64,000 nucleotides of DNA from Cryobacterium sp. GrIS_2_6 (GTDB lineage Bacteria > Actinomycetota > Actinomycetes > Actinomycetales > Microbacteriaceae). The position numbers were made by a program, and so were the translations under genes. This document shows positions 1 through 64,000 of the stretch, one piece after another. The stretch lies in assembly GCF_035984545.1 (NCBI RefSeq), contig NZ_JAXCHP010000001.1, forward strand, positions 2,666,001-2,730,000. Direction: 5' to 3'. Positions within the stretch are counted from its first letter, which is position 1, and each line of letters begins with the position of its first letter. The notes under the pieces were generated by a model. It did not search any database, had not been told where the DNA came from, and worked only from the letters and a program-made list of their open reading frames with translations.

Positions 1-1017
1 GGCATCCTCCTCACCGAGGGCGCCCGTGGTGAGGGCGCGATCCTCCGCAACGCCTCCGGGGAGCGCTTCATGGAGCGGTACGCCCCGACGATCAAGGACC
101 TCGCCCCGCGCGACATTATCGCGCGCTGCATGGTCAAGGAGGTCGCGGAGGGCCGCGGCGCCGGACCGAACAAGGACTACCTGTACCTGGACTGCACCCA
201 CCTGGGCGCCGAGGTGCTCGAGACCAAGCTGCCCGACATCACCGAGTTCGCCCGCACCTATCTCGGCGTCGACCCGGTCACCGAACCGGTGCCCGTGATG
301 CCGACGGCGCACTACGCGATGGGCGGCATCCCGACCAACGTCAACGCCGAGGTGCTGCGGAGCAACACCGTAGTCGTTCCCGGCCTCTACGCCGCGGGCG
401 AGTGCGCGTGCGTCTCGGTGCACGGCTCGAACCGGCTCGGCACCAACTCGCTCCTGGACATCAATGTCTTCGGCAAGCGTGCGGGCAACAACGCCGTCGC
501 ATACGTGAAGACCGCGGAGTTCACCCCGCTGCCCGACGACCCGGCCGGGACGGTGCGCGACCTGCTCGAGGGCATCCGCTCGTCGACGGGGACCGAGCGC
601 ATCGCCGTGCTGCGTAAGGAACTGCAGGAGACCATGGACGCCAAGGCGCAGGTGTTCCGCACCGACGAGTCGCTCTCCGAGGTCACCGAGGTGATCCACT
701 CGTTGCGCAACCGGTACAAGAACATCGGCGTGCAGGACAAGGGCCGCCGGTTCAACACCGACCTGCTGGAGGCCGTCGAACTCGGCTTCCTGCTCGACCT
801 CGCCGAGGTCGTCGTCTATTCCGCCCGCAACCGCAAGGAAAGCCGGGGCGGCCACATGCGCGACGACTATCCCCTGCGCGACGACGTGAACTACCTCGTG
901 CACACGATGGCGTACCTCACCGGTGACCCGCTCTCAGCGGATGCCGCAGACCACATTGCGCTGGACTGGAAGCCAGTCACCATCACGCGCTACCAGCCGA
1001 TGGAAAGGAAGTACTGA
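1..1017 (+). CDS. sdhA: Succinate dehydrogenase flavoprotein subunit, C-terminal part (5' end outside window)
   Basis: This is the open 3' part of the FAD-binding subunit of succinate dehydrogenase (complex II), which oxidises succinate to fumarate in the TCA cycle at the membrane. The frame is open from base 1, so the N-terminal FAD-binding domain lies outside the window. Visible family features are the capping-domain and active-site stretch ending in HYAMGGIPTN, the flavin-site segment with GECACVSVHGSNRLG, and the C-terminal helical domain ending shortly after the motif RxSRGGHxRDDYP. The stop TGA abuts the GTG start of sdhB with no gap, so the two are co-transcribed and probably translationally coupled. 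Identity is secure; only the C-terminal 338 residues can be seen. Confidence 0.96.
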   Translation, partial: GILLTEGARGEGAILRNASGERFMERYAPTIKDLAPRDIIARCMVKEVAEGRGAGPNKDYLYLDCTHLGAEVLETKLPDITEFARTYLGVDPVTEPVPVMPTAHYAMGGIPTNVNAEVLRSNTVVVPGLYAAGECACVSVHGSNRLGTNSLLDINVFGKRAGNNAVAYVKTAEFTPLPDDPAGTVRDLLEGIRSSTGTERIAVLRKELQETMDAKAQVFRTDESLSEVTEVIHSLRNRYKNIGVQDKGRRFNTDLLEAVELGFLLDLAEVVVYSARNRKESRGGHMRDDYPLRDDVNYLVHTMAYLTGDPLSADAADHIALDWKPVTITRYQPMERKY

Positions 1018-1776
1018 GTGAGCACCGCATTCGCAGACGCCCCGGTCGTGCCCGAGGAGATTCAGTCCTTCACCGTCACGCTCATCATCCGGCGCTTCAA
1101 CCCGGAGGTCGACGACGAGCCGCACTGGGAAGACTTCGACGTGCAGATGTACCCGACCGACCGGGTGCTCGACGCGTTGCACAAGATCAAGTGGGAGCAG
1201 GACGGCTCACTGTCGTTCCGGCGTTCCTGCGCGCACGGCATCTGCGGCTCGGATGCGATGCGCATCAACGGCCGCAACCGCCTGGCCTGCAAGACGCTGA
1301 TCAAGGACCTCGACATCACCAAGCCGGTCTACGTGGAGGCGATCAAGGGACTTCCACTCGAGAAGGACCTCATCGTCGACATGGAGCCGTTCTTCGAATC
1401 GTTCCGGGCCGTGCAGCCGTTCCTGGTGTCCAACACCGCGCCCGTCGGCGGCAAGGAGCGCATCCAGACCGTCGCCCAGCGCGAGCGTTTCGACGACACC
1501 ACGAAGTGCATCCTCTGTGCCGCGTGCACCTCGAGCTGCCCGGTGTTCTGGACGGACGGGCAGTACTTCGGCCCGGCCGCGATCGTGAACGCGCACCGCT
1601 TCATTTTCGACTCGCGCGACGAGAACGCCGCCGTGCGCCTCGACATCCTGAACGACCGGGAGGGCGTCTGGCGCTGCCGCACGACCTTCAACTGCTCGGA
1701 GGCGTGCCCGCGTGGCATCCAGGTGACGCAGGCGATCGCCGAGGTCAAGCAGGCGATCCTGCGCGGCAAGGCCTGA
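1018..1776 (+). CDS. sdhB: Succinate dehydrogenase iron-sulfur subunit
   Basis: 252-residue iron-sulfur subunit that carries electrons from SdhA to the membrane quinone site. The N-terminal 2Fe-2S ferredoxin domain has ligands C71, C76, D79 and C91; an Asp as third ligand is also known from E. coli SdhB. The C-terminal domain has the cluster pattern C164-x2-C167-x2-C170-x3-C174 and C220, C226, C230 for the 4Fe-4S and 3Fe-4S centres. The GTG start directly follows the sdhA stop, giving coupling. Membrane anchor genes sdhC and sdhD are not downstream and presumably precede sdhA, outside the window. Confidence 0.97.
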   Translation: MSTAFADAPVVPEEIQSFTVTLIIRRFNPEVDDEPHWEDFDVQMYPTDRVLDALHKIKWEQDGSLSFRRSCAHGICGSDAMRINGRNRLACKTLIKDLDITKPVYVEAIKGLPLEKDLIVDMEPFFESFRAVQPFLVSNTAPVGGKERIQTVAQRERFDDTTKCILCAACTSSCPVFWTDGQYFGPAAIVNAHRFIFDSRDENAAVRLDILNDREGVWRCRTTFNCSEACPRGIQVTQAIAEVKQAILRGKA

Positions 1777-1822
1777 GCGCAGGAGTCTCACACGCAGGAA
1801 TCTCCTCCGGAGTAGCCGGAGT

Positions 1823-1860
1823 AGCCGGTGGCGCCGACTCGGGTTTCGTCGCCACCGGCT
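1823..1860. terminator. GC-rich hairpin downstream of sdhB
   Basis: An 11-bp perfect inverted repeat, AGCCGGTGGCG and CGCCACCGGCT, with a 16-base loop lies about 45 bases after the sdhB stop. There is no T run, so it is a candidate factor-assisted or U-less terminator rather than a classical intrinsic one. The rest of 1777-2152 shows no credible gene. Confidence 0.5.
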
Positions 1861-2152
1861 GGTCGCGCAAGCCGGCGGCTGGCCGGGTCGATTGACCGTC
1901 GCTCAGTCCACGAGTCAGATCGGCCCGGCTCGGACAGTGCCGAACGAGCCGTACTGGACCCGGTGAGCGCCGCGCCGGAGCGAGGCGATCGGGCCCGGCC
2001 GGGGCATCCGCTTCGGGTGTCGGATGACCGGTCTGGACGGGTGGACTCTCGGATCGTCGCAGATCCGGGCGGCCGGGCGCAAGAGGTGAGGGAGCCTCAC
2101 GAGTGATTGCGCCCCCGAACTGGGGGTACTCGTGTGTGTTTGCGGAAATCGT

Positions 2153-2158
2153 TAGGCT
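2153..2158 (+). promoter_or_regulatory. Putative -10 box (TAGGCT) for leaderless transcript of the YihY-type gene
   Basis: TAGGCT ends exactly 6 bases before the GTG at 2165, and no Shine-Dalgarno sequence fits between them. This is the TANNNT-N6-start arrangement seen at several other genes in the window, implying transcription begins at the start codon. Confidence 0.55.
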
Positions 2159-2164
2159 GGTGCG

Positions 2165-3247
2165 GTGAAGCCGCCCACATTCCTGAACCGACTGACGACC
2201 CTGGCCAAGCGCGTCATGCAGTGGCGACCTCTGCGTGCGTTCACGCACTTCGGCGAAAGCAGTGGTGCGATCCTCGCCGGAGGCATGACATACCAGGCCA
2301 TCTTCGCGATCTTCGCGGCGGTCTGGGTGGGATTCTCGATCGCCGGACTGTGGCTGACCTCGAACCCGGCGCTCCTCGACCAGCTGTACGCCCTGATCAA
2401 CCAGTCCATCCCCGGGCTGATCGGCGCGAACGGCGTGATCGACCCGGCGAAGCTCACGAACACGGGCGCGCTGACCTGGACCGGTGCGATCGCGCTCGTC
2501 GGCCTGATCGGCACGACCCTCGGCTGGCTGTCGACGACCGCGCAGGCCGTACGCAGCATCTTCGGGATGCCGCGCGACGGCACTTTCTTCCTGCTCGTCA
2601 AGCTCAGGGAGCTCGGCCTCGGCGCGGGCTTCGGGCTCGCGCTCATCGTCTCCGCGCTGATCTCGCTCGCGAGCACGGAGGCCCTCGGCGGCATCCTCGG
2701 CTTCCTCGGCGTCGCGCGGGACTCGCTCGGGTTCATCGTGGGGGCGCGAACGATCGGGCTGCTCGTCGTGCTCGTCATCGACACCGTCACACTCGCCGTG
2801 CTGTTCCGGGTGCTGAGCCGGGTGCGCATCCCGTTCCGGAAGCTCGTGTCCGGCTCCCTGCTCGGCGGGGTCGCGCTCGGCGGGCTCAAGGTGCTCGGCG
2901 GGGCCCTCCTCGGCGGGGCGGGCAAGAACCCCTTGCTCGCGACCTTCGCCGTCGTGATCGGGCTGCTGATCTGGTTCAACTTCATGAACACGGTGATCCT
3001 CCTCACCGCCTCCTGGATCTCGGTCGGAATGCAGGACGCGGGCATCCCGCCGCAGCCGGTGAACCCGGACGAGGCCGCAGCAGCGGCCGAAGCCCGCGAA
3101 CTCGAGGCGCGGCGGATCGCCGCGCTCGCGGAGCTGCGGGAGGCCAGGGCGGCACACGAGGCGTCCTCCTGGGGCAGGCGCTGGGCATCCGCTCGCCGGT
3201 TGCGCGCCGCCGAGAAGCGCGCAGCCCGCTTCGCCCCGCCGACCTAG
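2165..3247 (+). CDS. YihY/virulence factor BrkB family membrane protein
   Basis: 360-residue polytopic inner-membrane protein of the YihY (formerly RNase BN) family, whose biochemical role is unsettled. Sequence shows a short cytoplasmic N-terminus, then about six hydrophobic segments between residues 40 and 295, including the family-like stretch GGMTYQAIFAIFA and the later WFNFMNTVILLTASWIS segment. The C-terminal 70 residues are an Ala/Glu/Arg-rich cytoplasmic tail likely to be helical. The GTG start is chosen because it sits 6 bases after a TAGGCT -10 box and there is no upstream alternative with a ribosome site. It stands alone between sdhB and xth. Confidence 0.85.
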   Translation: MKPPTFLNRLTTLAKRVMQWRPLRAFTHFGESSGAILAGGMTYQAIFAIFAAVWVGFSIAGLWLTSNPALLDQLYALINQSIPGLIGANGVIDPAKLTNTGALTWTGAIALVGLIGTTLGWLSTTAQAVRSIFGMPRDGTFFLLVKLRELGLGAGFGLALIVSALISLASTEALGGILGFLGVARDSLGFIVGARTIGLLVVLVIDTVTLAVLFRVLSRVRIPFRKLVSGSLLGGVALGGLKVLGGALLGGAGKNPLLATFAVVIGLLIWFNFMNTVILLTASWISVGMQDAGIPPQPVNPDEAAAAAEARELEARRIAALAELREARAAHEASSWGRRWASARRLRAAEKRAARFAPPT

Positions 3248-3250
3248 ACT
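3245..3250 (+). promoter_or_regulatory. Putative -10 box (TAGACT) for leaderless xth transcript
   Basis: TAGACT overlaps the stop codon of the preceding gene (TAG at 3245-3247) and ends 6 bases before the ATG at 3257. Same TANNNT-N6-start geometry as at 2153, 16149 and 55128. Confidence 0.55.
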
Positions 3251-3256
3251 TGGTTC

Positions 3257-4120
3257 ATGCCGTCTACGCCTGCAGCTTCAACGCCGTCTGCCCAGCCGCT
3301 TCGCATCGCCTCGATCAACGTCAACGGGGTGCGCGCCGCTTACCGCAAGGGGATGGGCGACTGGCTGGCCGGACGGGACGTCGACATCCTCGCCATCCAG
3401 GAGGTCCGCGCTTCGACCGAAGACCTCGAGGGCCTGCTCGGGCCGGAGTGGAGCATCCTCCACGATGCCGCAACGGCCAAGGGACGGGCCGGGGTCGCCC
3501 TCGCGAGCCGGTCGACGGCATCCATTCACCGGGTCGAACTCGGCGCGGAGGACTTCGACAGCGCCGGGCGCTGGCTCGAGGCCGACTACGAGGTGAACGG
3601 CACGATCGTCACCGTCGTGAGCACCTACGTGCACTCCGGCGAGACCGACACCCCGAAGCAGGTCGAGAAGTACAAGTTCCTCGATGCGATGCTCGCGCGG
3701 CTGCCCGAGCTCGCGGCGCACAGTGAGCGCGCGGTCGTGCTCGGCGACCTGAACGTCGGGCACCGCACCCTCGACATCAAGAACTGGCGCGGCAACCGCA
3801 AGCACGCGGGGTTCCTGCCGGAGGAGCGGGCGTACTTCGACCGGATCCTCGGCGCGGAGGACGAAGCCGGCTACAACGCCGGCGCCGGTCTCGGCTGGGT
3901 CGACGTCGGCCGCAAGTGGGCCGGTGAGGTCGAAGGGCCGTACACCTGGTGGTCGCAGCGCGGCAAGGCCTTCGACACGGACACCGGTTGGCGACTGGAC
4001 TACCAGCTCGCGACCCCACTCCTGGCGGCATCCGTCGTCGACTACACGGTCGACCGCGCGGATGCCTACGACCAGCGCTGGTCTGACCACTCCCCCGTCG
4101 TCGTCGACTACGCGCTCTGA
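3257..4120 (+). CDS. xth: Exodeoxyribonuclease III (AP endonuclease)
   Basis: 287-residue member of the exonuclease-endonuclease-phosphatase fold, acting in base excision repair by nicking abasic sites and trimming 3' ends. Motifs in order: RIASINVNGVRAA near residue 16, the metal-binding Glu in AIQEVRA, the DLNVGH motif in the middle, and the C-terminal SDHSPVVVDY with the catalytic Asp-His pair. The length is normal for the family. The first 15 residues are a Ser/Pro/Ala tail of no known role. The gene starts 9 bases after the YihY-type gene but has its own apparent promoter. Confidence 0.95.
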   Translation: MPSTPAASTPSAQPLRIASINVNGVRAAYRKGMGDWLAGRDVDILAIQEVRASTEDLEGLLGPEWSILHDAATAKGRAGVALASRSTASIHRVELGAEDFDSAGRWLEADYEVNGTIVTVVSTYVHSGETDTPKQVEKYKFLDAMLARLPELAAHSERAVVLGDLNVGHRTLDIKNWRGNRKHAGFLPEERAYFDRILGAEDEAGYNAGAGLGWVDVGRKWAGEVEGPYTWWSQRGKAFDTDTGWRLDYQLATPLLAASVVDYTVDRADAYDQRWSDHSPVVVDYAL

Positions 4121-4173
4121 CCCATTTCACGCCGCCGGCTCCGGCCCGCGGCCACACGCTACGAAAGATCTGA

Positions 4174-5181
<1,008 letters not shown>

Positions 5182-5218
5182 GCGCCGCAGCCGCACCGCC
5201 CCGACTCACGCGCCGACA

Positions 5219-5286
5219 CAACTGTGGCCGATTCGGACAACTGTTGCCGGCTCGCGGGCCGCAATCGTCCGAATCGGCCACAGTTG
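5219..5286. repeat. 68-bp palindromic element, copy 1 (family B)
   Basis: Perfect 20-bp inverted arms CAACTGTGGCCGATTCGGAC (5219-5238) and its exact complement (5267-5286) enclose a 28-base loop that can itself pair. Two diverged copies of identical total length lie at 16065-16132 and 44223-44290. The element sits between the convergent 3' ends of trpS and glpK, so it may terminate or protect both transcripts. No T run follows either arm. Confidence 0.9.
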
Positions 5287-5310
5287 CCGGTATCGCTCTA
5301 ACGCGCTGGG

Positions 5311-6825
5311 CTAGAGGACGTCCTCGTCCACCCAGTCGAGGGACTTGGTGATGGCCTTTTTCCAGTTGCGCAGCAGCCGGTCACGCTCGGCGACGTCGAG
5401 CTTCGGCTCCCAGCGTGCGTCCTCCTGCCAGTTCGCGCGGAGCTCGTCGAGGTCGTTCCAGAAGCCGACCGCGAGGCCGGCCGCATACGCCGCGCCCAGC
5501 GCGGTCGTCTCGGCGACCACCGGGCGCACCACGGACACGCCGAGGATGTCGGCCTGGAACTGCATCAGCAAGTCGTTGGCCGCGGCGCCGCCGTCGACCT
5601 TGAGCTCGGTGAGTGGGACACCGGAGTCGGCGTTGACGGCGTCGAGCACTTCGCGGGACTGGTACGCGATTGCCTCGAGTGCGGCCCGGGCGATGTGGCC
5701 CTTGTTCACATAGCCAGTCAGGCCCACCAGGGCGCCCCGGGCATCGGCACGCCAGTACGGCGCGAACAGCCCGGAGAACGCGGGAACGAAGTAGGCGCCG
5801 CCGTTGTCCGTGACGGAGAGGGCGAGGGCTTCGATCTCGGAGGCCGAGCCGATGATGCCGAGGTTGTCGCGCAGCCACTGGACGAGCGCGCCGGTGACGG
5901 CGATCGACCCCTCGAGCGCGTAGTGCGTCTCGCCGTCGCCGAGCTTGTAGCCCACGGTCGTGAGCAGCCCGTTCTGGGAGTGCACGATCTCGGTGCCGGT
6001 GTTGAAGATCAGGAAGTTACCGGTGCCGTAGGTGTTCTTCGCCTCGCCCTGGTCGAACGCGGCCTGGCCGAACGTTGCGGCCTGCTGGTCGCCGAGGATG
6101 CCGGCGATCGGGGTCTCGCGAAGCAGGCTGTGTTCGCTCGCGATGCCGTAAACCTCGGAGGAAGACCGGATCTCGGGCAGCATCGACCGGGGCACGTTGA
6201 AGGCGGCGAGGATGTCGTCGTCCCATTGCAGGGTTTCGAGGTCCATGAACATTGTGCGGCTCGCGTTGGTGACGTCAGTCGCGTGCACGCCGCCCTCCAG
6301 GCCACCGGTGAGGTTCCAGAGCACCCAGGAGTCCGTCGTGCCGAACATCAGCTCGCCGGCATCCGCCTTGGCCCGGGCGCCCTCCACGTTCTCGAGGATC
6401 CAGACGATCTTCGTGCCCGAGAAATACGTCGCCAGGGGCAGGCCGACCTGCTTCTTGAAGCGCTCGACACCACCGTCGGCGGCGAGCCGGTCGACGATGG
6501 GCTGGGTGCGGGTGTCCTGCCACACGATCGCGTTGTAGACGGGGAGCCCGGTGGTGCGGTCCCAGACCACGGCGGTCTCACGCTGGTTGGTGATGCCGAC
6601 GGCGTCGATGTCGTGCCGGGTCAGGTTCGCCTTGGACAGTGCCTGCCCGATGACCTCGCGGGTGTTGTTCCAGATCTCCATCGGGTCATGCTCGACCCAG
6701 CCGGCACGCGGGAAGATCTGCTCGTGCTCGAGCTGGCCGGTCGAAACGATCGACCCCGCCTTGTCGAAGATGATCGCACGGGAACTGGTCGTCCCCTGGT
6801 CGATCGCAATGATGTACTGGGCCAT
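5311..6825 (-). CDS. glpK: Glycerol kinase
   Basis: 504-residue FGGY-family kinase that phosphorylates glycerol to sn-glycerol 3-phosphate. The N-terminus has the phosphate-binding motif [18 protein letters not shown] and the C-terminal [13 protein letters not shown] segment are typical of the family. The ATG at 6825 is preferred because AAGGAG lies at optimal distance upstream; a longer reading would add 23 residues unlike the family. It is the last of the glpD-glpF-glpK gene row, all on the minus strand. Confidence 0.97.
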
Positions 6826-6927
6826 TGAATACTCCTTTGTAGTCGTGCGGTTCAGGTTGGGTGTGGGAATTGCTAGCCGAACGTGCCGCGGCATCCGTCA
6901 ACGGAGGCCACGGCACTGGTTCCCTGG

Positions 6928-7692
6928 TTAGGCCAGGATGGGCAGGAGTGCGGTGGACAGGAGTCCGGCGAGCACGCCGCCGATGATGGGGCCGAGCACC
7001 GGAACCCAGGAGTATGACCAGTCCGAGGAACCCTTGCCCTTGATCGGCAGGATGAAGTGCGCGATTCGCGGACCGAGGTCACGGGCGGGGTTGATCGCGT
7101 AGCCGGTCGGCCCGCCGAGGGAGGTGCCGATCACGATGACGAGCAGGGCAACCGGGAGCGGGCCGAGCGCGGCAAGCCCGCCGTTGACACCCTGGCGGCC
7201 ACCGCCGAAGGCGATGATCACGAACACCAGCACGAACGTGCCGATGATCTCGGTAAGAAGGTTCCAGCCGTACGAACGGATGGCCGGACCGGTGGAGAAG
7301 ACACCGAGCTTGTTCGCCGGGTTCGGTTCCTGGTCGAAGTGCTGCTTGTACGCCAGCCAGCAGAAGACGGCGCCGATGATGGCTCCAAGCAGCTGCGCCC
7401 CGATGTAGGTCAGCACCGACAGGAAGTTCACCGGGACCCCGGAGCCGAATTCAGTGGCGCCGGATGCGACCAGGCCGAGGGTCACGGCGGGGTTCAGGTG
7501 CGCCCCCGAGTTGTAGGACACGATGACGCCGGAGAAGACCGCGAGGCCCCACCCGACCGTCACCATCAGGAAACCGCCGCCCAGGCCCTTGTTCTTGGCC
7601 AGGGCCACGTTGGCCACCACCCCACAACCAAGGAGGACCAGCAAGGCCGTGCCCACCAGCTCCGAAAGAAAAACGATACCGAGATTGTCCAC
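6928..7692 (-). CDS. glpF: Glycerol uptake facilitator (aquaglyceroporin, MIP family)
   Basis: 254-residue six-helix channel that lets glycerol enter the cell for GlpK. Both signature half-helix motifs are intact: NPA at residues 67-69 (in AHLNPAVTLG) and NPARD at 201-205. The Asp after the second NPA is typical of glycerol-conducting members rather than strict water channels. The GTG start has a weak AAGGG ribosome site upstream. About 100 bases separate it from glpK, so a shared transcript is likely. Confidence 0.95.
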   Translation of the reverse strand: MDNLGIVFLSELVGTALLVLLGCGVVANVALAKNKGLGGGFLMVTVGWGLAVFSGVIVSYNSGAHLNPAVTLGLVASGATEFGSGVPVNFLSVLTYIGAQLLGAIIGAVFCWLAYKQHFDQEPNPANKLGVFSTGPAIRSYGWNLLTEIIGTFVLVFVIIAFGGGRQGVNGGLAALGPLPVALLVIVIGTSLGGPTGYAINPARDLGPRIAHFILPIKGKGSSDWSYSWVPVLGPIIGGVLAGLLSTALLPILA

Positions 7693-7820
7693 ATTGACAC
7701 CCTTGTTCAGTGAAGCCGAGTTGTAACCGATGGTCGTGCAGCTGAGGTTCCGCCGATATACAGCGAAAACGAATCGTGAGAAACCTATCGGCCTGATGCA
7801 CTAATCGGTGCGTTCCGCCG

Positions 7821-7834
7821 TGCACGTTCGTGCA
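7821..7834. promoter_or_regulatory. Short palindrome in the glpD-glpF gap
   Basis: TGCACGTTCGTGCA has 6-bp perfect arms around a TT centre. It lies in the 151-base gap between glpD and glpF and could be an operator for the SorC-type regulator or part of a glpD end signal. I cannot tell which. Confidence 0.25.
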
Positions 7835-7843
7835 GATCGCGGG

Positions 7844-9610
7844 CTAGGCGAGCGAAGCGGATGCCTCGCCGACGCCGGAGAGGTCCACACCGTGCAGGTC
7901 GCGCAGCACGTCGACGGCGAGGTCGAGCTCGAAAGCGCGACGTGCGGAATCCCAGCCCAGCACGGGAGCGAGGACTCCGGCGAGTTCTTCGAGCAGCGCC
8001 AGGCTGAGCTCACCACGGAAGGCCATGCTCGTGCGTCGCAGAACGAGGTCGGTCAGGTGCACCACAGATTCTGTGGCCGCGAGGAACTCGATCTCCCGAC
8101 GGGAGTAATCGGCGTGGTGTTCCAGCGCTGCGTCCGGTTCCGCGGTGATGAAGTCGATCACGTCGACCGCGCGGGTGCCGTAGCGGGTCAACAGCTGGTC
8201 GGCCCTCGAGGCGCCGACCTCGTCGCCGTTCGCGGCGATCCAGACCCGGTGCGCGGCATCCGTGGCCGGGAAATTGCGCCCGCCGCCGATGGGAAGGCCG
8301 GCCGTCGACACGACCCGGGTGCGGCCGAGCAGGGTGAGGATGTCGCCGCTCAGGTGCTCGGCGAGGGCCCGGAACGTCGTCCACTTGCCGCCGACGAGGC
8401 TGAGAAGTGTGCCCGGTCGGGCACCGAGCGGACGGGACTCGATGCGGTAGTCGCGGGAGACGAACCCCGGTGCCTCGTCGTCGTGCCGCGGCAGCGGACG
8501 CACACCGGCGAACCGGAAGACGATCTCTGAGCGGTCGACGGCCACATCCGGGAAAACGTGCTTGACGAGATCGAAGAAGTAGTCGACCTCGTCCTCAGTG
8601 CAGCGCGCGGGCTGGGTCATATCGTGTTCGAGGTCGGTGGTGCCGACCAGCACCCGGCCCGCAAGCGGGAAGATCAACACGATGCGGCCGTCCTTGTGCT
8701 CGAAGAAGATCTCTCGGCCACCCGTGGCCGCGAGAAGCTCCAGGTTGTCGAGCACGATGTGCGACCCCTTGGTGCCGCCCATGTACGTGCTGGTCTGACC
8801 GAGGGCCGTGTTCGTGAGGTCGGTCCAGGGACCGGACGTGTTCACGACGATGTCGGCCTGGAAGCTGAATTCGGCGCCGGTGACCGCGTTCCGAAGACGC
8901 ACGCCCGCGGCATCCATGCCGATGGCCTCGATGTAGTTGGCGCTGCGCGCGTGCGCGCCGGCGGCCAGGCCGTCGGCCAGCACGTCGAGCGCGAGGCGCT
9001 CGGGGTCGTGCATGGAGGCGTCGAAGTAGGTGGCCGTGTACTTGAGGCCCGGGTTGAGGCGCGGCAGCAGTCTGAGCGATGCCTTCCTGCCGAGGAACTC
9101 GTGCCGGGGCACCGTGCCGCCGTCGCGGGAGAAGGAGTCGTAGAGCATCATGCCGATCTTGATCAGCAGGGCGCCACGTTCCTGGGCCGCACCCTGGCGG
9201 TGAGTGAGAAAGCGCATCGGCGCCGACATCACCCCGGAGAAGGTGGAGTAGATCGGAATAGTCGTCTTCAGGGGCTTGACGTAGTGCGGGGCGATCTTCA
9301 GCAGGCTGTTGCGTTCCTCGACCGACTCCTTGACCAGGCGGAATTCCCCGTTCTCGAGGTAGCGCACACCACCGTGGATCATGTGCGAGGAGGCCGACGA
9401 GGCGCCGGAGACGTAGTCGCCCTTGTCGACGATCGCGACGTCGACACCCTGCATCGCCAGGTCGCGGAAGGTCGCGATGCCGTTAATTCCGGCTCCGATG
9501 ATGAGCACCTGGGCCCGGGGGAGTTCCTGCAGGGCGGCCTGGGCGGCGGCTCCGGACAGCGGCCGGGCGGAGGATGACTGATCGGGAGTTGACGGCACTG
9601 ATTCGCTCAC
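7844..9610 (-). CDS. glpD: Aerobic glycerol-3-phosphate dehydrogenase
   Basis: 588-residue FAD-dependent, membrane-associated dehydrogenase oxidising glycerol 3-phosphate to dihydroxyacetone phosphate and feeding electrons to quinone. It has the dinucleotide-binding motif GAGINGIATFRDLAMQG, then DKGDYVSGASSASSHMIHGG, both typical of GlpD, and a C-terminal DAO_C domain. Start GTG at 9610 is preceded by AAGAAG. An N-terminal Ser/Pro-rich extension of about 30 residues precedes the FAD domain. It is transcribed divergently from the SorC-type regulator. Confidence 0.96.
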   Translation of the reverse strand: MSESVPSTPDQSSSARPLSGAAAQAALQELPRAQVLIIGAGINGIATFRDLAMQGVDVAIVDKGDYVSGASSASSHMIHGGVRYLENGEFRLVKESVEERNSLLKIAPHYVKPLKTTIPIYSTFSGVMSAPMRFLTHRQGAAQERGALLIKIGMMLYDSFSRDGGTVPRHEFLGRKASLRLLPRLNPGLKYTATYFDASMHDPERLALDVLADGLAAGAHARSANYIEAIGMDAAGVRLRNAVTGAEFSFQADIVVNTSGPWTDLTNTALGQTSTYMGGTKGSHIVLDNLELLAATGGREIFFEHKDGRIVLIFPLAGRVLVGTTDLEHDMTQPARCTEDEVDYFFDLVKHVFPDVAVDRSEIVFRFAGVRPLPRHDDEAPGFVSRDYRIESRPLGARPGTLLSLVGGKWTTFRALAEHLSGDILTLLGRTRVVSTAGLPIGGGRNFPATDAAHRVWIAANGDEVGASRADQLLTRYGTRAVDVIDFITAEPDAALEHHADYSRREIEFLAATESVVHLTDLVLRRTSMAFRGELSLALLEELAGVLAPVLGWDSARRAFELDLAVDVLRDLHGVDLSGVGEASASLA

Positions 9611-9627
9611 TTCTTTGCGGCTGGGAA

Positions 9628-9633
9628 ACTATA
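9628..9633 (-). promoter_or_regulatory. Putative -10 box for glpD
   Basis: On the minus strand TATAGT lies 17 bases upstream of the glpD GTG. No confident -35 was identified. Confidence 0.35.
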
Positions 9634-9712
9634 CGGGACGGGAAACTTCTCCTACCCTGCTAAGTTCTACACAAACGGTCAAGAGCTGTGAACATATGTG
9701 CAAGGAGTCTCC

Positions 9713-10684
9713 GTGATCCATCCGAATGATCCGCCCCTGTCCGACCGCACCACGGACGCCCTCACTGCGGCGCAACTGTATTACGTGCAGGACCTCACCA
9801 TGGAGGCCATCGCGCAGGAGCTGCACACCTCCCGTTCGTCGGTGTCCCGCCTGCTCAGCCAGGCCAGGGCCAGCGGGCTGGTCGACATCCAGATCCGCTC
9901 TCCGCTCGACGCTCCCAGCCGGGTCGAGAAGCTCATCCTGGACCGGTTCCAGGTCACCGCGCACGTTCTGCCGGTGCCCGACTATGCCAGCGACGTCGAC
10001 AGGCTGGAGCGAGTGGCCCTGTCCGTTGCACGGATTCTCGGCGAATTCTTCGACTCCAACATGATCATGGGCATCGCCTGGGGCTCCACGATGAATGCCG
10101 TCAGCCGCCACCTGACGCCGAAGCGCACCCACAACGCGCAGATCGTGCAGTTGAACGGCGCCGGAAACACCCGCAGCACGGGCCTCGACTACGCCAATGA
10201 GATCCTGCGGCGATTCAGCAACGCGTTCGACGCCCGCCTGGAACAGTTCCCGGTTCCCACCTTCTTCGACGACCCGGCCACACGCACGGCCTATTGGCGT
10301 GAACGCGGCCTGCGCCGGTTGCTGGAAATGCAGGGCAACATGGATGTCGCGCTCTTCAGCGTGGGATCGCCCTTCTCCATGGTTCCCAGCCACGTGTACG
10401 TCGGCGGCTACCTCGACGACGAGGAGTTCACGGCGCTCAGCGATGCCGGGGTCGTCGGCGACGTTGCGACGGTCTTCTACCGCGCGGACGGCTCGACCGA
10501 CGGCATCCCGCTCAACGACCGCGGGACCGGACCGGAACTGTCGGTGCTGCGCCGCACCCCGCGGCGCATCTGCGTTGTCGCAGGCACGTCCAAGGTGGAC
10601 AGCCTGCGCGGCGCGCTGGCCGCCGGCCTCATCACCGACCTGTTCATCGACGAGGGCACCGCCCGCGCCCTGGTCGGGTCGTAA
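9713..10684 (+). CDS. SorC/DeoR-type sugar-binding transcriptional regulator, probable glycerol regulator
   Basis: 323-residue regulator with an N-terminal helix-turn-helix (LYYVQDLTMEAIAQELHTSRSSVSRLLSQA) and a C-terminal SorC-like effector-binding domain (GIAWGSTMNAVSR, then DDEEFTALSDAGVVGD and a C-terminal GRP-like stretch). GTG at 9713 is preferred over the in-frame GTG at 9698 because AAGGAG at 9702-9707 is correctly spaced for it. The divergent position next to glpD suggests that it controls the glycerol genes in response to a phosphorylated intermediate; this is inference from context. A near-palindrome GAACATATGTGC at 9690-9701 is a candidate operator. Confidence 0.85.
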   Translation: MIHPNDPPLSDRTTDALTAAQLYYVQDLTMEAIAQELHTSRSSVSRLLSQARASGLVDIQIRSPLDAPSRVEKLILDRFQVTAHVLPVPDYASDVDRLERVALSVARILGEFFDSNMIMGIAWGSTMNAVSRHLTPKRTHNAQIVQLNGAGNTRSTGLDYANEILRRFSNAFDARLEQFPVPTFFDDPATRTAYWRERGLRRLLEMQGNMDVALFSVGSPFSMVPSHVYVGGYLDDEEFTALSDAGVVGDVATVFYRADGSTDGIPLNDRGTGPELSVLRRTPRRICVVAGTSKVDSLRGALAAGLITDLFIDEGTARALVGS

Positions 10685-10745
10685 GAAAACGTCCAAATCC
10701 TGCACAGGGCCAGGAGGGAATTATCCGGGAGTGGTGGCGTTGGGC

Positions 10746-10751
10746 TATAAC
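10746..10751 (+). promoter_or_regulatory. Putative -10 box of the rib operon
   Basis: TATAAC lies about 12 bases before the first conserved riboswitch stem, which would place the transcript start just upstream of the aptamer. Confidence 0.5.
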
Positions 10752-10763
10752 TAGAAGCAAGAA

Positions 10764-10891
10764 ACGTGCTCCGGGGTCGGTGTAAATCCGAACCGGCGGT
10801 GAAAGTCCGCGACCCGTTCCGCTCCAGGGTGAAACGGTTGAGCTGGTGAAATTCCAGCACCGACGGTTAAAGTCCGGATGAGAGGCGCACG
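10764..10891 (+). promoter_or_regulatory. FMN riboswitch (RFN element)
   Basis: The conserved RFN blocks are present in order: a closing stem made by ACGTGC and GCGCACG, GGGTCGGTG, AATCCGAACCGGCGGT, AGTCCGCGACCC, GGTGAAATTCCAGCACCGACGG and AGTCCGGATGAGAGG (the longer block here is split over 10836-10858). It precedes ribD by about 95 bases. The aptamer binds FMN and lowers expression of riboflavin synthesis genes when FMN is plentiful. Confidence 0.95.
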
Positions 10892-10902
10892 ATTCGGTTG
10901 GA

Positions 10903-10922
10903 CCTTCGGGGCCCGCCGAAGG
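10903..10922 (+). terminator. Hairpin in riboswitch expression platform
   Basis: CCTTCGG and CCGAAGG form a perfect 7-bp stem around a 6-base loop, 11 bases after the aptamer, followed by only a short AT stretch. It may act in transcriptional or translational control of ribD; the mode cannot be decided from the sequence. Confidence 0.5.
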
Positions 10923-10986
10923 ATTATGGCGTACGCGTATCCACAATCCACCCCCGGAGTTCGTTGCAGAAACGAATGAGGCGGGA

Positions 10987-12045
10987 ATGATCCAGGACAC
11001 CGAGCGTGACGTCCTCATGCGGCGCGCCCTCTCCCTCGCCGCCAACGGCCCGGCGACCGGGCTGAACCCGCGGGTCGGCTGCGTCATCGTCGACCCGGAC
11101 GGTGTCGTACTGGCCGAAGGCTGGCACCGCGGCGCCGGTACTGCCCACGCCGAGGTCGACGCCCTGTCGCACCTCCCGGCCGGGTCCGCCCGCGGCGCGA
11201 CCGTCATCGTCACCCTCGAACCGTGCAACCACACCGGCCGCACCGGCCCCTGCGCCGTCGCCCTGATCGAAGCGGACGTGAGCCGGGTGATCTTCGCCGT
11301 CTCCGATCCCGGCCGCGCGTCGTCCGGCGGCGCAGAGCGACTCCGCGCCGCCGGCGTCGAGGTCGTCGGCGGAGTGCTCGCCGGCGAGGGAGAAGCCTTC
11401 CTCGCCGACTGGCTGGTCGCCGCCCGGCTCGGCCGTCCGTTCGTGACGCTCAAGTGGGCCTCGAGCCTCGACGGCCGGACCGCCGCGGCCGACGGCTCGA
11501 GCCGCTGGATCACCGGCCCGGATGCCCGCCTCGACGTGCACCGGCGGCGCGCGGCCGCAGGCGCGATCCTCGTCGGCACCGGCACCGTGCTCGCCGACGA
11601 CCCGGCCCTCACCGCCCGTGCCGCCGACGGAAGCCTGCTCCCGACCCAGCCGGTCCCCGTGGTGATCGGCACCCGCGCGGTGCCCGCGGATGCCACTATC
11701 CGGCAGCACCCGCATCCGCCGCTGTTCTACCCCGGCCCCGACCTCAACGAGATCCTCCACGACCTGCACGCCCGCGGCATCCGCAGCGCATTCATCGAGG
11801 GCGGACCGGGACTCGCGAGCGCCTTCGTCGGGTCCGGGCTCGTCGACGAATACCTCGTCTACCTCGCTCCGACCCTGCTCGGCGGCGGCCGGCTCGCCGT
11901 CGGCGACATCGGCGTGACCGGGATCGACCAGCAGCGCCGGCTCACGGTCGAGGGCATCGAGCGCCTCGGCGAGGACCTGCTCGTGATCGCCCGGCCGCGG
12001 GACTTCCCGCACGTGGAAACCGCACACACAGAGACAAGGATCTGA
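10987..12045 (+). CDS. ribD: Bifunctional riboflavin deaminase/reductase RibD
   Basis: 352-residue fusion of a zinc-dependent deaminase (residues 1-145) and an NADPH reductase domain, catalysing the second and third steps of riboflavin synthesis. The zinc site is visible as HAE at 54-56 and PCNHTGRTGPC with C80 and C89. The reductase part shows KWASSLDGR and the EGGPGLASAF segment. It is the first gene of ribD-ribE-ribBA-ribH behind the FMN riboswitch; its stop is one base before the ribE ATG. Confidence 0.96.
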   Translation: MIQDTERDVLMRRALSLAANGPATGLNPRVGCVIVDPDGVVLAEGWHRGAGTAHAEVDALSHLPAGSARGATVIVTLEPCNHTGRTGPCAVALIEADVSRVIFAVSDPGRASSGGAERLRAAGVEVVGGVLAGEGEAFLADWLVAARLGRPFVTLKWASSLDGRTAAADGSSRWITGPDARLDVHRRRAAAGAILVGTGTVLADDPALTARAADGSLLPTQPVPVVIGTRAVPADATIRQHPHPPLFYPGPDLNEILHDLHARGIRSAFIEGGPGLASAFVGSGLVDEYLVYLAPTLLGGGRLAVGDIGVTGIDQQRRLTVEGIERLGEDLLVIARPRDFPHVETAHTETRI

Positions 12046-12046
12046 C

Positions 12047-12679
12047 ATGTTCACCGGAATCATCGAGGAACTCGGCACCGTCGACCGGGTCGAACACGGC
12101 ACGGATGCCGTACGCCTGACCGTCCGCGGGCCCCTCGCCGTGTCCGGGGCCGCGATCGGCGACTCGATCTCCGTCAACGGCGTCTGCCTGACCGTCGTGG
12201 AGCGCACGCCGGAAACGTTCACCGCCGACGTGATGGCGCAGACCCTGCGGATGTCGACCCTCGCCGAGGCGGGGCCAGGGACCCCGGTCAACCTCGAGCG
12301 CGCCGCCCTCGTCGGCGGGCGCCTGGGCGGACACATCGTGCAGGGCCACATCGACGGCACGAGCGAGCTGCTCGCGGTCACCCCGGGCGACGCCTGGCGC
12401 GTGCTGCGGTTCAGCCTCTCCCCCGAGCTCGCGCCCCTCGTGACGAACAAGGGCTCGATCGCCGTCGACGGGGTCTCCCTCACGGTCAGCACGATCAGCC
12501 CGGCGACCGAACCCGAGCAGTGGTTCGAAGTCTCCCTCATCCCCGAAACCCTCACGGCCACGACGCTCGGAAAACGAACGGTCGGAGAGCACGTCAACAT
12601 CGAAACCGATATCCTGGCCCGCCACGTCGAGCGCATGCTCGCCCTCGCGGACGCAGGATCACGAAGGAGTCACTCATGA
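12047..12679 (+). CDS. ribE: Riboflavin synthase alpha subunit
   Basis: 210-residue enzyme that dismutates two 6,7-dimethyl-8-ribityllumazine molecules to riboflavin. It starts with the diagnostic MFTGIIEELG and has the two tandem lumazine-binding barrels, each with a SVNGVCLTV or AVDGVSLTV motif and GRLGGHIVQGHIDG between them. The stop overlaps the ribBA start in ATGA. Length is normal. Confidence 0.97.
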   Translation: MFTGIIEELGTVDRVEHGTDAVRLTVRGPLAVSGAAIGDSISVNGVCLTVVERTPETFTADVMAQTLRMSTLAEAGPGTPVNLERAALVGGRLGGHIVQGHIDGTSELLAVTPGDAWRVLRFSLSPELAPLVTNKGSIAVDGVSLTVSTISPATEPEQWFEVSLIPETLTATTLGKRTVGEHVNIETDILARHVERMLALADAGSRRSHS

Positions 12680-13938
12680 GCCTCGCAGACATCCCCAGCG
12701 CGCTCGCGGAACTGCGTCTCGGCAAGCCGGTCATCGTCGCCGACGACGAAGGCAGGGAGAACGAGGGTGACGTGATCATCTCGGGGCAGATGGCCACCCA
12801 GGAATGGCTCGCGTGGACCGTGCGCTACTCCTCGGGTTTCATCTGCGCGCCGATGACCAATGAGCTCGCCGACAAGCTCAACCTGCCGATCATGGTGCCG
12901 AACAACGAAGACCCCCGCGGCACGAACTACACGATCTCCGTCGACGCCGCCGACCGGCTGAGCACCGGCATCAGCGCCGCAGACCGTGCCCACACCCTGC
13001 GCGTGCTCGCCGACCCGGCATCCACCCCGTCGAGCCTGCACCGGCCGGGCCACATCATGCCGCTGCGCGCAAAGGACGGCGGCGTGCGCGAACGCGACGG
13101 CCACACCGAGGCCGCCGTCGACCTGATGAAACTCGCCGGGCTCGCCCCCGTCGCGGGAATCTCCGAGATCGTCGGAGAAGACGGCGAGATGATGCGCCTG
13201 CCCGGCCTCCTCGAACTCGGCGAACGCGAGGGAGTGCTCGTGATCACGATCGCCGACCTGATCGCCTACCTCGACGAGTTCCACGCGGACTCCGAGCTGC
13301 CGACCGCGCACGCCATCCGGGAATCCCCGCGCGTCGACTTCGAGGTCGAGACGACCGTGCCGACCCGGCACGGCGACTTCCAGATCCGGGCATACCGCGA
13401 TCGGATGACCGGAGCGGACCACGTCGCCCTCGTCTCGGGGACGCCCCGGGACGGCGCCCTCGTGCGGGTGCACTCCGAGTGCCTCACCGGGGAGGCCTTC
13501 GGCTCGCTCAAGTGCGAGTGCGGACCGCAGCTCGACGCGGCTCTCGAAACCATCCAGGCAGAGGGCGGCATCGTGATCTACCTGCGCGGCCAGGAGGGTC
13601 GTGGCATCGGCCTGATCAACAAGCTGCGGGCATACAAGCTCCAGGAACAGGGCCTCGACACGATCGACGCGAACCTCGCCCTCGGCCTGCCCGCCGACGC
13701 CCGCGACTACGGCGCCGCGAGCGCCATCCTCGACCAGATGGGCATCTCCTCGGTGCGCCTGCTCACCAACAACCCCGAGAAGCTCCGCCAGCTCGAAGAG
13801 CACGGGGTCACGGTTCTCGAACGCGTTCCGCTGATCGTCGGCGTGGGCATCGACAACCAGGAGTACCTCGCCGTGAAACGAGAACGCATGGGCCACCACC
13901 TGGCCGACCGGGACATCCTGAAAGGACTCGCACTATGA
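12676..13938 (+). CDS. ribBA: Bifunctional DHBP synthase / GTP cyclohydrolase II
   Basis: 420-residue fusion. The N-terminal half is 3,4-dihydroxy-2-butanone 4-phosphate synthase with the acidic metal site DDEGRENEGD near residue 23. The C-terminal half is GTP cyclohydrolase II with zinc cysteines in SECLTGEAFGSLKCECG and the catalytic GQEGRGIGL. Together they supply both precursors of lumazine. The ATG at 12676 overlaps the ribE stop and follows AAGGAG at proper spacing. Confidence 0.97.
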   Translation: MSLADIPSALAELRLGKPVIVADDEGRENEGDVIISGQMATQEWLAWTVRYSSGFICAPMTNELADKLNLPIMVPNNEDPRGTNYTISVDAADRLSTGISAADRAHTLRVLADPASTPSSLHRPGHIMPLRAKDGGVRERDGHTEAAVDLMKLAGLAPVAGISEIVGEDGEMMRLPGLLELGEREGVLVITIADLIAYLDEFHADSELPTAHAIRESPRVDFEVETTVPTRHGDFQIRAYRDRMTGADHVALVSGTPRDGALVRVHSECLTGEAFGSLKCECGPQLDAALETIQAEGGIVIYLRGQEGRGIGLINKLRAYKLQEQGLDTIDANLALGLPADARDYGAASAILDQMGISSVRLLTNNPEKLRQLEEHGVTVLERVPLIVGVGIDNQEYLAVKRERMGHHLADRDILKGLAL

Positions 13939-14414
13939 GTGGAGCAGGCTCGCCCACGGTCGTCGTCGACGGCACGGGCCTCAACATCGTCATCATCGCC
14001 GGCCGCTGGCACGACGTCATCACCGACGGGCTCATCGCCGGCGCCACCCGGGTGCTCGAGGCATCCGGCGCCACGTTCTCGCTCGTGCGCGTGCCGGGCA
14101 GCTTCGAGTTGCCGGTCGCTGCGAAGGTCGCTCTCGGGAATGGGGCGGATGCCGTGATCGCGCTCGGTGTGATCATCCGCGGCGGCACCCCGCACTTCGA
14201 GTACGTGTCCGCGGCCGCAACGGACGGCCTCACCCGGGTCGCTCTCGACACCGGGAAGCCGGTCGGCTTCGGCGTGCTCACCCTCGACGACGAACAGCAG
14301 GGCCTCGACAGGGCCGGCCTGCCCGGTTCCAAGGAGGACAAGGGCGAGGAAGCGGCATCCGCCGCTATCAACACCGCCCAGGTGCTGCGCGCCCTCCGTA
14401 TGCCGAATTCGTAA
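13935..14414 (+). CDS. ribH: Lumazine synthase (riboflavin synthase beta subunit)
   Basis: 159-residue enzyme that condenses the RibA and RibB products into lumazine and normally forms a 60-mer or pentamer. Typical features are VVRVPGSFELPVAAK-like (here LVRVPGSFELPVAAK), GVIIRGGTPHFEYV and GVLTLDDEQQ. ATG overlaps the ribBA stop in ATGA, and a GGACTC-type weak ribosome site precedes it. It is the last gene of the riboflavin operon. Confidence 0.96.
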   Translation: MSGAGSPTVVVDGTGLNIVIIAGRWHDVITDGLIAGATRVLEASGATFSLVRVPGSFELPVAAKVALGNGADAVIALGVIIRGGTPHFEYVSAAATDGLTRVALDTGKPVGFGVLTLDDEQQGLDRAGLPGSKEDKGEEAASAAINTAQVLRALRMPNS

Positions 14415-14437
14415 TACCCGAGATCGGTCACTGGGAG

Positions 14438-14458
14438 CGGATGCCGAGGGGGCATCCG
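14438..14458 (+). terminator. Hairpin after the rib operon
   Basis: CGGATGCC and GGCATCCG form a perfect 8-bp stem with a 5-base loop 24 bases after ribH. There is no T run. Both arms are copies of the word that is over-represented through the whole window, so the hairpin may be a by-product of that. Nothing else is visible in 14459-14680. Confidence 0.4.
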
Positions 14459-14680
14459 ATCTCACCCTCGGCCCCGGAAACGGAAAGTCCCGATTGGGGG
14501 ACGGTTCGCCTCAGGATTTGAGTCCGACGAGTCACGGACGTATGGTGCAGAGTGACCGCCACAAGCGGACACCTCCCTCCGGGCAACCCCCGCGCGGGCA
14601 CGACGCCTGATCGACGCCGGCGCTCCCGCACGGGTCGACACGCCCGCTCACGCCCCCTCACCACGGAATGACTCTCTTCC

Positions 14681-16048
14681 ATGTCCTCATCCACTCTGTC
14701 GCATCCGTCAGCCGCCACCCCCGCGCCGCAGGCGCCCACCAACCCCCGCAGCCGCGTCGTGCTCGCGAGCCTCATCGGCACGACGATCGAGTTCTACGAC
14801 TTCTACGTCTACGCGACCGCGGCGGTGCTCGTCTTCCCGCACCTCTTCTTCCCGACCGGCAATGAGACCACGGCGCTGCTCGCCTCCTTCGCGGTCTTCG
14901 GCGCGGCCATGGTCGCCCGTCCCGTCGGCGCCCTCGTTTTCGGGCACTTCGGCGACAAGGTCGGCCGCAAGGCGACCCTCGTCGGCGCGCTGCTCACGAT
15001 GGGCATCGCGACCTTCCTGATCGGACTGCTGCCGACGTACGCCCAGGTCGGCTGGTTCGCCCCGCTGCTGCTCGTCGTGCTGCGCCTCGCCCAGGGCTTC
15101 GCGCTCGGTGGAGAGTGGAGCGGTGCCGCCCTCGTGGCGACGGAGAACGCCCCGAAGGGCAAACGCGCCTGGTACGGGACCTTCCCGCAGGTCGGCGCGC
15201 CGATCGGCTTCATCATCGCGAACGGGTTGTTCCTGCTGATCGCCACGCTGCTGCCGAGCGACGACCCCACCCGGCCGTCAACCGCGTTCCTCGAGTGGGC
15301 CTGGCGGGTGCCGTTCCTGTTCTCTGCGGTGATGGTCATCATCGGCCTGTGGGTGCGGCTGCGCCTCGTGGAGAGCGACGCCTTCACGAAGGCCGCGCGC
15401 ACGAACCGGGTGCACAAGCTCCCGCTCGCCGCGGTTTTCAAGTCCAACTGGCGCGAACTGATCCTCGGCACATTCATCATGCTCGCGACCTACGTGCTGT
15501 TCTACCTGATGACGACGTTCAGCCTGAGCTACGGCCGTGCGGCGACGACCGCTCCCGTCGCGGGCCTCGGCTACAGCTACACGACCTTCGTGCTGATGAT
15601 GATCGTCGGCGTGCTGTTCTTCGGCGTGTTCACCCTCGCCTCCGGGCCCTGGGCCGACCGCTTCGGCCGCCGCCGCACCCTGATCTGGGTCACCCTCGCG
15701 ATCATCGTCTTCGGACTGCTCTTCGTGCCGCTGCTCGGCGCCGGGTTCCTCGGCGTGATGATCTTCCTGATCCTCGGCTTCACCCTGATGGGCATGACGT
15801 TCGGGCCGATGGGCGCCCTCCTGCCCGAGCTGTTCCCGACGGCGGTGCGGTACACGGGTTCGGCGTTCGCGTACAACATGAGCTCGATCCTCGGTGCGGC
15901 GGTCGCCCCGTTCATCGCAGTCTGGCTCTGGACGCTCGGCGGTGGCAGCCCGTTCTGGGTCGGCGTGTACCTCTCGGTGATGGCGGTCATCACGCTGGTC
16001 GCCCTCCTGCTCAGCCGAGAGACCAAGGACGTCGACATCGAGGCGTAG
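14681..16048 (+). CDS. MHS-family MFS metabolite:H+ symporter
   Basis: 455-residue twelve-helix transporter of the metabolite:proton symporter branch (relatives include shikimate, proline/betaine and alpha-ketoglutarate carriers). Signatures are GTTIEFYDFYVYATAA in helix 1, GHFGDKVGRK between helices 2 and 3, and LALGGEWSGAAL-like sequence (FALGGEWSGAAL) in helix 4. The second half has a GPWADRFGRRR copy of the loop motif. Substrate cannot be told from sequence. It follows the riboflavin operon, but a riboflavin role would be speculation because known riboflavin carriers belong to other families. Confidence 0.9.
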   Translation: MSSSTLSHPSAATPAPQAPTNPRSRVVLASLIGTTIEFYDFYVYATAAVLVFPHLFFPTGNETTALLASFAVFGAAMVARPVGALVFGHFGDKVGRKATLVGALLTMGIATFLIGLLPTYAQVGWFAPLLLVVLRLAQGFALGGEWSGAALVATENAPKGKRAWYGTFPQVGAPIGFIIANGLFLLIATLLPSDDPTRPSTAFLEWAWRVPFLFSAVMVIIGLWVRLRLVESDAFTKAARTNRVHKLPLAAVFKSNWRELILGTFIMLATYVLFYLMTTFSLSYGRAATTAPVAGLGYSYTTFVLMMIVGVLFFGVFTLASGPWADRFGRRRTLIWVTLAIIVFGLLFVPLLGAGFLGVMIFLILGFTLMGMTFGPMGALLPELFPTAVRYTGSAFAYNMSSILGAAVAPFIAVWLWTLGGGSPFWVGVYLSVMAVITLVALLLSRETKDVDIEA

Positions 16049-16064
16049 CCGGCCCACTCCCCGG

Positions 16065-16132
16065 TAACTGTTGCAGTTTCGGACGACTGTGGCTCCTGTA
16101 CGGGCCGCAATTGTCCGAAGCGGCAACCGTTG
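16065..16132. repeat. 68-bp palindromic element, copy 2 (family B)
   Basis: Same length and layout as the copy at 5219: arms TAACTGTTGCAGTTTCGGAC and GTCCGAAGCGGCAACCGTTG pair at 16 of 20 positions, and the loop keeps the CGGGCCGCAAT core. It starts 16 bases after the symporter stop and ends before the -10 box of the ABC exporter gene. Confidence 0.85.
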
Positions 16133-16148
16133 CGTATGCCGCTGCGGT

Positions 16149-16154
16149 TAGGCT
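16149..16154 (+). promoter_or_regulatory. Putative -10 box (TAGGCT) for leaderless ABC exporter transcript
   Basis: TAGGCT ends 6 bases before GTG at 16161. This spacing favours GTG over the TTG one codon upstream as the real start. Confidence 0.55.
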
Positions 16155-16160
16155 CGATTG

Positions 16161-19010
16161 GTGAGTACCCCGACCAGTGACACCAGCACGCCCGCCGAGA
16201 CCGCACCATCCACCGGTCCCGCACCGGCACCCAAGCCGCGCAGCCGCCTCGGGCGTCTCGGGCGCAGGGCGGATGCCGCGAACGGCCCGCGCGCGACCTT
16301 CGGCCAGCTGCTCCCCTACCTTCTCGAGCACAAGAAGGTGCTCAGTGTCGTCGTCGTGCTGAGCATTCTGGGGGCGCTCGCGAGCCTCGCCCAGCCTCTG
16401 CTGGTCAGCCAGGTCATCACCGTCGTGCAACAGAACCAGCCCCTCGGCGCGCTCGTGTGGGGGCTCGTCGCGCTCGTGGTCGTGTCCGGGCTGATCAGCG
16501 GCTACCAGCACTACCTGCTGCAGCGCACCGGGGAGGGCGTCGTGCTCTCGAGCCGGCGCAAGCTCATCGGGCGGATGCTGCGCCTCCCGATCAGCGAATT
16601 CGACACCCGCCGCACGGGCGACCTCGTCTCCCGGGTCGGCTCGGACACGACCCTGCTGCGCGCCGTGCTCACCCAGGGACTCGTCGAGGCGATCGGCGGG
16701 TCGCTCACCTTCCTCGGCGCGCTGATCGCGATGCTCGTGATCGACCCGGTGCTGCTCGGGCTGACCGTGCTCGTGATCGCGGCATCCGTCGTCACGGTCA
16801 CGCTGCTGTCGCAGCGGATCCGCGTCGCAAGCCGCATGGCCCAGGAGAAGGTCGGCGCCCTCGCCGCGAGCGTCGAGCGGGCGATCAGCGCGATCCGCAC
16901 CGTACGTGCCTCGAACGCGACAGACCGCGAGATCGCGGCCGTCGACGCCGACGCGACCGGCGCGTACCAGATGGGCCTGGAGGTCGCGAAGATCTCGGCC
17001 CTCGTCGTGCCGATCGCCGGCATCGCCATGCAGGTGTCATTCCTCGTCGTGCTCGGCGTCGGCGGCTTCCGGGTCGCGAGCGGCCAGATCACGGTCGCGA
17101 ACCTGATCGCGTTCATCCTCTTCCTGTTCCTGATGATCCTGCCGCTTGGCCAGGCCTTCGGCGCGATCACCTCGGTCAACTCGGCGCTCGGCGCCCTCGG
17201 CCGCATCCAGGAGATCGTCGACCTGCCCGCCGAGGACCAGTTCGACCGCGACCTGTTCCCGCTCGCGATCACCGTAGGCGCCGCCAACGAATCGGTGCGG
17301 CCGGACGCCCCCGCGATCTCCTTCGAGAACGTGTTCTTCGGGTATGCGACCCAGGCGTCGACGGCGGATGCCGCGGTGCCCGTCGACGCCGCAGGTGACG
17401 GCGTGCCTGGTGCCGGGTCTGGTGCCGGGTCTGGTGCCGGCGGTTCGCCTGCCGGTCTCCCCGCGGACGCCATGCCGAACGCGCTCGTGACGGCCCTCGT
17501 CGCTCCCGGCGTGATCGAGGCGATGCTCGCCGAACCCGACCTGGTCGACGCCGACCTCGCCGCCGCCGACCGCGCCGCCGCCGACCGGGCGGCCGTCGAC
17601 CTGGCGCACGCCGAGCAGGCCGCCGCCCACCTTGCCGCAGCGGAGCACGCCGCCGCGACCATGGCCGCCGCGCGTCCCGCCGCCGCCCTCGCCGCGGAGT
17701 CCGCGGCCGCGGCGACCGCCTCCGCCAGGGCCGCCGCGACCTCCGCTGCCTCTGCCGAGGCCGCCGCCGAGGCATCGGCCGCGATGACCGCAGCGGTGTA
17801 TGCGGCGGCGACCGGGACCGTGTCGATCGCCGCGGTCGCAGCGGCCACGGCGTTTGCCGCCCCGACCCCGGCCCGGGCCGCCGACGCCGAGGTGCCCTGC
17901 CTTTCCGCCGCGGACGGCTCCGCGGCCGACGCCCCTGGTACCGTTGTCTCGCCCGATGCGCCCGATGCGCCCGATGCGCCCGCCTCAGCCACTTCGGCTA
18001 CCTCAGTCGATTCGCCTGCGTCGCCTGCGTCGCCCGCTTCGCCCGCTTCGCGTGCCTCGGCCACTTCGCATGCCTCGGCCAGTTCTGAGACCTCGGATAC
18101 CGAGGCCGTTGCGTTCGCCGGCACGGCCGCCGGCAGGGCCGCCGCCGGCGCATCCGCGACCGCTCCGACGCCGAGCACGCCGTCCGATCCCGGGCCCGAC
18201 GACGGTCCGCACACCGCCCCGGCTTTCGGGTCCGCAGATGACACCGGTGCGCCCAGCGTCGACGCCGGTGCGGCCGGCTCAGTCGGCACCGGGATCGATG
18301 CCGGCCCGGCCGCTGACCCGTCCGAGCCGCGGCCCGTTCTGCGCGGGGTTTCTTTCAGCGCTCCGCGCGGACTGCGCACCGCGCTCGTCGGCCCGTCCGG
18401 CGCCGGGAAGAGCACCATTCTGGCGCTCATCGAACGGTTCTACGACCCGAACGCGGGCGTCGTGCGACTGGGCGGGCTGGACATCCGCACCCTGGATCGC
18501 ACGGCGCTGCGGTCGCAGATCGGCTACGTCGAGCAGGACGCCCCCGTGCTCGCCGGCTCGCTGCGCGACAACCTCGTGCTCTCGGCGCCGGATGCGACCG
18601 ACGAGGAGTGCATCGCCGTGCTGCACGCGGTCAACCTCGGCGAGGTGCTCGAGCGCGACCCGGCCGGGCTCGCCGCAGCCGTCGGGGAATCCGGCGTGAT
18701 GCTCTCCGGCGGGGAGCGCCAGCGGCTCGCGATCGCGCGTGCGCTGCTCGCGGCGCCGCCGATCCTGCTGCTCGACGAGTCGACCTCGAGCCTCGACGGG
18801 GTCAACGAGCAGTTGATGAGGGCTGCGATCGACGCCGTCGCCGTCGACCGCACGCTCATCGTGATCGCGCACCGGCTCTCGACCGTCGTCGACTCCGACC
18901 AGATCGTGGTGCTCGACCACGGCCAGGTGATCGGGACAGGGACGCACTCCGAGCTCGTCGTCTCGACGCCGCTCTATCGCGAGCTCGCCAAGCACCAGCT
19001 GCTCGTCTAA
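16161..19010 (+). CDS. ABC-type exporter (TMD-NBD half transporter) with a large Ala-rich insertion in the ATPase domain
   Basis: 949-residue fused permease-ATPase, far longer than the usual 580-620. Residues 50-365 are the six-helix exporter domain. The ATPase domain begins with FENVFFGY (A-loop Tyr395), then about 325 residues of Ala/Ser/Pro/Asp-rich low-complexity sequence intervene, and the domain resumes with PVLRGVSF at 725. After that it is intact: Walker A GPSGAGKST at 744-752, Q-loop GYVEQD, signature LSGGERQR at 848, Walker B LLLDES with catalytic Glu near 874, and the H-loop AHRLS. The insert contains short DNA repeats (GATGCGCCC three times) and a region of Ala-rich helix. No partner half-transporter is adjacent, so a homodimer is likely. 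Substrate is unknown. Confidence 0.9.
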   Translation: MSTPTSDTSTPAETAPSTGPAPAPKPRSRLGRLGRRADAANGPRATFGQLLPYLLEHKKVLSVVVVLSILGALASLAQPLLVSQVITVVQQNQPLGALVWGLVALVVVSGLISGYQHYLLQRTGEGVVLSSRRKLIGRMLRLPISEFDTRRTGDLVSRVGSDTTLLRAVLTQGLVEAIGGSLTFLGALIAMLVIDPVLLGLTVLVIAASVVTVTLLSQRIRVASRMAQEKVGALAASVERAISAIRTVRASNATDREIAAVDADATGAYQMGLEVAKISALVVPIAGIAMQVSFLVVLGVGGFRVASGQITVANLIAFILFLFLMILPLGQAFGAITSVNSALGALGRIQEIVDLPAEDQFDRDLFPLAITVGAANESVRPDAPAISFENVFFGYATQASTADAAVPVDAAGDGVPGAGSGAGSGAGGSPAGLPADAMPNALVTALVAPGVIEAMLAEPDLVDADLAAADRAAADRAAVDLAHAEQAAAHLAAAEHAAATMAAARPAAALAAESAAAATASARAAATSAASAEAAAEASAAMTAAVYAAATGTVSIAAVAAATAFAAPTPARAADAEVPCLSAADGSAADAPGTVVSPDAPDAPDAPASATSATSVDSPASPASPASPASRASATSHASASSETSDTEAVAFAGTAAGRAAAGASATAPTPSTPSDPGPDDGPHTAPAFGSADDTGAPSVDAGAAGSVGTGIDAGPAADPSEPRPVLRGVSFSAPRGLRTALVGPSGAGKSTILALIERFYDPNAGVVRLGGLDIRTLDRTALRSQIGYVEQDAPVLAGSLRDNLVLSAPDATDEECIAVLHAVNLGEVLERDPAGLAAAVGESGVMLSGGERQRLAIARALLAAPPILLLDESTSSLDGVNEQLMRAAIDAVAVDRTLIVIAHRLSTVVDSDQIVVLDHGQVIGTGTHSELVVSTPLYRELAKHQLLV

Positions 19011-19050
19011 CCGCCCGGGGGCTCACGCCCGGTGCCCGCCCTGCCCCCCA

Positions 19051-19066
19051 GACGAATTCGACGGAG
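19051..19066 (+). repeat. Left arm of an interrupted palindromic element (family A)
   Basis: GACGAATTCGACGGAG matches the left arm of the intact element at 63540 except near its outer end. The following bases also share GCACGTGGGA with GCACGTAGGA of the intact copy. The IS element separates it from its right arm. Confidence 0.8.
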
Positions 19067-19141
19067 TTTTGCGTTTCCGGCACGTGGGAGGCCGGTTTTG
19101 ACCCGAAACGCTCGATGTCAAGCTGTGTGGAGTCACGTGGG

Positions 19142-20098
19142 CTAGCTTTTGACAGTTTCCTTGGGGATGTTGATTCCAACGGTGCCGGCTGGTGCGGGTG
19201 TAGTCGGCCGCGAGTGGAATCGTTCCGGGTGGTTCTGGTGGTAGGTCTGCAGTGCCATGTCGCGGATGCGGTGGGCCTGCTTCCAGGAGCCGTCGTGGAC
19301 TTGCTGGGGCGTGAATAACGCGATGCCGGAATGCTTGTGGGTCGTGTTGTACCAAGGCACGTACTCGGCCAGGTGGTCGCGGGCGGCCTGAAGACTCTCG
19401 AACGTTCCGGGGTAGTTGGGCCGGTACTTCATTGTGCGAAATTCAGACTCGGAGAACGGGTTGTCGTTGGACACATAGGGCCGGTTGTGGGTTTTAGTCA
19501 CCTTGTGCTCGGCGAGGAGATCGGCCAGAGCGCCCGAACGCATCGCGGGCCCGGAATCGGCGTGCACGAACTTGGGGGTGCCGTATTGGTCGAACGCGCT
19601 CTGGAACATCTCCACGGCGAGGTGGTCGCTCTCGCGTTCCTCGACCCGCCAGCCGACGATCGTGCGCGAGTAGATATCGATGATGGAATACGCCTTGAAC
19701 GTTGTGCCCCGCCACGGGCAGCGGAGGTCGGTGATGTCCCAGGACCACACCTGCCCAGGCCCGGTCGCTACCAGCACCGGCTTCTGGCGGGGTGTTCGAG
19801 ACCCACGCCCGGTGGGCACGACGGGGCGGGTGCTCTGATCGGTGAGGTCGGCGGCGATCCGCCACCAGGACCGGCGCCCGGCGAGCATCACACCCTGGTC
19901 CCAGACGCTCGCAAAGGTGTGATCGACGGAATGCCCCGCCGTCCACCCCGTCGTGATCTGTTCCGCGATCACCTTCCGATCCGTCGTGGGGATCCGAGAC
20001 AAGTACGCGCGGTCTTTCTGCGCGATGGGTTCGGGCACCCGGGCGCGGGGCTTCTGCCGGTACTGCCACGTTGAGCGGGCCACGCCCGCGAGGACCAA
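19142..20098 (-). CDS. IS3-family transposase OrfB (DDE integrase domain)
   Basis: Counting from a TTG at 20098, this 318-residue product has the rve-type catalytic core with D121 (WSWDITDL), D181 (HADSGP) and E217 (NPFSESEF). The same frame stays open upstream of 20098 and reads SVRFLKLENTLVGDLTRL through the end of orfA. The true product is therefore most likely an OrfAB fusion made by -1 frameshifting within about 20160-20250. I found no convincing slippery heptamer. The reading frame is intact, so the element may still be active. Confidence 0.9.
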   Translation of the reverse strand: MVLAGVARSTWQYRQKPRARVPEPIAQKDRAYLSRIPTTDRKVIAEQITTGWTAGHSVDHTFASVWDQGVMLAGRRSWWRIAADLTDQSTRPVVPTGRGSRTPRQKPVLVATGPGQVWSWDITDLRCPWRGTTFKAYSIIDIYSRTIVGWRVEERESDHLAVEMFQSAFDQYGTPKFVHADSGPAMRSGALADLLAEHKVTKTHNRPYVSNDNPFSESEFRTMKYRPNYPGTFESLQAARDHLAEYVPWYNTTHKHSGIALFTPQQVHDGSWKQAHRIRDMALQTYHQNHPERFHSRPTTPAPAGTVGINIPKETVKS

Positions 20099-20157
20099 AG
20101 CGCGGCGTTGCGACCCCGTTAAACGCGTCAGGTCACCGACGAGCGTGTTCTCGAGCT

Positions 20158-20562
20158 TCAGGAACCGGACGGATCGGATGTCGTCGGGGTGGGTGCGGGC
20201 TCTTCCTCGCTCATCGCGTGCAAGAGCCCGATAGCTTTCCCCAGCGTGTTGTTCGTGTCCTCCAACTCGCGCACCCGCGCGCTCAGTTTCGCAACCTCAG
20301 CCGCGTGCGCCGCGCGCTCAGCGGCCCGTGATTTCTCCAGCGCCGTGCGCTTACGAGGGGGAACAGTCATAGCCCTACCCTCTCGCGGAACCAGACCCCG
20401 GTCCAGATCACCGCCATACACCGCGGCGCTCCACCGCGTCAGCATCGCATGCGAGACCGGCTGTCCCGCTAACCAGGCACCTTTCTGACCATGCGGCTGC
20501 CGGTGATACTCATGAACAAACTCGCGGATCTCCACCACAGTGAACCCTGGACTAATCGACAT
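20158..20562 (-). CDS. IS3-family OrfA (DNA-binding and leucine-zipper-like protein)
   Basis: 134-residue first frame of the IS. The N-terminal part resembles a helix-turn-helix (EIREFVHEYHRQPHGQKGAW), the middle is a basic stretch PPRKRT, and residues 70-110 form a predicted coiled coil (AKLSARVRELEDTNNTL) that would pair OrfA and OrfAB. Its frame is offset by -1 from orfB, as expected for programmed frameshifting. Confidence 0.85.
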   Translation of the reverse strand: MSISPGFTVVEIREFVHEYHRQPHGQKGAWLAGQPVSHAMLTRWSAAVYGGDLDRGLVPREGRAMTVPPRKRTALEKSRAAERAAHAAEVAKLSARVRELEDTNNTLGKAIGLLHAMSEEEPAPTPTTSDPSGS

Positions 20563-20622
20563 TCCTCTGACTCCTACTGATCGTGAACTGACTCACAACC
20601 AGCTTGACGCAGAGGGAAAACC

Positions 20623-23600
20623 CTAAAAACTCCGTCGAATCGGTTGGGGGTAGCGGAGGGTGAGGAGCTGGAACGGCCGCAGCTCGATGTCGAGAAGCGG
20701 GCCCGCTTGCGCGAGCGGAAGTCCGGGTTCTGCCAACCTGCGTTCGAGCAGGTCGGTCGGGTAGGCATCCGCTGCCTCGAAGCGGCGGATGACCCGGGCA
20801 CGGGCCCGGGTCCCGTGCGCCTCGTAGATGCGCACTACCAGGTCGCCGCTGCGGTCTTCGGCGAGTTTGACCGCCTCGATCACGACGGCGGGGTTGTCGA
20901 CCTCGAGGAGCGGTTCGATGCTCTCGCTCGCGACACCGGTCACGGTGCGGAGCGGGAGGTTGAGCCGATAGCCCTCGGTGATCGCGTCGGCGATGCTCGC
21001 GCCCGGACGCACCGAGACGCGGAAGGCGTGCCGGCCCTGGTCCGCCCCAGGGTCGGGGAAGAGTGCCGCGCGCAGGAGCGACAGCCGCACCGTCGTCGTG
21101 GCGCGACCGGCGGCATCCGTCGTGCGGGTCATGTCGTGGCCGTAGGTGGAATCGTTGGCCACCGCGACCCCGTACCCGGGCTCACCGACGTGCACCCAGC
21201 GGTGCGCGCAGGTCTCGAAGCGGGCGGTGTCCCAAGAGGTGTTCGCGTGCGTCGGGCGGTAGACGTGCCCGAACTGGATTTCCGAGGCGGCCCGTTCGGC
21301 GTGCACGTCGAACGGGAACTCGATCTTCAGGAGCTTCTGGCGTTCGTGCCAGTCCACGTCGAAGCCGAGGTCGAGCGCCGGGGAGCCGGCGGCAAGGGTG
21401 ATGTCCTGCACGAGTCGGGAGCCGCCGAACTCCCGGGTCACCCGCACGCCGACCCGGGCGGTCGTGTCGGTTACGACCTCGACGGACACGGCGGCGTCGA
21501 GCGGGACGGTCGTGCGCTTGTAGTGGGCGTCGATGTCCCAGGCGTCCCACTGGGTGGGTGTGTCGCGGTGCAGCAGCAGCCGGTTGCCGCGAGTGCCCGA
21601 CGGGATGAGTTCCCGGTCGGCGCGGAGGTCGCGCAGGGAGGTAATGAGTCCGTCGGCGTCGATCGAGACGCTGACGAGGGCGTTCGCGAGCACGAGCAGG
21701 CCGGACGCCGTGCGGGCCACAGTCGCGGGGGCATCCGCTGGGCCGGTGTCGTTTCTGATCGTCGCTCCCCGACCGGCACCGAGGGCGGGCACACCGGACA
21801 GGGCGTACGGGCCCGCGTTGAGTGCCACGGTTCGGTCGCCGGCGCCGCAGAGTGCGGTGACGGATGCCGCGACGAGCGCGCCGAGGTCGCGTTCGACCTC
21901 CGCGTAGCGGCGTTCGGCCTCCTGGTGCACCCAGGCGATCGAGGAGCCGGGCAGGATGTCGTGGAACTGCTGGAGCAGCACGGTCTGCCAAGCCCGCTCG
22001 AGCGCGTCGTACGGGTAGGCGGCCCCGGTGCGGATGCTCGCGGACGCCGCCCAGAGCTCGGCCTCCCGCAGCAGGTGTTCGCTGCGCCGGTTGCCGCGTT
22101 TGGTCCGGGCCTGCGACGTGTACGCGCCGCGGTGGAACTCGAGGTAGAGCTCACCCGACCAGATCGGCGCCTCCGGGTACTCGGCCTCTGCGGCCTCGAA
22201 GAACCGTCGCGGGGTGGAGAGCTCGACCGTCGGCGACCCCTCGAGCGAGGCGGTCCGGCGGGCGGCGGCGATCATCTCTGCCGTGGGCCCGCCCCCGCCG
22301 TCGCCCCAGCCGAACGGGACGAGCGAGGTGTTGGCCATGCCCTTCTCGGAATACTGGGTCTCTGCGCGGGCGAGATCCGCGCCCGAGAGGTCGGAACTGT
22401 AGGTGTCGACGGGCGGGAAGTGCGTGAAGATGCGCGTGCCGTCGATGCCCTCCCAACGGAAGGAGTGGTGCGGCATCGGGTTCGTCTCGTTCCAGGACGA
22501 CTTCTGGGTGAGGAACCAGCGCGACCCCGCCGCCGCGATGATCTGCGGGAGCGCCGCGGAATAGCCGAACGAGTCCGGCAACCAGACCTCGAGCGGCTCG
22601 ATCCCGAACTCCTCGAGGAAGAACCGTTTGCCGGCGACGAACTGCCTGGCGAGGGATTCCCCGCCGGGCATATTCGTGTCCGACTCGACCCACATCCCGC
22701 CGACAGGCACGAAAGCACCCGCAGCGACCTGGGCGCGCACCCGCTCGAAGAGCTCGGGGTAGTACTCCTTGAGCCAGGCATACTGCTGGGCGGATGACGC
22801 GGCGAACGTGAATCCCGGATGCTCCTCGGCCAGGGCCAGCACGTTCGAGAACGTTCGGGCGACCTTGCGCACGGTCTCCCGCACCGGCCAGAGCCAGGCG
22901 CTGTCGATGTGGGCGTGCCCGACAGCGTGCACCCGGTGCGCGCTCGCGGCGGCGGGCTGCGCGAGCGCGGGGGCGAGCACGGCCCGGCCTCGCGCGGCCG
23001 ATCCGGAGACATCATCCGGGTCGAGCACGTCGAGGCAGCGCTCGAGGGCGCGCAGGATCCCGGCAGCGCGCGTCGACCCGTGCGGCAGGGCCCGGCGCAG
23101 CCCGTCGAGGGCGAGGACGTCCTGCAGCAACTCCCAGACCTCGTCGTCGCGGAGCGCGAGGTCGAGGTGTCGCAGCCGATAGAGCGGTTCGGTGCCGGCC
23201 GTGGCCGGGTCGCCGTTCCGGGTCGGCACGAACGTGAAGCCTGCGGTGACGTCGGGGTTGGCGGCCGCCTCGACGTAGAAGTCGACGGATGCCGGGGCGC
23301 CCGTCTCGTCCAACGGTCGCGGTACCAGCGGCGTAAGCGGCAGAGAGCGGTTGCGCGGTGCGATTCCCTTGATTACGGCACCGCCTGCGGTCCAGGCGAT
23401 GCCCTCGGCCTGGAATCCCGGCATCGTGTCGGTGAAGCCGAGGTCGACGACCGCCTCGATGCGGGTACCGGGCTGCCCGGCCCAGTCCGCGGGGATCAGG
23501 CGCGTCGCGTGGAACCAGACCGTTCCCCAGGGGCGGCCCCAGGCCTCGCCGGGGGCAAACGGCGTGTAGGACTGCCGCACGGCCTCGGCGAAGGTCGCAG

Positions 23601-23736
23601 GGGCATCCGTCACCGGAGCCGTCGAAGCCCAGGCCGAGACCTGCAGCGGCACGGCCGCGCGGTACACGGCCGGCCGCAGCCGTTCGCGGAGGAACCGGTC
23701 GATGCGCTTCTGGATCAGTGCGGCCTCGTCGTCCAT
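20623..23736 (-). CDS. Alpha-mannosidase, glycoside hydrolase family 38
   Basis: 1037-residue GH38 enzyme, probably cytoplasmic because no signal peptide is seen. Family features: AVGHAHIDSAWLWPVRE (zinc site near residue 270), MWVESDTNMPGGESLARQ, the nucleophile Asp in VWLPDSFGYSAALPQI, and the C-terminal beta-sandwich domains. It may trim mannose from glycans or oligosaccharides taken up by the cell. The start ATG lies 6 bases after a TAGGAT -10 box. The last five codons and the stop (IRRSF, TAG) lie inside the right arm region of the family A palindrome, next to the IS element, so the original C-terminus may have been altered. Confidence 0.93.
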   Translation of the reverse strand: MDDEAALIQKRIDRFLRERLRPAVYRAAVPLQVSAWASTAPVTDAPATFAEAVRQSYTPFAPGEAWGRPWGTVWFHATRLIPADWAGQPGTRIEAVVDLGFTDTMPGFQAEGIAWTAGGAVIKGIAPRNRSLPLTPLVPRPLDETGAPASVDFYVEAAANPDVTAGFTFVPTRNGDPATAGTEPLYRLRHLDLALRDDEVWELLQDVLALDGLRRALPHGSTRAAGILRALERCLDVLDPDDVSGSAARGRAVLAPALAQPAAASAHRVHAVGHAHIDSAWLWPVRETVRKVARTFSNVLALAEEHPGFTFAASSAQQYAWLKEYYPELFERVRAQVAAGAFVPVGGMWVESDTNMPGGESLARQFVAGKRFFLEEFGIEPLEVWLPDSFGYSAALPQIIAAAGSRWFLTQKSSWNETNPMPHHSFRWEGIDGTRIFTHFPPVDTYSSDLSGADLARAETQYSEKGMANTSLVPFGWGDGGGGPTAEMIAAARRTASLEGSPTVELSTPRRFFEAAEAEYPEAPIWSGELYLEFHRGAYTSQARTKRGNRRSEHLLREAELWAASASIRTGAAYPYDALERAWQTVLLQQFHDILPGSSIAWVHQEAERRYAEVERDLGALVAASVTALCGAGDRTVALNAGPYALSGVPALGAGRGATIRNDTGPADAPATVARTASGLLVLANALVSVSIDADGLITSLRDLRADRELIPSGTRGNRLLLHRDTPTQWDAWDIDAHYKRTTVPLDAAVSVEVVTDTTARVGVRVTREFGGSRLVQDITLAAGSPALDLGFDVDWHERQKLLKIEFPFDVHAERAASEIQFGHVYRPTHANTSWDTARFETCAHRWVHVGEPGYGVAVANDSTYGHDMTRTTDAAGRATTTVRLSLLRAALFPDPGADQGRHAFRVSVRPGASIADAITEGYRLNLPLRTVTGVASESIEPLLEVDNPAVVIEAVKLAEDRSGDLVVRIYEAHGTRARARVIRRFEAADAYPTDLLERRLAEPGLPLAQAGPLLDIELRPFQLLTLRYPQPIRRSF
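20630..20645 (+). repeat. Right arm of the interrupted palindromic element (family A)
   Basis: CTCCGTCGAATCGGTT differs at one position from the right arm of the intact element at 63609-63624. It lies 18 bases beyond the IS end and overlaps the 3' codons of the alpha-mannosidase gene. Confidence 0.85.
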
Positions 23737-23742
23737 GCCAGC

Positions 23743-23748
23743 ATCCTA
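23743..23748 (-). promoter_or_regulatory. Putative -10 box (TAGGAT) for leaderless alpha-mannosidase transcript
   Basis: On the minus strand TAGGAT ends 6 bases before the ATG of the alpha-mannosidase gene. Confidence 0.5.
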
Positions 23749-23852
23749 CGACCGCCCCCGGGGGCGAACTCAGGAAATCCGCACCGGTCCGACGGAGCTG
23801 CCGCACTGTTCCGCGGCCCCGCCTGCGCATCCCGGCAGATCTTCTGAGTAGC

Positions 23853-23889
23853 CCCCGCGCGGTCGCGGTGACGCCGAGCACGCGCGGGG
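23853..23889 (-). terminator. GC-rich hairpin after the broken MFS gene
   Basis: CCCCGCGCG and CGCGCGGGG form a perfect 9-bp stem around a 19-base loop just beyond the 3' end of the MFS pseudogene. No T run is present. Confidence 0.4.
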
Positions 23890-23902
23890 AACACGGACTC
23901 GG

Positions 23903-25393
23903 TCAGCCCAGGTGCACGATCTCGGGGGCGCCGACGAGGTCCGCCTTGGAGTGCTTGATCATGAAGAACGAGATCGGGGCGGCGAGCAGGATCAGCCCGG
24001 CCGCCCAGAGGAACGCGATCGAATACCCGCTCACGAACGCGTCGAGCTGAACGGTCGGCGTCGCCGGGTTCGAGGCCAGGTAGCTCGAGATCGCAGCCGT
24101 GTACAGGGCGGTGAACAGGGCGGTGCCGATCGACCCGCCGATCTGCTGCGTCGCGGACACCGCGGCGCTGGCCACGCCGGCGTCGTGCGCGTCGATGCCG
24201 GCGAGGGCGACGTTCTGCAGCGGCACGAAGATGCATGCGAGTCCGATGCCGAGGAGGATGACTCACGGTAGCACCCTCAGCGCGTAGGCGTCCTCGACGG
24301 TGACGAACGACAGCCAGGCCAGGCCGGCCGCCGCGATTACCGGGCCGATCGTCAGGGGCAGGCGCACGCCGACCTTCGGCAGGATGCCGGAGAGCGCGGT
24401 CGCGCAGACCATGATGGTTGCCGTCATCGGGAGCGAGGCGAGCCCGGAGCGGAGGGGCGAGTAGCCGAGCACGATCTGGAAGTACAGGGTGAGGAAGAAC
24501 AGGCCGCCGAGGAGGCTCGCGCCGGTGAGCAGCGAAACCAGGAAGGCGCCGCCGCGGACCCGGTCAGTGACGACCCGGAGCGGCAGCAGCGGGTTCATCG
24601 CCCGGGCCTCGACGATGACGAAGGCCACGAGGAGCACGACGCCGAGGGCGAGGAACCCGATCGTTTCGACCCGCCCCCAGCCGTTCTCGGCCTGGCTGAA
24701 GCCGTAGACGAGTGAGGCGAGGCCGGTGACGATGAGGATCACGCCGGGCAGGTCATAGCGGGTGTTTCCGTGCGCGCGGCTCTCCTGCATCAGCGGGATC
24801 GCGGCAAGGATCGCGACGAGGGCGATCGGCACGTTGACGAGCAGGCACCAGTTCCAGCTGGTGAACTCGGTGAGCACCCCGCCGAGCACGAGGCCGACGG
24901 CCGCGCCGCCGCCACCGATCGCGCCGTAGACGGCGAAGGCCTTGATCCGGTCCTTGCCGCCGGGGAAGGTGATCGTGAGGATCGCGAGCGAGGCCGGGGC
25001 GAGCAGGGCGGCGAATGCACCCTGAAGGCCGCGGGAGATCAGTAGCTGGGTGGTGGTGTCTGCGAGGCCGCCGACCATGGATGCCAGCGCGAAGCCGGCC
25101 ATCCCGACGAGGAAGGAGCGCTTGCGGCCCCAGTAGTCGGCGATGCGGCCGCCGAGTAGCAGCAGCGAGCCGAAGGCGAGCGCGTAGATCGTGACGACCC
25201 AGGTGCGGTCGCCGTCGCTCATGCCGAGGGCGAGCTGCGCCTTCGGCAGGGCGATGTTGACAATGGTCCCGTCGAGCACGACCATGAGCTGGGCCAGTGC
25301 CAGCACGGCGAGGAGCCACCAGCGGCGCGGGTGCGCGGCGGGATCGGACAGGGGCGGGGAAGAGACGGAGACAGCAGGAGCGGTAGAACTCAT
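23903..25393 (-). pseudogene. DHA2-type (EmrB/QacA) multidrug MFS transporter interrupted by an in-frame TGA
   Basis: The two pieces share one frame: the N-terminal 375 residues end at ALRVLP then TGA (24263-24265), and reading continues as VILLGIGLACIFVPLQNVALAG to the natural end. The family normally has Gly at this place (LPG motif), so a single GGA to TGA change would explain it. N-terminal signatures are intact (LDGTIVNIALP, GRIADYWGRKR). About 14 helices would be coded if read through. The ATG at 25393 is chosen; the longer reading from TTG lacks support. The divergent TetR gene and shared palindrome at 25412 suggest a drug-inducible pump that has lost function, unless the TGA is read through or is a sequencing error. 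Confidence 0.88.
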
Positions 25394-25411
25394 CGAGACA
25401 GAAATCCTATT

Positions 25412-25431
25412 CAAACGAACTAGTTGGTTGG
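25412..25431. promoter_or_regulatory. Candidate TetR operator between the MFS gene and its regulator
   Basis: CAAACGAACTAGTTGGTTGG is a 20-bp imperfect palindrome with 8 of 10 bases matching in each half and AACTAGTT at its centre. It lies in the 57-base divergent gap, where a TetR-type autorepressor would bind. Confidence 0.5.
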
Positions 25432-25437
25432 GATAGG

Positions 25438-25443
25438 TATGAT
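25438..25443 (+). promoter_or_regulatory. Putative -10 box (TATGAT) of the TetR gene
   Basis: TATGAT ends 7 bases before ATG at 25451 and no ribosome site lies between, so the transcript is probably leaderless. Confidence 0.45.
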
Positions 25444-25450
25444 CTTAGTC

Positions 25451-26023
25451 ATGAGGAGTGACGGAGAAGCGACCCGCGAGCGAATTCTCGCTGCCGCCCA
25501 GGCCGAGTTCGCCCGGTACGGCCTGGCCGGCGCGCGCGTCGACCGCATCGCCACGGCCGCGAAGGCGAGCAAGGAACGCCTCTACGCGTACTTCGGCGAC
25601 AAGGGCGCCCTGTTCACCGCCGTGCTCGAGGTCAACCGGCGCGACGTGATGGCCGCGATCCCGATGGACACGGACGACCTGCCCGGCTTCGTCGGCCGGG
25701 TCTTCGACCACGTCGTCGAGTACCCCGAGCACTCGCGGATGCTCGACTGGGCCAGGCTCGAGGGTGCCGCCGCGCTGCTGCCGACGACCTCGGAGTGGCG
25801 CAACGGCCCGGAGGCGACCGCGATCGCGGCAGCCCAGTCCCGCGGCGAAATCGACCCCAGCTGGGATCCGGAAGACCTCGTCACCCTCGTCTTCGCGCTC
25901 GCGACGTCGTGGGTGCACTCCCCCGGGGTGTTCCCGGCCTCGGGGCCCGGGCCGGAGGTATCCGTGCGGGAGCGCCGTCGCGCCGCAGCGGTCGCCGCCG
26001 CCCGCAAACTCATCGCCCCCTGA
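25451..26023 (+). CDS. TetR-family transcriptional regulator of the adjacent efflux gene
   Basis: 190-residue regulator with an N-terminal TetR helix-turn-helix (RERILAAAQAEFARYGLAGARVDRIATAAKASKERLYAYFGDKGALF) split here only for reading: residues 9-54. The C-terminal domain resembles the TetR_C family with a WARLEG segment. ATG at 25451 is preferred because it has a -10 box 7 bases upstream and starts just before the DNA-binding domain. It is divergent from the broken MFS pump and most likely represses it. Since the pump is disrupted, the regulator may be an orphan. Confidence 0.88.
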   Translation: MRSDGEATRERILAAAQAEFARYGLAGARVDRIATAAKASKERLYAYFGDKGALFTAVLEVNRRDVMAAIPMDTDDLPGFVGRVFDHVVEYPEHSRMLDWARLEGAAALLPTTSEWRNGPEATAIAAAQSRGEIDPSWDPEDLVTLVFALATSWVHSPGVFPASGPGPEVSVRERRRAAAVAAARKLIAP

Positions 26024-26075
26024 GCCCGGGCGGCCCGGGCAGCGGATGCCCCCGGCCGGCCCCGACGGCCCGCCG

Positions 26076-27926
26076 CTACCCCTTGAGGTGGTAGCGCACG
26101 CTCGCGAGTTCGGCGAGCAACGCAGCGGGGACCCTGTCGCCGAACTGGGCGAAGTAGTCCTCGGTGAGGTCGCACTCGGCGAGCCAGCTGGTCTTGTCGA
26201 TGCGGAACAGCTGCTCAACGGTCTCCTCCGAGAGGTCGAGACCGGCGAGGTCGAGGGCGCCCGCGGCGGGGAGGCGTCCGATCGGGGTGTCGACGGCATC
26301 CGTCGACCCTTCGATGCGGCGCACGATCCACTCGATCACCCGCGAGTTCTCGCCGAAGCCCGGCCAGAGAAAGCTGCCGTCCGCGCCCTTGCGGAACCAG
26401 TTGACCTGGAAGATCTCGGGTGCCCGGCTGCCGAGGCCCTTGCCGACGCGCAGCCAGTGCGCCCAGTAGTCGGCCATGTTGTAGCCGCAGAACGGGAGCA
26501 TCGCGAAGGGGTCACGGCGGAGTTCGCCGACGGTGCCCTCTGCGGCGGCGGTCTTCTCCGACGAGATCGTGGCCCCCATGAAGACACCATGCTTCCAGCT
26601 GCGGGCCTGGGCGACGAGGGGCACGTTCGTGGCCCGCCGCCCGCCGAAGAGGATCGCGTCGATCGGGACGCCGCCGAAGGCCTCCCAGTCGTCGGAGATC
26701 GAGGGGCACTGTGCCGCGGCGACCGTGAAGCGGGAGTTCGGGTGCGCGGCCGGGGTCGGCGACGAGGGCGTCCAGTCGTTGCCCTGCCAGTCGATCAAGT
26801 GGCTCGGCGGCGTCTCGGTGAGGCCTTCCCACCAGACGTCGCCGTCGTCGCGGAGGGCGACGTTCGTGAAGATCGTGTTGCCCCAGACGGTCTGCACCGC
26901 GGTGGGGTTCGTGACGACGCCGGTGCCGGGGGCGACGCCGAAGAAGCCGGCCTCCGGGTTGATCGCCCAGAGGCGCCCGTCGGGGCCGGGGCGGAGCCAG
27001 GCGATGTCGTCCCCGATCGTCTCGACCGTCCAGCCGGCGATCGTCGGGCGCAGCATCGACAGGTTGGTCTTGCCGCAGGCGGAGGGGAAGGCGCCGGCGA
27101 GGTGCACGGCACGCCCCTCCGGCGAGGTCACCTTGATCAGGAGCATGTGTTCGGCGAGCCAGCCCTCGTCGCGGGCCATCACCGACGCGATCCGCAGAGC
27201 GAAGGACTTCTTCGAGAGCAGCGCGTTGCCGCCGTAGCCCGAGCCGTACGACCACACCTCGCGGGTCTCGGGGAACTGCACGATGTACTTGGTGTCGTTG
27301 CACGGCCACGTGACGTCCTGGCGGGTCTCGCCTGCGGCATCCGTGAGGGGGTACCCGACGCTGTGGATGGTCTGCACCCAGCGGGCACCGGCCTCGATCA
27401 GTTCGAGCACGGCATCGCCCATCCGGGTCATGATGCCCATGTTGAGCACGACGTACGGTGAGTCGGTGATCTCGACGCCGAGCTGGGAAATCGGGCCACC
27501 GAGCGGGCCCATCGAGAACGGCACGACGTACATCGTGCGGCCGCGCATGCTGCCGGCGAAGACGGCGCGCAGCTCGTCCTTCATCGCGGCGGGGTCGGCC
27601 CAGTTGTTGGTGGGGCCCGCGTCGTCGGGGTCCGTCGAGCAGATGAAGGTACGGTCTTCGACCCGGGCCACGTCGGACGGGCTCGTCCGGGCGAGGTAAC
27701 TGTTCGGACGCCACTCGGGATTCAGCTTGATGAGCTTGCCCTCGGCGACGAGCTGCTTGGAGAGTTCGTCGGCCTCCCGGCTCGAACCGTCGCACCAGAT
27801 CACTTCGTCCGGCTGGGTCAGCCGGGCGATGGAATCGACCCAGGACTGGAGATTGGGATCCGTGGTACCGGCGGTGTCGTCGGAATCGCTTCCGCTGGAT
27901 GTGACTCGGAACTGGGCGATGGTCAT
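26076..27926 (-). CDS. pckG: Phosphoenolpyruvate carboxykinase (GTP)
   Basis: 616-residue GTP-dependent enzyme converting oxaloacetate to PEP, the entry step of gluconeogenesis. The kinase P-loop [13 protein letters not shown], the substrate stretch [11 protein letters not shown] and the GEN-type motif [10 protein letters not shown] are all visible. ATG at 27926 is selected because it follows AGGAGA and gives the normal family length; a longer frame upstream is not needed. It is divergent from the RamB-type regulator across a 180-base gap, which suggests control by carbon source. Confidence 0.96.
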
Positions 27927-28070
27927 CTCCTGGCCTTTCTCGGTATGGGGTGTGCAGCGGATGCCTGCAGTGGTGATCGAAGCATCCGCGCGGCTTGTCG
28001 TCGGGCGTCCGTAACTTTGTGCTGCAGAACCAGAATGCGCGCAATCTTCCCTCATGGATCAAAAAACTCA

Positions 28071-28106
28071 TGTTAAGAATCGTGCTTCTTTAGATATTGT
28101 TAAGGA
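28071..28106. promoter_or_regulatory. Direct repeat and leaderless promoter region before the RamB-type gene
   Basis: TGTTAAGAAT at 28071 and TGTTAAGGAAT at 28098 are near-identical direct repeats 27 bases apart in the most AT-rich part of the pckG gap. TATTGT at 28095-28100 lies 6 bases before the ATG at 28107 and could be the -10 box. The repeats may be binding sites for the regulator itself. Confidence 0.35.
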
Positions 28107-29549
28107 ATGTCGACTCGAGCCTCTGACCTCGTCACCCTGGGCCTGCGCATCCGCCACTATCGCGGCGAGCGCGGCCTCACCCTCGACCAGCTCGGCGAGA
28201 AGGTCGGACTCGCAGGCAGCCAGCTGTCGCTCATCGAAAACGGCCGGCGGGAACCGAAATTGTCGATCCTGCAGGACATCGCGACCGTGCTCGGCGTCCC
28301 GATCGCCGACCTGCTCAACGGCGAGGCGCCGAACCGGCGGGCCGCGCTCGAAATCGAGCTCGCGCGGGCGCAGAAGAACCCGCTCTACGGTGCGCTCGGC
28401 CTGCCCGAGGTCAAGGTCACCAAGGGCATGCCGGTCACTGCCCTCGAGTCGCTCATCGGGTTGCACCGTGAGCTTGCGCGGCGCGCGAGCGAGGCGATCG
28501 CGACGCCGGAGGAGGCCCGGCGGGCGAACACGGAGCTGCGCGAGCTCATGCGCGAGCAGAACAACTACATGCCCGACATCGAGGAGCTCGCCGAGGACCG
28601 GGTGCGGGCGTCCGGTCACGTCTCCGGAGCACTCACGCACCGCGAGGTGAGCGTGATGGCCGAGCAGCTCGGCTTCAGCCTGATCTATGTCAACGACCTG
28701 CCGAACTCGACCCGCTCGGTGACCGACCTCGTCAACCACCGGATCTACCTGCCGCCGGCGTCGATCCCCGGCGGGCACGGGCTGCGGTCGATGGCGCTCC
28801 AGGCGATGGGGCACCGGCTGCTCGGGCACGAACGCCCGGCGAGCTACGCAGAGTTCCTCTGGCAGAGGCTGCAGATCAACTACTTCGCGGCCGCGTGCCT
28901 GATGCCGCCTGCCGCGTCCGTCGCGTTCCTCGCGCGCGCGAAACGCGAGCGCGAGCTCTCGGTCGAGGATTTCCGCGACGCGTTCGGCGTGACCCACGAG
29001 GCCGCGGCCCTCCGCCTGACCAACCTCGCCACCTCGCACCTGGACATGCCGCTGCACTTCCTCAGGGTCACGGGCGACGGCGCCCTGCAGAAGGGCTACG
29101 AGAACGACGGCCTGCCGCTGCCGGTCGACGTAACCGGTTCGATCGAAGGCCAGTTCGTCTGCAAGCAGTGGAGTGCCCGCAGCGCCTTCACGCATACCAA
29201 CCGCACGACCGAGTTCTACCAGTACACCGACACTCCGGCCGGCACCTTCTGGTCGGCCACCCAGACCGGGGCGGCGGATGGCGGCGAATTCTCGATCAGC
29301 GTCGGGGTGCCGTTCGTGCACGCCAAGTGGTTCCGCGGACGCGAGACCGTGCAGCGAGCCGTGTCGCGCTGCCCGGACGAGTCCTGCTGCCGCCGGCCGG
29401 CCTCCGACCTGGCCGCGCACTGGGCCGGTCACGCCTGGCCGAGCGCCCGCCTGCACGCGCACGTGCTCTCGCCCCTGCCGAGCGGCACCTTCCCCGGCGT
29501 CGACGACACCGAGGTCTACGAATTCCTCGAGGCCCACGCGGCCCCGTGA
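28107..29549 (+). CDS. ramB: RamB/ScfR-type XRE regulator of acetate or short-chain fatty-acid metabolism
   Basis: 480-residue regulator. Residues 10-70 are an XRE helix-turn-helix (LDQLGEKVGLAGSQLSLIENGRREPK). The middle shows an ImmA/IrrE-like stretch with YVNDLPNSTRSVTDL and MGHRLLGHE, and the C-terminal half is the domain found in RamB and propionate regulators (DUF2083), including the cysteine group CPDESCCRRP. In corynebacteria RamB represses acetate-activation genes and senses carbon state. Its divergent position from pckG suggests that it sets gluconeogenic flow on acetate or fatty acids; this is inference. Confidence 0.88.
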   Translation: MSTRASDLVTLGLRIRHYRGERGLTLDQLGEKVGLAGSQLSLIENGRREPKLSILQDIATVLGVPIADLLNGEAPNRRAALEIELARAQKNPLYGALGLPEVKVTKGMPVTALESLIGLHRELARRASEAIATPEEARRANTELRELMREQNNYMPDIEELAEDRVRASGHVSGALTHREVSVMAEQLGFSLIYVNDLPNSTRSVTDLVNHRIYLPPASIPGGHGLRSMALQAMGHRLLGHERPASYAEFLWQRLQINYFAAACLMPPAASVAFLARAKRERELSVEDFRDAFGVTHEAAALRLTNLATSHLDMPLHFLRVTGDGALQKGYENDGLPLPVDVTGSIEGQFVCKQWSARSAFTHTNRTTEFYQYTDTPAGTFWSATQTGAADGGEFSISVGVPFVHAKWFRGRETVQRAVSRCPDESCCRRPASDLAAHWAGHAWPSARLHAHVLSPLPSGTFPGVDDTEVYEFLEAHAAP

Positions 29550-29712
29550 TCGGATGGTGTTTTGGCGTCCGGCTGGGTCGAGTATGTGTGTGGGGATTCC
29601 ATGTTTCGAAGCAACGCCACCTTCCACGGTGGTCTCGCGTTCTTACGCCCGCACCGGATCAGGGCCTACGCTGCGATTAGTCGGGCCGTTTCCGACAGAA
29701 AAGGAAGAGAAC

Positions 29713-30027
29713 ATGCCGACAGACCAGTATCACGAGCCGCCTCAGGAGTTGTCTGCCGAGGTTCGTACGTTCGCCAGGATGTGCGCAAGCCTCTCCGAAG
29801 AAGCCGAAGCAATCGGCTGGTATGAACAACGCATAGCCGTTGAGCAGGATTCCGCCGCCCGCGCCATCATGGAGGATTCGCTCGGCGAAGAGTACAAACA
29901 TTTCAGTATGGAACTGGAGTTCCTGCTCCGCGCAAAGCCGAAATGGCGAGAAATCGCTCAGGGCATCCTCTTCACGGACGGCGATATCGTCTCGCACGGT
30001 GAGAAGGCGGAGGCGGAAGCCGATTGA
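29713..30027 (+). CDS. Encapsulated-ferritin-like (EncFtn family) small protein without cargo tag
   Basis: 104 residues, mostly two helices. Alignment from memory to Rhodospirillum rubrum EncFtn keeps its iron-site residues: E30 (for E32), E60 (for E62) and H63 (for H65), with the conserved EAEAIGWYEQR and KW-x9-LFTDGDI blocks. EncFtn proteins form annular decamers with ferroxidase centres and are normally loaded into an encapsulin shell through a C-terminal tag. Here the protein ends HGEKAEAEAD, with no such tag, and no encapsulin gene is in the window. ATG follows AAGGAAG at good spacing. Function as a free iron oxidase or metal-binding protein is inferred. Confidence 0.75.
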   Translation: MPTDQYHEPPQELSAEVRTFARMCASLSEEAEAIGWYEQRIAVEQDSAARAIMEDSLGEEYKHFSMELEFLLRAKPKWREIAQGILFTDGDIVSHGEKAEAEAD

Positions 30028-30087
30028 GTGCGCCGCGCGCGTTCGCCACAATGTAACGGAGAATGGCTCCTCAGCGGCGGCACAAAA

Positions 30088-30390
30088 ATGAGCACCGGAA
30101 GGGCCGGAGCGATCTTCGCGGTCTCGGCATTGGCGACGCTCGTCGCCGGCGTCGTTCTGGAGTTGTCCGGCGATGCGGCGGCGAACCAGCTGGGAGTCTC
30201 TGGAATCATCTTCGGTGCCACGATCCTGGCCCTGGCGACCTCGCTGCCCGAGCTCTCCACCGGTCTGCAGTCCATCAAACAGGGCGACGACAACCTCGCC
30301 ATGAGTGACATCTTTGGAGGAAATGCCTTCCTCCCGGTGCTCTGCCTGTACCTCGTCGGTATCGCGGGGCTCTTCACCATCGCGTCCTGA
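30088..30390 (+). pseudogene. Remnant of a Na+/Ca2+ exchanger-type (CaCA) membrane protein
   Basis: 100 residues holding only the second half-repeat of the exchanger family: GATILALATSLPELSTGLQSIKQGD and NLAMSDIFGGNAFLPVL. Family members have about 300-350 residues and two such repeats. Here the whole N-terminal half is absent, and the FLPVL segment runs directly into LYLVGIAGLFTIAS, which usually stands some 60 residues further on. I therefore read it as a gene with a 5' loss and an internal in-frame deletion. It follows the EncFtn-like gene by 60 bases. A functional short protein cannot be excluded. Confidence 0.7.
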
Positions 30391-30503
30391 CCGCGGGGCG
30401 CGCGTACCCGGTGGGAGTCGTCGTGTCTGGCAGCGGATGCAACGGATGCCGACATGTATGTTCCGACCCAATTGCGGAGAGCGGATGCGCCGGAGCGAGT
30501 GCG

Positions 30504-31133
30504 TCAGGCGGGTGCGGCAGAGAGGGTGCCCGGCGGGAGACCGAGTTCGTGCTCTGCGACGGTGCGCACGAGGTCGCGCTGGCCGCGGGCGTCGCCGTAG
30601 CGCACGACGGCGTGCGCGTTGATGCCGTCGATGATCGCGAGGAGCTGCCAGGCCAGGGCGCCGCTGTCGGCGACGGCGAACTCGCCGCGCGCGCAGCCCC
30701 GGTTCAGGAGGGCCACGAGAAACGCCTGCCAGGCATCCATCTGCACGCCGACCTCACGGGCAAGGGCGATGTTGCGGCGCCCGACGCTCCAGGCGTCGAG
30801 CCACACTGTCGTCACGGCACTGCGATCGGGGCCCAGGAGTGTGTCGATCAGCGCGCGCAGCGCCTCGACGGAACTCGGGTGCGCCGAGAGCTCCTTCGTG
30901 ATCTCCGCGAGCTCTGCGCCGGCGATCGAGCCGAAGGTCGTCGCGACGAGGCCCTCCGTGCTCGGTTCGTAGTGGCTGACCAGGGCGGGTGTGACACCGA
31001 TCCGGGCCGCGATCGCGCGGAGCGTGATGGCGTCGAGACCGTCGTAGCGGGCGATCTCGCGGGCCGTGCGCGCGATCTCGGCGGCGCGCTCGGGACCGGA
31101 CTTGCGCTTGACTCGGCTCGGAAGGGTTGACAT
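30504..31133 (-). CDS. TetR-family regulator, probably of the agmatine genes
   Basis: 209-residue TetR protein. The helix-turn-helix is at residues 18-62 (AREIARYDGLDAITLRAIAARIG then VTPALVSHYEPSTEGL), and the C-terminal domain resembles that of BetI-type regulators. It is transcribed divergently from the amidase and agmatine deiminase genes, and the perfect inverted repeat at 31169-31184 lies in the shared gap. The adjoining arrangement suggests a repressor sensing a polyamine or its precursor; the ligand is unknown. The 113 bases before it (30391-30503) hold no gene. Confidence 0.88.
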   Translation of the reverse strand: MSTLPSRVKRKSGPERAAEIARTAREIARYDGLDAITLRAIAARIGVTPALVSHYEPSTEGLVATTFGSIAGAELAEITKELSAHPSSVEALRALIDTLLGPDRSAVTTVWLDAWSVGRRNIALAREVGVQMDAWQAFLVALLNRGCARGEFAVADSGALAWQLLAIIDGINAHAVVRYGDARGQRDLVRTVAEHELGLPPGTLSAAPA

Positions 31134-31168
31134 CGCACCTCAGTGTATATAGTTTTGCCTCGGGCTTA

Positions 31169-31184
31169 TTGATCAAGTGATCAA
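31169..31184. promoter_or_regulatory. Candidate operator TTGATCA-AG-TGATCAA
   Basis: A perfect 7-bp inverted repeat with a two-base centre lies between the divergent TetR and carbon-nitrogen hydrolase genes. It overlaps a possible GTG start at 31177, which argues that translation really begins further down at 31237. Confidence 0.55.
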
Positions 31185-31236
31185 CTGGCTCCCTATCCTT
31201 CCTTCGACCGCCGTTGCCGGCACCCCAGGAGACGCC

Positions 31237-32247
31237 TTGCAGCTCATCATCGCCCCCGCCGCCCCGCCGCTGACCCGGGTGACCGACGCCGCACCCACCC
31301 CCGCCCCGCTCCGGGTCGGGCTCGTGCAGCACCGCTGGCACGCGGACGACGCGGCCCTCCGCGCCGAACTCGCAGACGGCATCCGCCTTGCCGCCGCCGC
31401 GGGGGCGCGGATCGTGTTCCTCCCGGAACTGACCCTCCGCAAATACCCGGGCAACCGGCGTGCGACCGGCGTGCCCAAGCTCGACGCCGAGGACCTCCTC
31501 ACCGGCCCGACCTTCGCCTTCGCCGCCGAGCAGGCCCGCGCGCACGGCGTCGTCGTGCACGCCTCGCTGTTCGAGCGGCCGGACCCGGCCGACCAGCCCG
31601 GCGACCCGCGCGGCTACAACACCGCGATCATCGTCTCCCCCTCCGGCGAGCTGCTCGGCCGCACCCGCAAGCTGCACATCCCCGTGACCGAGGGCTACTA
31701 CGAGGACACCTATTTCCGCCCCGGGCCGCCGGAGAATGCGTACCCCGTCTATGCCCCGGCCGAACTCGACGGCGCCCGCATCGGCATGCCGACCTGCTGG
31801 GACGAGTGGTTCCCCGAGGTCTCGCGCCTCTACGGCCTTGCGGGGGCGCAGATCCTCGCCTACCCGACCGCGATCGGCTCCGAGCCGGGCTTCCCGGCAT
31901 TCGACACCCAGCCGATCTGGCAGCACGTCATCGTCGGCAACGGCATCACGAGCGGCCTGTTCATGGTCGTCCCGAACCGCTGGGGCGATGAGGGCGACCT
32001 GACCTTCTACGGCTCCTCGTTCATCTCCGACCCCTACGGGCGGATGCTGGTCCAGGCCCCCCGCGACAAGTCGGCCGTGCTCGTGGCCGACCTCGATCTC
32101 GCCCAGCGGGCCGAGTGGCTGACCCTGTTCCCGTTCCTGGGAACGCGCCGGCCCGACAGCTACGGACGCCTGACCACCCCGGTCGAGCAGGGGCATCCGT
32201 TCGGTGCGGACGCGGACTCGAGCGCGGGCGCGGCGGCCCGCGCATGA
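31237..32247 (+). CDS. aguB: Carbon-nitrogen hydrolase, probable N-carbamoylputrescine amidase
   Basis: 336-residue nitrilase-superfamily enzyme. The catalytic triad is visible: Glu in FLPELTL, Lys in RKLHIPVTEG and Cys in PTCWDEWFPE. Together with the next gene it would turn agmatine into putrescine, CO2 and ammonia. TTG at 31237 is preferred because AGGAGA sits 4 bases upstream; the in-frame GTG at 31177 lies inside the palindromic operator and has no ribosome site. The stop overlaps the ATG of the agmatine deiminase gene. Assignment as AguB rests on the close match of this subfamily and on the neighbour. Confidence 0.88.
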   Translation: MQLIIAPAAPPLTRVTDAAPTPAPLRVGLVQHRWHADDAALRAELADGIRLAAAAGARIVFLPELTLRKYPGNRRATGVPKLDAEDLLTGPTFAFAAEQARAHGVVVHASLFERPDPADQPGDPRGYNTAIIVSPSGELLGRTRKLHIPVTEGYYEDTYFRPGPPENAYPVYAPAELDGARIGMPTCWDEWFPEVSRLYGLAGAQILAYPTAIGSEPGFPAFDTQPIWQHVIVGNGITSGLFMVVPNRWGDEGDLTFYGSSFISDPYGRMLVQAPRDKSAVLVADLDLAQRAEWLTLFPFLGTRRPDSYGRLTTPVEQGHPFGADADSSAGAAARA

Positions 32248-33299
32248 CCTGGCGGATGCCCGCGGAGACCGCGTTGCAGGAGCGGGTCTGGATGGCCTTC
32301 CCCTCCGACGGCTACACGCTCGGCGACACGGCGGCTGAGGCGGAGGAGGCGCGCAGCACCTGGGCGGCCGTCGCGCACGCGGTGCTCGAGTTCGAGCCGG
32401 TGACCATGGTCGTCGACCCCGGTGGGAGCGCCGGCGGGACCGGCGCACGCGACGCGCGGGCCGCCGCCGCGCGGCACCTCTCCGCCGGCGTCGACGTACT
32501 CGAGGCCCCGCTCGACGATGCCTGGATGCGCGACATCGGGCCGACCTTCGTACTCGATCCGGCCGGGCGGCTCGGCGCCGTCGACTGGATCTTCAACGGC
32601 TGGGGCGGCCAGGACTGGGCGACCTGGGGCCGCGACGCCGACATCGCCGGGATCGTGACCCGCGCGGCCGGGGCGAGACCGGTGTCCTCGCTGCTCGTCA
32701 ACGAGGGCGGCGGCATCCAGGTCGACGGCGAGGGCACCGTAATCGTCACCGAGACCGTGCAGCTCGACCCCGGCCGGAACCCGCAGGCGGACCGGGCCAG
32801 GGTCGAGGCCGAACTCGCCCGCACGATCGGGGCGACGCACGTGATCTGGCTGCCGCGCGGCCTCACCCGCGACCAGGCCCGCTTCGGCACCCGCGGGCAC
32901 GTCGACATCGTCGCCGCGATCCCCGCGCCCGGCACGCTCCTGGTGCACGCCCAGAACGACCCGGCGCATCCCGACTACAGTGTGACCCGGGAGCTGCGCG
33001 CGGGGCTCGCCGCGTCGACGGATGCCGCCGGCCGGCCCTGGACGATCATTGACCTGCCCGCGCCCGCCCGGCTCTCCGACGCCGAGGGCTTCGTCGACTA
33101 CAGCTACGTGAACCACCTCGTCGTCAACGGCGGCGTCATCGCGTGCGGCTTCGGCGAACCCCGGGCGGATGCCGCGGCCAGGTCGATCCTCGAGAACGCC
33201 TACCCGGGGCGGAAGGTTGTGACCGTGGACGCGCGGCCGCTCTTCGCCCGCGGCGGAGGCATCCACTGCATCACCCAGCAGCAGCCCGCGGCGGCTTAA
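32244..33299 (+). CDS. aguA: Agmatine deiminase
   Basis: 351-residue member of the guanidino-modifying (PAD-like) family that hydrolyses agmatine to N-carbamoylputrescine. Key motifs are DAWMRDIGPTFV, NGWGGQDW, NEGGGIQVDGEGT, GTRGHVDIVA and the catalytic Cys at about 342 in GGGIHCITQQQP. ATG overlaps the upstream stop in ATGA, so the two enzymes are coupled. The set forms a compact two-step putrescine pathway under the divergent TetR gene. Confidence 0.93.
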   Translation: MTWRMPAETALQERVWMAFPSDGYTLGDTAAEAEEARSTWAAVAHAVLEFEPVTMVVDPGGSAGGTGARDARAAAARHLSAGVDVLEAPLDDAWMRDIGPTFVLDPAGRLGAVDWIFNGWGGQDWATWGRDADIAGIVTRAAGARPVSSLLVNEGGGIQVDGEGTVIVTETVQLDPGRNPQADRARVEAELARTIGATHVIWLPRGLTRDQARFGTRGHVDIVAAIPAPGTLLVHAQNDPAHPDYSVTRELRAGLAASTDAAGRPWTIIDLPAPARLSDAEGFVDYSYVNHLVVNGGVIACGFGEPRADAAARSILENAYPGRKVVTVDARPLFARGGGIHCITQQQPAAA

Positions 33300-33691
33300 C
33301 CCGCCGCAATGTCTGGCGGTGAGGCTGTCGGCGCAGCTAGGGTATGTGTGGGCGCGTGATTTCCCCCCTGTTCCGGGGTCCGTCGCACGGCCGACCATAC
33401 CCATTTATCACTACGTAACCATTCGTCGGAAGGTCTGTCGTTCGCCCCAGCGGCTGATTCGATTTTCCAGACGGTGCCGGACCCCTCGCAGCCCTCGCTG
33501 CGGACCGGTCCCCTCCGTTCGACTGCCGACACACGGTCCCGAAACCCCTGTCGGCTGAGCACCCCGACGAAGAGGTGACGTCGAAGCGAGAAACGCGGAC
33601 CCGCCGTGACCCACCCGACACCCGATACACCGATACCCGAAGCCTTCGACAAGCTGCCGACGTACACCGACGTCCGAGCGGGAGTTCTCGG
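33300..33691. other. Intergenic stretch of 392 bases
   Basis: No credible coding frame. It is lower in GC than its surroundings and holds a hairpin at 33525-33555 (GCCGACA and TGTCGGC), and a loose pair GGGTATG and CATACCC near 33338 and 33394. A promoter for the Ala-rich protein is likely here, but I cannot place it. Confidence 0.6.
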
Positions 33692-35314
33692 ATGAGTGCC
33701 ACAGGCGATTTCCGTGACGTGGAACGCGAGGCCCTGCTGCGCCGCAGCCAGCGCTCCGCCGCACGCACCGCGGCGAAGAATCCGCCGGCCGCGCGCGCAA
33801 GCCAACCCGCGACCGGGACCTCTCCCGTCGTCCGGCTCGGGCGCAGCGCAGCGATCACCTTCAACCCGGCGCTCCTGAGCGCCGCCGAGCGCAGCCGGTT
33901 CAGCCGGCACATGAACGCGCGGGTGTCTCCGGGCAAGGGCGTGCTGTCCAACGCGGAGTACTACGCCCAACAGGCCTTTGTCGACGTCGCCCAGATCTCA
34001 GTGCCCACGGTGAGCGGCCGGGACAACGTGAACTGGGTGCTCAAGCGCGGCGACGGCAGCACCGAGGTCGTCCCCGACTTCGTGGCCCGGGCCGTCCAGC
34101 CGCGGGAAGCCGGTTATCCGGGCGTGAGTGCGGCTGTGACCGCACCCGTTGCGGTGCCGGTTGTTCTTCTGCCCGCCGCGCTCCAGGCCGCGCCGCCGGT
34201 CACCGGACTGCCGGTTGTCGCACCGTTTACTACCGCGCCGCCGATCGCCGCATCGTTTGCGGCCGCGCCGCCGGCCGCCGCACAACCGGTCGCTGCACCG
34301 CCGCCGCGACCCAGTGCATCCGCTGCCGCTGCCGCGCTTGCCGCAGCCGCAGAGACCGCGGTCGCCCAGGCGGCCGCGGCGCAGGCCGCCGCCGCGGAAG
34401 CCGAGACGGCACAGGCCGAGGCAGCGCACGCCGCCGCCGTGCAAACCGCTGCAGCACAAGCAGCAGCACACCGTGCGGTTGAGCAGGCCGAGGCAGCTCA
34501 AGCCGCAATCGAGCAGGCCGCCCGGGCGCAAGCCGCCGCCGCACACGCCGAAGCACAAGCCGCGGCAGAAGAAGCCGCAGCCGCGCAAGCCGCCGCAGCA
34601 CAGGCATCCGCGGCGCAGGCATCCGCAGCACAGGCCGCGGCCGCACGGGCCGCCGCAGCGCAAGCGATCAACGTGCCGCTGCACGTGCCGCTGGCCGGCC
34701 CGTCGCGACTGCCCGCGCCGCCGGAACCGGAACCGGTGTCGACGGTGCGGTCCGCCGCGGAGTCTGCCGCACACCTCGCCGCACAGCGCGCACCCCAGGC
34801 GCCCCTGACTCGGTCAGCGCGTGCGCCGATGGCGCCCGCGCCGGGTGCGCCGATCGTGGCGAACTACGCCGGCACGGTCACGGGTTCTCAGATCCTGCGC
34901 GCCGAACGGGACCGGGCCAGGGAGATCCTGGCCAGGGCCACCGAGCTGCGCGTGAAGACCGGTCAGAAGAGCACGGGTCCGAACTATCGCGCCGCCCTCA
35001 TCTCCGAGAACCGGGCGCGCACGAAGTTCTTCGAGCTGAATACCCAGACCGAGCAGGCCACCGCCCGCGAGGCGCGCATCGAGTACGCGGCGCTGCTGAG
35101 TTCGCTGACCGAGGGCACCGAGAACTATCGGATCGAGTACGAGGCGCGGCTCTCGGCGCTGCTCGCGGGCGTCACACTGCCGGCCCTGACGGAGCGGATC
35201 GCGGCCGCCGAGACGATCGTGCACCGCCAGGACAAGATCGCCGGGCTCGCGACGGATTCCGCGGAGCGCTGGGCGGCAGGCTCCCCGCAGCGGAAGGTCA
35301 ACCACACCGAGTAG
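33692..35314 (+). CDS. Ala-rich protein of unknown function
   Basis: 540 residues; I do not recognise the family. Residues 1-130 are globular-looking (AAITFNPALLSAAERSRFSRHMNARV; then LSNAEYYAQQAFVDVAQISVP and NWVLKRGDGSTEVVPDF), with the first two strings being adjacent parts of one domain. Residues 150-230 are Pro/Ala/Val-rich. Residues 235-330 are almost only Ala, Gln and Glu in short repeats such as AAAAQAA and probably form a long helix. The C-terminal 120 residues (SQILRAERDRAREIL onward) are charged and helical. No signal peptide or membrane segment is evident. ATG has GGAG 7 bases upstream. It is convergent with the SDR gene. Confidence 0.7.
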   Translation: MSATGDFRDVEREALLRRSQRSAARTAAKNPPAARASQPATGTSPVVRLGRSAAITFNPALLSAAERSRFSRHMNARVSPGKGVLSNAEYYAQQAFVDVAQISVPTVSGRDNVNWVLKRGDGSTEVVPDFVARAVQPREAGYPGVSAAVTAPVAVPVVLLPAALQAAPPVTGLPVVAPFTTAPPIAASFAAAPPAAAQPVAAPPPRPSASAAAAALAAAAETAVAQAAAAQAAAAEAETAQAEAAHAAAVQTAAAQAAAHRAVEQAEAAQAAIEQAARAQAAAAHAEAQAAAEEAAAAQAAAAQASAAQASAAQAAAARAAAAQAINVPLHVPLAGPSRLPAPPEPEPVSTVRSAAESAAHLAAQRAPQAPLTRSARAPMAPAPGAPIVANYAGTVTGSQILRAERDRAREILARATELRVKTGQKSTGPNYRAALISENRARTKFFELNTQTEQATAREARIEYAALLSSLTEGTENYRIEYEARLSALLAGVTLPALTERIAAAETIVHRQDKIAGLATDSAERWAAGSPQRKVNHTE

Positions 35315-35330
35315 GCCAGGTCGCGCGGGC

Positions 35331-36155
35331 TCAGCGGGGCGGCATCCGGATTCCACCATCGAGCCGGATCGTCTCGCCGTTGAGCATCGAGTTCTCCACG
35401 ATGTGCCGCACGAGCGCGGCGAACTCGCTCGGGTCGCCGAGCCGGGCCGGGTGCGGAACCTGCGCGGCGAGCGACTCCCGCACCGCAGCAGGCATGCCCT
35501 GCAGCATCGCGGTGTCGAAGACGCCGGGCGCGATCGACACGACCCGGATCAGGGAGCGCGCGAACTCCCGGGCGAGCGGCAGTGTCATCGCCGCGACCCC
35601 GCCCTTCGAGGCCGCGTATGCCGCTTGCCCGACCTGTCCGTCGAAAGCTGCGACGGATGCCGTCGTCACGATGACGCCCCGCTCGGAGGTCCCGCCTCCC
35701 CCGGCTCCAGCACCTGCGCCAGAGCCGGAGCCGAGGCCGATGGCCATCTCGTCGATCGGCTCGGCGGCGAGCATCGCGGCGGCCGCGAGCCGGATCACGT
35801 TGAACGTCCCGGTGAGGTTCACCCGGATCACCCGCTCGAAGTCGTCGAGCGGGAGCGGGCCGTCCCTCCCGACGGTGCGTTCCGCCGGCGCGATTCCCGC
35901 GCACGTCACGACGATCCGCAGCGGCGCCATCGACACCGCCGCCTCGACGGCGCTGTGCACATCGCCCGCGCTCGTGACGTCGCCGGCCACGAAGCGCGTC
36001 CGGTCGCCGAGGGCGGCCACGATCGCAGCCCCGGGTGCTCCCGGCAGGTCGAGCAGCACGACTGCTGCCCCCGCCGCGTGCAGGGCGGTGACGGTGGCCA
36101 GCCCGAGGCCGGAGGCGGCTCCGGTGACCAGTGCGGAGCATCCGTCGATGCGCAT
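35331..36155 (-). CDS. SDR-family 3-hydroxyacyl-CoA dehydrogenase type 2-like
   Basis: 274-residue short-chain dehydrogenase. NAD-binding GAASGLGLA near residue 12, NLTGTFNVI, and the catalytic YAASKGG with Tyr and Lys are intact, and the C-terminus LDGGIRMPPR is typical of the HSD17B10-like branch acting on 3-hydroxyacyl-CoA. ATG at 36155 lies one base after the thiolase stop, so they form an operon. A Gly/Ala/Ser-rich linker near residue 155 is an unusual insertion. The pair would carry out the last two steps of a beta-oxidation-type or isoleucine-type cycle. Confidence 0.88.
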   Translation of the reverse strand: MRIDGCSALVTGAASGLGLATVTALHAAGAAVVLLDLPGAPGAAIVAALGDRTRFVAGDVTSAGDVHSAVEAAVSMAPLRIVVTCAGIAPAERTVGRDGPLPLDDFERVIRVNLTGTFNVIRLAAAAMLAAEPIDEMAIGLGSGSGAGAGAGGGGTSERGVIVTTASVAAFDGQVGQAAYAASKGGVAAMTLPLAREFARSLIRVVSIAPGVFDTAMLQGMPAAVRESLAAQVPHPARLGDPSEFAALVRHIVENSMLNGETIRLDGGIRMPPR

Positions 36156-36156
36156 C

Positions 36157-37344
36157 TCAGAGCCTTTCGATGATCGTCGCGTTGGCCATGCCGCCGCCCT
36201 CGCACATGGTCTGCAGGCCGAAGCGGCCACCGGTGCGCTCGAGGGTACCGAGGAGGGTGCCGAGCAGTCGGGTGCCGGAGGAGCCGAGCGCGTGGCCGAG
36301 GGCGATCGCGCCGCCGTCCGGGTTGAGGCGTGCGGGATCGGCGCCGAGTTCGCGCGCCCAGACGAGCGGAACGCACGCGAAAGCCTCGTTGACCTCGTAG
36401 GCGTCGAGGTCGTCGAGGTCGAGGCCGGAGCGGGCGAGGATGCGCCGGGTTGCCGGGATCACGCCGGTGAGCATCAGGAGAGGGTCGCTCCCCGTGATGG
36501 CGAAGCTGTCGAACCGCGCCCGCGGCGTGCAGCCGAGCTGGGCGGCGCGCGCGGCGCTCATGATCAGCACCGCAGAGGCGCCGTCGGTGAGCGGGGACGA
36601 GTTGCCCGCGGTGGTCAGCCAGTCGAGGTCGGGGAACCGGACCGCGAGGGCATCGGTGCGGAACGCCGGCGGCAGGGCGGCGAGGCCCGCCGCCGTCGTG
36701 CCGGGACGGACGGTCTCGTCGCCCGTGACGGAGGAGCCGTCGGGGAGCCGGACCGGGACGAGGGCGCGGTCGAAGTCTCCACGGCCGGTCGCATCCGCTG
36801 CGAGCCGGTGCGAACGGGCGGCGTACTCGTCGAGTTCGGTGCGGCTGAGGCCCCAGCGGCGGGTGATCAGCTCGGCGGAGACGCCCTGGCCGACGAGACC
36901 GTTCGGGTAGCGCTCAAGCAGGAGCCGGCCGGACGGGTCTTGGCCCGGACGCAGCGACGAGCCGAGCGGAACCCGGCTCATCGACTCGACTCCGCACGCG
37001 ATCACGATGTCGTAGCTGCCGGCGATCACGCCCTGGGCGGCGAAGGTCGCCGCCTGCTGGCTGGAACCGCACTGCCGGTCGATCGTCGTGCCCGGCACGG
37101 ACTCCGGGAATCCCGCGCTGAGCAGCGCGGTGCGGGTCACGTTGTAACCTTGCTCGCCCGTCTGCGTGACGCAGCCCCCGATCACGTCGTCGACGAGCGC
37201 GGGATCGAGGTCATTCCGGCGGACCAGCTCGGCGAGCACCCCGGCGAGCAGGTCCGCCGGGTGCACCCCCGACAGCGCTCCATTCGGCTTGCCCCGCCCG
37301 GACGGGGTACGCACGACATCGATGATCACGGCCTCGTTGCTCAT
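36157..37344 (-). CDS. Thiolase (acetyl-CoA C-acyltransferase)
   Basis: 395-residue thiolase. The acyl-accepting Cys92 lies in TIDRQCGSSQQA, the catalytic His in NPDGGAIALGHALGSSG and the second Cys in MCEGGGMANA near the C-terminus. It cleaves 3-ketoacyl-CoA or condenses acetyl-CoA. ATG is 6 bases downstream of a TAGGCT -10 box. Directly followed by the SDR dehydrogenase gene, with which it probably works on the same acyl chain. Confidence 0.93.
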   Translation of the reverse strand: MSNEAVIIDVVRTPSGRGKPNGALSGVHPADLLAGVLAELVRRNDLDPALVDDVIGGCVTQTGEQGYNVTRTALLSAGFPESVPGTTIDRQCGSSQQAATFAAQGVIAGSYDIVIACGVESMSRVPLGSSLRPGQDPSGRLLLERYPNGLVGQGVSAELITRRWGLSRTELDEYAARSHRLAADATGRGDFDRALVPVRLPDGSSVTGDETVRPGTTAAGLAALPPAFRTDALAVRFPDLDWLTTAGNSSPLTDGASAVLIMSAARAAQLGCTPRARFDSFAITGSDPLLMLTGVIPATRRILARSGLDLDDLDAYEVNEAFACVPLVWARELGADPARLNPDGGAIALGHALGSSGTRLLGTLLGTLERTGGRFGLQTMCEGGGMANATIIERL

Positions 37345-37350
37345 GCCGAC

Positions 37351-37356
37351 AGCCTA
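37351..37356 (-). promoter_or_regulatory. Putative -10 box (TAGGCT) for leaderless thiolase-SDR transcript
   Basis: On the minus strand TAGGCT ends 6 bases before the thiolase ATG. Confidence 0.55.
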
Positions 37357-37441
37357 GGCCTATGCCGCGCCGCCGGGGCCCGCCGGCGTTGGCGCGGCGC
37401 AGGGCTCCGCGAGCAACGGGCGGGCGGATGCGCGGCGCGGG

Positions 37442-38239
37442 TCAGGCGGAGAGCGCCCACATCGCGACGGCGCTGGCCGCGGCCACGTTGAGGGAGTCGA
37501 TGCCGTGCTTCATCGGGATCTGCACGACACTGTCCGCTGCGGCGAGGGCGTCCTCGGTGAGGCCGTCGCCCTCGGCGCCGAGCAGCAGGGCGAGCTTCTC
37601 GTGATCGCGAGACTGCACGTCACGGAGGCTGACGGCATCCGCCCGGAGGGCGAGCGCGGCGACGTGGAAACCGTGCCTCGACAGCAGGGCGCGGGTGCTC
37701 GTCCAGTCGCCGACGCGGGTCCACGGCACCTGCAGCACCGTCCCCATCGAGACGCGGATGGCGCGGCGGTAGAACGGGTCGGAGCAGCGCGGCGTGACGA
37801 GGATCGCATCCGCCCCGATCGCGCCGGCGGAGCGGAAGATAGCGCCGACGTTGGTGGGGTCTGACACGTTCTCGAGGATCACGATGCGCCGGGCTCCGGC
37901 GAGCAGGGTGTCGGCGTCCGGCAGGGCGGGCCGGTTCATCGCCGCGATCAGACCGCGGTGCAGGATGTACCCGGTCAGCTCGGCGAGGAGCTCCCCTGGC
38001 CCGACGAACACCGACACGTCCTCGCCGACGAGCGCGCGCGCCTCGTCGACCGTATTGCCGAGCGCGAGCACGGAGCGTGGCCGGTGGCCGGCACGCAACG
38101 CCCGCTCGAGCACGAGCGCAGACTCGGCGATGTACAGGCCGTGCTCGGTGCCGCGGGCCTTCTTGAGGGCAACGTCGGTGACGTGGGCGTAGTCGACGAG
38201 TCTCGGGTCGTCGAGGTCGGTGATCGGGGTGACGGGCAT
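37442..38239 (-). CDS. SpoU/TrmH-family rRNA or tRNA 2'-O-methyltransferase
   Basis: 265-residue SPOUT methyltransferase that would methylate a ribose in rRNA or tRNA using S-adenosylmethionine. The three family motifs are present: NVSDPTNVGAIFRSA, LLLGAEGDGL and IPMKHGIDSLNVAAASAVA, which forms the trefoil knot. An N-terminal RNA-binding (SpoU_sub_bind) domain precedes. Exact target base is unknown. ATG is 6 bases after TAGACT. Confidence 0.93.
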   Translation of the reverse strand: MPVTPITDLDDPRLVDYAHVTDVALKKARGTEHGLYIAESALVLERALRAGHRPRSVLALGNTVDEARALVGEDVSVFVGPGELLAELTGYILHRGLIAAMNRPALPDADTLLAGARRIVILENVSDPTNVGAIFRSAGAIGADAILVTPRCSDPFYRRAIRVSMGTVLQVPWTRVGDWTSTRALLSRHGFHVAALALRADAVSLRDVQSRDHEKLALLLGAEGDGLTEDALAAADSVVQIPMKHGIDSLNVAAASAVAMWALSA

Positions 38240-38245
38240 CCGTTC

Positions 38246-38251
38246 AGTCTA
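38246..38251 (-). promoter_or_regulatory. Putative -10 box (TAGACT) for leaderless SpoU transcript
   Basis: On the minus strand TAGACT ends 6 bases before the ATG of the methyltransferase gene. Confidence 0.55.
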
Positions 38252-38265
38252 CGAGCCGGGGGGTG

Positions 38266-39741
38266 CTAGTCGGCGAAGGGGTCCGGGGTCATCGTGTATT
38301 TGGTCGAGAGGTACTCCTGGATGCCCTCCGGGCCGCCCTCGCGCCCGAGGCCGGATTGCTTGACCCCGCCGAACGGTGCGGCCGCGTTCGAGATCACGCC
38401 GATGTTGAGCCCCATCATCCCGGTCTGCAGGCGTTCGACCATGCGTTGCCCGCGGGCAAGGTCCCGGGTGAAGACGTAGCTGACCAGCCCGAACTCGGTG
38501 TCGTTGGCGAGCCGCACTGCGTCGTCCTCCTCGTCGAAGGTCGCGATCGCGAGCACCGGCCCGAAGATCTCCTCGCGCAGGATGTCACTGCCCGGCGCGA
38601 CCCCGGCCAGTACGGTCGGCTCGAAGAAGGTGCCGGCGCCTTCGATCGAGTCGCCGCCGGTGAGCAGTCTCGCGCCGCGCTCGAGGGCGTCCTGCACCAG
38701 GGTGGATGCCTTCTCCACGGCCCCGGCGTTGATCAGCGGTCCGATGTTCACGCCCTCTGCGGTGCCGCGACCCACGACGAAGTCCTGCACCCGCTCGGTG
38801 ACCCGGCGGGCGAACTCCTCCGCGACGGACGCCTGCACGATGAACCGGTTGGCGGCCGTGCATGCCTGCCCGACGTTGCGGAATTTCGCCGCGATCGCGC
38901 CGTCGATGGCCTTGTCGAGGTCGGCGTCGGCGAAGACTATGAACGGCGCGTTCCCGCCGAGTTCCATCGAGGTGCGCAGCACGCCCTGGCCGGCCTGGCC
39001 GATCATTCGGCGGCCGACGGCCGTCGAACCGGTGAAGCTGAGCTTGCGCAGCCGCGGGTCGGCGATGATCGGGTCGGATACCGCGCCGGAACGCGAGGTC
39101 GTGATGACGTTGAGCACACCGGCGGGGAGCCCGACCTCGGCGAGGAGCTTGGCGAAGTACAGGGTCGTGAGCGGGGTCAGCGACGCCGGCTTCACAACGA
39201 CGGTGCAGCCGGCGGCGAGCGCGGGGGCGATCTTGCGGGTGGCCATGGCGAGCGGGAAGTTCCAGGGCGTGATCAGGAAGCAGGGGCCGACCGGGTGCTG
39301 GGACACCAGCATCCGTCCGGTGCCCTCGGGGTTGGTGCCGTACCGGCCGCTGATGCGCACGGCCTCTTCGCTGAACCAGCGCAGGAATTCGCCGCCGTAC
39401 GCGACCTCGCCGTAGGCCTCGGCGAGCGGCTTGCCCATCTCGATCGTCATCAGAAGCGCGAACTCCTGCTTGCGCTCCTGCATCAGGTCGAAGGCGCGCC
39501 GAAGGATCTCACCGCGTACCCGGGGTGGGGTCGCCGCCCAGCTGTCCTGGGCGTCGACGGCGGCGTCGAGGGCTGCTGCGCCGTCGGCGACCCCGGCGTC
39601 GGCGATCGAGGCGATGACGAGCCCGGTGGCCGGGTCGACGACGTCGAGCGTCGCCCCGTCACGCGCGGGCACCCACTCCCCGTTGATGAAGAGTTCCTTC
39701 GGAACCATCCGGAGAAGTTCGGCTTCGGTGACGTTCGTCAT
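38266..39741 (-). CDS. gabD: NAD(P)-dependent aldehyde dehydrogenase, succinate-semialdehyde type
   Basis: 491-residue aldehyde dehydrogenase. It has PWNFPLAMATRKIAPALAAG, the catalytic Glu in MELGGNAPFIV and the catalytic Cys in NVGQACTAANRF. Overall pattern is closest to succinate-semialdehyde dehydrogenases, which send 4-aminobutyrate carbon into the TCA cycle; substrate is therefore probable, not proven. ATG at 39741 has GGGAGC upstream and is preferred over an ATG 13 codons earlier, which sits only 2 bases after a TAGGCT -10 box and so before the likely transcript start. Confidence 0.88.
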   Translation of the reverse strand: MTNVTEAELLRMVPKELFINGEWVPARDGATLDVVDPATGLVIASIADAGVADGAAALDAAVDAQDSWAATPPRVRGEILRRAFDLMQERKQEFALLMTIEMGKPLAEAYGEVAYGGEFLRWFSEEAVRISGRYGTNPEGTGRMLVSQHPVGPCFLITPWNFPLAMATRKIAPALAAGCTVVVKPASLTPLTTLYFAKLLAEVGLPAGVLNVITTSRSGAVSDPIIADPRLRKLSFTGSTAVGRRMIGQAGQGVLRTSMELGGNAPFIVFADADLDKAIDGAIAAKFRNVGQACTAANRFIVQASVAEEFARRVTERVQDFVVGRGTAEGVNIGPLINAGAVEKASTLVQDALERGARLLTGGDSIEGAGTFFEPTVLAGVAPGSDILREEIFGPVLAIATFDEEDDAVRLANDTEFGLVSYVFTRDLARGQRMVERLQTGMMGLNIGVISNAAAPFGGVKQSGLGREGGPEGIQEYLSTKYTMTPDPFAD

Positions 39742-39782
39742 AGTGGCTCCCTGTCGCGAGTGTCTGCTGCTCTGCGTCATCC

Positions 39783-39788
39783 AGCCTA
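39783..39788 (-). promoter_or_regulatory. Putative -10 box (TAGGCT) for the aldehyde dehydrogenase gene
   Basis: On the minus strand TAGGCT lies about 40 bases upstream of the chosen ATG at 39741, giving a short leader with a ribosome site. Confidence 0.4.
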
Positions 39789-39805
39789 TCCGCGGGCGGC
39801 CGCGC

Positions 39806-40885
39806 TCACATAGCGTGCAGCTCTCCGCGCACGATCGAATTTCCTGAGTGAGCCGGGTTTCCGTTGTCGGGTTCCGCCGAAACGTCGACGAGCGGGTACT
39901 GGGCGAGGTCGACGCCGTCCGGGATATCGAAGTGGCCGATGTTCCCGTCGAGCAGGCCGATGCTGATCAGGCCGGACGCATCCGCCTTGATCAGCCAGAC
40001 TTCGCGGAGGGGGGCCGCCGCGGTGGCGACGGCGAGACCGGTGAGGTCGACGACGACCTCGCGATGACCGCCGGGGGTCACCTCGACCGCCGCACTGCCG
40101 CTCGCCTTCCAGCCGGGGAAGGGCGTGAGCTGGGCCTCGAAGGTGATGGGCGCCGTCGCGGGCGGGCCGAGTGCGTCGGCCCAGCGGGCGGCGCCGAACC
40201 CGGCGAGGAGCAGCGCCAGGCTCGCCGCCGCGGCGATGAGGACCCGCACCCAGGTTCGGGTCGTGGACCTCACACGTCGGCGAGGCCGCAGCCGGGCAGG
40301 CGAGTCGGAAGCGCGGGGGGTCGCCGGCTGCGCAGCGGGGGGCGGCGGCGAAACGGGCAACTCTGCCACGGGCACCGGCAGGGCCGCGACCGGCCGGGCA
40401 GGCACCTTAATTGCGGGATCCCCCGCGGATGCCTCCCGACTGCCCGGAAAAAGGTCCGAGACCTCGGAGGCATCGGACGCGGCGGACGCGGCGGACGCGT
40501 CGGAGACCTTGTACCCGTCGTACCCGTCGGACACGTCATACCGCTCGGAAACGTCGCACCCCTCGGAGTTGTCGGAGGCGTCGTACACGTCATAGACGAC
40601 ACCGGCAGCCTCGCCATCCGCAGGGCGCACGAAGTCACGGAGCCTCGGTTGTGCACCGACAGCGCCGCTGAGGCTGAGAGTTGAGTGGATGCCCGCCCAT
40701 ACGGAGCCCGCGGGCTCGGTCAGGCTGATGTGCCGGGCGGACCTGCCGACCGAGGCGGTGTGCTGCAGGGAGATCAACTCGAGCGCGCACTGCGGGCACA
40801 CCGAGAGGTGCACGCGTTCCGCCTCGGTGAGGTCGAATTCCGCGAGGGCGATGAGTGCGAGGTCGTCGCGGTCAATATGTGTCAT
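39806..40885 (-). CDS. Anti-sigma factor, RskA-like, with a zinc-finger N-terminus
   Basis: 359-residue single-span membrane protein. The N-terminal anti-sigma domain has the H26-x3-C30-x2-C33 zinc motif; one membrane helix lies at about 212-233, followed by an extracytoplasmic RskA-type domain ending near GELHAM. It should bind and hold the sigma factor coded just upstream, releasing it after regulated proteolysis. Residues 96-146 are an odd stretch rich in Tyr, Asp, Ser and Val (YDVSDGYDGYKVSDAS), followed by a Pro-rich linker. The ATG overlaps the sigma gene by 14 bases. Confidence 0.87.
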   Translation of the reverse strand: MTHIDRDDLALIALAEFDLTEAERVHLSVCPQCALELISLQHTASVGRSARHISLTEPAGSVWAGIHSTLSLSGAVGAQPRLRDFVRPADGEAAGVVYDVYDASDNSEGCDVSERYDVSDGYDGYKVSDASAASAASDASEVSDLFPGSREASAGDPAIKVPARPVAALPVPVAELPVSPPPPAAQPATPRASDSPARLRPRRRVRSTTRTWVRVLIAAAASLALLLAGFGAARWADALGPPATAPITFEAQLTPFPGWKASGSAAVEVTPGGHREVVVDLTGLAVATAAAPLREVWLIKADASGLISIGLLDGNIGHFDIPDGVDLAQYPLVDVSAEPDNGNPAHSGNSIVRGELHAM

Positions 40886-41480
40886 CTTCGGCCTCCAATC
40901 GGGCTCGCAGGCGCCCAAGGCTTCGGCGGATGTGGCTCTTGACCGTTCCCAGCGGCAAATCGAGCATCGCGGCGATCTGCGCGTGCGTGAGGTCAGCATA
41001 GAACGCGAGTTGCATGACACGTTGCGGGACGGGCGGGAGCCGCTGCAACTCTTCGGCGAACATCACCCGGTCGGCGACGTCAACCGAGTCGTCGACGGAG
41101 GTCGTCCGCAGTTCGCCCGCAACGGCCTGCTCGATCCGGCGGCGCCTTGATCGTGCCTCATGGGTGTCCGCGACGGTGTGTCGGGTGATCCCAACGATCC
41201 AGGCGGGGAGCCGCGCCCGCTCGGGATTGTAGTTGTCCCGTCCGCGCCAGGCCGCGATGAAGACCGTCTGCGTCACGTCCTCCGCTTCGCCGGGATCTCC
41301 GAGCGACCGCACCGCGATCGTGTAGACGAGCGACGACCACCGTGCGTAGGCCTCGGCAAGGGCACGTTCATCCCCCGCTTGGAACGCGGCGGCAAGTCGC
41401 ACGTGGTCGACGTCATCGATGGGTACGGTCACGGGGTCTCGTCGCCTCCCAACTGTCAGGGTGATGTGATTGCCGGTCAT
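40872..41480 (-). CDS. ECF RNA polymerase sigma factor, SigK-like
   Basis: 202-residue group 4 sigma factor with region 2 (FQAGDERALAEAYARWSSLVYTIAVR; continuing EAEDVTQTVFIAAW) listed as adjacent blocks, and region 4 (LPPVPQRVMQLAFYADLTHAQIAAML and GTVKSHIRRSL). It directs RNA polymerase to a small regulon, probably including its own gene and the upstream surface genes. It overlaps the anti-sigma gene, the usual arrangement. Assignment to the SigK group is from its RskA-like partner. Confidence 0.9.
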   Translation of the reverse strand: MTGNHITLTVGRRRDPVTVPIDDVDHVRLAAAFQAGDERALAEAYARWSSLVYTIAVRSLGDPGEAEDVTQTVFIAAWRGRDNYNPERARLPAWIVGITRHTVADTHEARSRRRRIEQAVAGELRTTSVDDSVDVADRVMFAEELQRLPPVPQRVMQLAFYADLTHAQIAAMLDLPLGTVKSHIRRSLGRLRARLEAEDDTY

Positions 41481-41544
41481 CGTCGGTCCCTGCGGGGAGC
41501 GTCGCGCCGGACGTCGTCGGCGACAGCATAGCCAATCCCGCTCA

Positions 41545-42297
41545 TCAGGGAACCGGCATCGCGAAAACGATCACGTTCGAGAGGTACCGACGTGCCGTGT
41601 AGTCGAATTCGCCACCGCAGGTGACGAGGGTGAGGCGGGCGGGCCCGGTCCGGTCGAAGACCGCCGGCCAGGGTACATCGGGCTTCAGGGTGAGGGCCAC
41701 GGACTCGACGCGGTAGCGCCGTTCACCGCCATCCGTCAGAAAGAGCACGATGTCCGTGCCGGCCGGCGCCGTCGCGAGCCGGGAGAACGGACCGATGTCG
41801 TATTCGAGGGAGTCGACGTGCGCGGCGATCACGGTCGCGCCGGACGAACTGGCCGGGGCCGGACCGAACTGGTACCAGGCGGCGATCGCCGGATTCTTCG
41901 GCAGGCCCATGCCGCCGGTGTCGCCGAGTCCGACGGCTTCGATACCCATATCGATCCCGAGCGCCTCGATCCTGATCCGCACCGGTGCGACCAGTGCCAC
42001 GCCCTGCACCGAGCGGATGTCGGCGCTCACCCCGGTGACGAGTGGCACCGCCGGAGGGAGCGGAGTCGCCGTCGGAGCGGGAGGTATCGGCGCGGCTGCG
42101 GACGGTTCGGGGAGTGCAGACGATTCTGGAAGCGCAGAAGCGCCCGTCGCGGGGAGCTGCATCGGCGCACCGGCAAGGCTCCCCGCGACGGACGTGCTCC
42201 CGCATCCGCTCAGCATCAGCATCAGCATCAGGGCAGCTGCGGAGAGCAGGACAAGGGCCACAGCAAGCATCCCGATTTTGCCCGCCGTGGCCCTCAT
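41545..42297 (-). CDS. Class F sortase with a lipobox-like N-terminus
   Basis: 250-residue sortase, an extracytoplasmic transpeptidase joining proteins to the cell wall. Catalytic residues are H160 (IAAHVDS), C227 (LVTCGGEFD) and R236 or R237 (YTARRYLSN). The N-terminal 30 residues are a signal peptide or anchor ending in LMLSGC at 27-32, which fits a lipobox with C32. A Pro/Ala/Ser linker follows and contains LPATG at 48-52, a sorting motif inside the sortase itself. Start ATG has AGGGAG upstream. Its genes order with DUF4397 proteins and the sigma pair suggests one surface module. Confidence 0.88.
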   Translation of the reverse strand: MRATAGKIGMLAVALVLLSAAALMLMLMLSGCGSTSVAGSLAGAPMQLPATGASALPESSALPEPSAAAPIPPAPTATPLPPAVPLVTGVSADIRSVQGVALVAPVRIRIEALGIDMGIEAVGLGDTGGMGLPKNPAIAAWYQFGPAPASSSGATVIAAHVDSLEYDIGPFSRLATAPAGTDIVLFLTDGGERRYRVESVALTLKPDVPWPAVFDRTGPARLTLVTCGGEFDYTARRYLSNVIVFAMPVP

Positions 42298-42325
42298 CGT
42301 TCTCCCTCAGTCCTCGTTCGCGCGC

Positions 42326-43183
42326 TCAGCGACGCACTCGGCGGAGTCCGAGGAAGCTGGCCGACCCGAGGCCGAGCAGCAGCACGGCGATGCCGGCGAG
42401 CCAGAACGGGGTCGTGTCCGCCGGCCGGTTGGTCGCGACGAGACCGGCCTCACCGGCGGGAATGCCGTTGGGGTCGGAGTTCATGCCCGCGACCGTCTGC
42501 ACGGCGACAGCGAGGCTCTTATCGGCGAGGCTGCCCCAGGCGTAGACGATCGTGTCGACTCCCTCGGCCACCTTCACATCGGCCGGGCCGATCACGGGTG
42601 CCGTGGTGCCGGTGGCCGCAACGACGGCCGAGATCGTGCCCGCGGGAATCGTCAGGACCGACTCCTTCGGATTGGAGAGGTTCGAGATCGCGACCGCGCC
42701 ATTCGCCAGGACGTCGACAGCGGGCGCCGCGGCGACGTGCCGCACGACGAGGCGGCCAGAGCCGGCGGCAATCATGGACGTGTCGTTGGTGAACAGGGTC
42801 GCCGTGGGCTTCGCGTCTGCTCCGAGGTGCGCGACTGCAGTGTAGTTCATACCCGCCTCGAGCTTGAGGTCGACCGGGCCGATCGCGGGTTTGCTCGCAT
42901 CTGCTGCGTCGGAGGGCGTGATGGCGACCGAATAGGTGCCGGCGGGGAGGTCGAGGGGACCGGACATGTCACCCGGCTTGAAGTTGTCAATCGTCAGTTT
43001 GTTGTTGACGTAGACATCGACGGTGAGGCCGGGGACGCCGTGAAATACCGACAGTTTCGCATCATCCGTGGCGGCGCTGGCGGGGGCGAGACCACCGAAA
43101 ATGACGAGCGCTCCGATCGAAGCGGCCGTGAGAGAGGCGGTGAGTGAAGCTTTGAATCCTGTGCTGTGTGTCGCGTGCATCAT
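42326..43183 (-). CDS. DUF4397 surface protein with C-terminal sorting-like signal
   Basis: 285-residue secreted protein. An N-terminal signal peptide of about 35 residues ends near ASAATDDA. The DUF4397 domain follows (LSVFHGVPGLTVDVYVNNKL and later VRHVAAAPAVDVLANG), a beta-rich fold found on bacterial surfaces. The C-terminus has a hydrophobic span (WLAGIAVLLLGLGSASF) and the basic tail RRVRR, as in sortase substrates; the pentapeptide before it would be LVATN at 248-252, not a standard LPxTG. The adjacent sortase is the natural candidate to process it. Confidence 0.85.
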   Translation of the reverse strand: MMHATHSTGFKASLTASLTAASIGALVIFGGLAPASAATDDAKLSVFHGVPGLTVDVYVNNKLTIDNFKPGDMSGPLDLPAGTYSVAITPSDAADASKPAIGPVDLKLEAGMNYTAVAHLGADAKPTATLFTNDTSMIAAGSGRLVVRHVAAAPAVDVLANGAVAISNLSNPKESVLTIPAGTISAVVAATGTTAPVIGPADVKVAEGVDTIVYAWGSLADKSLAVAVQTVAGMNSDPNGIPAGEAGLVATNRPADTTPFWLAGIAVLLLGLGSASFLGLRRVRR

Positions 43184-43364
43184 GTCTTCCTACGGCGGGG
43201 GTGAGCTGCTTCTTACCCTTACTTCCTGTTCAGATGCCATTTCGGATGCAGCGGCAGGAAAGAATTCCTCGAGGAGAATGAGCGCCCGGCTTCGGACGGA
43301 CGGAGACCGGCCCGCGCAGTGGGTGTCTGCGCAGGCCGGTCCGCTCGAGCCGGCCGCTGACTTT

Positions 43365-43429
43365 TCAGTGCCGGCGGTCAGTGCCGGTGGTCAGTGCCGG
43401 CGGTCAGTGCCGGCGGTCAGTGTCTGTGG
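43365..43429. repeat. 13-bp tandem repeat, about five units, at the stop codon of a DUF4397 gene
   Basis: The unit TCAGTGCCGGCGG is repeated four times with one changed base (43365-43416), followed by the diverged fifth unit TCAGTGTCTGTGG. The last unit contains the stop codon of the minus-strand DUF4397 gene, so each added unit places another TGA after it. Unit length is not a multiple of three. Nothing else recognisable lies in 43184-43364. Confidence 0.9.
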
Positions 43430-44130
43430 CCCTTCTCGAGTGGAACCGTCTGCACGGCGAGCGCCAGGGTTCCGTCGGCGAGGCTGCCGTAGGCGTACAC
43501 GATGGTGTTCGTGCGCTTCGCAATCGAGACATCGGCCGGCCCGAGGAGCGGGTCGGTGGTGCCCGTCGCGGCGACGGCCGCCGAGATCGTCCCGGTGGGG
43601 AGGGTGAGTTCGACCTCGTCGGGGTTGGTGAGGTCGGTGATGGCCGCGGCACCGTTCGCGAGCACGTCGACGGACGGCGCTGCGGCAACGTGACGGACCG
43701 TGAGCCGGCCTTCACCCTTGCCAACCGGGTCGGGGTTGTTCGTGAACAGGGTGGCCGTCGGCGTCCCTGCCTCGGTGAGGTGAGCCACGGCGGTGTAGTT
43801 GTCGCCGCTCTCGAGGGTGAGGTCGACAGGGCCGATCACCGGGTTGCTCGCATCCGCTGCGTCGGCAGCGGTGATCGCGACCGAGTAGGTGCCGGGGTCC
43901 AGGGACAGGGTGTCCGAGAAGGAGCCCGGCGTGAAGTTGTCGAGCGTGAGGGCTCCGTCGACATAGACGTCGACGGTGACCCCGGGGATACCGTGGAACA
44001 CGGTCAATTCGGCGGGCCCGTTGTCACCGGAACCGTGACCGTGCCCCCCGTCCCCGGCGTACGCCGGCCCGAATCCTGCGAGAGCTACGAGTACACCGGC
44101 TGCGGCGCCTACGGCTAGAATTTTGCGCAT
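43417..44130 (-). CDS. Secreted DUF4397 protein without wall anchor
   Basis: 237-residue paralogue of the neighbouring DUF4397 protein. A signal peptide (ILAVGAAAGVLVALAGFGPAYA) is followed by a His/Gly-rich tract and the same domain (LTVFHGIPGVTVDVYVDGAL, later VRHVAAAPSVDVLANG). It stops at GHRH, with no hydrophobic tail, so it is probably released or bound non-covalently. ATG at 44130 is preceded by GGAGGT. It is the first gene of the surface module that runs through the sortase and sigma genes. Confidence 0.87.
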   Translation of the reverse strand: MRKILAVGAAAGVLVALAGFGPAYAGDGGHGHGSGDNGPAELTVFHGIPGVTVDVYVDGALTLDNFTPGSFSDTLSLDPGTYSVAITAADAADASNPVIGPVDLTLESGDNYTAVAHLTEAGTPTATLFTNNPDPVGKGEGRLTVRHVAAAPSVDVLANGAAAITDLTNPDEVELTLPTGTISAAVAATGTTDPLLGPADVSIAKRTNTIVYAYGSLADGTLALAVQTVPLEKGHRH

Positions 44131-44153
44131 GGTTACCTCCTGCTTGTCGTGGT

Positions 44154-44179
44154 GGTGGGAGGCAGCATTGCCTCCCACC
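44154..44179 (-). promoter_or_regulatory. Strong hairpin in the leader of the first DUF4397 gene
   Basis: GGTGGGAGGCA and TGCCTCCCACC form a perfect 11-bp stem with a GCAT loop, 23 bases upstream of the ATG. It lies downstream of the pncA-side repeat and could be a leader structure, a protein-binding site or an end signal for pncA. Confidence 0.55.
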
Positions 44180-44222
44180 CCCACTTCGGGTGGTACCCCG
44201 CATCCGGATGCACCCGCGGCCA

Positions 44223-44290
44223 AAACTGTGGCCGATATGGACAACAGTTCCCGGTGGGCGGGCAACAGGTGTCCCCATCGGCAACAGTTG
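44223..44290. repeat. 68-bp palindromic element, copy 3 (family B)
   Basis: Arms AAACTGTGGCCGATATGGAC and GTCCCCATCGGCAACAGTTG pair at 16 of 20 positions around a 28-base loop. Total length equals that of the copies at 5219 and 16065. It lies 40 bases beyond the 3' end of pncA. Confidence 0.85.
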
Positions 44291-44330
44291 CCGGGCCACG
44301 AGGGTGGCGGGGCAGGTGGCGGAACAGGTG

Positions 44331-44930
44331 CTAGGCGGTCGCGAGGTCCGCTGCGGTGGTCAGGGTGGCGCCGGCGTACGCCAGCTCGGCGAGGGCTGCA
44401 GCACTCGCGTCCGGGTCGACGCCGGCCATGAGGTCGGTGAGCACGCGCACCCGCTGGCCGTGCTCGAGCGCATCGAGACCCGAGGCCCGCACACAGTGAT
44501 CGGTCGCGATTCCGACGATGTCGACATCCGTCACCGCGTGCTCGATCAGCACCTCTGCCGTGCGCGCGCCCGACTCGTCGACGCCGGCGAAGATCGAGTA
44601 CCCCGGTTCGCCCTGTCCCTTGCGGATATGCACGGTCCCGGCCGGTAGCGCGAGATCCCGGTGGTAGTCGGCGCCGGGAGTGTCCGCGACGCAGTGAACC
44701 GGCCAGGTGCCGGTGTAGTCGGGCTCTGCGCCCGCCGCGGCGAAGTGGCCACCGTTGTCGCCCGCCGCGTTGTGCCAGTCGCGCGAGGCGAAGACATAGT
44801 CGTAGTGCAGCGGATGCTCCGCCAGCAGTCTGCTGATGCCCGCGGCCACGGCTGCCCCGCCGTCAACCCCCAGGGCGCCGCCCTCCGTGAAGTCGTTCTG
44901 CACGTCGATGATGAACAAGGCCCTGGCCAC
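44331..44930 (-). CDS. pncA: Nicotinamidase/pyrazinamidase
   Basis: 199-residue isochorismatase-fold amidase that turns nicotinamide into nicotinate in NAD salvage. Catalytic Asp is in IIDVQNDF, Lys in HIRKGQ and the nucleophilic Cys in IATDHCVRAS. Metal-site residues DWH (SRDWHNAAG) and H in GGHF are also present. The start is GTG with GGAG upstream. It follows the dacB gene end-to-start on the minus strand by 36 bases, so they may share a transcript. Confidence 0.94.
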   Translation of the reverse strand: MARALFIIDVQNDFTEGGALGVDGGAAVAAGISRLLAEHPLHYDYVFASRDWHNAAGDNGGHFAAAGAEPDYTGTWPVHCVADTPGADYHRDLALPAGTVHIRKGQGEPGYSIFAGVDESGARTAEVLIEHAVTDVDIVGIATDHCVRASGLDALEHGQRVRVLTDLMAGVDPDASAAALAELAYAGATLTTAADLATA

Positions 44931-44966
44931 GGTGCTCCGTTCTGGGTTCTGCGCCTGCGTGAGACG

Positions 44967-46496
44967 CTAGGTATTGGAGAGGTTGTTTCCGCAGCGATAG
45001 AACGCCGCCGTGATGGTGTCGATCGCCTGCTTCGCATTATCACCCACATCACCGAGCGCGTAAACGACGAAGGTGAGCGGAGTCCCGTCCGCGGCGTGGA
45101 TGATGCCGGCGAGGGTGTACCCGGTGTCGATCCAGCCGGTCTTCGCGAACACGGAACCGTCGGCGTCCGCGTTCTTGCCGGTGAACCGGTCGCTGTAAGA
45201 GAGGGAACCGGTCTTGCCGCCGGCGACGGGCAGTCCGTCGAAGATGACCCCGAGATCGCCCTGGCGAGCGTTGATCTTGATGAAGAGCCGGGTCAGGTAC
45301 GACGGTGGAACGGCATTGTTGTCACTCAGGCCGGAGCCATCCGCGATCACGATGCCGGTCGTGTCGATGCCATACGTCTGCAGCCCGGCGACCGTCGATT
45401 TCTGGAGTGCCGAGAAGGTGTTGCCCGCGCCGGACTTGACCGCGACGAGCCGCGCGAGCATCTCGGCGATGGTGTTGTCCGAGACGATGAGCGCCTGCTT
45501 GATCAGTGTCGACACCGGCTGCGACTGGACCGATGCGAGCTGGGTCGCCCCGGCCGGCGCCGTACCACGGGTGACCGTGACGCTGCTGCCGAGAAGGTCG
45601 GCGAATGCCTGCCCGGCGCGCCCGATCGGGTCGCTGCTGCGGGCGGAGGTGCTCTGCTTCGGGTTGTCCCTGTCGCCGTCGACCTGGAGGGCGGTGATCT
45701 CGGGCATGTACCCGTCGGTGAGTTCCTTGCGGTTCCAGCTGGGGTCCCACGCCGGGTCGCCGAACAGGGAGGAGTCGAGCACGAGGGAGGTGATCGGGAC
45801 GTTCGCGGTCGCGGGGTCGGCCTGCCACGCCGCGACGGCCTGCGCGGCGAGGGTGTCGAGGTGTGCCGCCCCGGTATACGTCGACTCCGCTCCGCTTGGC
45901 AGCCGGGAGATGGTCAGGTCCCCGCCGCCGACGAGCACGAGTGAACCGGGTTCCGCGCCTTTCACGACCGTCGTCGTCGCCCGGTAGTCGGAGCCGAGCA
46001 CGCTCAGCGCCGCGGCAGAGGTGAGGACCTTGAGCACGCTCGCGGTGCGGGAGGGGGTGCTGCCGCCCCGGTCGAAGAGGACCTCTCCCGTCGTCGCGTT
46101 CACGACCTGGGACTGGAAGCTGCCGAGGCGGGAGTCGGTGGACAGCGCGGATACGGAACACGTGCGCAGGTGGCTCGCGGGGACGACCGCTCCGGGAACC
46201 GGGCGCACGGGGATCGGCGTCGACGTGGGCGTCGGAGCGGCGGTGGGCGTCGGGGCCGCGGAACTCGTGACCGGGAGGGAGACCGGCGCGGAGGCGCGCA
46301 TGGACGCGCCGGCGACGACGGCGCCGCTACCGAGCAGGGCAAAGGCAACGGCCCAGGCCAAGGCCCAGGAAGCGGTGCGGTGCCGGGCGAGGAACCCGGC
46401 GATCCCGGCCGCTCCGGGGCCGCGCGTTCCGGGGCGGTGCGGGGCGGCGTCCTGGGCACCTGGACCCTGCGGCGCGGTGCTGTCCTGATCGTTCAC
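44967..46496 (-). CDS. dacB: D-alanyl-D-alanine carboxypeptidase, PBP4 (DacB) type
   Basis: 509-residue class C penicillin-binding protein that trims the terminal D-Ala of peptidoglycan peptides. Active-site motifs are SVLK (S153 to K156), SDN at 339-341 and KTG at 428-430. An N-terminal membrane anchor lies near residues 43-66 after a cytoplasmic Gly/Pro-rich tail, and a Pro/Thr linker of about 30 residues follows it. The GTG start overlaps the upstream GGDEF-EAL stop in GTGA, yet a TACAGT -10 box 6 bases upstream also suggests leaderless initiation. Confidence 0.93.
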   Translation of the reverse strand: MNDQDSTAPQGPGAQDAAPHRPGTRGPGAAGIAGFLARHRTASWALAWAVAFALLGSGAVVAGASMRASAPVSLPVTSSAAPTPTAAPTPTSTPIPVRPVPGAVVPASHLRTCSVSALSTDSRLGSFQSQVVNATTGEVLFDRGGSTPSRTASVLKVLTSAAALSVLGSDYRATTTVVKGAEPGSLVLVGGGDLTISRLPSGAESTYTGAAHLDTLAAQAVAAWQADPATANVPITSLVLDSSLFGDPAWDPSWNRKELTDGYMPEITALQVDGDRDNPKQSTSARSSDPIGRAGQAFADLLGSSVTVTRGTAPAGATQLASVQSQPVSTLIKQALIVSDNTIAEMLARLVAVKSGAGNTFSALQKSTVAGLQTYGIDTTGIVIADGSGLSDNNAVPPSYLTRLFIKINARQGDLGVIFDGLPVAGGKTGSLSYSDRFTGKNADADGSVFAKTGWIDTGYTLAGIIHAADGTPLTFVVYALGDVGDNAKQAIDTITAAFYRCGNNLSNT

Positions 46497-48841
46497 GCCT
46501 GTACTGTACCTGCGTCCGCTGTGAGACGCGCGGCCAGCCACTCGTCGAGAACGGCGGCGGACACCGGCGGAGACACGTGGTATCCCTGGGCCTGGTCGCA
46601 GCCGAACCGGGCGAGCTGCGCATACGCCTCGGCGTCCTCGACCCCCTCGGCCACCATCCGCAGGCCCAGGCTGTGGGCGAGGTGGATGCTCGACGACACC
46701 ACTGCCGCGGCGCGCTTGTCACCGTTCAGCGGGGCCACGAACGAGCGGTCGAGCTTGAGCTCGTCGATCGGGAATTCGCGGAGGTAGGCAAGCGAGCTGT
46801 AACCCACGCCGAAGTCGTCGACGGCGATGCGGATGCCGCGGGCGCGCAGTCTCCCGAGGATGTCGCTCGCCCGGCCGCGATCGTCGAGCAGGAAGGCCTC
46901 GGTGATCTCGAACATGAGCGCCGTCGCCGGGAGGTCGCGCGCGGTGAGCATGGCGCCGACCCGTTCGGGCAGGCCGGAGTCGAGGAGCGAACTCGCCGCG
47001 AGGTTGACTGCGATGGTGAGCGTCTCGCCGCGACGGTGCCACACCGCGGCCTGGTCGAGTGCGAGTTCGAGGACCCGCTCTGTCAGCGTCTGCATCAGGC
47101 CGGCGTCCTCGACGAGTTCGAGGAATTCGCTCGGGTAGAGCAGGCCGCGTTTCGGATGGTTCCAGCGCACGAGGGCCTCGACGCCGCGCACCTCCCCGCC
47201 GGAGAGTTCGACCTTCGGCTGATAGTGCAGCACCAGCTGGTTCGCCACGAGCGCTGCGCGCAATTCCTCGAGGGTGCGCAGCCGGGTGTCGCCATGGCTG
47301 TCGTCGACCGGGTGGTACACGCGATGCCCGCCGCGCCGCACCTTGGCCCGGTACATCGCCATGTCAGCCTTGCGCATCAGGATACCGAGGCTCTCGCCGT
47401 GCTCGGGGCTCAGCGCGATCCCGATGCTCGCGCTCGACTGCAGCGAGATACCTTCGAGCGTGTGCGGTGCCGCGAGGGCGGATTGCACCTTCATCGCGAC
47501 GACTTCGGCCTCCTCCCGGCCGGAGTCGCGGAGGAAGATCGCGAATTCGTCGCCGCCGAGCCGCACGAGGAGGTCGTCCGCGCCGAGCTGGGCGCCGATC
47601 CGCAGGCCCACCTGCACGAGGAGCACGTCCCCGACGTCGTGCCCGAGACTGTCGTTGACCTCCTTGAACCGGTCCAGGTCGAGCAGGAGCAGGGCGTTGC
47701 GACCGCCGAGGGCCAGCCGGGCGGGCACTTCGGCGTAGAGGGCCCGCCGGTTCGGGAGCCCGGTGAGGTCGTCGCTGCGGGCCAGCATGGCGAGATCGCC
47801 CATCCGGCCGAGTTCCCGGAATGCAATGACCGTTCGGGCGGACGAGGCCACGAGGGTGGCGGCGGCGAGCCCCACAGTCACCTGTGACTCTCCGTGCCGG
47901 CTCGAAACCAGGAGGACGGCGAGACCGGCGATCGTCGCGACAACAGGGACCGCGAGCACGCCGGATCCGCTCGCCGAGGCGCCCGGCCGATCTGCTGCAT
48001 CCGTGCCGCTTTCGGCCGTGCCTCCGTCGCCCGTGCCTCCGTCGCCCGTGCCTTCGTCGTCCGTGTCCGGGGTCGCTGCCGTGCGCAGCCACGTCGCGAC
48101 GAGCGCGAGTCCGATCGACCAGCCGGCGTCGAGCCAGTGACCGACCACATAGGTGCCGTTGAGCTTGCCCAGCGCGAAGAGGATGTCCCCCGCGGCGAAC
48201 GAGAGCAGCCCGCCCACGAGCAGGATCCAGCTCTGGCCTGCCATCAGGATCGGTGACGCCGCGATCGCGACGACCGCTGCGACGATGACGAGGTCGAGCA
48301 CGGGACTCGCGATCCCCACAAAGGTGGAAATGGACGGCGGCCCCTGGGCGCCGACCGCGAGCACGGGCCCGAGCACGGCGGACACCACCGCGGCGGCGCC
48401 GAGACCGCCGACGACGCAGTCCAGCGCGATCGCGAGGGAGAGGCTCCGCAACTGGTGCCGCACGAGGGTGAACAGGGCGGCGAGCATCAGCGGGTAGAAG
48501 GCGAGGTAGCAGAGCTGGGCGAGGGCGGCCAGCACCGGCACCCAGTCGCCGGCCGGCAGGTCGGCGGCCGCGAAGAAGCCGTTGCCGATCACGAACACGG
48601 TCACGGCCGTGGCGGCGAGCCGGGCCTGCAGTCGATTCGACCGGGTGCGCGCGACCGCCACCCAGCAGACGATGAGGGGCGCGGCGGCGGCGAGCACCCC
48701 GAGCAGGATGAACGGGGAGGAGACGTAGTCCGCGGGTGCCCGCAGCACGAGGCTCGCCACGTGCGCGGCGATGATCAGCCAGAGCGCCCAGAGCATCCAC
48801 CGGTCCAGGCCGTGGCGGCGCGGCGTCATGACGGCCGTCAC
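46493..48841 (-). CDS. Membrane GGDEF-EAL protein 1 (cyclic di-GMP enzyme)
   Basis: 782-residue protein: about eight to ten N-terminal membrane helices (residues 10-270), an intervening linker with repeats of GTGDGGTGDGGT, then GGDEF and EAL domains. The cyclase motif is intact (RLGGDEFAIFL), while the inhibitory I-site position reads GADD, lacking the expected Arg. The phosphodiesterase side keeps EALVRW, FEITEAF, DDFGVGYSSL, ELKLDRSF and EGVEDAEAY, so both activities look possible. The GTG at 48841 is chosen because it overlaps the stop of its upstream paralogue; ATG at 48829 is the alternative. Confidence 0.9.
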   Translation of the reverse strand: MTAVMTPRRHGLDRWMLWALWLIIAAHVASLVLRAPADYVSSPFILLGVLAAAAPLIVCWVAVARTRSNRLQARLAATAVTVFVIGNGFFAAADLPAGDWVPVLAALAQLCYLAFYPLMLAALFTLVRHQLRSLSLAIALDCVVGGLGAAAVVSAVLGPVLAVGAQGPPSISTFVGIASPVLDLVIVAAVVAIAASPILMAGQSWILLVGGLLSFAAGDILFALGKLNGTYVVGHWLDAGWSIGLALVATWLRTAATPDTDDEGTGDGGTGDGGTAESGTDAADRPGASASGSGVLAVPVVATIAGLAVLLVSSRHGESQVTVGLAAATLVASSARTVIAFRELGRMGDLAMLARSDDLTGLPNRRALYAEVPARLALGGRNALLLLDLDRFKEVNDSLGHDVGDVLLVQVGLRIGAQLGADDLLVRLGGDEFAIFLRDSGREEAEVVAMKVQSALAAPHTLEGISLQSSASIGIALSPEHGESLGILMRKADMAMYRAKVRRGGHRVYHPVDDSHGDTRLRTLEELRAALVANQLVLHYQPKVELSGGEVRGVEALVRWNHPKRGLLYPSEFLELVEDAGLMQTLTERVLELALDQAAVWHRRGETLTIAVNLAASSLLDSGLPERVGAMLTARDLPATALMFEITEAFLLDDRGRASDILGRLRARGIRIAVDDFGVGYSSLAYLREFPIDELKLDRSFVAPLNGDKRAAAVVSSSIHLAHSLGLRMVAEGVEDAEAYAQLARFGCDQAQGYHVSPPVSAAVLDEWLAARLTADAGTVQA
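46503..46508 (-). promoter_or_regulatory. Putative -10 box (TACAGT) for leaderless dacB transcript, inside the GGDEF-EAL gene
   Basis: On the minus strand TACAGT ends 6 bases before the GTG of dacB and lies in the last codons of the preceding gene. Confidence 0.5.
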
Positions 48842-51192
48842 GGTGACGCCGTGAGTCGACGTTCTGCGAGCCACCTGTCGAGTTCGCCGGCGGGCATCGG
48901 CCGGGACATGTGGAAGCCCTGGGCCTCGTCGCAGCCGTACCGGGCCAGGTCGGCGTAGACCTCGGCGTCTTCGACGCCCTCGGCCACCATCGTGAGCCCG
49001 AGGCTGTGCGCCAGTTCGATCGTCGAGGAGACGAGGGCGGCCGCGCGCGGGTCGTCCTTCATCGGCGACACGATCGACCGGTCGAGCTTGAGTTCGTCGA
49101 CCGGCAGGTCGCGGAGGTACGCGAGCGAGCTGTATCCCGTCCCGAAGTCGTCGATGGCGATGCGGATGCCCCCCGCCCGCAGCCGGGTTAGGATCGCGGT
49201 GGTCCGGGCGCGGTCCTCGAGCAGGAACTCCTCGGTGATCTCGAGAATGAGGGCGGATGCCGGCAGGCCGCGGTCCGCGAGCATCGCCGCGGTCCGCTCC
49301 GGCAGTTCCGCGTCGACGAGCGCGCTCGCCGTCAGGTTGACGGCGACGGTCAGGTCGGCACCCGTGGCGTGCCAGACGGCGGCCTGGTCGAGGGCCATGT
49401 CGAGCACCTGCGCGGTCATCGCGTTCATCAGACCGGCCTCCTCGACGATGCTCAGGAAGTCACCGGGCTGGACGAGTCCGCGCACCGGATGGTTCCAGCG
49501 CACGAGCGACTCGACACCGCGCACGGCCCCGGTCGCGAGGTCGACCTTGGGCTGGTAGTAGAGCACCAGCTGCCGCTCGGCCAGGGCCACGCGCAGCTCC
49601 TGGAGGGTGCGCAGCCTGGCGGCGCCGTGGCTGTCGTCGCTCGTGTCGTAGACCCGGTGACCGCTGCGGCTTGCCTTCGCCTTGTACATGGCCATGTCGG
49701 CCTTGCGGAGCAGGCCGGTCAGGTCGAGGGCCTGACCGGGATAGAGGGCGATGCCGATGCTGACCGTGGTCTGCAGAGTGATTCCTTCGAGCAGGTACGG
49801 CCGGGCGAGGGCCTCCCTGAGCGTCCCCGCCACGATCACGGCCTCCGCCTCCCCGACGTCGGCGAGCAGGATCGCGAATTCGTCGCCGCCGAGCCGGGCG
49901 ACGAGGTCGGTCCCCCGGACATGGCTCGTGAGGCGAGTCCCGACCTGCACCAGCAGTTCGTCCCCGACGTCGTGCCCGAGGCTGTCGTTGACCTCTTTGA
50001 AGCGGTCCAGGTCGAGCAGCAGGAGGGCCCGGTTGGCACCGGAGGTGAGACTCAACGGCACCTCGGCGTAGAGGGCGCGCCGGTTGGGCAACCCGGTGAG
50101 GTCGTCCGTCCTGGCCTGCCTGCGCATGTCGCCCATCCGCCGCAGTTCACGGAACGCGAGCGTCGTGCGGGCTGCGGCGAGGACCACGGCCCCGGCCGCG
50201 AGGGAGATGGCGAGCGGGGAGACCTCGATCTGGCTCGCGATCAGGAGGACGACGAGTCCGGCAGTCGTGGCCAGGACAGGGAGGGAGAGCGCCCAGCGCA
50301 CCACGGCCGCGTTGCGGACGGCCGGTGCCGGCGGCACGGGCCTGGCCGACCGGTGCGCCCACAGGGCCATCAGTGCGAGGCCCGCAATCCAGCCGACGTC
50401 GAACGGCGACGCCGTCGAGTAGCTGCCCTCTATGGTCATCCCGGTGAGGGCGAAGCCGATGTCGGCGGCAGAGAAGAGCAGCAGCCCCGCGACCAGCATG
50501 AGCCAGTTGCGCCCGGCACTGACCGACCGTGAGGCGGCGACGCCGGCGAGGGCGGCGAGGGCGGCGAGGACAAGGATGTCCAGGAGGGGATTCACGGCGG
50601 CGACGAACGAGTCGAGCGAGAACGGCGTCCCGAATGCCCGGTCGATGCTCGGGCCGAGGAGGACGACGACGAGGGATGCCGCGCCGAGGGCGCCGACGGT
50701 GCTGTCGAGAGTCACACCCCAGGACAGCCGCCCCTTCTGCCGGTGGACCAGGACGGCGAGGGCCGCGAGCCCCAGCGGGTAGAACGAGAAGAAGAGCGCG
50801 GTCGCAAGGATCGCCAACGGGACGGAGGCAACGCCCGCGAAGACCAGGTAGACCACGGAGAAGAGGATGCCCGACAGGGAATAGGCGCTCAGGGCCAGGG
50901 CCGTGAGGACCAACTCGGTCCGGCGCGCCACGGCGCGATGGACCGACATCCAGCAGAGCACGACGGGTGCGGAGAAGGACATCGCCCCCACGATGTCGCC
51001 GACCGGGGTCCGAACGCCTGCGACACCCGCGACGAGGGTCTGGACCGCCGACGCCGCCACCAGCACGATGAGCGACCAGACGAGCCAGGCATCCGACCGT
51101 GGCGTGGCCGCACCTCGCCTGCGGTCCTCCCCCACCAGCAATTCCATTGGATCCGAGCTCTCGATTGCCGTACCGTCCGGCCGGGGGGTCAT
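48838..51192 (-). CDS. Membrane GGDEF-EAL protein 2 (cyclic di-GMP enzyme)
   Basis: 784-residue paralogue with the same layout: N-terminal membrane helices (residues 30-290), GGDEF (RLGGDEFAILL) and EAL-type domains. Here the I-site is intact (RGTD five residues before RLGGDEF), so product inhibition is expected. The EAL motif reads ESLVRW; other catalytic positions (LEITEEF, DDFGTGYSSL, ELKLDRSIV, EGVEDAEVY) are kept. It lies upstream of paralogue 1 and overlaps it in GTGA, giving a tandem pair from duplication. TAGCCT about 28 bases upstream of the ATG may be its -10 box. Confidence 0.9.
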   Translation of the reverse strand: MTPRPDGTAIESSDPMELLVGEDRRRGAATPRSDAWLVWSLIVLVAASAVQTLVAGVAGVRTPVGDIVGAMSFSAPVVLCWMSVHRAVARRTELVLTALALSAYSLSGILFSVVYLVFAGVASVPLAILATALFFSFYPLGLAALAVLVHRQKGRLSWGVTLDSTVGALGAASLVVVLLGPSIDRAFGTPFSLDSFVAAVNPLLDILVLAALAALAGVAASRSVSAGRNWLMLVAGLLLFSAADIGFALTGMTIEGSYSTASPFDVGWIAGLALMALWAHRSARPVPPAPAVRNAAVVRWALSLPVLATTAGLVVLLIASQIEVSPLAISLAAGAVVLAAARTTLAFRELRRMGDMRRQARTDDLTGLPNRRALYAEVPLSLTSGANRALLLLDLDRFKEVNDSLGHDVGDELLVQVGTRLTSHVRGTDLVARLGGDEFAILLADVGEAEAVIVAGTLREALARPYLLEGITLQTTVSIGIALYPGQALDLTGLLRKADMAMYKAKASRSGHRVYDTSDDSHGAARLRTLQELRVALAERQLVLYYQPKVDLATGAVRGVESLVRWNHPVRGLVQPGDFLSIVEEAGLMNAMTAQVLDMALDQAAVWHATGADLTVAVNLTASALVDAELPERTAAMLADRGLPASALILEITEEFLLEDRARTTAILTRLRAGGIRIAIDDFGTGYSSLAYLRDLPVDELKLDRSIVSPMKDDPRAAALVSSTIELAHSLGLTMVAEGVEDAEVYADLARYGCDEAQGFHMSRPMPAGELDRWLAERRLTASP

Positions 51193-51219
51193 CCCCGGGT
51201 CGCGGTTGCCTGTGAGGTC

Positions 51220-51225
51220 AGGCTA
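51220..51225 (-). promoter_or_regulatory. Putative -10 box for the GGDEF-EAL pair
   Basis: TAGCCT on the minus strand, 28 bases before the ATG at 51192. No -35 assigned. Confidence 0.3.
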
Positions 51226-51261
51226 CCGTGCCTGAAGCACTGGCGTCGGCTGGTGAGCGGC

Positions 51262-52245
51262 CTATTCACCCGGGTAGCGCAGTCCGATCCGTTCCCGCAC
51301 GGTGTCGAGGGTCTCCATGATGCTCACCATCTCCGCGACCGGGAGCAGGTCGCTCTCGGTGAGGCCGGCGCGGATGACCCGTTCGGCTTCGACCGCCTGG
51401 AATTGCATCCCGCGGCCTGTCACGGCAGACACGTACGATTCGAGCACCTCGCCGCTGCTGTTCAGCACCCGGAAACTCGTCGGCGAGTACCAGACGGCGT
51501 CGATCTCGATCCGGCCGAGCGTGCCCAGGATCACGGCCGTGTTCGTCCCCGCCGTGTCGCTCGCCGAGAGCGTGACGGCGATCTGGCCGCCGGGATAGCG
51601 GAAGGTCGTCGCGACCTGGGCATCCGCTCCCGTCGCCTTGAAGGTCGCCGCGGCGAGGATGGTCTCCGGCGTCCCGAAGAGCTCGGAGGCGAAGGTGATC
51701 GGGTATACGCCGAGGTCGAGGAGCGCACCGCCGCCGAGTTGCATGGAGTTGAGCCGGTGCCCCGGGTCGTCGGGAAGGTCCTGGGTGTGGTCGGCGATCA
51801 GGGTGTGCACGTCGCCGAGGGTGCCCGCCGCGATGATCTCCCTGATTCGCCGCATGTGCGGCAGGAACCGGGTCCACATCCCCTCGAGCACGAGCAGGCC
51901 CTTCTCCGCGGCGAGTTCGGTGATCTCCCTCGCCTCGCGCGCGTTGAGGGTGATCGGCTTCTCGATCAGCACATGCTTGCCGTTGTTCAGGGCGAGCGTC
52001 GCGTTGGCGGCGTGAAACGGATGCGGGGTCGACACGTAGACGATGTCGACCTCGGGGTCCGCGACGAGGGCCTCGTAGCTCCCGTGGGCCGTGGGGATCC
52101 CGAACTCGGTCGCGAAGGCATCCGCCCCGGCCTGGGACCGGGAGCCGACGGCCTGGACGGTGTGCCCAGCCAGGATGAGGTCACTCGTGAATGCGTGGGC
52201 GATGCCGCCTGTGGCCAGGATTCCCCAGCGAATTGTCTCGATCAT
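51262..52245 (-). CDS. Gfo/Idh/MocA-family NAD(P)-dependent oxidoreductase
   Basis: 327-residue oxidoreductase with an N-terminal Rossmann fold (RWGILATGGIAHAFTSDL), the sugar-oxidoreductase motif HVLIEKPITLN with catalytic Lys near residue 95, and a C-terminal substrate domain. Members act on sugars, inositols or dihydrodiols; the substrate here cannot be told. ATG is 6 bases after a TAGGCT -10 box. It stands apart from the flanking cyclic di-GMP and sulfur-metabolism genes. Confidence 0.92.
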   Translation of the reverse strand: MIETIRWGILATGGIAHAFTSDLILAGHTVQAVGSRSQAGADAFATEFGIPTAHGSYEALVADPEVDIVYVSTPHPFHAANATLALNNGKHVLIEKPITLNAREAREITELAAEKGLLVLEGMWTRFLPHMRRIREIIAAGTLGDVHTLIADHTQDLPDDPGHRLNSMQLGGGALLDLGVYPITFASELFGTPETILAAATFKATGADAQVATTFRYPGGQIAVTLSASDTAGTNTAVILGTLGRIEIDAVWYSPTSFRVLNSSGEVLESYVSAVTGRGMQFQAVEAERVIRAGLTESDLLPVAEMVSIMETLDTVRERIGLRYPGE

Positions 52246-52251
52246 GCTCCG

Positions 52252-52257
52252 AGCCTA
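52252..52257 (-). promoter_or_regulatory. Putative -10 box (TAGGCT) for leaderless Gfo/Idh transcript
   Basis: On the minus strand TAGGCT ends 6 bases before the ATG at 52245. It lies in the 23-base gap next to the sulfhydrylase stop. Confidence 0.55.
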
Positions 52258-52268
52258 GTCACGTGCCG

Positions 52269-53642
52269 CTAGAGCGCGGAGAGGGCTCGGTCGAGGTCGG
52301 CGATCAGGTCGGTCGGGTCCTCGATGCCGATCGACAGCCGGATCAGGCCGGGCGCGATGCCGAGGCGCTCGCGGAGCTCGGGGGTGAAGGAGGAGTGGGT
52401 CGTCGTCGCGGGGTGCAGCGCCATCGAGCGCACGTCGCCGATGTTGGTCATCCGGCTGATCACCCTGAGCCCGTCGAGGAACCGGCGGGCTCCCGCGGTG
52501 CCGCCGCGCACAGTGACCGAGAACACCGAGCCGCTGCGGCCGCCGTAGAGCCGATCGGCGAGCTCGTAGAACGGGCTGCCGGGCAGGCCGGCGTAGTCGA
52601 CGCTTTCGACGCGCGGGTGTCCCTCGAGCCATTCAGCGATCGCGAGCGAATTCGAGAGGTGTCGTTCCATGCGGAGGGACAGGGTCTCGATGCCCTGGTG
52701 CAGCAGGAAGGAGTTGAACGGGGAGAGCGCGGGACCGATGTCGTTCACGACAGCCTCGCGGGTCATCCGTGCATACGCGGTGGGGCCGTACTGGTCGAGG
52801 ATCGAAGGCCGGCCCGAGCGCACCGGTTCGGTGAGCAGCGGGTAGGAGCGCGTGGAGGCGGCCCAGTCGAAGCGGCCGCCGTCGACGATGGTGCCGGACA
52901 GGGCGGCGCCGTGGCCGCTCAGGAACTTCGTCGAGGAGTGCACGACGATGTCGGCGCCGTGCTCGAAGGGCCGGATCAGGAAGGGCGAGGCGATCGTGTT
53001 GTCGACGACGAGCGGGATCCCGTGCCGTCGGGCGACCCGCGCGACCCGGGCGATGTCGACGATGTCGTTCTTGGGGTTCGGGATGGTCTCGGTGAAGATC
53101 GCCTTGGTGTCCGGGGTGATCTGGCGGTCCCACTCGTCGTCGTCCGCTTCGTTCCAGACGTAGTCGACGCTGACGCCGAAGCGTTTGAAGCTGCGGCCGA
53201 AAAGCACCCGGGTGCCGCTGTAGATGCTCGCGGTCGAGACGATCCGTTCGCCGGACCCGGCGAGCGCGAGCAGCGCGGCGGTGATCGCTGCCTGACCGGA
53301 GGAGACGACGATGGCCTCGGTACCCCCCTCGAGGGAGGCGATCCGCTTCTCGGCGACAGTGCCGGACGGGTTGCGCTGCCGTGAGTAGATCAGGCCGTCG
53401 CCCTCGCCGGAGAAACGTCCCGCGGCGTCGTCGTAGGAGTCGAAACGGTAGCCGGCCGTCATCGCAATCGGCTGGATCCTGGCCCCGTTGGAGCGGTCTT
53501 CGGTCTCGCCGGCGTGCACCTGGCGGGTGTCGAAGGCGTAGCCGTCCCAGTCGTACTCCGGTGCGGCGACGGTGTGCCCTGTGGCCGTGTCCCCTGGCGC
53601 GGTGTCCTCGAGGGTGGGTTCGATGTCGGCCTGGTGGGTCAC
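52269..53642 (-). CDS. metY: O-acetylhomoserine sulfhydrylase-type enzyme
   Basis: 457-residue PLP enzyme of the Cys/Met metabolism family. It shows FDTRQVHAGE near the start, SSGQAAITAALLALAG, the PLP-binding Lys in HSSTKFLSGHG and the C-terminal SIGIEDPTDLIADL typical of the family. MetY members make homocysteine from O-acetylhomoserine and sulfide. The gene overlaps the preceding MalY-type gene in ATGA, so the two form an operon concerned with sulfur amino acids. Confidence 0.92.
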   Translation of the reverse strand: MTHQADIEPTLEDTAPGDTATGHTVAAPEYDWDGYAFDTRQVHAGETEDRSNGARIQPIAMTAGYRFDSYDDAAGRFSGEGDGLIYSRQRNPSGTVAEKRIASLEGGTEAIVVSSGQAAITAALLALAGSGERIVSTASIYSGTRVLFGRSFKRFGVSVDYVWNEADDDEWDRQITPDTKAIFTETIPNPKNDIVDIARVARVARRHGIPLVVDNTIASPFLIRPFEHGADIVVHSSTKFLSGHGAALSGTIVDGGRFDWAASTRSYPLLTEPVRSGRPSILDQYGPTAYARMTREAVVNDIGPALSPFNSFLLHQGIETLSLRMERHLSNSLAIAEWLEGHPRVESVDYAGLPGSPFYELADRLYGGRSGSVFSVTVRGGTAGARRFLDGLRVISRMTNIGDVRSMALHPATTTHSSFTPELRERLGIAPGLIRLSIGIEDPTDLIADLDRALSAL

Positions 53643-54853
53643 GGTGTTCCTGTCCGCACGTTGTTGCTGTGCACGTTCTGGCGCTCCGCGGTGTGCCGCA
53701 GGACGGCATCCCGCATCTGCAACACGGTCTGCTCGAGGATCGGCCGGGGCATGGCGAAGATCAGCCGGACGTACCCGTCATATCCTTTCCCGCACTGCGC
53801 TCCGTCAGTCACCGCAACACCCGCCTCTGTGCGGAAGAAGTCGGCGAGCGACCCCTCGATACCGAGCCGCCTGCAGTCGAGCCAGGCGATGTACGTCGCC
53901 TCGGGGATGCGGTAACCGACCTCGGGCAGGTGCTCCGCCAGGAGCCGCCCGAGCTCGCGGCCGTTGCCGTCGAGGTAGTCGGTGACCTCGGTGAGCCACT
54001 CCCGACCGTGCCGGAAGGCCGCCGTCGCGGCGATGACGCCCGGCGTCGAGGCGCCATGGAGCACCGCGAAGCCGAAGATCTGGTAGAGCTTCTCGTCGGC
54101 GGGGTTGGACGTGATGAGCTGCGCGGCCTTGAGCCCGGGGATGTTCCAGGCCTTCGAGGCAGAGGTCGCGGTGATCGTGTGCCGGGCGGTCACGGCCGAA
54201 AGGGAGGCGTACGCCACGTGCGGCGTGGACCCGTAGCGGAGCGGCGAGTGGATCTCGTCGGCGAAAACCCGGCCGTTGTGCCGGTCGACGATCACCGCGA
54301 TGGCCTCGAGCTCCTCTCGGGAGATCGCGGTCCCGGTCGGGTTGTGCGGGTTGCACAGGATGAGGGTGCGCGCGCCGGCGTGGAAGGCCGCCTCGATCCC
54401 GGCGAGGTCGTGCGTCCAGCGCCCGCCCGACTCGATGCCGGGCACCTCGAAGACCTCCCGGCCGAGTGTCGGGATGAAGGAGAGGAACGGCATGTAGGCG
54501 GGCGTCGGGATGATGACGCCGCTCCCGGCCGGGGAGTACTTCGTGACTGCGACCTCGAGGGCGGCCATCACGTCGGAGACCGGGTGGATGTTCTCCGGCG
54601 CGATCTCCCAGCCGCAGTCGGTGCGGAGCCACTCCGAGGCGGCCTCGGCCATCCGCCGCGTGGTCGCGGGAGCCAGGTACCCGAGGTCGCCGTCATCGAT
54701 CGCGCGGTGCAGCGCCTCGGTGACCACGGGGGCCGTTCCGAAGTCCATCTCTGCGACCCAGGCGCCGATGGTGCCGGCGTGCAGGCTCCACTTCCGGCTG
54801 TCGGGCCGGCTCAGTTGTTCGCGGGTGATGTCGTCAAAGCGGGAAGTCGTCAT
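53639..54853 (-). CDS. MalY/PatB-type aminotransferase, probable cystathionine beta-lyase
   Basis: 404-residue fold type I PLP enzyme. Visible are VAEMDFGTAP at the N-terminus, the PLP-site stretch ILCNPHNPTG, DEIHSPL and the Schiff-base Lys in SASKAWNIPGLKAAQ. PatB-type proteins split cystathionine or cysteine conjugates, releasing homocysteine or thiols plus pyruvate. It is the first gene of a pair with MetY, and both may be controlled by the divergent TetR gene. Direction of the pathway is inferred. Confidence 0.92.
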   Translation of the reverse strand: MTTSRFDDITREQLSRPDSRKWSLHAGTIGAWVAEMDFGTAPVVTEALHRAIDDGDLGYLAPATTRRMAEAASEWLRTDCGWEIAPENIHPVSDVMAALEVAVTKYSPAGSGVIIPTPAYMPFLSFIPTLGREVFEVPGIESGGRWTHDLAGIEAAFHAGARTLILCNPHNPTGTAISREELEAIAVIVDRHNGRVFADEIHSPLRYGSTPHVAYASLSAVTARHTITATSASKAWNIPGLKAAQLITSNPADEKLYQIFGFAVLHGASTPGVIAATAAFRHGREWLTEVTDYLDGNGRELGRLLAEHLPEVGYRIPEATYIAWLDCRRLGIEGSLADFFRTEAGVAVTDGAQCGKGYDGYVRLIFAMPRPILEQTVLQMRDAVLRHTAERQNVHSNNVRTGTP

Positions 54854-55127
54854 GGGGATCTCTCGGATGGATGGTCACCGGCGCCCCTGCGACCATGTAC
54901 TGCGTGGCGTTCACGCTACCAAGTGCGCGCGATGCGGGACGTCCCGAGGCGAAACATAACGACTCAAGGGGGGCACCATCGGTCGAGTTCGAGCATGCTC
55001 AGCACCGCGAAGACCACGGTGAGGTACCCGGCCAGAAGCGTGTGCCAGGCCAGGGTCACGTGGCTGAAGACGCAATACGAAAAAACGCTCAAGCACACGG
55101 TTTTCGGATGGTCGATGGATTTCAGAC
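54854..55127. other. Divergent intergenic region, about 274 bases
   Basis: No credible gene. It separates the minus-strand malY-metY pair from the plus-strand TetR gene and must hold both promoters. Part of it (about 55060-55110) is AT-rich. I found no clear palindromic operator. Confidence 0.5.
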
Positions 55128-55133
55128 TAGAGT
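55128..55133 (+). promoter_or_regulatory. Putative -10 box (TAGAGT) for leaderless TetR transcript
   Basis: TAGAGT ends 6 bases before ATG at 55140, and no ribosome site fits between them. Confidence 0.55.
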
Positions 55134-55139
55134 CGCCGC

Positions 55140-55748
55140 ATGACTATGACGGGGAAGTCGCGCGGAAGCTATGCCAAAACGGCAGGACGGCGCCGGGAGA
55201 TCCTCGAGGCCGGTATCGAGGTCTTCGCCAACCACGGTTTTCGTAACGGCTCGCTGCGGGAGATCGCCGAGCGGGTCGGGATGAGCCAGGCCGGCCTGCT
55301 GCACCACTTCTCGAACAAGAACGAGCTGCTCGCGGGCGTGCTCGCACTGCGCGACGAGCGCTCCGTTGCGCTCGTCCCCATCGATGGCACGCCCGACATC
55401 GAGACAATTCGCGGCATCGTGCGCGTGGCCGAGTACAACGCCGAATTTGCCCCGGGTCTTGTGGAACTGCACTGTGTGCTTTCTGCTGAGGCGACCGCTC
55501 CAGAGCACCCCGCTCACCAGTACTTCCTCGACAGGTACAGCTGGGTGGTTTCCCTGATGATCGAGGCATTCACCAACGCTCAGGCTGTCGGTCAGCTGCG
55601 CGAGGGAGTACATCCGCAGAGCGCCGCGCGGTCGCTCATCGCGCTCAGCGACGGCCTGCAGGTGCAGTGGCTGCTCGCCCCTGACACCCTCGACATGGCT
55701 GAGGAGCTCCGGCGCTACCTGCGCCCCCTCTTCACGATCGACGTCTGA
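55140..55748 (+). CDS. TetR-family transcriptional regulator
   Basis: 202-residue regulator. The DNA-binding domain covers residues 17-62 (RREILEAGIEVFANHGFRNG then SLREIAERVGMSQAGLLHHF) followed by SNKNELLAGVL. The C-terminal domain is of the TetR_C_6 kind, as in BetI relatives. It is divergent from malY-metY and may regulate them, but no effector can be named. ATG at 55140 is taken over the ATG two codons later because it fits the -10 spacing. It converges on hemH. Confidence 0.88.
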   Translation: MTMTGKSRGSYAKTAGRRREILEAGIEVFANHGFRNGSLREIAERVGMSQAGLLHHFSNKNELLAGVLALRDERSVALVPIDGTPDIETIRGIVRVAEYNAEFAPGLVELHCVLSAEATAPEHPAHQYFLDRYSWVVSLMIEAFTNAQAVGQLREGVHPQSAARSLIALSDGLQVQWLLAPDTLDMAEELRRYLRPLFTIDV

Positions 55749-55805
55749 ATCCCTCGCCGCACCACTCTGCAGCGGCTGTGTGGGCGGCGAGTTTGGCGGT
55801 TATGG

Positions 55806-57011
55806 TCATGACGCGGGACGACCGGGACGTCCGGCCCCTTTCTCGCAGCATCCACTCGGGCACACGTCACCCCATCGGCCACCCTGAGGTGTCGCATATC
55901 GAGGTTCGCAGGCCGCGCGAACGTTGATCTGCGACACCTCACGGGTACCAATGCGGCCGTGCAGGCGCTCGAGGGCGAGCCCGGCGAGGGCGGCGACGAA
56001 GGCGGGGTGGATGCCGGGGGTTGCGACGCGTTCCATCGCCAGTCCGAGGCTGGCTGCGGTGGCGGCGGCCTCGGTATCAAGGTCCCAGAGCACCTCCATG
56101 TGGTCGGAGATGAAGCCGATCGGCACGATCACGACGGCCTCGGTTCCGTCGGCGGCGAGCGCCCTGAGGGCGTCGTTGACGTCGGGTTCGAGCCACGGCA
56201 GCGCCGGTGGGCCGGAGCGGGACTGGAAGGCGAGCGACCAGGCCGGCCGGGATGGGTCGGGGATGGCGGCAGCGCCGGATTCGGCGTGGGCGGCGGGATC
56301 GCCGGGATCGGCGAGGGCGGACATCACGGCGACCGCGACGGCCCGGTGCTGGGCGAGGTAGGCCCCACCCGCGCCCCAGCCGGCGTCGCGCGGACCACTG
56401 CGGTCAGCATCCGCTGTCGGGATCGAGTGCGTTGTGAAGAGCACGTGGGTGCGATCGACCGGCACGCCCCGCGCGGCGAGGCGGGCGAGCGCGGCACGCG
56501 CGCCCTCGACGAAGGGCAGGACGAAGCCGGACGCGTCGAAGTAGGGGCGCACCGCGTCGATGCGCACGGTGGCGTCGAGTCCGGTTGCCGTCAGGGCCCC
56601 CGCGATGTCCTCACGGTACTGGCGGCAGCTCGAGTACGAGCTGTACGCGCTCGTCGTGATCGCGAGGAGCCGGGTATGACCGGCAGCGGATGCCGCCCGC
56701 ACGGTGTCCGCGAGCAGGGGCGTCCAGTTGCGGTTGCCCCAGTACACCGGCAGCGGCTCACCCCGGTCGGCCAACTCCACCTCGAGGGCGGCCCGCAGGG
56801 CCCGGTTCTGCCCGTTGACCGGGCTCACTCCCCCGAACGCACGGTAATGGGTCGCGACGGTCTCGAGCCGTTCCTCGGGGATGCCGCGGCCACGGGTGAC
56901 GTTACGGAGGAAGGGGATGACGTCGTCCTGCCCCTCGGGGCCGCCGAAGCCGAGCAGGAGCACGGCGTCGTATGCGCGGTCAGGCTGGGTCTCCTCCCCC
57001 GTCTCGCTCAT
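55806..57011 (-). CDS. hemH: Ferrochelatase (coproporphyrin type) with a palindrome-coded insert near the C-terminus
   Basis: 401-residue chelatase that inserts iron into coproporphyrin III (or protoporphyrin) in heme synthesis. LLLGFGGPEGQDDVIPFL starts the domain; TTSAYSSYSSCRQY and FTTHSIP (His) are conserved, as is PIGFISDHMEVLWDLD. The tail has CPSGCC, like the cysteine-rich end of actinobacterial 2Fe-2S ferrochelatases. Between LERLHGRIG and RWGDVCPSGCC, residues REVSQINVRAACEPRYATPQ are coded by a 57-bp palindrome (55885-55941), apparently an in-frame insertion. The gene overlaps the radical SAM gene in ATGA. Confidence 0.93.
   Translation of the reverse strand: MSETGEETQPDRAYDAVLLLGFGGPEGQDDVIPFLRNVTRGRGIPEERLETVATHYRAFGGVSPVNGQNRALRAALEVELADRGEPLPVYWGNRNWTPLLADTVRAASAAGHTRLLAITTSAYSSYSSCRQYREDIAGALTATGLDATVRIDAVRPYFDASGFVLPFVEGARAALARLAARGVPVDRTHVLFTTHSIPTADADRSGPRDAGWGAGGAYLAQHRAVAVAVMSALADPGDPAAHAESGAAAIPDPSRPAWSLAFQSRSGPPALPWLEPDVNDALRALAADGTEAVVIVPIGFISDHMEVLWDLDTEAAATAASLGLAMERVATPGIHPAFVAALAGLALERLHGRIGTREVSQINVRAACEPRYATPQGGRWGDVCPSGCCEKGAGRPGRPAS
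55885..55941. repeat. 57-bp palindromic element inside hemH (family C)
   Basis: TGAGGTGTCGCA (55885-55896) and TGCGACACCTCA (55930-55941) are perfect 12-bp arms. The interior pairs further at 10 of 13 positions, leaving a 7-base loop, so almost the whole element is one hairpin. Length of 57 equals 19 codons, which keeps the hemH frame open. Confidence 0.88.
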
Positions 57012-58210
57012 ACCGTCAGGCCGGCCGCAGCATCCGCCCCCGGCTGGTACGGGCAGGCCGGGTCTTCGCCGAGGGGATCTCCGCTCGAGGCGAAGGCGCG
57101 CGCCCGCGAGCCGCCGCAGAGGTCGGCGTATTCGCAGCTCCCGCAGCGTCCGGAGAATTCGGTCGCGCGGATCTGCTTGAGCAGCGGGTTGTCGCGGTAG
57201 ATCTCGGCGAGCGGGGTCGTCTCGACATTGCCGAGGCCGAGCGGCAGGAAGCCGGCCGGGTAGACCTCGCCGTCGTAGGCGACGAAGACGATGCCCTTGC
57301 CGTCGCGGGTCGACGCCGTCTGCGCGCGGGGCAGTCCGATCGACGGCCCCATCAGGGACTCGAGCCGGCCGGCCAGCCGCTGGTAGAGCGCGGTCTCCGG
57401 CGCGGGGTCTCCCGCGCGGCGCCGGGCGACGACCCGGCGGAAGAACGGGGCCTCGACCGTGCGGACGATGAAACCGTGTTGGGAAGCATCGAAGAGGAAG
57501 TGGCAGATCTCCTCGTGTTCCTCGGGCGTGACAGCCTCCGTCGAGACGCCGCGTCCGACCTGCACCAGGAAGAAGACCTCCCAGATGGCCGCGCCCGCGT
57601 TCGAGATGAGGGCGGCGACATCCGCCAGTTCGTCGACGTTCGCGCGCATCACCGTCGTGTTCACCTGCACGCTGAGCCCGGCGGAGGCGAGGGCGCGGAT
57701 GGCGTTGACGGTGTCCTCGAAGTGGCCGGGGATGCCGCGCACGCCCTCATGGGTCGGTGCGCTCGCGCCGTCGAGGCTGATCGACACGGCCTTCACCCCG
57801 CTCGCCACGATCTTCTCGATCATCGCGGCGGTGAGGGTGGGCGTGACCGAGGGCGAGAGCGCCGTCGGCAGTCCGAGTCCGGTGGCGTATTCGACGAGTT
57901 CGAACAGGTCGGGGCGCATCAGGCAGTCGCCGCCGGTGAGCACGAGGATCGGGTACGGTCGGCCGAAGCCGGCGATCTGGTCGATCAGGTCCTTGCCCTG
58001 GGCCGTCGTGAGTTCACCGGGCAGCGCCTGCATCGTCGCGCTCGCGCGGCAGTGCTTGCAGGCGAGGGCGCAGGCCCGGGTCGTCTCCCAGAACACGAGC
58101 ATCGGGCGCTTCGAGTAGTCGGGGCCGGGGCCGCGCCGGGCGGCGGGCAGCGTCGGCAGCACGGCGGGGTGGCCGAGCACGTGGCTTCTGGTCTCGTCCA
58201 CGATGCTCAT
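57008..58210 (-). CDS. Radical SAM/SPASM protein of a heme operon
   Basis: 400-residue radical SAM enzyme. The 4Fe-4S motif is CALACKHC, and the C-terminal SPASM-type cysteines are in CGSCEYADLCGGSR and DPLGEDPACPYQ. Its position between hemG and hemH, with ATGA overlaps on both sides, ties it to heme or a heme-derived product. It resembles AhbD-like and TIGR04053-type proteins linked with heme gene clusters, as far as I can judge. Start ATG at 58210 is favoured by the overlap. The exact reaction is unknown. Confidence 0.85.
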   Translation of the reverse strand: MSIVDETRSHVLGHPAVLPTLPAARRGPGPDYSKRPMLVFWETTRACALACKHCRASATMQALPGELTTAQGKDLIDQIAGFGRPYPILVLTGGDCLMRPDLFELVEYATGLGLPTALSPSVTPTLTAAMIEKIVASGVKAVSISLDGASAPTHEGVRGIPGHFEDTVNAIRALASAGLSVQVNTTVMRANVDELADVAALISNAGAAIWEVFFLVQVGRGVSTEAVTPEEHEEICHFLFDASQHGFIVRTVEAPFFRRVVARRRAGDPAPETALYQRLAGRLESLMGPSIGLPRAQTASTRDGKGIVFVAYDGEVYPAGFLPLGLGNVETTPLAEIYRDNPLLKQIRATEFSGRCGSCEYADLCGGSRARAFASSGDPLGEDPACPYQPGADAAAGLTV

Positions 58211-59745
58211 GCGCCGACCTCGCTCGGTGCCTGCGCCGCGGCGATGGTGCCGGCGGCGATGCTTTCGGCGATCCGGGTGGCGACCCGCTCGGCGTCGGCG
58301 ACGCAACTCGCAAGGCCGACTCCGCGATACCCCGATCCGGCCAGGTGCACCCCGGGCAGTGCGGCGAGCTCCCGGTCGGCGGTGTCGAGCCGGCCCTGGT
58401 GCCCGACGACGTATTGCGGCATCCCGAGCGGCCAGCGCTCGATGTGGTGGCTGGTGGGCCTCTCGATCAGCCCGAGCGCCTCGACGAGTTCGGCGTGCAC
58501 CTGCGCGACGAGCGTCGTGTCGTCGAGGCCGGCCCAGCGGGTGTCCCCGGCGCGCCCGACCATGCAGCGGATGATGACGGTCTCCTCATCGGCGAGGTGC
58601 GGCCATTTCTCGCTCGAGAACGTGCAGCCGACCACGAGTTTGCCCTCGACCGGCGGAACCAGGAACCCGTTGCCGCCGAGTGGGCGACCGAGCGCGGAGC
58701 GCGGGTAGGCGAGGCAGATCGTCGCGACGTCCGTGTAGGGGATCCCGGCGAGCGCGGCCCCGAGCACGGGGTTCTCGGCCAGGAGCAGTCCGGCGGCGAC
58801 AAACGCGGGGGTGGCGATCACGACGGCGTCGGCCTCGACACTGGTCCCGTCGGAGAGACCCACGAGGTAGCCGGCACCCTCGCGGGCCAGACTCGTGGCG
58901 GCCGTGCCGAGGCGGATGTCGTCGCTCGCCGCCCGCGCGGCGAGCGCGTCGATGAGGCGGGCGAGTCCGCCCTCGACAGTGACGAGGGTGGCCCCGCCGG
59001 CCCGGGCGAGCCGGGGTGCCGTTCCGGCGGGCGCCGTCGCGCGGGACCCGGCCGCGGCATGCCCTGCGGTGGCGACAGCCACGGCGCGGGACGCGCCGGC
59101 GGCCTTCGCGGCCCCGGCGCGGCGCCGGCGGCGAAGCGCGAGGTTCAGGCTGCGGTTGCCGCGGGCGAGCACCTCGATGTCGGGGGCGGTGCTGTGTGCG
59201 CTGAGCTCGTCGGCGCGACCGGCGTGGATGCCGCCGAGGAGGGGGTCGACGAGCCGGTCGAAGACCTCGTGGCCCATCCGCGGGACCACGATCTCGGCGA
59301 TCGTGGGGTCGGCCGGCAGGGTGCGCCCGGCGGGGAGCACGAGGTCGAGGAGTACCCGGGCGAAGCCGAGCGGGGAGAGCAAGCGTGACTTCAGCAGCGG
59401 CAGCAGTCGATCGGGGATGCCGAACACGGTGCCGGCGGGCAGCGTGCGCAGCCGGCCGCGGGACCAGATCCGCGATCCCCCGCTCGCGGGCGCGACGACG
59501 AGGTCGGCGAGGCCCAGGTCGGTGAGGAGGTTCACGGCGACGGGTGCGCGCACCATCAGCGCATCGGGGCCGGCGTCGACCGAGTGCCCGGCGAAGTCCT
59601 CGGTGACGATCTTGCCGCCGAGGCGGGGGGAGGCCTCGAGCACGGTGATCAGCACCCCGTCCCCGAGCGACTGGTGCAGATAGTGGGCTGTCGCCAGTCC
59701 GCTGATTCCGCCGCCGACGATGACGACCCGGGGTCGAGAGAGCAC
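58207..59745 (-). CDS. hemG: Coproporphyrinogen/protoporphyrinogen oxidase (HemY/CgoX type)
   Basis: 512-residue FAD enzyme that oxidises the porphyrinogen before iron insertion. It has VVIVGGGISGLATAHYL at the start, EASPRLGGKI, and the C-terminal FAD-binding segment VHLAGSGYRGVGLASCV. Residues about 212-258 form an Arg- and Ala-rich insert (RRRRRAGAAKAAGASRAVAV) where relatives have a short loop, before the EGGLARLIDAL stretch. GTG at 59745 is chosen because GGAAGGA is correctly placed upstream. It is the first gene of hemG - radical SAM - hemH. Confidence 0.93.
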   Translation of the reverse strand: MLSRPRVVIVGGGISGLATAHYLHQSLGDGVLITVLEASPRLGGKIVTEDFAGHSVDAGPDALMVRAPVAVNLLTDLGLADLVVAPASGGSRIWSRGRLRTLPAGTVFGIPDRLLPLLKSRLLSPLGFARVLLDLVLPAGRTLPADPTIAEIVVPRMGHEVFDRLVDPLLGGIHAGRADELSAHSTAPDIEVLARGNRSLNLALRRRRRAGAAKAAGASRAVAVATAGHAAAGSRATAPAGTAPRLARAGGATLVTVEGGLARLIDALAARAASDDIRLGTAATSLAREGAGYLVGLSDGTSVEADAVVIATPAFVAAGLLLAENPVLGAALAGIPYTDVATICLAYPRSALGRPLGGNGFLVPPVEGKLVVGCTFSSEKWPHLADEETVIIRCMVGRAGDTRWAGLDDTTLVAQVHAELVEALGLIERPTSHHIERWPLGMPQYVVGHQGRLDTADRELAALPGVHLAGSGYRGVGLASCVADAERVATRIAESIAAGTIAAAQAPSEVGA

Positions 59746-59808
59746 GTATGGTCCTTCCGTTGCCGGTGGACCGGCACAGTCGGAAGGCTGGAGCACACCG
59801 TTCCATCG

Positions 59809-59814
59809 ATCCTA
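59809..59814 (-). promoter_or_regulatory. Putative -10 box (TAGGAT) of the heme operon
   Basis: TAGGAT on the minus strand, about 64 bases before the hemG GTG. The -35 would fall at 59832-59837, touching the palindrome at 59837-59852. Confidence 0.4.
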
Positions 59815-59836
59815 CGGCTCGGCTGGAAAGGGTTTT

Positions 59837-59852
59837 CCGACACTAGTGTCGG
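59837..59852. promoter_or_regulatory. Perfect 16-bp palindrome, candidate operator of the heme operon
   Basis: CCGACACTAGTGTCGG is fully symmetrical and overlaps the expected -35 region of the hemG promoter. That is a natural place for a repressor. I do not recognise the site as belonging to a known regulator. Confidence 0.5.
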
Positions 59853-59884
59853 CGTCCGGCGGTGCCGCGCCCGGCATCCGCCCA

Positions 59885-59951
59885 CGAAATGCAGGATCAG
59901 GGCCGCATCGAGGCTCCCCCAGCCTCAGCGAACCGCTTCTCCTGCATTTCG
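59885..59951. repeat. 67-bp palindromic element (family D)
   Basis: CGAAATGCAGGA (59885-59896) and TCCTGCATTTCG (59940-59951) are perfect 12-bp arms. An inner hairpin GAGGCT-CCCCC-AGCCTC lies at 59910-59926. It stands 37 bases beyond the 3' end of budA and upstream of the hemG promoter region. Confidence 0.85.
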
Positions 59952-59987
59952 CACGGATGCCGCGGTGACCCGAGACCGCGGCTATGC

Positions 59988-60722
59988 CTACTTCGCGTGC
60001 GACTCGGTCTTCTGCAGCTGCCACTCGAGGTCGTCTGGCGAGAGATTGGCGTCGCGGAAGGCATCCGTCAGCGGCAGCTGCAGGCGCAGGTCGGTGCCGA
60101 GGCAGAGGGCGGCGTGGCCGGACTTCAGCTTGAAGTCGAGCACGTGGCCGCCGGCGCTGCGGTCGTCGGTGACGAAGTGGGCGTGGCAGCCGGGAACGCC
60201 GATGCCCTGCTCGTAGAGCGGGGTGCGGAAGCCGACGATCGTGCCCGTCACGTTGTGCAGTTCGACGATCGCGTCCTCGTCGGTCGCCTCGACCATCGGG
60301 CGATACGGCTTCTCCTGCTTGACGACCGTGCGCATGGTGATCCACTCGAACTCGGCGTCGATACGCAGCGCGTACATGTAGTTCTCCGACGAGGTCATGT
60401 GGTCGATGAACGCGGATGCCTCCGCGCGCAGGACACCCTCCGGCAGATCGCTCTCGACGTGGGGGACGAAGTTCGTGACGACCGCGTACGGCGTGTGCGC
60501 GCCGAGATCGGCCTTGGAGACTCCGCCGTCGGCGCGAAGCTGGTAGCAGCTGCCGTCGAGGATCAGCATCTCGCCGTCGAGCCCGTTGAAGGTGCCGATG
60601 CCGAAGCTGCCGTGGCCGAGCAGGTCGCGCACGGTCATCTCGCCCTCGTACACGCCGTCGAGCAGGGCGCTCATCAGGCTTGTCTGGAAGATCTCGTGTC
60701 GGGAGACCGTGAATTCACTCAC
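59988..60722 (-). CDS. budA: Alpha-acetolactate decarboxylase
   Basis: 244-residue enzyme making acetoin from acetolactate. It has [29 protein letters not shown] near the start (two adjoining blocks), and the zinc-site histidines in [20 protein letters not shown]. The GTG start overlaps the acetolactate synthase stop in GTGA. With alsS it forms the acetoin branch that disposes of excess pyruvate without acid. The length is normal for the family. Confidence 0.95.
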
Positions 60723-62509
60723 TGCAGCACATCGCTTTCCAGATCAGCCATGAGCTCATCCCGGTTGTTTCGGTAGTCGACGCGCACGTCGATGATGCTC
60801 GGCCCTGGCTCGGCCATGGCCTGTTTCAGCACGCCAGCGAAGTCGTCGAGGTGCGTGACCCGGTAGCCGTGGGCGCCGAAGGATTCGGCGTAGGTGACCG
60901 CGTCGTAGTCGCCGAGCTGCACGCCGGAGGTGCGGCCGTACTTGCCCTGCTGCTGGAACGCGACCATGTCGTAAGTGCCGTCGTTGAAGATCACGTGCGT
61001 GAACGTCGAGCCGAGGCGCACCGCTGTCTCGAGTTCCATTGCCGAGTAGAGGAAGCCGCCATCGCCCGAGACGGAGACGACCGGGGTGCCCGGCCGCACA
61101 AGGGTCGCGGCGATCGCCCCCGGCAGGGCGACGCCGAGGGTCTGCTGCCCGTTCGAGAACAGCAGCGTGCGCGGGTGATAGGTGCGGAAGTGCCTGGCCA
61201 TGTAGATGTAGTGCGACCCGACGTCGCACAGCACGGTCGTGTCATCGGGCAGCAGTTTGCGCATCGCGAGGGTCAGGGCGGCGGGGTGCACGCCCTCCGA
61301 CTCGTCGTCGTTCCAATGCGGTTCGTCGGCCTCGGCGAGGCGGGCCCGTTCGGTGGCGACGACAGCGGATGCCGCGGCACTGAGCTCGAGGCCGTCGATC
61401 TGCCGGGCGAGCGCGTCGATGGTCTCGGCGACGTCGCCGCGCAGCTCGATCGTCGGGCGGTAGTAGTCGTCGAGGTCTGCGGAGAGCTCGTCGAGGTGGA
61501 TGATCCGGCGCTGGTGGTCCTTGTTCCACTTCGAGGGCTCGTACTCGACGAAGTCGTAGCCGATCGCGAGGATGAGGTCGGCCTTATGCAGCAGGATGTC
61601 GCCCGGCTGGTTGCGGAACAGGCCCACCCGGCCGAGGTAGTGCTCTTCGAGCTCGTGGGACAGCACGCCGGCCGCCTGGAACGTCTCGACGACGGGCAGG
61701 TCGGCGACGCCCAGCAGGCGATGCAGGGCAACGGTCGCCCGGTCGGACCCCGCACGTGCGCCGGCGAGGATGACCGGGAATTTCGCGCCCTTCAGCAGTT
61801 CGGCGGCGCGCGTGACGCTCTCCGCCGGGGCGGCGCCGAGGCGCGGCACCCAGTGCGGGCCCGTCATCGACACGGTCGTCGTGTCGACGAGCACGTCGTA
61901 CGGGAGCACGACGGCGGCGGCGCCCTTGGGCTCCTGGGTCGCGCGGCGGAACGCGTTGGCGATGGCCTCTGGCACGTTGTCGGCGACGCTGACCTCGCCG
62001 GCGGACTTGGTCACGGCGGAGAGCATGCCGACGGCGTCCATTGACTGGTGGGTGCGCTTGAGCCGGTCGGCCCGGGACACCGCGCCGCAGATCGCGACCA
62101 TCGGGTCGCCCTCTGTCGTGGCCGTGAGCAGCCCTGTCGCGAGGTTGGAGGTGCCGGGCCCGCTCGTGACGAGCACGACCCCGGGCTGGCCGCTCAGCCG
62201 GCCGACGGCGGCGGCCATGAAGGCCGCGTTCTGCTCGTGCCGGCAGACGATGAGTTCGGGGCCGTCGTCGACGAGGGCGTCGTAGACGGGGTCGATCTTG
62301 GCGCCGGGAACGCCGAACACCCATTTCACCCCGTGGGCCTTGAGTACCTCGACGACCCGGTCGGCCGAGCGCCGGGGCGCGGCGGGCGCGCCGAGGCCAT
62401 CCGTTATCGAGGGGACCGCGGAATGAGGGTCTGTCTGGACCCGGGCATCCGCCTGGATCGGGGTGTCCGCCACGGGGCCGCTGCCCAGGACAGTTGAATT
62501 GTTCGTCAC
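60719..62509 (-). CDS. alsS: Acetolactate synthase, catabolic (AlsS) type
   Basis: 596-residue thiamine-diphosphate enzyme joining two pyruvates. Catalytic Glu is in [12 protein letters not shown], and the ThDP-binding stretch is [20 protein letters not shown] with [12 protein letters not shown]. The first 45 residues are an unstructured extension. It is paired with budA and divergent from a LysR gene, which points to acetoin rather than branched-chain amino acid synthesis. The GTG at 62509 is preferred because GGAAGG lies 7 bases upstream. Confidence 0.94.
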
Positions 62510-62613
62510 GTCATGCCTTCCGGTTCGCCGTTCGAGCGGCTCCCTGTATCTATCGTCCCGCTCGGACAGATAAGAAACAACGCCGAATGATGATGGAAAC
62601 GATCTGTGAATGA

Positions 62614-62619
62614 GATGAT
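62614..62619 (+). promoter_or_regulatory. Putative -10 box (GATGAT) for the LysR gene
   Basis: GATGAT ends 6 bases before the GTG at 62626. In the same 116-base divergent gap CAGAT and ATCTG (about 62567 and 62601) form a loose inverted pair that might be part of a LysR site. Confidence 0.35.
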
Positions 62620-62625
62620 GCACGA

Positions 62626-63531
62626 GTGGATGTGCGACAGTTCGAATTCTTCAGCGCGGTGGCGAGCGAACTGAGCTTCACGCGCGCCGCCGACCGGCTC
62701 ACGATCGCGCAGTCCGCGGTGTCCGCGGGTGTGCGCGCGCTCGAGAACGAGCTCGGCGTCGAGCTCTTCGACCGGAGCCGCAGGCAGATCCGGCTCACCT
62801 CGACGGGCGAGCTGTTGCTGCCCAAGGTGCGCGAGGCGCTCGACGCAGTGAACGGGGTGCGCGACGCCGCCGAGGAGACCACCCACGCGATCACCGGGTC
62901 GATCGTGATCGGCCTGATGACCTCGGTCACCCTCGTCAACGTGCCGCGCCTGCTCGGGCTGTTCCGCACCGGCCACCCGGGGGTCGGGGTGCGGCTGCGC
63001 GCGGCCAGGCGAGGTTCGGCCGGGCTCCTAGACGAGCTCGCGACGGGCGAACTTGACCTCGCGTTCCTCGCGCTCAGCGGACCCGTGCCCACCCAGCTCG
63101 TGGCCGCGCCGATCTCCTCCTCGCCGATGGTGCTCGTGGTCCCGGCCGATCACCGCCTCGCCACGGCCGGGCACGTCGGGCTCGACCATCTCGACGACCT
63201 CGCCCCCGAGGAGTACATCGACCTGCCGCCCGGCTACGCGAGCAGGCAGATCGTGGACGAGACCTTCGCCGCGGCCGGCCTCGAACGCCGGGTGATGATC
63301 GAGGTCTCCGACATCGGCACCGCCGCCGAATACGTGACCAACGGGCTCGGCGTCGCCCTGCTTCCCGAATTCGCCGCCCGCGACGCCCGCAACGTGCGGC
63401 GCCTCCCCGTCGCGGGCATGCCCGACTTCACCGTCTACCTCGCGGCGTCGCGCACCCGCCGGCTGTCGGCGGCGGTGCGGGCCTTCATCGACCTGGCCCT
63501 CGCCGACGACGAGACCGGCGCGATCCGGTGA
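62626..63531 (+). CDS. LysR-family regulator, probably of alsS-budA
   Basis: 301-residue LysR protein. The winged helix is at residues 1-60 ([18 protein letters not shown] and [16 protein letters not shown]), and residues 90-295 are the effector-binding domain. In Bacillus the analogous AlsR activates acetoin genes in response to acetate. Here the divergent layout supports the same role, but this is inference. GTG at 62626 gives the usual start MDVRQFEFF. Confidence 0.9.
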
Positions 63532-63539
63532 CCCGCCCC

Positions 63540-63624
63540 AACCAATTCGACGGAGTTTTTGATGAAAAAGCACGTAGGAACGAGATTGAAGCGCTTTCCG
63601 GGCAAAATCTCCGTCGAATTGGTT
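63540..63624. repeat. 85-bp palindromic element, intact copy (family A)
   Basis: Perfect 16-bp arms AACCAATTCGACGGAG (63540-63555) and CTCCGTCGAATTGGTT (63609-63624), bordered inside by T and A runs, enclose a 53-base centre. It starts 9 bases after the LysR stop. The same arms are found split by the IS at 19051 and 20630. Confidence 0.9.
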
Positions 63625-63664
63625 CGGGCTCGGCCAGCGGATGCCGCGGTCAGGTGACGCGGTG

Positions 63665-64000
63665 ATGCCCCGGCTCGTCGTGGTCCTGCCGCTCACGCCG
63701 CTGACGGTCGGCGATACCTTCCTGGTGCGCGACTGGCCCCTGCACGTGACGGTGCTGGCGCCGTTCCTGACGGATGCCGCGCCCAGCGTGATCGAGGAGG
63801 CTCTCGCGGCCGCGGCATCCGCCCTGCCCGCGCTGAGCGTGGTCGCCGGCGGCGCCGAACGCTTCGGACGGCGCCACGACATTCCCGTGACCGTGCTCGA
63901 GCCGCACCCCGAGCTGACCGCCCTGCACGACCTCGTGGTCGCCGCCGTGCTCCCGTTCGCAGCCGCCCCGGATGAGGCGGCTTTCACCGGTACCGAATTC
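63665..64000 (+). CDS. 2'-5' RNA ligase/cyclic phosphodiesterase-like protein (3' end outside window)
   Basis: 112 codons open to the window edge. The first LigT-type HxT motif is HVT at residues 27-29 in DWPLHVTVLAPF. The stretch VTVLEPHPELTALHDLV also matches the family, whose members are two-histidine phosphoesterases acting on RNA or cyclic nucleotides. The second HxT motif would be beyond the window. ATG at 63665 or the GTG one codon earlier may be the start. Confidence 0.72.
   Translation, partial: MPRLVVVLPLTPLTVGDTFLVRDWPLHVTVLAPFLTDAAPSVIEEALAAAASALPALSVVAGGAERFGRRHDIPVTVLEPHPELTALHDLVVAAVLPFAAAPDEAAFTGTEF

What the first reader, a model, noticed from the sequence alone, without database searches (positions are those of the whole stretch)
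5219..5286. A family of 68-bp palindromes with 20-bp arms, three copies, constant length
Copies at 5219-5286, 16065-16132 and 44223-44290 are each exactly 68 bp: 20-bp arms and a 28-base loop. Arm 1 of the first copy pairs perfectly; the others pair at 16 of 20. Sequence differs between copies but length and layout do not, and the loop keeps a related core. All three sit just beyond gene 3' ends (trpS/glpK, the symporter, pncA). This suggests a mobile hairpin element or a conserved 3' RNA structure rather than random terminators.
Basis: seen in the sequence. Interest (0 to 1): 0.75.

Follow-up and report, generated by a model that had tools for sequence, protein, structure and literature searches.

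The report
Interchangeable palindromic repeats at gene ends
The three 68-base hairpins belong to a dispersed repeat family of the bacterium Cryobacterium that, like about nine other hairpin families there, sits just after genes; at some genes the hairpin differs in family from species to species, which suggests mobile but useful gene-end signals.

Summary
In detail: 68-bp palindromes with 20, 16 and 16 of 20 outer pairs. The "loop" also pairs. Each element is four imperfect copies of a 12-bp unit (about CAACTGTKGCCG), two per arm, 19 bp apart.

They are a dispersed Cryobacterium family: 16 distinct model matches at E<=1e-6 in the own genome; in 24 congeners 0 to 124 strand matches, the cap. 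Of 25 copies examined, 24 flank a gene 3' end, 23 within 50 bp of a stop. In 40 copies the arms covary (90 double-changed cells against 52.7 shuffled, 0/500).

About ten palindrome families behave alike. Palindromes follow the symporter in 20 of 21 loci and glpK in 29 of 30, of at least six kinds each by eye. At pncA few loci have one, and genome-wide replacement is only suggestive (11 of 30, P 0.07).

No Y1 transposase in 25 Cryobacterium genomes; no target duplication, no T-run. Best reading: REP/ERIC-like mobile palindromes kept as 3'-end hairpins. Mobiliser unknown; termination untested.

The parts
5219..5286 (.). 68-bp palindrome copy 1, between convergent trpS-type (stop 5181) and glpK-type (stop 5311) genes
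   Evidence: also present in G341 and G346, not in G337
16065..16132 (.). 68-bp palindrome copy 2, 16 bp after the stop of an MFS transporter (14681-16048)
   Evidence: in G341, G346 and G337 a different palindrome stands at this place
44223..44290 (.). 68-bp palindrome copy 3, 3' of a pncA-like isochorismatase gene (44331-44930, minus strand), upstream of a DUF4397 gene
   Evidence: present in G346, absent in G341, another palindrome in G337
5219..5230 (+). 12-bp unit 1 of copy 1 (CAACTGTGGCCG); units 2, 3 and 4 at 5238-5249 (+), 5256-5267 (-) and 5275-5286 (-)
   Evidence: unit repeat read from the sequence; test on elements of other genera
63535..63629 (.). Palindrome of another family (fam7, CCAATTCGACGGAGTTTTT arms), 3 bp after a LysR-type gene, facing a converging predicted gene
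55870..55956 (.). Palindrome with the motif of another family (fam1, TGAGGTGTCGCATATCGAGGTTC)
   Evidence: I1; fam1 motif

Best explanation
The three copies are members of a dispersed, non-coding palindromic repeat family (REP/ERIC-like in kind) of Cryobacterium. Each element is a palindrome of four imperfect 12-bp units. SHOWN by sequence: the family is repeated in the genome and genus, sits just 3' of stop codons, keeps its arms complementary by changes on both sides, and differs in presence or family at orthologous sites. INFERRED: copies spread by duplicative transposition through an unidentified enzyme that recognises the unit array, and insertions are kept mainly where they are harmless or useful, just downstream of genes. 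INFERRED: once transcribed, the nearly symmetric hairpin works from both sides as a U-less 3'-end hairpin (bidirectional terminator or barrier to 3' exonucleases), so that different palindrome families can stand in for one another at the same gene end.
For: Copies: 9 clean full-length copies by BLAST and 16 distinct model places at E<=1e-6 in the own genome (the 9 built the model, and at least one of the 16, at 2221895, is of the sister type fam2). Placement: 24 of 25 copies flank a 3' end. Ten families together: 143 of 160 elements intergenic, where 13-15% of the DNA is; convergent regions 19 observed/5.6 expected (own segments) and 52/18.6 (G341); divergent 1/8.0 and 9/21.0. Covariation in 40 copies: 85.3% of cells paired vs 80.7 shuffled, 90 double-changed cells vs 52.7, 0/500 each; spacer triplets without shared sequence pair 1.75 of 3 vs 1.06. 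19 orthologous same-family pairs: 7 compensated double changes vs about 0.8 expected; 6.9% of stem sides changed vs 191 of 891 aligned flank bases. Replacement: the symporter 3' end has fam2 in G346, G341 and G337 but fam8 in G000.
Against: No empty site with target duplication was found; several 'empty' sites lack more than the palindrome and two keep part of one, so some are deletions. No mobiliser found. Genome-wide, replacement by another palindrome is not clearly above the base rate of 3' hairpins: 11 of 30 non-redundant sites, 7.2 expected, P 0.07 (G000 to G341 8 of 14, P 0.002; the reverse 7 of 20, P 0.21). At pncA only 3 of 18 more distant loci have a palindrome. With the 9 own copies alone covariation was not significant, and two measures are weak (42/500 and 20/500). 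The 40 copies include orthologues, and the tool warns that relatedness alone can exceed shuffles. Arm covariation could also come from palindrome-templated DNA repair rather than RNA function. No transcript data.
Confidence: 0.6

Rival explanations
1. Purely selfish palindromic repeats (MITE- or REP-like) with no function; the 3'-end placement only reflects that insertions elsewhere are removed by selection.
For: Depletion in coding and divergent regions, presence/absence at orthologous sites, wide range of copy number, replacement genome-wide near the base rate.
Against: Stems change less than flanks and carry compensated changes between orthologues (only sites where both species still have a palindrome were compared); two gene ends hold some hairpin in nearly all loci examined, of several kinds.
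Confidence: 0.25
2. Ordinary locus-specific terminators that resemble one another; not a repeat family spread by copying.
For: GC-rich stems at 3' ends; structured 3' ends that lack uridine tracts are reported for Streptomyces clavuligerus (PMC8269248, passages read).
Against: Mean column identity of 80% over 72 columns in 40 copies at different places is hard to get by convergence; sites differ in family between close species.
Confidence: 0.05
3. DNA-protein site: the four repeated units are an operator- or nucleoid-type binding array, and the hairpin is incidental.
For: Four units with a fixed 19-bp offset; in 27 elements of other genera unit 1 matches unit 2 of the same element more than units of other elements (7.7 vs 5.44 of 12, 0 of 5000 permutations).
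Against: The spacer triplets, which carry no shared sequence, still pair; placement is at 3' ends rather than in divergent (promoter) regions.
Confidence: 0.1

Closest known systems
REP / BIME elements (GTAG and CGTC superfamilies) with RAYT transposases
   Same: Extragenic palindromic repeats in many copies, several families per genome, lineage-specific copy number
   Different: REPs are 20-40 bp with an unpaired GTAG or CGTC motif at one end (PMC3733652, abstract and passages). Here 68 bp, nearly symmetric, four units; PF01797 (Y1_Tnp) in 0 of 25 Cryobacterium genomes and in 1 of 37 genomes of the same family
ERIC (127-bp enterobacterial palindromes; recalled, not tested)
   Same: Longer imperfect intergenic palindromes without a known transposase
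   Different: Different host, length and sequence; no four-unit layout that I know of (recalled)
Palindromic elements counted by RepRanger (PMC12306157, passages)
   Same: A genome-wide count of palindromic elements that includes three Actinomycetota (for example Arthrobacter livingstonensis)
   Different: The passages seen give counts per genome, not families, placement or turnover; no Microbacteriaceae term occurs in the text
Structured 3' ends without uridine tract ('I-shaped' terminators) of high-GC Gram-positives
   Same: Stable GC-rich hairpin at gene 3' ends without T-tract (PMC8269248, passages)
   Different: In the passages seen they are single sites, not repeat families that replace one another
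Terminators formed by paired DNA uptake sequences (mentioned in PMC2267715, passage)
   Same: A short repeated motif in inverted pairs at gene ends
   Different: Single units are not enriched outside the elements in the window: 12 of 23 near matches lie in the three elements, leaving 11 against 11.1 expected

Membership tests
REP (GTAG/CGTC) | 20-40 bp palindrome with unpaired GTAG or CGTC end motif | tested here: not met
   68 bp; flanks of 40 copies show only a C/G bias, no conserved tag
REP (GTAG/CGTC) | RAYT / Y1 transposase in the genome or lineage | tested here: not met
   PF01797 in 0 of 25 Cryobacterium genomes; the same search rings in 5 of 14 control genomes; 1 of 37 family genomes
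REP/ERIC-like dispersed palindromic repeats (broad sense) | Many dispersed extragenic palindromic copies with lineage-specific copy number | tested here: met
Rho-independent (intrinsic) terminator | GC-rich stem-loop followed by a T-tract | tested here: not met
   TTT within 12 nt 3' of 0 of 40 copies, AAA within 12 nt 5' of 1 of 40; the terminator scan of 5000-17000 does not list copies 1 and 2
U-less 3'-end hairpin | RNA 3' ends or termination at the hairpin | not testable with these tools
   no RNA data held
MITE of a DDE insertion sequence | Target site duplication at the edges | tested here: not met
   mean longest edge repeat 2.2 vs 2.3 shuffled, 4 or more bases in 2 of 40
MITE of a DDE insertion sequence | Autonomous element with the same ends carrying a transposase | tested here: inconclusive
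   arm pairs 500-4000 bp apart in 2.46 Mb; among the proteins printed for 7 such stretches one, beside the outer edge of a fam7 stretch, looks like a DDE integrase by my reading (no family search), none lies between fam8 arms; most of the own genome was not read
Known Rfam RNA family | Match above gathering score | tested here: not met
   In the window only an FMN riboswitch; lax scan of 5100-5400 gives 4 weak microRNA-model matches far below gathering

The most novel reading that the evidence does not exclude
Microbacteriaceae carry a superfamily of mobile palindromes built as four-unit arrays. Each subfamily has its own unit sequence, read by its own unidentified, RAYT-independent mobiliser, and all share one job: to supply bidirectional 3'-end hairpins. 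Gene ends keep a hairpin while the repeat family that supplies it is exchanged as species diverge.
Probability: 0.3. Interest if true: 0.75.

Novelty: new variant of a known kind. Interest (0 to 1): 0.55.

Why it matters
If true, part of the 3' ends of genes in these bacteria is supplied by mobile repeats. That ties terminator evolution to a class of small mobile elements that lacks the usual REP transposase. It would give a clear system in which to find a new mobiliser of palindromic DNA, and to test whether swapped hairpins keep gene-end function.

Tried and rejected
Chance hairpins: rejected; 0-1% of shuffled 3' regions (base shuffles) reach score 13, against 35% (convergent) and 15-16% (tandem) of real ones. 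Y1/RAYT mobilisation: not supported. Phage or plasmid carriage: no match for a consensus-like 72-mer at E<=1e-3. Insertion sequence ends: nothing convincing for fam8. Target duplication: none. DNA uptake sequence: not supported in the window. A link to DUF559-type genes near palindromes in G341: 1 of 3 such genes has an element within 400 bp against 246 of 2319 genes, so no support. attC-like reading: considered from recall only and dropped. Genome-wide test of hairpin replacement: only suggestive. Covariation within the own genome alone: not significant. First attempts to align copies with wrong registers were replaced. For the 40-copy alignment 10 of the 50 places were left out: 4 duplicates of L137 (in L131 and L133), L037 (one base short), and 5 of another sequence type (two in L038, and L039, L040, L041).

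Literature: in the rows listed by searches (1 to 20 rows of up to 3,093 papers) I saw no paper on such repeats in Cryobacterium or Microbacteriaceae; only open-licence papers are held, and ERIC was not searched. PMC12306157, PMC8269248, PMC2267715, PMC3733652 and PMC7381226 were seen as passages only; other papers as listings.

Full report
OBSERVATION. Each is 68 bp; the outer 20 positions pair 20, 16 and 16 times. Pairing goes on inside the supposed loop (26, 23 and 23 of the outer 31), and the single strands fold below shuffled sequence on both strands. The copies are alike in sequence (82% mean column identity). Each arm holds a motif like CAACTGTKGCCG twice, 19 bp apart, so an element is four imperfect units in mirror order.

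MORE COPIES. A BLAST search of the own genome with copy 1 gave 9 clean full-length copies, the three included, besides weaker ones. A covariance model of those 9 (A4, R1) found 16 distinct places at E<=1e-6 and 25 at E<=0.01 in the own genome; at least the one at 2221895 is of a sister family. That search scored 150 of 1956 candidates, so the count may be low. Several weak single matches, and the best match of G021, are other hairpins by their sequence. A strict exact pattern gave 7 stretches in named genomes, all Cryobacterium. Among 299 sampled genomes of the family, own genome included, 47 had a match at E<=1e-4, in 28 of 85 genera, with weaker scores outside the genus (stricter filters, 16 candidates scored per genome).

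PLACEMENT. With an own gene caller, 24 of 25 Cryobacterium copies examined (11 own, 14 best hits of relatives) flank a gene 3' end, 23 of them within 50 bp of a stop codon; 11 are between convergent genes and 1 is divergent. Of 27 best hits in other genera 21 are convergent or tandem (18 of these within 60 bp of a stop), 2 divergent, 3 in predicted genes and 1 unplaced.

A WIDER CLASS. A motif-free palindrome search of 0.86 Mb of the own genome and 1.6 Mb of G341 found 395 palindromes, of which 16 clusters have three or more members. Ten clusters (fam0-fam9; ours is fam8, 10 members) have median lengths of 59-93 bp. Of their 160 members 143 are intergenic; in intergenic regions of 40-600 bp, convergent ones hold 19 (5.6 expected by length) and 52 (18.6), divergent ones 1 (8.0) and 9 (21.0). 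Of 132 members with a neighbouring stop codon 101 lie within 60 bp of it. The smaller clusters include ordinary-looking terminators. fam2 looks like a sister of fam8: its core CGGTCGACAGTCGCC matches CGGACAACTGTTGCC at 11 of 15 positions (read).

ARCHITECTURE. In the 27 hits from other genera the unit sequence differs from ours, yet unit 1 resembles unit 2 of the same element (7.7 of 12) more than units of other elements (5.44; 0 of 5000 permutations). Of four shifted controls three show nothing and one (shift 21) is borderline, p 0.04. The hits were chosen with our model; that alone should not create a match specific to each element. Within fam8 itself units of the same arm do not covary (p 0.66 and 0.13); only facing units do, the outer pair strongly (0 of 3000) and the inner pair weakly (p 0.02).

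STRUCTURE. In 40 fam8 copies 85.3% of cells pair (shuffled 80.7) and 90 cells are changed on both sides (52.7), 0 of 500 shuffles each; two other measures are weaker, 42 and 20 of 500. The copies include orthologues. With the 9 own copies alone the signal was not significant. Between G000 and G341, 19 orthologous same-family palindromes show 7 compensated double changes (about 0.8 expected if sides changed independently) and less change in stems than in flanks; these are sites where both species kept a palindrome. RNA function or palindrome-templated repair could each cause this.

TURNOVER. Of 34 fam0-9 elements in the own segments 33 map to G341: 19 same family, 8 another palindrome, 6 none. 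In the other direction 39 of 109 map (only 0.86 Mb of the own genome was at hand): 19, 7 and 13. Against base rates matched for orientation, replacement is only suggestive (11 of 30 non-redundant sites, 7.2 expected, P 0.07); some of those pairs have gaps of several hundred bases and are not exact replacements. G341 is a single contig of estimated completeness 83%. Two window sites, looked at in part of the 57 genomes, are clear. At the MFS symporter 20 of 21 loci have a palindrome after the stop: fam8 in G000, G277 and G359; fam2 in G346 and G337 (and in G341); a CGCGAAAGCGGTCATG type in 8; a GCGGGTGCGGCGCC type in 2; five single other ones; G340 has none. G346, G341 and G337 are the nearest to G000 by DNA identity at this locus (94, 92, 91%), so G000 most simply exchanged fam2 for fam8; no tree was built. 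At glpK 29 of 30 loci score 13 or more; G337, the exception, shows a long-loop palindrome; fam8 is seen only in G000, G341 and G346, and about ten loci have a short CCCGGC hairpin. At pncA fam8 is in G000 and G346, another palindrome is in G337, none is in G341, and 3 of the other 18 loci have a palindrome of score 13 or more. Family labels at these sites are by eye, and the species share ancestry, so loci are not independent.

MECHANISM. Spread by copying is inferred from sequence likeness at different sites. No enzyme was found: no Y1 transposase in 25 Cryobacterium genomes, no edge duplication, no match in the phage or plasmid collections. A repeat pair in G341 encloses a small gene where G000 has one hybrid-looking copy, which suggests deletion between copies. 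A 3'-end function without T-tract would resemble the U-lacking structured 3' ends reported in Streptomyces clavuligerus (PMC8269248, passages); it is untested here.

VERDICT. A real, dispersed and probably mobile palindrome family, one of about ten in the genus, sitting at gene ends and at least at two sites exchanged for other hairpins between species. It is a variant of the REP/ERIC kind, and not a REP by the tests done.

Noticed in passing
window 63535-63629: A 95-bp palindrome of another dispersed family (fam7, AATTCGACGGAG arms, long loop), three bases after a LysR-type gene; 62 matches to the fam7 arm motif in the 2.46 Mb read.
   Followed up: partly
window 55870-55956: A palindrome with the fam1 motif (TGAGGTGTCGCATATCGAGGTTCGC), a family with 22 members in 1.2 Mb of G341 but 3 in the 0.86 Mb of the own genome.
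   Followed up: partly
window 10763-10893: FMN riboswitch (RF00050, 103 bits), plus strand.
   Followed up: no
window 44149-44184: A second hairpin (16-bp arms, GTGGTGGTGGGAGGCA) next to copy 3, in the leader of the DUF4397 gene if that gene starts at the ATG after the AGGAGG (start inferred).
   Followed up: no
L137:200-271 and L137:836-907 (G341): Two fam8 copies enclose a predicted 125-aa gene; the own genome has one copy and no gene there, as expected from deletion between repeats.
   Followed up: partly
G341:C1 near 2900007 and 3094917: Two genes that I read as DUF559/AbiEi-like (naming recalled, no call) lie close to fam1 and fam7 arms; no statistical support with three such genes.
   Followed up: partly
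L131 and L133 (C. breve contig NZ_CP075584.1): Two fam8 copies with identical scores and spacing appear near both ends of the contig, as if the assembly overlapped at its ends.
   Followed up: no
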